A stretch of 26,689 nt of DNA, from positions 1 through 26,689 of the IMG/VR virus record IMGVR_UViG_3300048131_000237; one strand, written 5' to 3'. Position 1 is the stretch's first letter; each line of letters starts with the position of its first letter. The translations under genes and the position numbers were made by a program. Shown piece after piece: positions 1-26,689 of this stretch. The stretch comes from a virus. The notes under the pieces are model-generated. The model did no database searches and was not told where the DNA came from. It saw only the letters and a program-made list of their open reading frames with translations.

Positions 1-192
1 GGTCAAACTATTAATGTAAAAATCACTCAAGCATCAACCTCTCCCGGTACTGTTTCTTGGAATAGTAGCATTAACTTCCCAGATGGATTTGATAGTGCGG
101 TTTCAACAGGTACAAATGATGTAGATGTATTTACATTTGTAACATGGGATGGTAGTAATTGGTATGCAACTGGTTTAAAAAACTTCTCATAA
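1..192 (+). CDS. 3' end of a phage structural (tail/fibre-type) protein, partial
   Basis: An open frame runs from base 1 to a TAA at 190-192 and gives 63 residues; its start lies outside the window. The text is rich in Thr, Ser, Gly, Asn and aromatic residues, with a predicted beta-strand pattern and the ending WYATGLKNFS. Such endings are common in C-terminal domains of phage tail or neck appendage proteins; this is recognition by style, not a domain match. The next gene, also structural-looking, starts one base after the stop, so the two are probably co-transcribed and part of the same virion module. Confidence 0.6.
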   Translation, partial: GQTINVKITQASTSPGTVSWNSSINFPDGFDSAVSTGTNDVDVFTFVTWDGSNWYATGLKNFS

Positions 193-193
193 T

Positions 194-1033
194 ATGGGTT
201 TATATATGCCTACAGCTTATTGGGGGGAAACATCTGCTCCAGTACCTCCAGCTTTTTCTCCTACTAGTATTCCTAACTTAGCAGGTTGGTATGATGCTAG
301 TGATACTACCAGTTATATAAAAAACGGATCAACAGTAACTGGAATTAGCTCACAAGGTAATTATGGTGATGATTTAGGTGTAATAGGTAATAGTAGCCCA
401 GTAACAGGAGTTCAGCAAAATGGTTTAGATTGTTTATATTTTGGGGGTAGTACTGCTTTTCAAAATAGTTACACAGACTCTTTAGTTGATAGTGGTGGTT
501 ACCACTTTGGTGTAGGAGTATTTAGACCTATGACCGTTAATGCTTCTAAAGATTCTTTATGGAGTTTAAATTCTACTCGAGGTTATGCTGTTTCTTCTAA
601 TGCTTCAACCCAATTTTGGGGAGAAGTAGATTTAGGAAATGGAGTAGGGAGTAGTGGGGTATTAGGACCCATTAGTACTGTAAATAGAGAGAATAATTGG
701 ATTATATACACTGTGACATTTTCCAACGAGATGGGATGGAGACGTATAAGACATTTTTTAAATGGTGATGGTTTTAACTATTCCTCTACCCAAATGATGA
801 CTTACCTTAGTAGCTTATCAACTAGTCAAAAATTATATATAATGGCTAACAGAGGTGGTAATAAAAAACTAGCAGGACGTTTTGGGGAACTATTATTATT
901 TAATGGTGATCCTAGTGCTTTTCAAGATGTTTGGAGATATAGTCGAATAGCAGAAGGATATTTAGCTTGGAAATGGGGATTACAGGGCAACCTACCCTCT
1001 GGACATCCATATAAAAATTCACCACCTACTTAA
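194..1033 (+). CDS. LamG/concanavalin-like tail or fibre protein
   Basis: The 279-residue product has no signal peptide or membrane segment. It opens with a Pro/Ser-rich stretch, then the phrase LAGWYDASD near residue 29, and ends with EGYLAWKWGLQGNLPSGHPY. This pairing (AGWYDA near the start, a GYLAWKWGLQ tail) is typical of LamG/concanavalin-A-like lectin domains in phage and marine bacterial surface proteins, where the Trp-rich helix closes the jelly roll. The likely role is carbohydrate binding at the host surface as part of a tail fibre or baseplate decoration. The ATG at 194 follows the previous stop by one base; an in-frame ATG at 206 is an alternative start. A promoter for the next gene begins 12 bases after the stop, so the structural unit probably ends here. 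Confidence 0.7.
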   Translation: MGLYMPTAYWGETSAPVPPAFSPTSIPNLAGWYDASDTTSYIKNGSTVTGISSQGNYGDDLGVIGNSSPVTGVQQNGLDCLYFGGSTAFQNSYTDSLVDSGGYHFGVGVFRPMTVNASKDSLWSLNSTRGYAVSSNASTQFWGEVDLGNGVGSSGVLGPISTVNRENNWIIYTVTFSNEMGWRRIRHFLNGDGFNYSSTQMMTYLSSLSTSQKLYIMANRGGNKKLAGRFGELLLFNGDPSAFQDVWRYSRIAEGYLAWKWGLQGNLPSGHPYKNSPPT

Positions 1034-1045
1034 TTTATAAAACAA

Positions 1046-1078
1046 TTTGGATTCTATAAACAGAATTCTTATATTACG
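1046..1078 (+). promoter_or_regulatory. Bacteroidetes-type promoter before the sliding clamp gene
   Basis: TTTGG lies at 1046-1050 and TATATTACG at 1070-1078, with start-to-start spacing of 24 bases. The same two boxes with the same spacing occur at 19630, 21819, 23401 and 25290. They fit the known Bacteroidetes -33 (TTTG) and -7 (TAnnTTTG) elements, with A or T in place of the last G. The clamp start codon is 17 bases downstream. This is a sequence match only. Confidence 0.65.
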
Positions 1079-1094
1079 CTAATAAAAGTTATAC

Positions 1095-1817
1095 ATGGTT
1101 AATAAAAACACTTTACAATCCGTAATTTCTAAATATTATTTAAACGGATTATTTTCTCAAGTTAAATGGCGAATTAAAGACAATACTTTAACTATCTATG
1201 CTGGTGAACAGGGTAGAGCTGCTAAGGTGCATCTTAAAGATTTTAAATTTGAAGATTGTGAATTAGGTATATTTGATACCCACAAACTAGCCAAATTATT
1301 ATCTATTTGTAATGGTGAGTTATTAATTTCAGCAGAAAAAACCCATAAAATTTATACCAAATTACACATTGCTGATTCTAATTTTGATTTAAATTATTCA
1401 TTAGCTGATTTATTTGTAATTCCTAAAGCAAATTATTTTCAAGGTATAGAGGAACCTGATGTTAAATTGGATCTAGAAAAAGAAAATATTGACGCTTTAA
1501 TTAAAGCTAAAACTGCACTATCTGATCAAAGTAATTTATTAATTAAAACTACTACTGATCTAGATGGTACTCCTATTTGTGAATTTACTTTTGGTGATAT
1601 AGATGATTTTTCAAATAAAGTAACTTATGCATTACAAGGTGATATTAATGTAACTGATTTAGAATTACCATTTAATTCTGATATCTTAAAGGATATGTTT
1701 TCCAATAACAAAGACATGGAAAGAGGTACCATTAAAATATCAGCAGATGGGATGATTCAACTTAATTTTTATTCAGAGGAAATAGAAACAGAATATTTTT
1801 TACTGAGAAATGAGTAA
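1095..1817 (+). CDS. 45: DNA polymerase sliding clamp, T4 gp45-like
   Basis: The 240-residue product is close in length to T4 gp45 (228). The order of features fits the family: an N-terminal helix that could lie inside the ring, then VKWRIKDNTLTIYAG, then LGIFDTHKLAKLLSICNG near residues 57-74, which resembles the LGIYDL...LS segment of T4-type clamps, and a final beta strand YFLLRNE. The protein should form a ring around DNA, tether the phage polymerase and, in T4, also act as the mobile activator of late promoters. Both predicted loader subunits (5064 and 6210) lie downstream, which supports the call. It has its own promoter 17 bases upstream of the ATG. Identity is low, as usual for this family, so a structure comparison would be the firmest test. 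Confidence 0.8.
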   Translation: MVNKNTLQSVISKYYLNGLFSQVKWRIKDNTLTIYAGEQGRAAKVHLKDFKFEDCELGIFDTHKLAKLLSICNGELLISAEKTHKIYTKLHIADSNFDLNYSLADLFVIPKANYFQGIEEPDVKLDLEKENIDALIKAKTALSDQSNLLIKTTTDLDGTPICEFTFGDIDDFSNKVTYALQGDINVTDLELPFNSDILKDMFSNNKDMERGTIKISADGMIQLNFYSEEIETEYFLLRNE

Positions 1818-1820
1818 TAG

Positions 1821-1835
1821 TATATTTATAATAAA
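1821..1835 (+). promoter_or_regulatory. AT-rich element TATATTTATAATAAA in the clamp-hsp20 gap
   Basis: The 94-base gap between the clamp and hsp20 holds this element just after the clamp stop codon. Its last 14 bases recur exactly at 26428-26441 and with one change at 21411-21424, each time ahead of a gene. It lacks the TTGG box that marks the main promoter family at the expected distance. It could be a second promoter class, or simply AT-rich gap sequence. The rest of the gap (1860-1905) contains a TTTG and a TAAATTTT that could also serve as promoter boxes, with long spacing. Confidence 0.25.
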
Positions 1836-1911
1836 ATAACATTGTAGTCTAGGGCACATTTGTTATGTTTTTGTTAAACCGCGAGCTTAGGCCGCATAAA
1901 TTTTAAATGAT

Positions 1912-2337
1912 ATGAGTACATTATTTTATGAACGTACACCGTTCGACATTTTAGTTAGAAATTTTTTCCAAGATGCAAGCACTTTTTCTCCGCTTGCAGA
2001 TACCAAAATTCCTCACCCTGTAGATATTTACACAAATGAAAAAGGACTTTTCTTTGAAGTCGCTTGTACAGGTATTTCAAAAGAGGATCTTGAAATCCAA
2101 ACACAAGACAATACCTTAAGGATTAATTACGATAAAAACAAAGATGCTTCATGTTGTGAAGTAAACAATTGTGATTATATTCATAAAGGTATTGCTAAAA
2201 GATCATTCAACTTAGGTTGGAAGATAGATAGTAAATTTGAATTAAGTAAAGCTGATGCTGAATTTAAAGACGGATTACTTAAAATAGAAATACCTTTTGC
2301 CAAGGGATCAGAGTTAAAAACTCTAAAAATTAGTTAA
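1912..2337 (+). CDS. hsp20: Small heat-shock protein, Hsp20/alpha-crystallin family
   Basis: The 141-residue product carries a full alpha-crystallin domain. It starts at about PHPVDIYTNEKGLFFEVACTG (35-55), runs through ISKEDLEIQTQDNTLRI, and reaches the hallmark A-x-x-x-D-G-L-L-x-I-x-I-P (AEFKDGLLKIEIP, about 115-127). A short C-terminal tail ends LKTLKIS, a plausible I-x-I-like anchor. The N-terminal arm (STLFYERTPFDILVRNFF) is aromatic-rich as in other Hsp20s. These proteins hold unfolding proteins in a soluble state without ATP. Hsp20 genes are known in T4-like cyanophages. Here it sits just upstream of groES/groEL, so an infection-specific folding set is likely. A hairpin with a T-run follows the gene. 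Confidence 0.93.
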   Translation: MSTLFYERTPFDILVRNFFQDASTFSPLADTKIPHPVDIYTNEKGLFFEVACTGISKEDLEIQTQDNTLRINYDKNKDASCCEVNNCDYIHKGIAKRSFNLGWKIDSKFELSKADAEFKDGLLKIEIPFAKGSELKTLKIS

Positions 2338-2353
2338 TAAGTTTTATTAAAAT

Positions 2354-2376
2354 ATGTGTCCTAGCACATTGTTTTT
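2354..2376 (+). terminator. Terminator-like hairpin after hsp20
   Basis: ATGTG at 2354-2358 pairs with CACAT at 2365-2369 around the loop TCCTAG, and a T-rich run TGTTTTT follows. The stem is only five pairs, so the terminator would be weak or leaky. The bases CGTATATT follow directly, the same hairpin, T-run, CGTATATT arrangement as at 21815-21849. Confidence 0.5.
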
Positions 2377-2387
2377 CGTATATTGCC
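2377..2387 (+). promoter_or_regulatory. Candidate -7 box CGTATATTGCC
   Basis: TTTTTCGTATATTG at 2372-2385 matches the -7 side of the repeated promoter family (TTTCGTATATTTAC), but I see no TTGG box at the family spacing (2355-2359 reads TGTGT). The following ATG is five bases after TATATTG, so a transcript starting at the usual distance would have almost no leader. Confidence 0.4.
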
Positions 2388-2390
2388 GTT

Positions 2391-2708
2391 ATGAAAAAAT
2401 TTAAACAAGTACAAACAATCTCCGACCCTGCATTAGAACCTTATTTTATTACTAAAGATGAATATGGTTTTACTGTAAAACAAAATTTAGTTCCTAATTC
2501 TAACCATTTTAGAACACAGGGTAAAGGAAAAAAATATGAAAAATCTTTATATTATTTTTCAAAGTTTCATGAATGTATAGAAAAAATATCTACTTTAAAG
2601 TTATCTATGAAATCTGAATATGATTCATTGCAAGAATATCTCAAAGATTATAATTTAATTAGTAACCAAATAAAAAGTTATACTGATGGCCTTAGAAGCA
2701 CTATTTGA
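2391..2708 (+). CDS. Small protein of unknown function upstream of groES
   Basis: I do not recognise this 105-residue protein. It is rich in Lys, Ser, Tyr and Phe, has no membrane segment, and its C-terminal half (about residues 58-100) looks helical. Its last 23 bases overlap the start of groES in another frame, which argues for translational coupling with the chaperonin genes. The ATG is chosen because it directly follows a promoter-like -7 box and a hairpin, marking a transcript start. The sequence gives no basis for a specific role. Confidence 0.7.
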   Translation: MKKFKQVQTISDPALEPYFITKDEYGFTVKQNLVPNSNHFRTQGKGKKYEKSLYYFSKFHECIEKISTLKLSMKSEYDSLQEYLKDYNLISNQIKSYTDGLRSTI

Positions 2709-2979
2709 CGCAGTTATTGTAAAACCAATAGAGGAAGAAGAAACCACTTATGGGAATATTATTGTCCCTGATATAGGAAAAGAAACAAATCAACTGGGAG
2801 AAGTTATAACAGTAGGCCCTGGTAAGTACACCATTTCAGGTGAATTACTCCCTACTAATCTTCAACCAGGAGATAAAGTTGTATTACCTACAATGGGTTT
2901 TACTAAATTACCATATAATGGAGAAGAATATTATGTTGGACCAGAAAATCAAGTTTTAGCAAAAATAAAAGATGAGTAA
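2686..2979 (+). CDS. groES: Co-chaperonin GroES (Cpn10)
   Basis: The 97-residue product has the usual GroES length and order: an N-terminal strand with ALFDAVIVKPIEEEETTYGNI, where the stretch after EEEE is the mobile loop that contacts GroEL, then GEVITVGPGKY, LQPGDKVVLP and a final strand QVLAKIKDE. In bacterial GroES the matching motifs are RPLHDRVIVK, GkVvAVGpG and vkvGDiViF. The mobile loop TYGNIIVPD is slightly shorter than in E. coli but keeps the hydrophobic IIV anchor. It should cap the GroEL ring. The start lies inside the end of the upstream gene and the stop overlaps the groEL start by eight bases, so the three genes are translationally linked. Confidence 0.93.
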   Translation: MALEALFDAVIVKPIEEEETTYGNIIVPDIGKETNQLGEVITVGPGKYTISGELLPTNLQPGDKVVLPTMGFTKLPYNGEEYYVGPENQVLAKIKDE

Positions 2980-4588
2980 AGAAATTAAATTAGGAAGTTC
3001 TGCCAGAGAAGAACTAGTAAAAGGAATTGATATATTAGCTGATGCTGTTGTATCAACATTAGGACCAAACGGAAGAAATGTTGTTATCTCCAGTGGAGAT
3101 ATCCCACAATCAACCAAAGATGGAGTTACAGTTGCCAAATCAATTACTTTAAAAGACCCAACCCAAGAATTAGGGGTTCAATTAGTAAAACAAGCTGCAA
3201 TCCAAACAGCAAATAAAGCAGGAGATGGTACAACCACTTCTACAGTATTAGCTAGAGAAATGATTAAAGGTGGATTAACAGCTTTAAATAATAATGAAAA
3301 CGCAGTTCAAATTAAAAGAGATATTGATGCTACTGTTAAAGAAGTAGTTAAAAATCTTAAAAATAATATATCTGAAGACATCTCAGGTGAAGAACAATTA
3401 GAACAAATTGCTACAATTTCTGCAAATAACGATCCAGATACTGGTAAATTAATTGCTACCGCTATTGATAAAGTGGGGATGGAGGGTGTAGTACATATTG
3501 AAGAATCTAGAACGGGAGAAACATATCTTGAAACAGTAGAAGGTATGCAATTTGATCGTGGTTACAAATCCCCATATTTTGTAACTGATAATAATTCAAT
3601 GTCTTCTATTTTAGAAAACCCAATGGTCTTAATTATAGACCAAAAATTAACCCAAGTAAAAGATTTATTACCTATTTTAGAAGCAGTATCATCACAAGCA
3701 AAATCTTTATTAATTATTGCTGAAGATATTGATAATGAAGCATTAGCTACTCTTATTGTTAATAAAATGAGAGGTACAATGAAAGTGTGTGCTGTTAAAT
3801 CTCCTGATTTTGGTGATAGACGCAAATTAATTTTAGAAGACATTGCAATCACAACAGGTGGTCAAGTATTCAGTAAAGAAAAAGGAATGAAACTTGATAA
3901 ATTTAGTTGGGATTGGTTTGGTGAAGCACGAAATGTAACAGTGTCTAAAGAGCAAACAACTATTGTAGATGGAAAAGGATCAATTGAATCAATTGAAGCA
4001 CGTATTGAAGAATTACAACAACAAATCGACAAGGCAACAACGCCGTTCGAAATCGAAAAACTCCAAGAAAGGCTGGCGAAATTTGTCGGAGGAGTAGCTA
4101 TTATTCATGTAGGTGGAAACACTGAAACTGAGATGAAAGAGAAAAAAGATAGAGTTGATGATGCCTTACATGCAACTAAAGCTGCTATTGAAGAAGGTAT
4201 AGTACCAGGAGGTGGTACAGCATTATTATATGCATCATCTGGGTTAGAAGCTAAAACAACAGGAGCGGCTGTTGTAATAGAAGCATGTGCCAAACCTTTT
4301 AACCAAATTTTAGTTAACGCTGGATATGATGAAGTAAAAGGACAAATTTTAGCTGATAATTTAGTTAATTCTGGTAACGATACTTGGGCAGGATTTAATA
4401 TTAAAACTGAAGAAGTAGTTGATATGAAAAAAGCAGGTATTATTGATCCTACTAAAGTAGCTAGAACAGCACTCCAAAATGCAGCATCAGTTGCAGGTAC
4501 AGTGTTACTTACAGAATGTACCGTAGTAGATGAACTTGAAGAAAATAAACAACAACCACAATTAGACCCAATGATGGGTATGATGTAA
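2972..4588 (+). CDS. groEL: Chaperonin GroEL (Cpn60), full length
   Basis: The 538-residue product is a complete group I chaperonin. Nucleotide-site features are present: TLGPNGRNV (29-37), TKDGVTVAK (48-56, with Asp50), GDGTTT (84-89, with Asp85) and RVDDALHAT (394-402, with Asp397, matching the E. coli catalytic Asp398). The signature [12 protein letters not shown] lies at 404-415. The apical domain (about 185-370) keeps the hydrophobic substrate and GroES contact surface. The tail DPMMGMM is a short form of the usual Gly-Met repeat. It should work as an ATP-driven folding cage with the phage GroES. One oddity is KG to NG at residues 33-34. Another is a patch at about 4025-4095 (residues 351-375) with visibly higher GC and different codons than its flanks. 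Full-length GroEL is uncommon in phages but known in some large ones. Confidence 0.96.
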
Positions 4589-4606
4589 ATTTAAATTTAA
4601 TTAATT

Positions 4607-4774
4607 ATGACAAAGCAAGAGATTTTCGAGCAAATTGGTGAACTGTATGAAACATTTGTAACAGAGCACAACACAACAACCAAAGCAGGAGCACAACGTG
4701 CTCGTAAAGCCATTGGTAGTATCAAGAAATTGGTGACAGATTACAGAAAAGCTTCAGTAAATGAAAGCAAATAA
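4607..4774 (+). CDS. Histone H1-like small DNA-binding protein
   Basis: A short gene of 55 residues starts at the ATG at 4607 and stops with TAA at 4772-4774. The product begins MTKQEIFEQIGELYETFVTE and continues with a basic helix containing KAGAQRARKAIGSIKKL and VTDYRKAS. This acidic helix, short linker and Ala/Lys/Arg helix layout is that of the small Hc1/H1-like proteins found in many Bacteroidetes, which bind DNA and may compact the nucleoid. It overlaps the next gene by 14 bases. Its codons (CGT, GTG, TTG, ATC, GCC) and base composition look less AT-rich than the neighbouring glycan genes, which hints at a host origin. The family call comes from pattern memory, not a search. Confidence 0.72.
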   Translation: MTKQEIFEQIGELYETFVTEHNTTTKAGAQRARKAIGSIKKLVTDYRKASVNESK

Positions 4775-5039
4775 TCCTGAAATCAATGTTATTGAGGATA
4801 ACGTTCTTATTGCCAGGCGAGTTCCGCCTGGTGATAAGTGGCGTTTAGTGGCTAATGAACCAGATGGTAAAATACATTCTTCTTTAACTGATACTTTAGA
4901 AGCATACATGATGGCAACTGGATTTAAAGGTGAATATAGATTAGCTCCTTTAAAAAGTGAATTATATGCTGTATCAACTACTGAAGAAGTAATAGAACCA
5001 GAACCAGAAAAAAGATATTCAATCTACGGGGAGTACTAA
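4761..5039 (+). CDS. Unknown 92-residue protein
   Basis: I do not recognise the family. The N-terminal two thirds look like a small folded domain: VIEDNVLIARRVPPGDKWRLVANEPDG could form beta strands, and TLEAYMMATGFKGEYRLAP a helix plus strand. The C-terminus is acidic and Pro-rich (EPEPEK). The start overlaps the end of the H1-like gene, so it is in the same transcript. It is followed by a promoter-like sequence before the clamp-loader gene. No function can be assigned. Confidence 0.7.
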   Translation: MKANNPEINVIEDNVLIARRVPPGDKWRLVANEPDGKIHSSLTDTLEAYMMATGFKGEYRLAPLKSELYAVSTTEEVIEPEPEKRYSIYGEY

Positions 5040-5059
5040 AATAAAAGTTGTATATTGGG
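5027..5059 (+). promoter_or_regulatory. Weak copy of the promoter family before gene 44
   Basis: CGGGG at 5027-5031 and TATATTGGG at 5051-5059 are spaced 24 bases start to start, as in the stronger copies; the GG pair is kept but the leading T bases are not. The ATG at 5064 lies six bases after TATATTG, so a transcript from here would be leaderless or nearly so. Upstream genes may also read through. Confidence 0.4.
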
Positions 5060-5063
5060 GCAT

Positions 5064-5966
5064 ATGAAGCAACATACATTATTAAATGAAATTTATCGGC
5101 CTAATGATTTAGAAAATTATGTAGGCAATGCAACCCTAAAAGCATCTATAGGGAAACAATTAGAACAAAATGATATTCAAAATTATTTATTCTATGGACC
5201 CGCGGGATGTGGTAAAACAACTTTAGCTAAAATTATTATTAATAACCTCGATTGTGAATCACTTTATATAAATGCGAGTGATGAACGAGGAATTGAAACT
5301 ATCAGAGATAAAGTAGTAGGATTTTCATCTGTTGCTAGTATTAAACCATTAAAGGTAGTAATATTAGATGAAGCAGATTTTTTAACAATTCAAGCCCAAG
5401 CTTCTTTGCGTAATGTGATTGAAACATTCTCTAGAACCACTAGATTTGTTTTAACGTGTAACTTTGTGGAGAGAATTATCGACCCAATTCAATCACGTTG
5501 CCAAACATTCAAGGTTTTGCCCCCAACCAAGAAGGAAGTAGCAGTTCATATAGCCGGAATATGTGGTAAAGAAAACATAGGTTATGAAGTTCCAGCTTTA
5601 GGAGAACTAGTAAACAAGTATTACCCAGACATCAGAAAGATGTTAAATACTATTCAGTCAAGTACTGTGGATGGCCATTTACAACTTGATAATAGTTTGC
5701 TTGTTTCATCTGGTTATATGAACTCGGTGCTTGAAGAGTTAAAACAAGGTAATTTTAAAAATATTAGACAAATAATAGCAGATTCAGGAGTAAGTGATTT
5801 TGAAGAATTATTTCGATTCCTATATGATAATGCCTCAGAATATATGCCTGGTAAAGAAGGCACAGTTGCTATTTTAATCAATGATCATTTATATAAATCC
5901 AATTTTCGTATAGACAAAGAGATAAACTTAATGTCTTTAATTCAAAACTTAATAAATAATAAATAA
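5064..5966 (+). CDS. 44: Clamp-loader ATPase subunit, T4 gp44/RFC-small-subunit-like
   Basis: From the ATG at 5064 the product is 300 residues (T4 gp44 is 319). It has the AAA+ clamp-loader order: NEIYRPNDLENYVGN near the start (the box found in RFC proteins), Walker A GPAGCGKTT at 45-53, Walker B VVILDEAD at 98-105, sensor 1 TCN at 131-133, and the arginine-finger SRC motif at 144-146. A helical collar follows. It should hydrolyse ATP, with gp62, to open and load the gp45 ring. An in-frame TTG at 5055 would add three residues (MGH), but that codon overlaps the -7 box, so I prefer the ATG. The stop overlaps the next start by one base. Confidence 0.92.
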   Translation: MKQHTLLNEIYRPNDLENYVGNATLKASIGKQLEQNDIQNYLFYGPAGCGKTTLAKIIINNLDCESLYINASDERGIETIRDKVVGFSSVASIKPLKVVILDEADFLTIQAQASLRNVIETFSRTTRFVLTCNFVERIIDPIQSRCQTFKVLPPTKKEVAVHIAGICGKENIGYEVPALGELVNKYYPDIRKMLNTIQSSTVDGHLQLDNSLLVSSGYMNSVLEELKQGNFKNIRQIIADSGVSDFEELFRFLYDNASEYMPGKEGTVAILINDHLYKSNFRIDKEINLMSLIQNLINNK

Positions 5967-6208
5967 TGGAACAACAAGTTCAACAACCCCAAATCGATTT
6001 AAAAAACACTCAAGCTGTTAAAACAAGTGAAGGTACAAGTGTATTTCAACAAGGAGTAATTTTACGTAAAGTATCTAAGTTTGTAACTGGTACTAATGAA
6101 GATGCTATGATGCCTATCCCTGTATTCTATGAAGCAAACACTGGTAAAATTTTAACTGATTCTGTACCTAAAGAGCTAAGAGAAGAGTTAGAAGACGAGC
6201 TTATCTAA
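5966..6208 (+). CDS. Unknown 80-residue protein between clamp-loader genes
   Basis: The start shares one base with the stop of gene 44, and gene 62 follows two bases later, so it is firmly inside the clamp-loader operon. The first 20 residues are Gln-rich and probably disordered; the rest (VFQQGVILRKVSKFVTGTN, then a short acidic helix KELREELEDELI) could be a compact strand-plus-helix unit. I do not recognise the family. Its place suggests a replication accessory role, which is inference only. Confidence 0.75.
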   Translation: MEQQVQQPQIDLKNTQAVKTSEGTSVFQQGVILRKVSKFVTGTNEDAMMPIPVFYEANTGKILTDSVPKELREELEDELI

Positions 6209-6209
6209 T

Positions 6210-6629
6210 ATGAGGAATGTATTTGATTGGGTAAAAGAAATTAATACTAAGAAATCCCCCATTGATTCCTTTTCAGATGCTGATTGGGATCAATGGAATT
6301 CTTATGTAGTACATAGAGTACTTAGTATGAACCCCGATTATTTACCTTTAGTAAATGAAGTACAAAAACTCCCACCTACTGATAAAAAACAAATATATTC
6401 AATTTACAAAGAATATATTCCTAAAAATAATAAGTGGAGTAAATATGTTAAATCTACTAAAAAACCTCGTAATAAAGAATTAATAGAATACCTAAAAAAT
6501 TATTTTAAATTATCATCTAGAGAGGTTCTAGATTACTTAAATATCTTGGATAAATCAGAGATAATTCATATATTGTCCCAACTAGGAATAGATAATAAAG
6601 AGGCTAAAAAGTTATTAAAACGTGGATAA
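6210..6629 (+). CDS. 62: Clamp-loader small subunit, gp62-like
   Basis: The 139-residue product is shorter than T4 gp62 (187) but resembles the short cyanophage forms. Matching elements are an opening FDWVKEINTKKSP, then a segment VVHRVLSMNPDYLPLVNEVQ (cyanophage versions have a similar NRGLSYF...ANEMNRYP), then PKNNKWSKYVKSTKKP (similar to ...RFSKWTKK), and a C-terminal helical pair LDYLNILDKSEIIHILSQLG. The role is to join four gp44 subunits into the loader. It follows gene 44 after one small gene, the gene order expected in T4-like phages. Its last eight bases overlap the next gene. The call rests on remembered family pattern and context. Confidence 0.78.
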   Translation: MRNVFDWVKEINTKKSPIDSFSDADWDQWNSYVVHRVLSMNPDYLPLVNEVQKLPPTDKKQIYSIYKEYIPKNNKWSKYVKSTKKPRNKELIEYLKNYFKLSSREVLDYLNILDKSEIIHILSQLGIDNKEAKKLLKRG

Positions 6630-7533
6630 ATCCTTTATTCTTCATGCTAATGAAAAATATTTTGATATAGTATCTACATGTATTGAATCCATTAGAGAAT
6701 ACAGTGATTTACCTATTTACTTATATTTAATTAATAGTAATAAAAAATGTAATATAAGCGGAGTTACTACAATTAAATGGGGTATACCATTAGAATCTCA
6801 AGATAATAATTACATAGAAGATAGCAATAACTTTTATATAAATAGAAGCAGTAGCGAAATTTATAATATCCTAATCCAAAAATCATTAATTACTAAACAT
6901 GCTTTAGAAAACTTTTCAGACATAGTAGCATATATTGATAGTGATTCAATTGCTACTCCTTATGTAGAAAATATTTTTAACTATTTTAACCCCAATGAAT
7001 CCTATCCCTATTTTGGAGAAGGAATTTATGATTACCTTCATTATAATGGACGAGGGGGAGCTATGGATAGAGATGATTTAAGTACTACCCTTGAACACCC
7101 TATTAGTGAATTATTTAGGTTAAACCAATATAAAAGATTAGATCGTAGGTATAGACAAACTGGTTATTTTATAGCAGGAAAAAATAATATAGACTTTCTA
7201 GAAGAATGGTATTGGATGTGTAAGTATCCCACTATATTAAAAAATACAGCTTACTATGCCCCCTTTCATGAAGAAACAGTGTTAAATCCTTTACTTTGGG
7301 AAAAAGAATTTTATAATGGCTTGCCTATTGTATATGTTAATGGTACATTACAGACTATAAATGAAATTTATAATGATTTAAAATTTACAGGTACGGCTAG
7401 AGAAATAAGACCTTGGTTAAAGTTACCTGCTAAAAAAGATAATTTGTTGTTTTTTCATGGTGAAAAAAGAATAGATGTAAGACAACAAATGATAATTAAA
7501 ATAAAACAATTATATGAAAGAGGAATTATTTGA
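6622..7533 (+). CDS. Glycosyltransferase-like protein, GT-A fold
   Basis: The 303-residue product begins with a GTG at 6622 that overlaps the gp62 stop; the conserved-looking opening FILHANEKYFDIV starts right after it, which supports this start. The sequence reads as a GT-A enzyme: an N-terminal Rossmann-like strand, CIESIREYSDLPIYLYLIN, and a DxD-type motif YIDSDSI with D106 and D108, which would bind a metal and nucleotide sugar. Later parts (FFHGEKRIDV) resemble the C-terminal His of processive or nucleotide-diphospho-sugar transferases. No membrane segment is seen. The acceptor is unknown. It is separated from the main glycan cassette by four genes. Confidence 0.7.
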   Translation: MDKSFILHANEKYFDIVSTCIESIREYSDLPIYLYLINSNKKCNISGVTTIKWGIPLESQDNNYIEDSNNFYINRSSSEIYNILIQKSLITKHALENFSDIVAYIDSDSIATPYVENIFNYFNPNESYPYFGEGIYDYLHYNGRGGAMDRDDLSTTLEHPISELFRLNQYKRLDRRYRQTGYFIAGKNNIDFLEEWYWMCKYPTILKNTAYYAPFHEETVLNPLLWEKEFYNGLPIVYVNGTLQTINEIYNDLKFTGTAREIRPWLKLPAKKDNLLFFHGEKRIDVRQQMIIKIKQLYERGII

Positions 7534-7744
7534 TATGTTAATGTCACAAGCGGTTGCTGAAAGAAGTAAAGCAATACTTACTTTAAATTTATTAAGTGAA
7601 CACCCAGCTGGAATTGGAGACCATTCAACTGGAGATTTTTATAATAATGCTGAAGAAGCATTATCTGCTTTAGTAGATGCAGATGATAAAATTGATACTT
7701 TAAATAAATATTTTACACCACCAAAACAAGAAGTCTATGGGTGA
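7514..7744 (+). CDS. Small acidic protein of unknown function
   Basis: The 76-residue product is acidic and mostly helical (ELFDMLMSQAVAERSKAILTLNLLSEH, then NNAEEALSALVDADDKIDTLNKYF). It overlaps the glycosyltransferase upstream by 20 bases and the next gene by eight, so it is translated from the same message. I do not recognise a domain. Two helices joined by a short loop could form a dimerising hairpin, but no function follows from this. Confidence 0.72.
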   Translation: MKEELFDMLMSQAVAERSKAILTLNLLSEHPAGIGDHSTGDFYNNAEEALSALVDADDKIDTLNKYFTPPKQEVYG

Positions 7745-8168
7745 TATAATATCAAAAGCATTTGAATTAGAAGAAGAAGCTAAATTAAAAGGTATGAGTG
7801 ATAGAGAGATTATGGATGCAAAAAATCCAGATGCAGCAGCAGTTAGAAAATTTGAAAAAGATTATCCTGAATTATCTCAAGAATTTAGGGAAATACAAAA
7901 TGAAATGTATGAAATGTTTGCTCGTAAACATCTTGATTATGGTCTAAATAATATCGCTTTAGGAGGAGATTTGACTAATAGTGATGATAAAAAGTTTTCA
8001 CTTACAGGTTTAGCTATTAGATTAACTGATAAAATTAGTAGATTAAAAAATTTACTTATTAATGGTAAAAACTTTGTTAAAGGCGAAGGAATGGAGGACA
8101 CGTTTATTGATATAGCTAATTATGGGATAATTGGTTTATTAGTAGGACGTGATAAATGGAAAAAATAA
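7737..8168 (+). CDS. DUF1599/Nmad1-like (nucleotide modification associated) protein
   Basis: The 143-residue product has the segment EMYEMFARKHLDYGLNNIAL (about 56-75), followed by GLAIRLTDKISRLKNLL (about 90-106) and DTFIDIANYGIIGLLV (about 120-135). A K-x-x-DYG segment, a helix with RLxDKxxRLxNL and a final D-IANY-I helix are what I associate with DUF1599 (nucleotide modification associated domain 1), an all-helical family related in style to MazG-type proteins. That family was named from its presence near phage base-modification genes; its biochemistry is not settled. It overlaps the upstream gene by eight bases. MazG-like pyrophosphatase activity is the main alternative. Confidence 0.62.
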   Translation: MGDIISKAFELEEEAKLKGMSDREIMDAKNPDAAAVRKFEKDYPELSQEFREIQNEMYEMFARKHLDYGLNNIALGGDLTNSDDKKFSLTGLAIRLTDKISRLKNLLINGKNFVKGEGMEDTFIDIANYGIIGLLVGRDKWKK

Positions 8169-8171
8169 ATT

Positions 8172-9140
8172 TTGGCTAGAAAAATACCTAAAATAGTAAG
8201 GGAAATTCGTTCGAATCCACCCCAAGAGATTAATTTTGCATTTCAAAAGAATGTCTCATATTCACAAATGTCTATATTTCGTGGTTGTCCATATCGTTGG
8301 AAGCTACAATATAAAGACAAAATAAAGGCATTCACTTCATCAATCCACACTGTATTTGGAACTGCTATACATGAAGTATTACAACATTATTTAGATGTAA
8401 TGTTTGATACAAGTGCGGCGGGTGCTGATAGAATTGATCTAGAAGAATTATTCAATGAAAAATTTATTGAAGAATATCAATCCCAATATAAACGAAACAA
8501 AAACCAACATTTTTCATCTGCTGAAGAAATGAGAGAATTTTATGAAGATGGAATTGGTATTTTAAACTGGTTTAAGAAAAAACGTGCTAAATATTTTTCT
8601 AGAAGAGGATGGCATTTAGTTGGTTGCGAAGTACCTTTAGTTATTTCCCCAAATAAAATGTATAACAATATAAAATATACTGGTTTCCTTGATGTTGTAT
8701 TATATAATGAAAAGTATAATACATTTAAAATTATAGATATTAAAACTAGTACTCGTGGTTGGAAAGAACGAGATAAAAAAAATGAAGATAAACAATACCA
8801 GCTATTATTATATAAACAATTTTTTAGTGAGCAATATGGTATCCCATTAAAAGATATTGAAATTGAATTTTTTATTGTAAAAAGAAAAGTATTATCGTTT
8901 GATGATGAAAATATTATGTCCCCTCACCAGGCATATAGGGTACAAACATTCAGTCCACCTAGTGGAAAAATAAAATTAAGCAGAGCTAAAAAAGCTATAG
9001 ATAATTTTATAAAAGAATGCTTTGTATCAAGTGGTGAAATAAAAGAAATTGAATATCCTAAATCACCTTCAAAGTGGAATTGTACTTTTTGCCCCTTTAA
9101 AGAAGATCAAAATTTATGTGGAGAAGGATTAAAATTTTAG
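8172..9140 (+). CDS. PD-(D/E)XK nuclease with Fe-S cysteines (Cas4/AddB/RecB type)
   Basis: The 322-residue product shows the RecB-family nuclease order: YSQMSIFRGCPYRWKLQY near residues 30-47, GTAIHE at 63-68 (His67), GFLDVV with Asp174, DIKTS with Asp189 and Lys191, and the QYQLLLY motif at 208-214. Four cysteines, one near the start (C39) and three at the end (C304, C307, C316), match the split arrangement that binds a 4Fe-4S cluster in Cas4 and AddB. It is likely an exonuclease acting in recombination or DNA-end processing. No helicase domain is fused. The start is a TTG at 8172; no in-frame ATG occurs before residue 33, which lies inside the conserved region, so the TTG is preferred. The gene follows the Nmad1-like gene after three bases. 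Confidence 0.85.
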   Translation: MARKIPKIVREIRSNPPQEINFAFQKNVSYSQMSIFRGCPYRWKLQYKDKIKAFTSSIHTVFGTAIHEVLQHYLDVMFDTSAAGADRIDLEELFNEKFIEEYQSQYKRNKNQHFSSAEEMREFYEDGIGILNWFKKKRAKYFSRRGWHLVGCEVPLVISPNKMYNNIKYTGFLDVVLYNEKYNTFKIIDIKTSTRGWKERDKKNEDKQYQLLLYKQFFSEQYGIPLKDIEIEFFIVKRKVLSFDDENIMSPHQAYRVQTFSPPSGKIKLSRAKKAIDNFIKECFVSSGEIKEIEYPKSPSKWNCTFCPFKEDQNLCGEGLKF

Positions 9141-9155
9141 ATATTTCTATATACG
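9123..9155 (+). promoter_or_regulatory. Doubtful promoter in the gap before the RHH gene
   Basis: The 53-base gap 9141-9193 holds TATATACG at 9148-9155, with a GG at 9126-9127 upstream. Compared with the strong copies the spacing is one base longer and the leading T bases are missing. The gap is otherwise A/T-rich and ends in AATAATAAAG just before the ATG, a likely ribosome site. Low confidence. Confidence 0.22.
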
Positions 9156-9193
9156 TATAACTATAAAATAAAAACGTTTTAATAATAAAGATT

Positions 9194-9379
9194 ATGCCAA
9201 CAAAAGACATGACACTTACAAGTGTAAAAGTTAAAAGCGATTTATTTGAGAACTTTAAGATTGAATGTGTAAAACGTAAATTTTCATTCCAAAAGCTTGC
9301 CGATCGAGCTATTTATTTGTATCTTACAGATGAAGATTTTCGTAAACAAATTTCTAATCAAAACACTCTCGAATTATAA
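9194..9379 (+). CDS. Ribbon-helix-helix-like small DNA-binding protein
   Basis: The 61-residue product opens with a polar strand, TLTSVKVKSDLFENFKIEC, followed by two helices (LFENFKIECVKRKF and SFQKLADRAIYLYLTDEDF). A strand with alternating residues (TSVKVK) followed by two amphipathic helices is the pattern of MetJ/Arc-type ribbon-helix-helix repressors, which dimerise through the strand and place it in the DNA major groove. It sits at the head of the large glycan cassette, 12 bases before the first glycosyltransferase, and could regulate that transcript. That link is inference from position. A small structural virion or replication protein is an alternative. Confidence 0.62.
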   Translation: MPTKDMTLTSVKVKSDLFENFKIECVKRKFSFQKLADRAIYLYLTDEDFRKQISNQNTLEL

Positions 9380-9391
9380 ATCCAAAAATTA

Positions 9392-10831
9392 ATGAAAAAT
9401 AGTTTTGAACATGTTCCTAAAGAAGATAGGAAAAAAATCCTCTTAATTTGTGATGACATTAGAGTACACTCAGGAGTAGCTACAGTTGCTCGTGAAATAG
9501 TAGTACACACTTGTCATCATTTTAATTGGTGTCAAATTGCAGGAGCAATTAAACATCCAGATAAAGGTAAAGCATTAGATATTAGCGCAGATACCGGTAA
9601 ACAAATGGATGTTGATGATGCTTATGTAATGATGTATCCAACTGATGGATATGGTAATATTGAATTGATTCGTACAGTTATAAGCAGGGAAAAACCGGAT
9701 GCTATAATGTTAATTACAGACCCAAGGTATTTTTCTCATGTGTTTAATGCTGAACAAGAAATTCGTAAAAATATCCCTATTACTTATCTAAACATTTGGG
9801 ATGACTATCCTGCACCTATGTACAATCATGCGTTTTATGAAGCATGTGATTTATTAATGGGAATTTCAAAACAAACGGTTAATATAAACCAAATTGTATT
9901 AGGTGATAAAGCTAAAAGCAGATTATTTAAGTATGTTCCCCATGGTTTGAACCCTGATATTTACAAACCATTACCTGAGGATGATACTGAAATGTTAAAA
10001 ACAAAGAAAACAATATTTGGTGATTTTACTCCTAAATTTCTTTTATTCTTTAATTCTAGAAATATTAGACGTAAACAAATCCCAGATGCCATGTTAGCGT
10101 TTAGATCATTTTTGGATCAACTCCCATATGAAGAAGCTTTACAATGTAAATTTTTACTTCATACCGAGGTTAGAAATGATGCAGGGACTGATTTATCAGC
10201 TGTAAAAGAATATTTATTTGATGAAAAATATCCTGATAATATTATATTCTCTACTTCTAAATTATCTCAACCCCAACTAAATCACCTTTATAACTTAGCT
10301 GATGCCCAAATATTATTAACTTCCAATGAAGGTTGGGGATTAACTATTACTGAAGCAATATTAGCAGGTACTCCTATTATTGCTAATGTAACTGGTGGTA
10401 TGCAAGATCAAATGAGATTTGAAGATAAAGATGGAAATTGGTTCAAACCCACCCCTGAAATCCCATCAAACCACAGACAAACATTTAATAACCATGGTGA
10501 ATGGGCGTTTCCAGTATTCCCCTCCTCTAGATCAATTCAAGGTTCACCTATGACACCTTATATTTTTGATGATAGATGTAAATGGGAAGATGCTAGAGAT
10601 CAGATTATAGAATTATATAAAATGACTCGAGAACAACGTAAAGCAGCTGGTTTAAAAGGTAGAGAATGGGCTTTAAGTGATGAAGCTGGATTTACCTCTA
10701 AACATCAAGCTAATAGAGTAATGGAAGCATTTACTGAATTATTTGAAACTTGGATACCAAGAGAAAAATATGAAATAGTAAACGCTACTGAATGGAATGG
10801 AAGACATTTAAAACATGAAATTATATACTAA
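9392..10831 (+). CDS. Glycosyltransferase, GT4-like (group 1)
   Basis: The 479-residue product has the GT-B layout. The N-terminal domain begins KKILLICDDIRVHSGVATVAREIV (14-37), with the Gly-rich acceptor-side loop, and the C-terminal domain has FFNSRNIRRKQIPDAM (about 219-234), where the R and K are expected to contact the donor phosphates. The E-x7-E motif is SNEGWGLTITEA, with E313 and E321. The enzyme would move a sugar from a nucleotide-sugar donor with retention of configuration; donor and acceptor are unknown. The stop shares one base with the next start. No membrane segment or signal peptide is visible, so it should act in the cytoplasm of the infected cell. Confidence 0.88.
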   Translation: MKNSFEHVPKEDRKKILLICDDIRVHSGVATVAREIVVHTCHHFNWCQIAGAIKHPDKGKALDISADTGKQMDVDDAYVMMYPTDGYGNIELIRTVISREKPDAIMLITDPRYFSHVFNAEQEIRKNIPITYLNIWDDYPAPMYNHAFYEACDLLMGISKQTVNINQIVLGDKAKSRLFKYVPHGLNPDIYKPLPEDDTEMLKTKKTIFGDFTPKFLLFFNSRNIRRKQIPDAMLAFRSFLDQLPYEEALQCKFLLHTEVRNDAGTDLSAVKEYLFDEKYPDNIIFSTSKLSQPQLNHLYNLADAQILLTSNEGWGLTITEAILAGTPIIANVTGGMQDQMRFEDKDGNWFKPTPEIPSNHRQTFNNHGEWAFPVFPSSRSIQGSPMTPYIFDDRCKWEDARDQIIELYKMTREQRKAAGLKGREWALSDEAGFTSKHQANRVMEAFTELFETWIPREKYEIVNATEWNGRHLKHEIIY

Positions 10832-12117
10832 TGAATAAACCAGTTTTTGTAATAAGTTGCCCTTTTGACACCTACTCCGGTTATGGTGCGCGTGCTAGAG
10901 ATGTAGTTAAAGCGATAATTAGTACCGGTAAATACGATGTAAAATTAATGGCTCAACGTTGGGGTTCAACAACTTGGGGTTTTTGTAAAGATCACCCTGA
11001 ATGGGAGTATTTAAACAACCACAGACTCCCTGAAAATAAACTTACAGCTAAACCTGATATTTGGATGCAAATTACCATTCCAAACGAATTTCAAGCAGTA
11101 GGAAATTATAATATAGGATGTACCGCAGGTATTGAATCTAATCTATGCAAACCAGAATGGATTGAGGGTTTAAATAGAATGGATATGAATTGGGTTTCAT
11201 CTAATTTTGCAAAACAAACTTTTGAGGTAACTACGTTTGAAAAGCAAAATAAACAAACAAAACAAAAAGAAGGTGAATTAAAATTAGAAAAACCTATTGA
11301 AGTTGTTTTTGAAGGAGCAAATTTAGATATCTATAAACACATTTCACCTAAAGATATTAAAACAATTGACTTAAGTGAAATTAAAGAATCATTTTGTTAT
11401 TTGTTTGTAGGGCATTGGATACAAGGTTCATTTGGTCATGATAGAAAAAATGTAGGTAAAATGATTAAAGCATTTTATGAAACATTTAAAGGCCCAAATA
11501 AACCAAAACCCGCTTTAATTCTAAAAGCATCTGTAGGAGTATCTTCTTATATTAGTAGAGATGAAATATTAAAACGAATTAAAAACATTCGTAAAACAGT
11601 TAATGCTACTACTTTACCTAACATTTATGTTTTAAATGGGGAATTTAGTGATCAAGAAATGAATGAATTATACCACCATCCTAAAGTAAAATCTATGATT
11701 AGTTTTACTAAAGGAGAGGGATATGGCAGACCATTACTTGAATTCAGTCTAACAGGTAAACCTATTATTGCTTCTAATTGGTCAGGTCATACTGATTTCT
11801 TAAAACCCTCATTTAGTACATTAATTGGTGGTGAGCTAGAAAACGTAGATGCAAGTGCAGCTAATGATTGGTTAATTAAGGAATCAAAATGGTTTAAACC
11901 AAATGATGGTGAAATGGGTCGTTCGTTAAAAGATGTTTATAAAAAATATAAACAATGCTTAGTTAAATCTAAACAACAAAAGAATTTTAGTAAATCTAGG
12001 TTTAGTTATAATAAAATGGAAGAATTAATAGCAAGTATCCTAGAAGCAAATATTCCAGATTTTCCTAAACAAGTAGAATTAACATTACCTAAATTAAATC
12101 TACCTAAATTAAAATAA
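10831..12117 (+). CDS. Glycosyltransferase, GT4-like (group 1), second copy type
   Basis: The 428-residue product is another GT-B enzyme, starting PVFVISCPFDTYSGYGARARDVV, with a Gly-rich acceptor loop at about 16-22. The donor-side domain has SFTKGEGYGRPLLEF, whose E296 and E304 fit the E-x7-E motif, followed by GKPIIASNWSGHTDF. It differs clearly from the upstream enzyme, so the pair is not a simple recent duplication. It is linked to both neighbours by one-base overlaps, so the three genes form one operon. The middle section (about 135-160) is Lys/Gln-rich and probably a surface loop. Donor and acceptor are unknown. Confidence 0.87.
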   Translation: MNKPVFVISCPFDTYSGYGARARDVVKAIISTGKYDVKLMAQRWGSTTWGFCKDHPEWEYLNNHRLPENKLTAKPDIWMQITIPNEFQAVGNYNIGCTAGIESNLCKPEWIEGLNRMDMNWVSSNFAKQTFEVTTFEKQNKQTKQKEGELKLEKPIEVVFEGANLDIYKHISPKDIKTIDLSEIKESFCYLFVGHWIQGSFGHDRKNVGKMIKAFYETFKGPNKPKPALILKASVGVSSYISRDEILKRIKNIRKTVNATTLPNIYVLNGEFSDQEMNELYHHPKVKSMISFTKGEGYGRPLLEFSLTGKPIIASNWSGHTDFLKPSFSTLIGGELENVDASAANDWLIKESKWFKPNDGEMGRSLKDVYKKYKQCLVKSKQQKNFSKSRFSYNKMEELIASILEANIPDFPKQVELTLPKLNLPKLK

Positions 12118-12554
12118 TGGCTTACGATAATTTAATAGAATGCACACGTTGTGGTTCAGATGCATGTTATGTATCTGAAGTAACTAAAGATGTTAAAATA
12201 GAACTATGTTATGGGTGTGGTTTCCAATCTAATTCTGTAATGACAGTTGATAGTCAATTTTTGAATGAACAATTAGAATTACTCCCAGATATCTATAAAG
12301 CACTAATAGGTGAAGAAGAATCAGGTAAAGTATGGATGCCTTCATTTCATAATGTAGAAGGAAAAGGAATGGTATTTGCTGATGGTTCAAACCCTGAAAA
12401 TTGGAAATGGGGGGCTGTTAAACATGTTAAAGTACCTAAAAAAGAAAGAAAAAAATACAAGAATGCTAAATATAGAGCAGACATGTCTACAATAAAACAT
12501 TTTGAAGAACGTGATTTTATGGATGCCCTATCTTATATTAAAGTAATACCATGA
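12117..12554 (+). CDS. Zinc-ribbon protein of unknown function
   Basis: The 145-residue product has a four-cysteine zinc ribbon at its start: C9-x2-C12 (CTRC) and C31-x2-C34 (CYGC). The remainder contains MDALSYIKVIP at the end and a basic stretch KVPKKERKKYKNAKYRAD in the middle. I know similar short ribbon proteins from large marine phages, but not their role. A ribbon plus a basic stretch is compatible with nucleic-acid or ribosome contact. It lies between sugar genes yet has no sugar-related motif. It overlaps the next small gene by four bases (ATGA). Confidence 0.7.
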   Translation: MAYDNLIECTRCGSDACYVSEVTKDVKIELCYGCGFQSNSVMTVDSQFLNEQLELLPDIYKALIGEEESGKVWMPSFHNVEGKGMVFADGSNPENWKWGAVKHVKVPKKERKKYKNAKYRADMSTIKHFEERDFMDALSYIKVIP

Positions 12555-12712
12555 AATTAGGAGATTTAGTAGAAAAAGTAATCCATATTATCACCTTAGG
12601 TCAAGGTAAAAAAATAGCAACTAAAATAGCTAAATTGCGAGGCAAAGAAGATTGTGGGTGTAATAGAAGAAAAAATAAATTAAATAAGCTAGGAAAAAAT
12701 ATAAAATTATGA
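12551..12712 (+). CDS. Small basic protein with a DCGC motif
   Basis: A 53-residue gene runs from the ATG at 12551 to the TGA at 12710-12712, with ATGA-type overlaps at both ends. The product has a hydrophobic helix (KLGDLVEKVIHIITLGQGKK) and then AKLRGKEDCGCNRRKNKLNK. I recall similar small proteins, with a KIATKIAKL helix and a DCGC-x-x-R box, in many marine phages, with no assigned function. The two cysteines are too few for a full zinc site in a monomer, but a dimer could form one. The double overlap argues that it is a real, translated gene. Confidence 0.72.
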   Translation: MKLGDLVEKVIHIITLGQGKKIATKIAKLRGKEDCGCNRRKNKLNKLGKNIKL

Positions 12713-13533
12713 CAAAGTTTAAAGTTGGAGTTATAGGTAACGGATTTGTTGGGGAAAGTCAAGCATTTGCTTTTTCACCTACAACTGACTTAAGAATTTA
12801 TGATATAGATCCTAACAAAGCATCCCACACAAAAGAAGAATTAGATGAATGTGATTTTATTTTTGTATGTGTTCCTACACCTATGAAAAAGGATGGATCC
12901 CAAGACATTTCCTTTATAGAAAAAGTATTTGAGGAAGCAGTTGAAGGTCCTATTTATATTATTAAATCTACAATATTACCCGGTTCTACTAAAGAACTTC
13001 AAGATAAATATCCTAAATTATCAATTCTATTTTCCCCTGAATTTTTAACTGAACGTACAGCTAAATTAGATATGTTAACTCAAGCTAGAATTGTATTAGG
13101 TGGGGATAATAATTTAACAAGTAAAGCAGCTGAATTATTTGAACAGCGTTTTATGAATAAACATATTATTAAAACTGATTCAACTACAGCTGAATTAATT
13201 AAATATATGAATAATACTTTCTTTGCTACTAAAGTTAGTATTTTAAATGAATTTAAACTTTTATCTGATAAATTAGGAGCAAATTGGGAAGATGCATTAT
13301 ATGGATTTGCTTCAGATGGTAGAGTAGGTGATAGTCATTTGCATGTCCCAGGACCAGATGGTAGATTAGGATATGGTGGTACTTGTTTTCCTAAAGATGT
13401 TAATGCTTTAATAACATTAGCTAAAGAATTAGATACACCACTTAATACAATAGAAGGGGGATGGGCAACAAATTTAGTAGTGCGACCTGAAAAAGATTGG
13501 GAAGCAGATAAAGGTAGAGCAGTAAGTGAATAA
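12709..13533 (+). CDS. UDP-glucose/GDP-mannose dehydrogenase family, short form
   Basis: The 274-residue product has the NAD site GVIGNGFVG (7-15), VCVPTP (53-58), KSTILPG (86-92), SPEFLTERTA (109-118), the helix IKYMNNTFFATKVS (164-177) and the catalytic-cysteine motif GYGGTCFPKD (221-230, Cys226). These residues carry out the two-step oxidation of a nucleotide-sugar C6 alcohol to an acid. Typical family members are about 390-450 residues and end with a third, UDP-binding domain. Here the protein stops soon after the central dimer helix, so that domain is missing. No frameshift is visible: downstream DNA is another intact gene. Short phage forms may work with a substrate site completed by the dimer, or the protein may have a changed role. 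UDP-glucose is the likely but unproven substrate. Confidence 0.85.
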   Translation: MTKFKVGVIGNGFVGESQAFAFSPTTDLRIYDIDPNKASHTKEELDECDFIFVCVPTPMKKDGSQDISFIEKVFEEAVEGPIYIIKSTILPGSTKELQDKYPKLSILFSPEFLTERTAKLDMLTQARIVLGGDNNLTSKAAELFEQRFMNKHIIKTDSTTAELIKYMNNTFFATKVSILNEFKLLSDKLGANWEDALYGFASDGRVGDSHLHVPGPDGRLGYGGTCFPKDVNALITLAKELDTPLNTIEGGWATNLVVRPEKDWEADKGRAVSE

Positions 13534-13547
13534 ATAATATTTTAATT

Positions 13548-14429
13548 ATGAATATACTCATAGCAAATGGGGAAATGGAGAACTTTTTTGGGGGAACCCA
13601 AACTTGGACTATTACAATGGTAAAATTCTTAAGAGAATTAGGACATAATGTTCATTTTACTGGGGTAAATGGAAGAATACACCCCTCATTTCGTTCAGAA
13701 TATCAACCTTTAATTAATAGATATGATTTGCTAATAGCTAATGGTAACTTAGCCTTTAATAAATTCAAAAATATCTCCCCAATTAAGATTTTAATACTTC
13801 ACGGAATACTACCCCAGATGGAACAACCCGTTTCAGGAGCAGATATTCTTTTAGGTGTAAGTGAAGAAGTTGAAAATAATATCACTAAAAGGGGATTTAA
13901 GTGTGATGGTATTATTCGTAATCCCATTGATTTAGATAAATACACTACTACAAACCCAGTTAAAGAAATTAAAACTATAGGTTTTTTAGATAGAAGACGT
14001 AGATTTCCTTTTATTGAAGAGCTTTCAAATAGATTTAATGTAATCCAAATAGGTAATCCACCCACAACTCAAATTAAAGAAGAATTAGATAAATGTGATT
14101 TAGTTGTAGCTCGAGGAAGAGGAATATATGAAGCTATGTCATTAGCAAAAAATGTAATAGTATCAGGAAATAATTCTGGTAGAGGTGGAAAAACTGAGTG
14201 GATGGATGGGTTTGTTGATGATACAACTTTTTATATATATCGTGAAAATAATTGCAGCGGTAGAAGAATGAAAATAAATGTAACTAATGTAGATATATTC
14301 TGGGGGCAAATCCAAAAAGCTTCAGTAGAACAAGCCCAAAGTAATAGACTACTTATGGAAAAAAATAATGATGCTAGATTGATAGCTAAAGAATTATTAA
14401 AATATTATGAGGATTGCAATAATAAGTAG
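13548..14429 (+). CDS. Glycosyltransferase, GT4-like, compact
   Basis: The 293-residue product begins MNILIANGEMENFFGGTQTW and continues TITMVKFLRELGHNVHFTG, the standard N-terminal half of a GT4 enzyme with the GG loop after the first strand. The C-terminal half has IGFLDRRRRFPFIEEL at about 144-159 and ARGRGIYEAMSLAKNVIVSG near 188-207, where E195 would be the donor-binding Glu. It is shorter than most GT4 enzymes (350-400), mainly through a small N-domain. The start follows the dehydrogenase by 14 bases, and the end overlaps the next gene by 23 bases. Donor and acceptor are unknown. Confidence 0.8.
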   Translation: MNILIANGEMENFFGGTQTWTITMVKFLRELGHNVHFTGVNGRIHPSFRSEYQPLINRYDLLIANGNLAFNKFKNISPIKILILHGILPQMEQPVSGADILLGVSEEVENNITKRGFKCDGIIRNPIDLDKYTTTNPVKEIKTIGFLDRRRRFPFIEELSNRFNVIQIGNPPTTQIKEELDKCDLVVARGRGIYEAMSLAKNVIVSGNNSGRGGKTEWMDGFVDDTTFYIYRENNCSGRRMKINVTNVDIFWGQIQKASVEQAQSNRLLMEKNNDARLIAKELLKYYEDCNNK

Positions 14430-15135
14430 AGTATATAATGAAGAATCAATACTTCAAGAATTTTTAGACTATTATAGAAAAATGGCAACTGCCGGGTTCT
14501 TTTTTTATGATGATGGTTCTACAGATAATACTATTGATATTTTAGAAAATGATCCTGATGTAAAACATATTATTAAAGGTAATAGAATTAATGGAATAGA
14601 TTCCCATAACAACCAAAACCCCCAACGTAAGCAAATAATAGAAATAGCAAGAAAAACTATATCACCTGATGATTATTTTATGTTATTAGATGTAGATGAA
14701 TTTATAGAATTAAATTCTTCTTTAAATAATTTAACTGATGATTTGATATATCTTTCACTATTTGATATGTATATTACTGAAAAAGATAAAAATGAACATT
14801 GGACTAAACGCAAATATTTTGGACCAGAAGTACGTAACCTTGCATTTATAGTTAAAAATAAATCTTATATAACTTTAAAAAATGATAGAACTATAATTGC
14901 TAATGGTAGTTCTTCAAATCAAGGATTTGTAAAACATGTAGGAAAAGGAATTAGTATCCAATATTGGGAAAATAAATGTTCTCATTATTCTCAACCTCAT
15001 ATGCCCCCAAAATATAGATTTAAATGGGAAGCTAGAAAAGGAAAATCTATTCATATAAAATCGGATTTTAATAGACCTTTATATAAATGGGAAGATCTTA
15101 AATTAAATAAAGATAAATGGGTAACAATAGATTAA
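14407..15135 (+). CDS. Glycosyltransferase, GT2/GT92-like
   Basis: The 242-residue product starts MRIAIISRVYNEESILQEFLDYYRK, the usual opening of a GT2 enzyme whose first strand ends in xNEE. FYDDGSTDNT (33-42) gives the first Asp pair, and LLDVDEFIEL (93-102) the metal-binding DxD-like motif. The pattern, including conserved Trp and His near the C-terminal half (CSHYSQPHMPPKYRFKWE), also resembles the GT92/DUF23 group. It is an inverting, cytoplasmic transferase with no membrane helix. Its start overlaps the previous gene by 23 bases, so it is translationally coupled. Confidence 0.82.
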   Translation: MRIAIISRVYNEESILQEFLDYYRKMATAGFFFYDDGSTDNTIDILENDPDVKHIIKGNRINGIDSHNNQNPQRKQIIEIARKTISPDDYFMLLDVDEFIELNSSLNNLTDDLIYLSLFDMYITEKDKNEHWTKRKYFGPEVRNLAFIVKNKSYITLKNDRTIIANGSSSNQGFVKHVGKGISIQYWENKCSHYSQPHMPPKYRFKWEARKGKSIHIKSDFNRPLYKWEDLKLNKDKWVTID

Positions 15136-15148
15136 AAAATAATATAAA

Positions 15149-15859
15149 ATGAAAGTAGGAATAACTATAACATCCCATCGTTCAAAAGAAATTAGACCTA
15201 ATGGTGGTGAATTATTAGATGGTTTTTTTGAATCTTTTCGTAAAAGTAATTTCCAATACAATTATTGCATCTATGTTTCAGATAATGCTTCAACACTATC
15301 CTATAATTACCCTACAGATTTAAATTTAAAAGTAATTAATATAGAAGACCAATCTATTAATGGACTAACCGGTGCTTGGAATTTAGGAATAGATACAGCT
15401 TATAATGATGGATGTGATATTATTTGGAATTTTAATGATGATTTGGAGTTAAATTCTTCTATTAATACATTTATTAAACATATAACTTTAACACCTGATT
15501 TTCCATTTGGGATATATGGTCCTTTATCCAATGAAGGAGGAGTAGATGCCCCTAATAATAGTCCAGGTCCTAAAGAAGGAATAAGAAAATTAAGAGTATC
15601 TCCTGGGAGTATGTTTGAAGTACCAAATGGGTTTAGTTTTGCTCTTACTAAAGAAGTATATGAAACTTTTAGATTTAAACAAAACGAATTTTTTCCTTTA
15701 AGTCATGCTATGGATGGAAGAGATGGAAAATGGGGTGGACAAGAAGGATATTTTTCGTTGATTTCAAATAATAAAATTAGCTTTTATTTAATTAATGAAT
15801 GTTGGATTAAACATTATAAATTTAAAGCTTGGGAACAAGCAAGAGACCTATATAGATGA
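15149..15859 (+). CDS. Glycosyltransferase, GT2-like
   Basis: The 236-residue product has a first strand GITITSHRSKEI, then YCIYVSDNAST (39-49), where the Asp would contact the nucleotide, and WNFNDDLELN (93-102), where the Asp pair would bind the metal. Between them NGLTGAWNLGIDTAY is the usual G-x-W-N-x-G helix of GT2 enzymes. A Trp/His-rich end (CWIKHYKFKAWEQ) completes the acceptor side. No membrane segment is visible. The stop overlaps the next start by four bases. Confidence 0.82.
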   Translation: MKVGITITSHRSKEIRPNGGELLDGFFESFRKSNFQYNYCIYVSDNASTLSYNYPTDLNLKVINIEDQSINGLTGAWNLGIDTAYNDGCDIIWNFNDDLELNSSINTFIKHITLTPDFPFGIYGPLSNEGGVDAPNNSPGPKEGIRKLRVSPGSMFEVPNGFSFALTKEVYETFRFKQNEFFPLSHAMDGRDGKWGGQEGYFSLISNNKISFYLINECWIKHYKFKAWEQARDLYR

Positions 15860-16539
15860 TTACAGTAATTAACGCTGCCTTTTTTGGTAATGAAAGACAA
15901 ATAGATAGAATTGTCGATCAAAATCCTTATGATAATGTTGAATACGTTATGTATACTAACAAACCTAATAAGGCACAAGATACTATTTGGAATGTAAAAG
16001 AAGTTAAAATTGAAAATATGGGTCTTAGAATGGCGGCGCGCCAAGTTAAAACCCAACCCCATATCTACCACCCAGATAGTGATTATTGGCTTTGGATAGA
16101 TGCTAGTATGAAAATTAATGTTGACCCTAATATATTAGTTGAAAAACATTTAGCTAGGTTTGATATTTGTGCTATGCCTCATCCTGAAAGAAATAATTGG
16201 TGGGAAGAAGCAAATGCTATTTTAGGATATAGGATGGATACTAAAGAAAATGTTCAAAGGGGGATTGATAAGTATTTAAGTGAAGGTTTAGCACCAACTC
16301 AATTATGGGAAACTGGATGTTTATTAAGACGTAATACATCTAAAGTAATTGATTTTAATAATATATGGTGGAATGAAATCCAAACTAATAGTATTAGAGA
16401 TCAAATTAGTGTTCAATATGCTTCCTGGAAATCAGGAGTACATATAAACAGTTTCCCAGGAACTAATAGTATGAACCCACTTCGATTTGAAAAAAAACGA
16501 TGGTTACCTCAATGGAATGAAATAACAAGAGCATGGTAA
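15856..16539 (+). CDS. DUF616-like (TOD1/MUCI70) glycosyltransferase
   Basis: The 227-residue product reads YVMYTNKPNKAQDTIWNV near residues 30-47, then LRMAARQVKTQPHIYHPDSDYW (57-78), WLWIDASMKI (78-87), FDICAMPHPERNNWWEEA, and LWETGCLLRRNTS. The order AR-x-x-K-x-x-PH, then D-x-WIDAS, then xxHPxR, is what I associate with DUF616, a GT-A-like domain in plant and bacterial polysaccharide enzymes. WIDAS would supply the metal-binding Asp. It overlaps its neighbours at both ends (four and seven bases), so it is an integral part of the glycan operon. Substrate is unknown. Confidence 0.75.
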   Translation: MITVINAAFFGNERQIDRIVDQNPYDNVEYVMYTNKPNKAQDTIWNVKEVKIENMGLRMAARQVKTQPHIYHPDSDYWLWIDASMKINVDPNILVEKHLARFDICAMPHPERNNWWEEANAILGYRMDTKENVQRGIDKYLSEGLAPTQLWETGCLLRRNTSKVIDFNNIWWNEIQTNSIRDQISVQYASWKSGVHINSFPGTNSMNPLRFEKKRWLPQWNEITRAW

Positions 16540-17222
16540 TAATTTATAGAATATCAGACGCAGGTTATAATAAAGTAAAACCTGATTATATTAATAACGA
16601 AGTATGTTTAGCTAATGCTGTTAAGCATTTTGATAGTAATAACTTTATCGTTATAGCAGATAATGTATCTGAGGAAACTTACTTAATGATATGTAAGTAT
16701 GTTAAATCTTCTAATATCATGAAAGTATCTGTTGGTCATGGTGCTGGTACTTTTAACCTTGCATTAGACAAAGCATTAACAATGGATGATGATGAAATCA
16801 TTTATTTTATTGAAAATGATTATTTACATAAACCAAATAGTCAAGAGGTTTTAAAAGAAGGTTTTGATTTAGGAGCTTCTTTCGTATCTTTATATGACCA
16901 TCCTGATAAGTATTTACCTCCTGAAAAAGGTGGTAATCCATATTGTCAAGGTGGAGCTGAAGATACTAGGGTATATTTAACGAACTCTGTACATTGGAAA
17001 ATAACAAATAGTACTACAATGACATTTGCTGCTAAAGTAAAAACATTAAAAGAAAACGAATCAGTTCTTAGAGAGTATACTAGTAGTACTCACCCAAATG
17101 ATTTCCAAATGTTTCTAGATTTAAGATCTAAAAATAAATTATTAGTAACCCCTATACCAGGATATTCTACACATGGAGAAACAGCTTGGCTATCACCCTT
17201 AACTGATTGGAGTAAGATATGA
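16533..17222 (+). CDS. Probable glycosyltransferase, GT-A-like
   Basis: The 229-residue product lacks the classic GT2 opening but has a Rossmann-like order: NFIVIADNVSEETYLMI (37-53), a helix with FNLALDKALTM, and IIYFIENDYLHKP (89-101), where END sits at the place of a DxD motif. The later SSTHPNDFQMFLDLR and YSTHGETAWLSPLTDW offer conserved-looking His and Trp residues near the expected acceptor site. I infer a transferase from these and from its place between two clear ones. It overlaps both neighbours by four to seven bases. Confidence 0.6.
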   Translation: MVIIYRISDAGYNKVKPDYINNEVCLANAVKHFDSNNFIVIADNVSEETYLMICKYVKSSNIMKVSVGHGAGTFNLALDKALTMDDDEIIYFIENDYLHKPNSQEVLKEGFDLGASFVSLYDHPDKYLPPEKGGNPYCQGGAEDTRVYLTNSVHWKITNSTTMTFAAKVKTLKENESVLREYTSSTHPNDFQMFLDLRSKNKLLVTPIPGYSTHGETAWLSPLTDWSKI

Positions 17223-17842
17223 AAATAAGTTACGCTATAACAGTCTGTAATGAATTTGTAGAGATACAAAAGCTATTACCTTTTCTTTTAGAAAATAAAA
17301 GAGATGAAGACGAAATTACTATTTTATTTGATGTTCAAGGTGGAACAGATAAGGTAGAAGAATATTTAAGAACAGAATCAGTTAATAATGAATTTAATTG
17401 GATTAAGAGTAATTTCAAAGGGCATTTTGCTGATTGGAAAAATTACCTAACTACATTATGTTCAGGTGATTATATTTTCCAAATAGATGCAGATGAAATA
17501 CCTAATTGGTATCTAATTAACTGTCTCCCCGAGATATTAGAAAGCAACCCAGATAATGAAGTTTATTTAGTTCCTAGAATAAATACAGTGACAGGTTTAA
17601 CCCAAGAGCACATTACTAAATGGAGATGGAATGTAAATGAAAATGGATGGGTTAACTGGCCTGATTATCAATGGCGTATTTGGAAAAATAAACCTGAAAT
17701 TAAATGGGTTAATAAGGTTCATGAAAGATTAGAAGGATTTAAAACTTATTCAACCTTACCCCAAGAACCAGAATTTAGCCTTAAACATCCAAAAGATATT
17801 AAACGTCAAGAAAAACAAAACTCTTATTACGATACATTATGA
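17219..17842 (+). CDS. Glycosyltransferase, GT2-like (WaaE/SunS style)
   Basis: The 207-residue product starts SYAITVCNEFVEIQKLLPFL, a typical GT2 first strand and helix. ADWKNYLTTLCSGDYIFQID (71-90) leads into the DADE motif (90-93). RWNVNENGWVNWPDYQWRIW and KWVNKVHERLEGF follow, resembling the WaaE-type group where the enzyme adds glucose or heptose to LPS core, and the SunS-type group that acts on peptides. The C-terminus is short, ending soon after the LKHPK segment. Coupled to its neighbours by four-base overlaps. Confidence 0.82.
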   Translation: MKISYAITVCNEFVEIQKLLPFLLENKRDEDEITILFDVQGGTDKVEEYLRTESVNNEFNWIKSNFKGHFADWKNYLTTLCSGDYIFQIDADEIPNWYLINCLPEILESNPDNEVYLVPRINTVTGLTQEHITKWRWNVNENGWVNWPDYQWRIWKNKPEIKWVNKVHERLEGFKTYSTLPQEPEFSLKHPKDIKRQEKQNSYYDTL

Positions 17843-18639
17843 TTAGTTTAATTATTCCTACATATAGAAATCCTAGTTATCTAGATATTTGTCTTAAATC
17901 AGCTATTGAGGGTCAAACTACTGATAATGAAATTATAGTTGTAGTTGATGGTTATGTAGATGAAAGTCAGACAATACTAGATAAATATAAAGATAAAATT
18001 AAAGTATTACCTTTAGATGAAAATAGAGGTATGCAAACTGCTCTTAATTTAGGGGTATTTAACTCTAGTAATGAAAAAATACTTATTATTAATGATGATA
18101 ATGTATTATGCCCTGAATGGGATACTATAGCTAGTGAGGTTAAAGAACGTTCTGTATTAACTATTAACCAAATTGAACCTACAGGCCCAGGTATATTTAA
18201 TTTTCCAGTTAAAGATTTAGGTAAAACACCTGAACAATTTGACTATGATGGTTTTATTAAATACGAAAAAACATTAAGACAAGATAAATTAACCACAGAT
18301 GGGGGTATATTTCCGTTTGCAATATATAAAAAACAATATATGATTGTAGGTGGATTTGATACCATGTACCAATCCCCTTTTATCTGTGACTGGGATTTTT
18401 TCCTAAAACTAGATTTAAACAATATAGGAATGTCTAGAACACACAAAGGACATTTTTATCACTTTGGTAGTGCTGCTACTAAAAATAGAACTGATGGTGA
18501 TCAAATAAAATTTAAAGCAAGTGAACAACCTGCTGCTGAAGTATTTATGTATAAATGGGGGATTAGTCCTCAATTATTTGAAAATAATTCACATAACCCT
18601 AAAAATAACCAAATAATTAAAGGTATAAAATATGAGTAA
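17839..18639 (+). CDS. Glycosyltransferase, GT2 family
   Basis: The 266-residue product is a clear GT2: MISLIIPTYRNPSYLDICLK at the start, EIIVVVDGYVDES (31-43), ENRGMQTALNLGVFN (61-75), and the metal motif LIINDDNVL (82-90), with NDDN at 85-88. The DGGIFPFAIYKKQYMIVGGF and FICDWDFFLKL segments match the acceptor-side GGF and DWDF boxes of the family. No membrane helix is present, so it is not a processive membrane synthase. It overlaps the epimerase gene by eight bases. Confidence 0.88.
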   Translation: MISLIIPTYRNPSYLDICLKSAIEGQTTDNEIIVVVDGYVDESQTILDKYKDKIKVLPLDENRGMQTALNLGVFNSSNEKILIINDDNVLCPEWDTIASEVKERSVLTINQIEPTGPGIFNFPVKDLGKTPEQFDYDGFIKYEKTLRQDKLTTDGGIFPFAIYKKQYMIVGGFDTMYQSPFICDWDFFLKLDLNNIGMSRTHKGHFYHFGSAATKNRTDGDQIKFKASEQPAAEVFMYKWGISPQLFENNSHNPKNNQIIKGIKYE

Positions 18640-19630
18640 AACAGTATTAATAACAGGTGTAGCCGGGCTATTAGGTAGTCGTTTAGCTGATTGGATAATT
18701 GAAACACAACCAGATACTACAGTAGTTGGAGTTGATGATTTAAGTGGAGGTTTTAAAGAAAACGTTAATCCAAAAGTAAAATTTTGGCAAATGAATTTAA
18801 TAGAACATCCTATTGAAAATATATTTGAAGCACATGACATAGATTATGTATTTCATTTTGCTGCTTATGCTGCTGAAGGATTATCTCCATTTATTCGTAC
18901 TTACAATTATGATAATAACTTAAAATCAACTGCACGCCTGGTTAATGAGTGTATTAAAAACGACGTTAAACGATTGGTATTTACGTCTACATTAGCAGTA
19001 TATGGCCATGGTTATGGTGGTATTTTTGATGAAAATCAACAACAATCACCAATTGATCCTTATGGAGTTGCAAAATATGCTTGTGAAATGGATATCCAAA
19101 TCGCAGGTGAACAACATGGGTTAGATTGGTGTATTATCAGACCACATAATGTCTATGGTATTAAACAAAATATTTGGGACAAGTATAGAAATGTATTAGG
19201 AATTTGGATGTTCCAACATTTAAATGGAATGGATATGACTATATTTGGTGATGGTGATCAAACCAGAGCATTTAGTTATATAGATGATTCATTAGAACCA
19301 TTATGGAATGCTGCAATTAGACCTGAAGCAAGTAAAGAAATAATTAACTTAGGTGGTATTAGAGAAATTTCAATAAATGAAGCAGCTCAAACTTTACAAG
19401 ATGTAATAGGTGAAGGTGAAGTAAAATACTTAGAAGCCAGACATGAAGTTAAACATTCAATACCTACATTCCAAAAATCAATCGATTTATTAGGATTTGA
19501 ACATAAAACTGATTTAAAAGAAGGTTTAACTGAAATGTGGAAATGGGCTCAAAATCAACCTATGCGTGAAAGATTTATATGGCCCTCATATGAATTAGAA
19601 AAGGGTATTTATTCCTTTTGGAAAAAATAG
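18632..19630 (+). CDS. NAD-dependent epimerase/dehydratase, GalE-like
   Basis: The 332-residue product is an extended short-chain dehydrogenase. The NAD site is TGVAGLLGS (8-16), the acidic residue that selects NAD is in VVGVDDLSGG (31-40), and the catalytic residues appear as TSTLAVYG (118-125, Ser/Thr119-120) and Y144-x3-K148 in DPYGVAKYA. IIRPHNVYG and RAFSYIDD are the usual substrate-side boxes. The role is to change the nucleotide sugar used by the cassette, most likely a UDP-sugar 4-epimerase, though a dehydratase cannot be ruled out. It closes the long glycan operon; the next promoter lies across its stop codon. Confidence 0.9.
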   Translation: MSKTVLITGVAGLLGSRLADWIIETQPDTTVVGVDDLSGGFKENVNPKVKFWQMNLIEHPIENIFEAHDIDYVFHFAAYAAEGLSPFIRTYNYDNNLKSTARLVNECIKNDVKRLVFTSTLAVYGHGYGGIFDENQQQSPIDPYGVAKYACEMDIQIAGEQHGLDWCIIRPHNVYGIKQNIWDKYRNVLGIWMFQHLNGMDMTIFGDGDQTRAFSYIDDSLEPLWNAAIRPEASKEIINLGGIREISINEAAQTLQDVIGEGEVKYLEARHEVKHSIPTFQKSIDLLGFEHKTDLKEGLTEMWKWAQNQPMRERFIWPSYELEKGIYSFWKK

Positions 19631-19662
19631 TAGGATCCCCTAAAAACCTGTCGTATATTTAC
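19630..19662 (+). promoter_or_regulatory. Promoter family copy after the glycan cassette
   Basis: GTAGG lies at 19630-19634, overlapping the epimerase stop codon, and TATATTTAC at 19654-19662, spaced 24 bases start to start. TGTCG just upstream matches the TTTCG seen before the -7 box in other copies. A small TAGG/CCTA hairpin (19631-19642) overlaps the upstream box. An AAAAGG possible ribosome site follows at 19674-19679. Confidence 0.62.
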
Positions 19663-19689
19663 ATATAAATTTTAAAAGGTTATATATTT

Positions 19690-20040
19690 ATGTGTTTGAC
19701 AATCCAAAACCCAACAACAGTGAAAATGATTCCGTGTTCTAAATGTGGGGCTGATATGCCCGAGCTTAGATTTACCCAATATGGGTATGATTTTTGTGTA
19801 GAATGTTCCACAGTGGGAACAAAACGAGGAATACCAGTTCAATTTGGTAGTGGAGACCACACTTGGACAGATGTAGTTATAATGGAAGAAGATGATTATC
19901 TAAAACATACTGAACAGAATGATATTCTTAATTCAAATAAGCAAAATTCTACTACACCTGAAGTACAAAATTATGATGAAGATGAAAGAAACCTCCAGGG
20001 ACCTTTCAGAATTATTAATAATGATTCAACAGAAGAATAA
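19690..20040 (+). CDS. Zinc-ribbon regulatory-type protein (DksA/TraR style)
   Basis: The 116-residue product has a four-cysteine ribbon PCSKCG (C16, C19) and DFCVECS (C36, C39), with GADMPELRFTQYGY between the halves. The spacing and the phrase before the second pair recall the C4-type zinc fingers of DksA/TraR-like proteins and of small phage proteins; the coiled-coil arm of DksA is absent. The segment GSGDHTWTDVVIMEEDD and the acidic, Asn-rich tail are not diagnostic. An internal ATG at 19726 sits just before the first cysteine pair and is an alternative start. It has its own promoter. A transcription-linked role is a guess. Confidence 0.65.
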   Translation: MCLTIQNPTTVKMIPCSKCGADMPELRFTQYGYDFCVECSTVGTKRGIPVQFGSGDHTWTDVVIMEEDDYLKHTEQNDILNSNKQNSTTPEVQNYDEDERNLQGPFRIINNDSTEE

Positions 20041-20045
20041 AAGTT

Positions 20046-20660
20046 TTGCCTAAACCTAAACCGCTTTCTAAACAACAAATAGAAGCAGCTCAGTCTCAAA
20101 CGAGATCTAATGCCGCAGCTGCAAGATATTTGCACGTTTCATATCAACATTACAAACGATATGCAAAAATGTATGGTATTTTTGACAGCCATACAAACCA
20201 AAGTGGGAGGGGTATACCCAAATTCCTCAAAGGACGCGGTAAAAAACCGGCTTTGATGGACATTATTGAGGGTAAAGTTTCAGCGGCACATTTCAAACCT
20301 GCAAAAATTAAGTATCGTTTAATAGAAGAGGGATATTTATCCGAGCAATGCTCAATGTGTGGTTTCAAAGAACGTAGGGTCTTAGATTATAAAATGCCCC
20401 TATTGTTGCATTTCAAGGATGGAAACAAATCAAACTTCCTCCTTGAAAACATAGAGTTACTGTGTTACAATCATTATTTCCTCACCGTGGGTGATATCTT
20501 TAATGATAAAGATGTTAAACAAATAGAGTCTACAAGAGAGCATTTTGGGACTAGTGAGAAAATAGATTGGGAAGTCGATGATTATCATCTGGAACGCCTA
20601 AAAGAATTAGGATTGGGAGATGATGATGACGATGTTAACCAGTATATCTCTAGAATTTAG
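20046..20660 (+). CDS. HTH plus HNH-type zinc endonuclease-like protein
   Basis: The 204-residue product starts with TTG at 20046, five bases after the previous stop. Residues 20-45 (RSNAAAARYLHVSYQHYKRY) form a likely helix-turn-helix. The second half has QCSMCGF (C102, C105), LLHFKDGNKSN (H122), FLLENIELLC (N135, C140) and YNHYF (H143), the order of HNH nucleases with a structural zinc held by two CxxC/CxxH pairs. The usual DH pair before the turn is replaced by LH, so catalytic activity is uncertain. Such HTH-HNH proteins occur in phages as homing-type endonucleases or as packaging and regulatory proteins. Base composition is less AT-rich than that of the glycan genes. Confidence 0.75.
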   Translation: MPKPKPLSKQQIEAAQSQTRSNAAAARYLHVSYQHYKRYAKMYGIFDSHTNQSGRGIPKFLKGRGKKPALMDIIEGKVSAAHFKPAKIKYRLIEEGYLSEQCSMCGFKERRVLDYKMPLLLHFKDGNKSNFLLENIELLCYNHYFLTVGDIFNDKDVKQIESTREHFGTSEKIDWEVDDYHLERLKELGLGDDDDDVNQYISRI

Positions 20661-20819
20661 ATGAAACGAAGTAAGAAACATACTCGAATTATAACTGACT
20701 ACGAACTCATCAAGTCTAAACACTTAGATAAACTAGCATCTAAAACTTTAGATAAAGATGAAAAAGCTCAACAGCTTAAATCAAAGCCTGTTAAAGGCGA
20801 CTTCCTTAAAAACTTTTAA
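20661..20819 (+). CDS. Small basic protein of unknown function
   Basis: A 52-residue gene starts at the ATG directly after the HNH stop codon and ends with TAA at 20817-20819, three bases before the next gene starts. The product is Lys-rich and helical (MKRSKKHTRIITDYELIKSK, then LDKLASKTLDKDEKAQQLK). No family is recognised. Exact abutment with both neighbours supports it as a real gene. Confidence 0.6.
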   Translation: MKRSKKHTRIITDYELIKSKHLDKLASKTLDKDEKAQQLKSKPVKGDFLKNF

Positions 20820-20821
20820 TT

Positions 20822-21409
20822 ATGAAAAAGACAAGCGAATTAGTTTTGCTTACCTCTTTTATTTCTATTTTATCTGCATTTGCTGCTTCACCCATGTTTA
20901 GGGTGCCTGTAGAATCTGTAAATAATCTAGAAGAAAAGAACATTAGTATAGAAGTAAATAAACCCCTAGTTGAAGATATAAAAATTATAAATGCTACTAA
21001 TCTATTTCTATCAGCTATAGCTTACCGTGAATCTTCAAATCGATATGACGTCGTAAATAATTGGGGATACATGGGTAAATATCAGTTTGGACGCGCTACT
21101 TTAGATAATTTAGGATATGAAAGTGTTACAAATGAACAATTTCTTAGTAGTCCTAAAATACAAGAAGAAGCAATGATGAAACTACTTAAATCTAACCAAC
21201 ACATTCTTAGAAGAGAAATTAGAAAATATAGTGGAACCTCAATCCATGGAGTGTATATTACAGAATCAGGATTATTAGCTGCTGCCCATTTAGCAGGTCC
21301 AGGTAATGTAAAAAAATGGCTAAGACGTGGTGAACGATTTAGAGATGGTTTAGGTACAGATTTAGTTGATTATCTGCAATTATTTAGCAACTATAAAATA
21401 ACCATATAA
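20822..21409 (+). CDS. Exported lysozyme/transglycosylase-like protein
   Basis: The 195-residue product has a clear signal peptide: Lys-Lys, then the hydrophobic stretch LVLLTSFISILSAFAAS, with likely cleavage near residue 22. The mature part holds IAYRESSNRYDVVNNWGYMG (about 66-85), KYQFG and later TESGLLAAAHLAGPGNVKKW, a pattern of the lysozyme-like (SLT) fold in which E70 would be the catalytic Glu. The N-terminal export signal and muramidase fold point to peptidoglycan cleavage in the periplasm, as an endolysin or as an entry or remodelling enzyme. No holin-like gene is adjacent. A membrane-anchored (SAR-type) endolysin is an alternative to a cleaved one. Confidence 0.8.
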   Translation: MKKTSELVLLTSFISILSAFAASPMFRVPVESVNNLEEKNISIEVNKPLVEDIKIINATNLFLSAIAYRESSNRYDVVNNWGYMGKYQFGRATLDNLGYESVTNEQFLSSPKIQEEAMMKLLKSNQHILRREIRKYSGTSIHGVYITESGLLAAAHLAGPGNVKKWLRRGERFRDGLGTDLVDYLQLFSNYKITI

Positions 21410-21431
21410 TATTTATTATAAAAAATAGATT

Positions 21432-21566
21432 ATGGCTAAATTAGTTGTAGGTAATTATGTTGGTAAACCTAGAAAAAAAAGACCTGGAATACATTCTAAG
21501 TCTAAATCATCAAAACTAAAAAGTAGTAGAAATTATGTCAAACGGTATAGAGGTCAAGGCAAATAA
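21432..21566 (+). CDS. Very small basic protein (KPRKKRPG type)
   Basis: A 44-residue gene lies between the ATG at 21432 and the TAA at 21564-21566. The product is strongly basic, with KPRKKRPGIHSKSKSSKLK in the middle and YVKRYRGQGK at the end. I recall similar tiny basic proteins in many large marine phages, function unknown. The charge suggests nucleic-acid binding. An AT-rich element close to the 14-base repeat (21411-21424) lies just upstream. Confidence 0.65.
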   Translation: MAKLVVGNYVGKPRKKRPGIHSKSKSSKLKSSRNYVKRYRGQGK

Positions 21567-21567
21567 A

Positions 21568-21711
21568 ATGAAGATAGGTCCAGTTCAAATGTTCAACCAT
21601 TTAACTAATGAAGATTTAATCTTAATAGCTAACGAAGGTGAATTGGAAAATCTATGCTATGCCTTATCTCTAGATATGAATAATACCCATGAAATCAAAA
21701 ACGAATGCTAA
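21568..21711 (+). CDS. Small protein of unknown function
   Basis: A 47-residue gene starts one base after the previous stop (ATG at 21568) and ends at 21711. The product is acidic and probably helical in its centre (NEDLILIANEGELENLCYAL), with two cysteines. It overlaps the next small gene by 23 bases in another frame. I do not recognise a family; the close packing is the main support. Confidence 0.5.
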   Translation: MKIGPVQMFNHLTNEDLILIANEGELENLCYALSLDMNNTHEIKNEC

Positions 21712-21862
21712 ATTAAAACAAATAGTACTGACTAGAGAAGAATGGCAAGATGCTATGAAGCTTCCCACACCTCATAGGAATAAGAAGCGATACTACAGAA
21801 AAGAAAAACATAAAAAGGGTTGGAGTTCCAACCCTTCTTTCGTATATTTATGGCATAAATAG
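21689..21862 (+). CDS. Small basic protein whose 3' end holds a terminator and promoter
   Basis: A 57-residue frame runs from the ATG at 21689 to the TAG at 21860-21862. The product has QIVLTREEWQDAMKLPTP (about 11-28), then a basic run HRNKKRYYRKEKHKKG. The TREEW...LPTP...NKKRY style resembles small phage proteins I have met without function. Its last 16 or so codons coincide with the hairpin at 21815-21836 and the -7 box at 21843, so those residues are dictated by the regulatory DNA. A terminator inside an open frame is unusual, and the last part may be an extension without functional weight. Confidence 0.55.
   Translation: MKSKTNAKLKQIVLTREEWQDAMKLPTPHRNKKRYYRKEKHKKGWSSNPSFVYLWHK
21815..21840 (+). 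terminator. Strong intrinsic-terminator-like hairpin overlapping the next promoter
   Basis: AAGGGTTGG at 21815-21823 pairs perfectly with CCAACCCTT at 21828-21836 around the loop AGTT; CTTT follows, and an A-run precedes the stem. This is the best hairpin in the window. The TTGG of its left arm is also the upstream box of the next promoter. Because the T-run is short, termination may be partial. Confidence 0.75.
21819..21851 (+). promoter_or_regulatory. Promoter family copy before the helicase gene
   Basis: GTTGG at 21819-21823 and TATATTTAT at 21843-21851 are 24 bases apart start to start. TTTCG precedes the -7 box as in other copies. The helicase ATG is 24 bases further on. The upstream box is the left arm of the terminator-like hairpin. 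Confidence 0.65.
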
Positions 21863-21874
21863 TAAAAAAAAATA

Positions 21875-23413
21875 ATGGTTATATCTCAATTTAAAAAATA
21901 TGGTTTTTATGATTACCAAATAGAAGCTGCCGAAGCTACAAATAATCATAGTAAAGGTATAGTAGTAATGCCCACAGGAACAGGTAAAACTTTTGTTCAA
22001 GCTGGTATTATTGCTGAGGATATTAAAAACAATCCCGGATTTAGAATATATGTTGTTAATGCTCCTCGTATTATGCTTTCTTATCAACTATTAGAAGAAG
22101 TATTCAAATTTAATATTAATAATAATATTGATGCTCGTTATATGGCAGTCCATTCCGGCAGAATGGAACAAAAAGATTTAGACCAATATCGTTCTCAATA
22201 TTCTGAATTTGATTATTCACAAATTGATTCTACAACTTCCCCTATTGCTGTAAATCAAATGATTAGTAAAGCAAAGAAAGCTAAACAACCACTAATTTTC
22301 TTTAGCACTTATAATTCAGCTATTAGAATTGAACAAGGTAGAGGTAAAGAAAAAATTAATATAATTCTAAATGATGAAGCTCATTATTTGGTTCAAGAAC
22401 GTTTTAATACTGATTTTAATCAGATGGAAACAGAACGTAAATATTTTTTCACAGCTACTACTAAAGAAACCCCATCTGATGAGGGATTAGGAATGAATAA
22501 TGTAGAATTTTATGGTGAGAAAATTTATACAATGACTCCTTGGGAAGCTATTCAAAAAGGAAAAATTGTTCGTCCTAGAGTTCATATTGTTTCTACTAAT
22601 GAAGATAGAGTTATGACTCAAAATGATTTAGATAAAAACCTAGGTAGATTAGTTATAAATTCATTTAATGAGCATAGTAAATTACTTAAAAATGGTTTAA
22701 AAGCAAAAATGTTAATTGCTGCTTCTGGATTAAATGATATGAAAAGATTAATTGGGTCTGATGAAATTTTAGACTTTATTAATGATGGAGGTAAGTTTTT
22801 TGCTGTTGCTTCAGATCAAGAAGTAAACAATTATATTAATGGTAAAAGGGTTGCTCGTAGAGAGTTTCTTAAGCAATTACAAATTGATGGTGCTAACCCA
22901 AATCAAGAATTAATTGTTATCCATTATGATATTTTAACAGAAGGTATAGATGTTCCGGGTTTAACAGGTGTTTTATTTTTAAGAGATCAAAAGAAATCTA
23001 AATTTATCCAAACTTTTGGTCGTGTTGCTCGTTTAAATCGTTATGATAGAGATTTAATGAATAAAGGTGTTATTACTCCAAATGATTTAGATAAAATGAA
23101 CAAACCTTATGCTTGGATTATTATCCCAGCAATTAAAACTGAAGACACAGATAAATTAGCAAATCTTGAACACTTAGTTGCCGAACTTCGTGATTTTGGT
23201 TTTAACCCTGCTGAAGATATTGAGCCCAATGATAGAGGTAATGGAGATGGAGATGATGATAAAGATCCTATTGTACCAGAAGATAGTATTAGAGGAGTAG
23301 TTGGTGAAATAGTTGAAGAGTATAACCACCAGATTGAACAAGAACGTATTGCTAATTTGACATGGGGGGAAAAATTAAATGGAAAGATTATTGAAGAGAA
23401 TTTGGTACTTTAA
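21875..23413 (+). CDS. SF2 DEAH-type DNA helicase (UvsW/ResIII-like)
   Basis: The 512-residue product has all main SF2 motifs: a Q-like start YGFYDYQIEAAEA, Walker A MPTGTGKT (32-39), motif II NDEAH (166-170), motif III FTATTKE (192-198), motif V TEGIDVPGL (355-363) and motif VI QTFGRVARLNR (379-389). Length and order fit T4 UvsW (about 500) and also the helicase part of type I/III restriction enzymes. A Gly/Asp-rich acidic linker (about 448-465) and a helical tail end the protein. It should translocate on or unwind branched or duplex DNA. A promoter directly precedes it, and an Mrr-like nuclease lies two genes downstream, which keeps both the repair and restriction readings open. Confidence 0.88.
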   Translation: MVISQFKKYGFYDYQIEAAEATNNHSKGIVVMPTGTGKTFVQAGIIAEDIKNNPGFRIYVVNAPRIMLSYQLLEEVFKFNINNNIDARYMAVHSGRMEQKDLDQYRSQYSEFDYSQIDSTTSPIAVNQMISKAKKAKQPLIFFSTYNSAIRIEQGRGKEKINIILNDEAHYLVQERFNTDFNQMETERKYFFTATTKETPSDEGLGMNNVEFYGEKIYTMTPWEAIQKGKIVRPRVHIVSTNEDRVMTQNDLDKNLGRLVINSFNEHSKLLKNGLKAKMLIAASGLNDMKRLIGSDEILDFINDGGKFFAVASDQEVNNYINGKRVARREFLKQLQIDGANPNQELIVIHYDILTEGIDVPGLTGVLFLRDQKKSKFIQTFGRVARLNRYDRDLMNKGVITPNDLDKMNKPYAWIIIPAIKTEDTDKLANLEHLVAELRDFGFNPAEDIEPNDRGNGDGDDDKDPIVPEDSIRGVVGEIVEEYNHQIEQERIANLTWGEKLNGKIIEENLVL

Positions 23414-23433
23414 TATTTATTTCGTATATTTAC
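23401..23433 (+). promoter_or_regulatory. Promoter family copy at the helicase 3' end
   Basis: TTTGG at 23401-23405 lies inside the last codons of the helicase, and TATATTTAC at 23425-23433 just after its stop, spaced 24 bases. TTTCG precedes the -7 box. The next ATG is 17 bases downstream, with AAAGG at 23444-23448 as a likely ribosome site. Confidence 0.7.
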
Positions 23434-23449
23434 ACTTTAAATAAAGGTT

Positions 23450-23977
23450 ATGAATCTAAATGAATTTGAGAAGAATATAGAAAAAGAATTAGAATTAAAA
23501 ATGCTAAATAAGAATAATACTCCAATTCTAGATCGTTTAGAAATACATTTAGAACAATTAGATAAAGAGTATAATTTAGCTACAATGCTCAATCCCCAAA
23601 ATTTAAAAAGTGAATTATATCTTAGTATGCTTTACCAAATAGTGTATCCTACAAAAATAAAAAATAAATTTTATATAAAATATCAAGGTGAGCAAATTGA
23701 AGGAGAAACAGATAGAGAAAAAGTCCAAAATTTAGTTATTAGTATAGGAACAAAAAATATTCAAAAACTAAAAAGTTATAGTAAGTTTCTTTATAAAAAA
23801 AATATTGGAGAGGTTGTAGGAAATGCCTATAAAGTAGTTGATAATAACCATTCTTTTGATACTTCATTTGGTGGAGTAGGGTCTAGCTCTAAAATTAAAG
23901 GATTTATTAAAGAAATTAAAGACATTTTAAATTTAGATGTTGAAATTATATATGAAAAAACGTTTAGCTATAATTAA
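23450..23977 (+). CDS. Unknown protein between helicase and DUF6884-like gene
   Basis: I do not recognise this 175-residue protein. The first half is helical and charged (MNLNEFEKNIEKELELKM, then RLEIHLEQLDKEYNLATML). The middle has short beta-like segments (KFYIKYQGEQIEGETDREK), a Lys-rich section, and a Gly/Ser-rich turn FGGVGSSSK before a final helix. It starts after its own promoter and its end overlaps the next gene by about 26 bases, so the two are coupled. It has no nuclease, helicase or membrane pattern that I can see. Base composition matches that of its neighbours. Confidence 0.75.
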   Translation: MNLNEFEKNIEKELELKMLNKNNTPILDRLEIHLEQLDKEYNLATMLNPQNLKSELYLSMLYQIVYPTKIKNKFYIKYQGEQIEGETDREKVQNLVISIGTKNIQKLKSYSKFLYKKNIGEVVGNAYKVVDNNHSFDTSFGGVGSSSKIKGFIKEIKDILNLDVEIIYEKTFSYN

Positions 23978-24671
23978 TTGTAAATCTAAAAAGAAAAAAT
24001 ATAAATGTACATCTGAAGAGATGTATTCTGTATCTTTTCAATTTAGATCTCAAATTAAATTTATTAAAGAATATTATGATGATTATGCTATTTTATCTAC
24101 AAAGTATGGTATAATTTATCCTACTTCTATAATAGAACCATATGAAATTAGTTTAGCTAAAGGTTCTCGTTTAAAGTCTACTAATTCTTTATCTGATTTA
24201 GAGTTAAAAGAATGGAGTAGTAGTGTAAAACAACAATTAGAATCATTAAGTAAAGTTTATGATATAATAGATTTACACATATCAAATCAATACCTAAATC
24301 CTATTAAAGAAATATTATCAAATCCTATTTACACCCATATTAAACAACCTGTTAATCCAGGATTAGTAAAAAACAGATATGAGGAAATACACCAGAAACT
24401 AATTAATAAAAAACCTATAAATTTAAATGAAATAGGAGAAAAAAGACCTAGTCTAGATCCAGAAATAGAAAGATGGTGGTACCATCCTGAATATGAACCT
24501 TTTTTTGGTTTTGCACGACATTTAAAAAAAGAATACCCTCATGTAGATGAAGGAAATGCTAGTAGGGTAAGTAGGGGTTTAAATCCACATACTTGTGGGT
24601 GGGTTACAGATAAAAAAATATTAAATAATTTATATAAAACAGAAAAAGGTCAATATAGATTAAAAAAATAA
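23952..24671 (+). CDS. DUF6884/YaaA-like protein with a C-terminal DNA-binding-like repeat
   Basis: I choose the ATG at 23952 because the product then opens KKRLAIINCKSKKKK, the short first strand with a Cys/Ser-Lys-Lys turn typical of the family; an in-frame ATG at 23937 would add five residues. SEEMYSVSFQFRSQIKFIK, YAILSTKYGIIYPTSIIEPY (45-64) and YEISL follow, matching the ILSAKYGLL-x-P-x-x-x-I-x-PYD pattern of DUF6884 and of the related YaaA family. The C-terminal 75 residues (FFGFARHLKKEYPHVDEG, then NASRVSRGLNPHTCGW) resemble the helix-turn-helix repeats found next to homing nucleases and restriction enzymes. Length is 239 residues. The family is linked by others to nucleic-acid modification; the function here is open. 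Confidence 0.6.
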   Translation: MKKRLAIINCKSKKKKYKCTSEEMYSVSFQFRSQIKFIKEYYDDYAILSTKYGIIYPTSIIEPYEISLAKGSRLKSTNSLSDLELKEWSSSVKQQLESLSKVYDIIDLHISNQYLNPIKEILSNPIYTHIKQPVNPGLVKNRYEEIHQKLINKKPINLNEIGEKRPSLDPEIERWWYHPEYEPFFGFARHLKKEYPHVDEGNASRVSRGLNPHTCGWVTDKKILNNLYKTEKGQYRLKK

Positions 24672-24679
24672 TAAAGGTT

Positions 24680-25285
24680 ATGACACATTCATTTCAATAT
24701 AATGCCCACAATTTATTAGAACTATTTGAGGGAACAACTCGATTTTCAGGTCGTAATGGTTGGAAATCTAAAATGGAGGCACAATCTACTTTAAATGAAA
24801 ATAAATACCCACGTTTAAATTATGTAGGGGATGCATTTGAGTTTTTTGTAGAACTAATGTTTGAAATTTTAGGTCCAATTAAAGAATGGGGTGGGATATA
24901 TGAATACCAACCTCAAGAAGAATATGATAATGGGGTAGATGCTATTTGCAAAAACTGGGATGGTGAACAATCGGTAGTCCAAATTAAATATAAAAGGGAT
25001 AGTGAACGTTTACTTACTGCTAATGCTGATCACTTAGGTAATATGATTAAGGAAGCAACATTAAAATACAGAATTAGTCCTCATGCTCCTAATAGTAAGG
25101 AAACTACTAAATACTTTGTTATTACCACAGGTAAGTCTTTACATCATTATACTAATGATGAATTCTTTTTAAATAATGTTAAATGTATTGGATGGGATGA
25201 TTTATGTGGTATGCTAGATAATAATAAAGGATTTTGGATTAAAGCTGAGCAATTAATCCAAAAACTAGTAAAAGAAAACCATTAA
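24680..25285 (+). CDS. Mrr-like restriction endonuclease-fold protein
   Basis: The 201-residue product carries a PD-(D/E)XK core: a helix with Glu54 (DAFEFFVELMFEIL), then DNGVDAICKN with Asp87 and VVQIKYKRD with Gln101 and Lys103, so the catalytic order is E, D, QxK, as in Mrr-type enzymes. Later strands (YFVITTGKSL) and the helix WDDLCGMLD fit the rest of the fold. The N-terminal 45 residues may bind DNA or another subunit. It lies eight bases after the DUF6884-like gene with AAAGG before its ATG and no promoter of its own, so it belongs to the helicase block. It is likely a DNA endonuclease; the target (modified, unmodified or branched DNA) is unknown. Confidence 0.8.
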   Translation: MTHSFQYNAHNLLELFEGTTRFSGRNGWKSKMEAQSTLNENKYPRLNYVGDAFEFFVELMFEILGPIKEWGGIYEYQPQEEYDNGVDAICKNWDGEQSVVQIKYKRDSERLLTANADHLGNMIKEATLKYRISPHAPNSKETTKYFVITTGKSLHHYTNDEFFLNNVKCIGWDDLCGMLDNNKGFWIKAEQLIQKLVKENH

Positions 25286-25289
25286 TTTA

Positions 25290-25322
25290 TTTGGTTTCCC
25301 TAATTATCTTTCGTATATTTAC
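25290..25322 (+). promoter_or_regulatory. Promoter family copy after the nuclease
   Basis: TTTGG at 25290-25294 and TATATTTAC at 25314-25322 are spaced 24 bases, with TTTCG before the -7 box. This is the best match in the window. The next ATG is 29 bases downstream behind TAAAGGTT, the same leader ending as at 23450 and 24680. Confidence 0.7.
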
Positions 25323-25350
25323 AGAGTAAATAATTAAAATAATAAAGGTT

Positions 25351-25599
25351 ATGAGTCAAAAAGTAAGTGATTTTAAAGTAGGTGATGAGTTTATGGTTGA
25401 TGGTTTAGCACCAAATGGTGAACTTGTTAAAACTAAAGCCAAATTAATTTCATATAATGGTATGAACAAATATGTTGTTGAAAGTGATGGTATTACTGTT
25501 CTAACTGAAGGTAATGATAGTGCTTACCCCATTATAGATGATATGGTTTATGAAAATGAAATTGATGAGTGGGTTGATATAAACGAATACAAGTATTAA
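25351..25599 (+). CDS. Small acidic protein, possible beta-barrel fold
   Basis: The 82-residue product begins VSDFKVGDEFMVDGLAPNGE and has strands KTKAKLISYNGMNKYVVESD and GITVLTEG. The pattern of a KVGDEF turn followed by alternating strands suggests a small SH3-like or OB-like barrel, but I cannot name a family. It is acidic, with a Tyr/Asp-rich tail (ENEIDEWVDINEYKY). It is the first gene of a transcript with a strong promoter and leader. The next gene starts two bases after its stop. Confidence 0.7.
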   Translation: MSQKVSDFKVGDEFMVDGLAPNGELVKTKAKLISYNGMNKYVVESDGITVLTEGNDSAYPIIDDMVYENEIDEWVDINEYKY

Positions 25600-25600
25600 T

Positions 25601-26035
25601 ATGGCACTTTGGGAATTTTCAGCACCTAATAAGCATGGGATGATGCGTACTAGGATTGTTTATACTGAAGGTAGTTTAAATACTAGTCCTAAATTTGGTT
25701 CACCCCAAATTGCAAGGAGATTTAAGTATAAGCATACTCACCCTATTTATCCACCTATGATTTGGAAACATGAGGGTAAAACATATTTAATGCCCAAGTG
25801 GAAAGAGGTAATGGAGGGTACTACACTTGATGATATAGAATGGGTTAAACCTAAACCTAAAGTTGCAGTTAAACAAGAACCTATTGTAATTACTTCTGCT
25901 AGTTCATCTAGTGATAAAACTTATACCACAACATATTACCCCGATTCAGGTAAGTTCTGGTGTGATTGTCCTGGAATGTGGAGAAGTGGAGGTAATTGTA
26001 AGCATGTAAAACAAATGAGAAAAGAAAATGAGTAG
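25601..26035 (+). CDS. SWIM zinc-finger-like protein
   Basis: The 144-residue product ends with FWCDCPGMWRSGGNCKHVKQ: C121-x-C123, then C133-x-H135. This is the CxCxnCxH signature of SWIM domains, which bind zinc and contact DNA or partner proteins and are found next to SWI2/SNF2 helicases, MuDR transposases and phage proteins. The N-terminal part (ALWEFSAPNKHGMMRTRI) is not recognised; a Ser-rich linker (about 99-105) joins the two. It overlaps the next gene by eight bases. A DNA-binding or partner-binding role is likely. Confidence 0.78.
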   Translation: MALWEFSAPNKHGMMRTRIVYTEGSLNTSPKFGSPQIARRFKYKHTHPIYPPMIWKHEGKTYLMPKWKEVMEGTTLDDIEWVKPKPKVAVKQEPIVITSASSSSDKTYTTTYYPDSGKFWCDCPGMWRSGGNCKHVKQMRKENE

Positions 26036-26420
26036 AGGTAGACCAAGTGAAAGTATAGAAAGATTAGATAAGTGGACATTAGATACTACTGATTATGATG
26101 GTTCAAAATCAATAATTAAATTTGATAGATCTAAATCAACTAAAGGCCCATATTCAATTGAACATATACCAACTAAAGGATATAGACAACCAAAACCAGA
26201 TATAGATCAAAGAATGTATGGTAAGTCTCCTGTTGTAATGGTATTTAAAACATCAAATCGTTCAAATGCTAAAACTAAAATAAAGGTATTTAGAAAAAAT
26301 ATTGATTATATTATTAGTGCTAAAAAACTACCAGGTGTGCCCGAAAAAGCAGAAATACTTGAGTTAGCAGTAGGAAAATCATATATTGACAAGTATAAAC
26401 AAAAATATAACTTAAGTTAG
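26028..26420 (+). CDS. Unknown basic 130-residue protein
   Basis: I do not recognise the family. The product is basic, with strand-like segments (KSPVVMVFKTSNRSNAKTK), a stretch KIKVFRKNIDYIISAKKLPG, and a C-terminal helix EKAEILELAVGKSYIDKYKQ. It starts inside the SWIM gene's last codons, so the two are coupled. The sequence is compatible with a small nucleic-acid-binding protein. The stop is followed by an AT-rich gap with a copy of the 14-base element. Confidence 0.68.
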   Translation: MSRGRPSESIERLDKWTLDTTDYDGSKSIIKFDRSKSTKGPYSIEHIPTKGYRQPKPDIDQRMYGKSPVVMVFKTSNRSNAKTKIKVFRKNIDYIISAKKLPGVPEKAEILELAVGKSYIDKYKQKYNLS

Positions 26421-26462
26421 TTTTTTCATATTTATAATAAATCAATTAAAAATTAAAAGAAA

Positions 26463-26689
26463 ATGAATTTTTTAAGTATTGTAGGTGTTATCCTAATTGT
26501 TGCGTTTATAGGAATTATTGTTTGGTATGCTTTGTCCTTGAAAGACCAAGATGGAGATGGAGATATTGATCTAAAAGACGCTAAAATTACAGCTGAAGAA
26601 ATCCATGATGACCTTAAAGAAGGTGTTGAGGATATTAAAAAAACAGCTAAAGAAGTTAAACGTAGAGCCAAAAACGTTAAAAAAGAAAT
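26463..26689 (+). CDS. Small membrane-anchored protein with a DxDGDGD loop, partial
   Basis: From the ATG at 26463 the frame is open to the window edge (75 complete codons), so the end is missing. A single N-terminal membrane helix, FLSIVGVILIVAFIGIIVWY, spans about residues 3-22. It is followed by DQDGDGDIDLKDAK, a loop of the calcium-binding EF-hand/dockerin kind, and then by a long charged helix (AEEIHDDLKEGVEDIKKTAK and on). The likely topology is N-terminus in the membrane and a rod-like soluble part; the side is not certain. The calcium reading is from the motif alone, as a lone loop may not bind. It sits 42 bases after the upstream stop, behind an AT-rich element. Confidence 0.75.
   Translation, partial: MNFLSIVGVILIVAFIGIIVWYALSLKDQDGDGDIDLKDAKITAEEIHDDLKEGVEDIKKTAKEVKRRAKNVKKE

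What the first reader, a model, noticed from the sequence alone, without database searches (positions are those of the whole stretch)
21875..25285. Helicase, unknown, DUF6884-fusion and Mrr-like nuclease as a possible interference module
An SF2 helicase, an uncharacterised 175-residue protein, a DUF6884-like protein with a DNA-binding-like tail, and a PD-(D/E)XK nuclease lie together with promoters at 21819 and 23401. The mix of translocase plus nuclease plus a modification-sensing-type family looks like a compact restriction-like system, perhaps against competing phages, host DNA or plasmids. This is the most system-like unit in the window. A repair/recombination role (UvsW-like) is the plain alternative.
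Basis: inference. Interest (0 to 1): 0.6.

Follow-up and report, generated by a model that had tools for sequence, protein, structure and literature searches.

The report
Phage restriction-like unit missing its methylase
A virus of Bacteroidetes-type bacteria carries a DNA motor and a DNA-cutting enzyme that in dozens of other phages travel with a DNA methylase, as in a bacterial restriction system; here no methylase is found and a probable DNA-base-modification or base-recognition protein sits between motor and cutter, suggesting a changed way of telling own from foreign DNA.

Summary
The four genes are real, co-directional and at the stated coordinates. Two of them, the SF2 helicase and the PD-(D/E)XK nuclease, are a conserved pair: of 47 nuclease loci found elsewhere, 44 have the helicase and 46 an N6-adenine methyltransferase nearby; the exceptions are cut by contig ends. 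The helicase is not UvsW: in a tree it nests inside the nuclease/methylase-linked clade, and true UvsW is a separate branch. In the relatives the set is a three-part restriction-modification-like module (motor, nuclease, methylase with a swapping target-recognition half), arranged like a type ISP enzyme split into separate genes. The window differs: no methylase in 24.7 kb upstream or 1.4 kb downstream. Between helicase and nuclease lie an orphan 175-residue protein and a DUF6884 (DpdC/YaaA-type) protein, found in none of the other 47 loci. The nearest full-length relative of this DUF6884 lies in a phage DpdA-QueC-QueD 7-deazaguanine cluster. A 31-base promoter-like element occurs three times in the window, only around this unit. 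Best reading: a phage restriction-like effector whose methylase has been lost or moved, with DUF6884 perhaps handling the self mark. The restriction-like part is well supported; the DUF6884 role is inference.

The parts
21820..21850 (+). promoter-like element copy 1 (TTGG-N19-TATATTTA, core TTTCGTATATTTA) before the helicase; overlaps a terminator-like stem
   Evidence: 3 copies in window, 0 of 100 shuffles reach 3
21812..21839 (.). bidirectional intrinsic-terminator-like stem-loop separating the unit from upstream genes
   Evidence: pattern match only
21875..23413 (+). SF2 (ResIII/DEAH) helicase-like motor, 512 aa, motifs intact; nests in nuclease/methylase-linked clade
23402..23432 (+). promoter-like element copy 2, before the 175-aa/DUF6884/nuclease genes
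23450..23977 (+). 175-aa protein of unknown family, no relative found in any collection searched
23952..24671 (+). DUF6884 (YaaA/DpdC-type) protein with extra C-terminal tail; listed ORF starts 23937; CxxxK kept, LSAxxG is LSTxxG here
   Evidence: motifs from PMC11701544
24465..24671 (+). C-terminal tail of the DUF6884 protein, shared with L064 and L065 homologues only (putative DNA-binding, inference)
24680..25285 (+). PD-(D/E)XK (restriction-endonuclease fold) nuclease, 201 aa, phrog_7683; D87, Q101, K103 invariant
25291..25321 (+). promoter-like element copy 3, marks the start of the next transcription unit
25351..26420 (+). three small genes (82 aa; 144 aa with weak SWIM-type match; 130 aa) behind copy 3; possibly same regulon, membership uncertain
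   Evidence: two have weak homologues downstream of the module in L011

Best explanation
The unit is a phage-borne restriction-like effector: an ATP-driven SF2 DNA motor plus a PD-(D/E)XK nuclease that cut DNA lacking the phage's own mark (host chromosome, plasmids or rival phages). It descends from a three-part motor/methylase/nuclease module, laid out like a type ISP restriction enzyme broken into separate genes, that is conserved in cyanophages and large phages. In this lineage the N6-adenine methylase has been lost or moved, while motor and nuclease stay intact. Steps shown here: gene content, conserved pairing with a methylase elsewhere, intact catalytic motifs, nuclease fold, tree position, shared promoter-like element. 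Steps inferred: that the proteins act together, that they cut unmarked DNA, and that the DUF6884 protein (a family that includes DpdC, a 7-deazaguanine DNA-modification enzyme) writes or reads the protecting mark.
For: 47 nuclease loci from phages, IMG/VR and Bacteroidota MAGs: 44 with helicase, 46 with methylase; missing ones lie at contig ends (L005, L016, L056). The helicase is 45-49% identical to module helicases and nests inside their clade (98/89) with methylase-bearing lineages both inside and outside it, so methylase absence is derived. T4-type UvsW is a separate gene in the cyanophages (E 1e-72 to 1e-92) and a separate branch at 100/100. Methylases carry GEVMTP, a motif I-type DxxxGxGxF and NPPY; their C-terminal halves fall to 14-27% identity where helicases keep 57-75%, yet stay 57-65% among L009, L010 and L057, although the L010 helicase is closer to L006 (75%, C-terminal half 20%): the mark of target-recognition swapping. 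Gene order nuclease-helicase-methylase in L011 and L045 equals the domain order of type ISP enzymes (PMC4666363). Nuclease fold. DUF6884: nearest full-length homologue lies in a DpdA, DUF6884, QueC, QueD cluster (L064); 17 of 80 DUF6884 phage loci have DpdA and 23 some 7-deazaguanine gene, against none of the 47 nuclease loci. The nearest isolate found by GroEL, Flavobacterium phage immuto, encodes DpdA, QueD, QueE, FolE and QueF. The promoter-like element ties helicase and [175 aa, DUF6884, nuclease] together.
Against: The window is a 26.7 kb fragment ending 1.4 kb past the nuclease; a methylase may lie beyond it (in L030 it is 5.6 kb away). DUF6884 and the 175-aa protein occur in none of the other nuclease loci. 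No DpdA in the window. DUF6884 proteins also occur away from 7-deazaguanine genes (57 of 80 loci, within the stretch held). Closest-to-type-ISP in PDB is not specific: a non-module cyanophage helicase family gives the same top hits. The nuclease gave no sequence match to Mrr or LlaGI. Cleavage and defence are untested.
Confidence: 0.62

Rival explanations
1. An ordinary member of the phage motor/methylase/nuclease restriction-modification module: the methylase is present elsewhere in the genome, and DUF6884 and the 175-aa gene are unrelated insertions between helicase and nuclease.
For: Every other locus with room has a methylase; its distance varies from 0 to 5.6 kb; DUF6884 and the 175-aa gene are never in the module elsewhere. 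The window is a fragment.
Against: No methylase by sensitive profile search in 24.7 kb upstream and 1.4 kb downstream. DUF6884 and nuclease lie 8 bases apart behind one promoter-like element, as for genes used together.
Confidence: 0.25
2. Recombination/repair or host-genome breakdown machinery: the helicase acts like UvsW on branched DNA and the nuclease as a resolvase or exonuclease, without self/non-self discrimination.
For: PD-(D/E)XK folds include Holliday resolvases and EndoMS, which appear among weaker Foldseek hits; SF2 helicases are common in phage replication.
Against: The helicase is outside UvsW. The pair travels with a methylase whose specificity half swaps, which repair does not need.
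Confidence: 0.1
3. DUF6884 acts in DNA repair or as a lesion/base-flipping protein (as suggested for B. subtilis YfjM) that feeds damaged DNA to the motor and nuclease.
For: The Pfam 2024 paper reports YfjM among interactors of DNA lesions and a predicted base-flipping complex (PMC11701544).
Against: The nearest homologue sits in a 7-deazaguanine modification cluster.
Confidence: 0.1

Closest known systems
Type ISP restriction-modification enzymes (LlaGI, LlaBIII)
   Same: Parts list of the related loci (restriction-fold nuclease, SF2 motor, N6-adenine methylase, recognition part) and, in L011 and L045, the same order; LlaBIII and LlaGI are the best PDB hits of the helicase profile (6e-12, 7e-11).
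   Different: Separate genes, not one chain; no methylase found in the window; nuclease has no sequence match to the type ISP nuclease; helicase likeness not specific.
Unnamed phage module phrog_7683 nuclease + phrog_3689/phrog_4376 methylase + phrog_16-type helicase (S-CAM7, ACG-2014f, Bellamy)
   Same: Homologous nuclease (25-33% identity) and helicase (31%), adjacent genes.
   Different: Methylase split in two and always present there; DUF6884 and 175-aa genes absent.
Dpd (7-deazaguanine DNA modification and restriction) islands and phage DpdA systems
   Same: DUF6884 is the domain named for DpdC (PMC11888242) and is linked to DpdA in 17 of 80 phage loci.
   Different: No DpdA found in the window; here DUF6884 sits with an unrelated motor and nuclease.
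UvsW-type phage helicases
   Same: SF2 helicase core.
   Different: Separate, fully supported branch; the cyanophages carry both genes.
Jumbo-phage Mom-REase fusions (PMC7824862)
   Same: The idea of a phage marking its own DNA and attacking unmarked DNA.
   Different: Different mark enzyme, no fusion, ATP-dependent motor present.

Membership tests
Type ISP restriction-modification enzyme | single polypeptide with nuclease, ATPase, coupler, methylase and recognition domain | tested here: not met
   separate ORFs in the window and all relatives
Type ISP restriction-modification enzyme | Mrr-family nuclease domain | tested here: inconclusive
   PD-(D/E)XK fold and invariant D87/Q101-x-K103, but no sequence match to Mrr or LlaGI
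Type ISP restriction-modification enzyme | SF2 helicase-like ATPase with intact motifs | tested here: met
   same top hits for a non-module helicase family
Type ISP restriction-modification enzyme | N6-adenine methylase with target-recognition domain | tested here: not met
   not found in the window by profile search; met in 46 of 47 related loci
Type ISP restriction-modification enzyme | translocation and cleavage on collision at unmodified sites | not testable with these tools
   needs biochemistry
Phage motor/methylase/nuclease module (phrog_7683 type) | phrog_7683-type nuclease adjacent to the clade helicase | tested here: met
Phage motor/methylase/nuclease module (phrog_7683 type) | linked N6-adenine methylase (fused or split) | tested here: not met
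   the fragment leaves a distant copy possible
UvsW | helicase groups with T4 UvsW | tested here: not met
   100/100 split; T4 UvsW finds other genes
Dpd 7-deazaguanine system | DUF6884/DpdC-type protein | tested here: met
   PF21818 1e-16; weak direct DpdC hit 0.008
Dpd 7-deazaguanine system | DpdA DNA-guanine transglycosylase in the same genome | tested here: inconclusive
   none in the 26.7 kb fragment; present in the related phage immuto
BREX / DISARM / Dnd | signature proteins of these systems | tested here: not met
   for the four proteins PADLOC gives only generic helicase and DUF6884 hits and no hit for the nuclease; TIGR04095 far below its cut-off (58 of 600)

The most novel reading that the evidence does not exclude
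A phage restriction-modification-like system in which methylation has been replaced by a 7-deazaguanine-type DNA base mark handled by a DUF6884 protein, while the motor and nuclease of a split type ISP-like module are kept as the cutter.
Probability: 0.25. Interest if true: 0.82.

Novelty: new variant of a known kind. Interest (0 to 1): 0.6.

Why it matters
It gives a testable function to phage protein families listed as unknown (phrog_7683, phrog_4376), shows that cyanophages and large phages carry a restriction-modification-like module with exchangeable specificity, and points to a variant in which the self mark may have changed chemistry. That would make it testable whether phages use restriction against hosts, plasmids and rivals, and how a nuclease can survive loss of its methylase.

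Tried and rejected
UvsW role for the helicase: rejected by tree and by separate UvsW genes. DUF6884 as part of the conserved module: rejected, 0 of 47. Helicase likeness to LlaGI as specific evidence: set aside after the control. Single-protein scans of viral contigs with nuclease, helicase, DUF6884 and the 175-aa protein found nothing; alignment queries were needed. Fold search of the DUF6884 model gave no significant PDB match, not even YaaA among the 50 best. Nuclease and methylase profiles gave no significant PDB sequence hits. Helicase in plasmids: none. Generic promoter scan: below chance. Papers naming the module: none found in the held library; absence there is weak evidence.

Full report
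What is there. The window is an IMG/VR virus fragment of 26,689 bases. Its GroEL is 59% identical to that of Flavobacterium phage immuto, and 14 genes are shared, largely in the same order (PDDEXK, two glycosyltransferases, DksA-like, HNH). So the host is probably a Bacteroidetes (Flavobacteriia), which is inference from phage kinship. The four ORFs are at the stated coordinates. Helicase motifs are intact. The nuclease has no Pfam family but is phrog_7683; its AlphaFold2 model (pLDDT 90) matches PD-(D/E)XK enzymes, EcoO109I first at 6.6e-4; G50-D51, E54, D87, Q101 and K103 are invariant in 26 homologues. A 31-nt element, TTGG-N19-TATATTTA, occurs three times, only at 21820, 23402 and 25291, before the helicase, before the 175-aa/DUF6884/nuclease run and before the next gene. 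It resembles the Bacteroidetes -33/-7 promoter layout (own knowledge).

Conserved pair and third partner. tblastn in phage records placed the nuclease next to a helicase and a DNA methylase in S-CAM7, ACG-2014f and Bellamy. An alignment-based scan of IMG/VR gave 40 loci and further scans added a few, plus two Bacteroidota MAG contigs. Of 47 loci, 44 have the helicase and 46 a methylase within 5.6 kb; the three without helicase and the one without methylase are contig ends. Several loci are near-copies, so the independent number is smaller, but they span cyanophages, three contigs of 195-372 kb and other contigs. The methylase is one ~500-residue protein with GEVMTP, DxxxGxGxF and NPPY, or is split into an NPPY half (phrog_3689) and a motif I half (phrog_4376). 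Its C-terminal half is hypervariable and appears exchanged between phages, as expected of a target-recognition part.

Not UvsW. The window helicase is 45-49% identical to module helicases of its own clade and about 34% or less to the rest. In a 40-sequence tree it nests inside the non-cyanophage module clade (98/89); T4 and cyanophage UvsW form a separate branch (100/100). T4 UvsW finds different genes in the same cyanophage genomes.

What differs in the window. Profiles of all three methylase forms find nothing credible in the window or in L005, the nearest relative (nuclease 85% identical, 60 synonymous against 30 replacement codon differences, which suggests purifying selection). L005 begins 25 bases before its nuclease, so its helicase side is unknown. 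Because methylase-bearing lineages lie both inside and outside the window's position in the tree, absence here is a derived state, unless the methylase has moved out of the fragment. In the gap sit the 175-aa orphan and DUF6884, both absent from all 47 loci.

DUF6884. The Pfam 2024 paper describes a YaaA-like fold with CxxxK and LSAxxG motifs and possible base flipping (PMC11701544); another paper gives DUF6884 as the domain of DpdC (PMC11888242). The window protein keeps CxxxK and has LSTxxG. Its closest full-length relative, with the same tail, lies in L064 between DpdA, a second DUF6884, QueC and QueD. Of 80 DUF6884 phage loci 17 carry DpdA and 23 any 7-deazaguanine gene, against 0 of 47 nuclease loci by the same test. 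Immuto has DpdA, QueD, QueE, FolE and QueF but no DUF6884. This makes a base-mark role plausible, not shown.

Mechanism. Most likely the motor loads on unmarked DNA, translocates, and the nuclease cuts, as in type ISP enzymes (PMC4666363), while own DNA is spared by a mark. Which mark is used in this phage is unknown; DUF6884 is the only candidate next to the unit. It resembles type ISP systems in parts but is not a member: it is not one polypeptide and no methylase was found.

Limits. Fragmentary genome; host inferred; helicase-LlaGI likeness not specific (control); no activity data; no scan of unbinned metagenomes.

Noticed in passing
L057:12536-18212 (Bacteroidota MAG contig JAIFNC010000057.1): Within 3 kb of a methylase-nuclease-helicase module lie a CRISPR-like array (9 copies, 65-66-base spacing), a Cas3-like HD helicase and a Cas6 gene; its helicase is 84% identical to that of a 372 kb viral contig, so this may be a large phage carrying both.
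   Followed up: partly
L001, L002, L003 and most of L011-L044 (cyanophage-type loci): The module methylase is split into two genes: an NPPY/recognition half (phrog_3689) and a short motif I half (phrog_4376, 'unknown function'), often flanking the nuclease.
   Followed up: partly
L058:9406-16413 (Flavobacterium phage immuto): A 7-deazaguanine DNA-modification gene set (QueD, QueE, FolE, DpdA, QueF) close to GroEL in the nearest isolate found.
   Followed up: yes
window 7737-8168: DUF1599, 'nucleotide modification associated domain 1' (1e-8), another hint at modified nucleotides in this phage.
   Followed up: no
L005:1173-3817: DNA polymerase-like sequence (by eye) appears split over two overlapping ORFs (571 and 310 aa) directly before the sliding clamp.
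   Followed up: no
window 9392-19630: Long run of glycosyltransferase, UDP-sugar dehydrogenase and epimerase genes, partly syntenic with immuto.
   Followed up: no
window 25601-26420 and L011:14407-17122: Homologues of the 144-aa (SWIM-type tail) and 130-aa genes behind the window's nuclease also lie downstream of the module in L011 (7e-5, 2e-7), hinting at a shared neighbourhood.
   Followed up: partly
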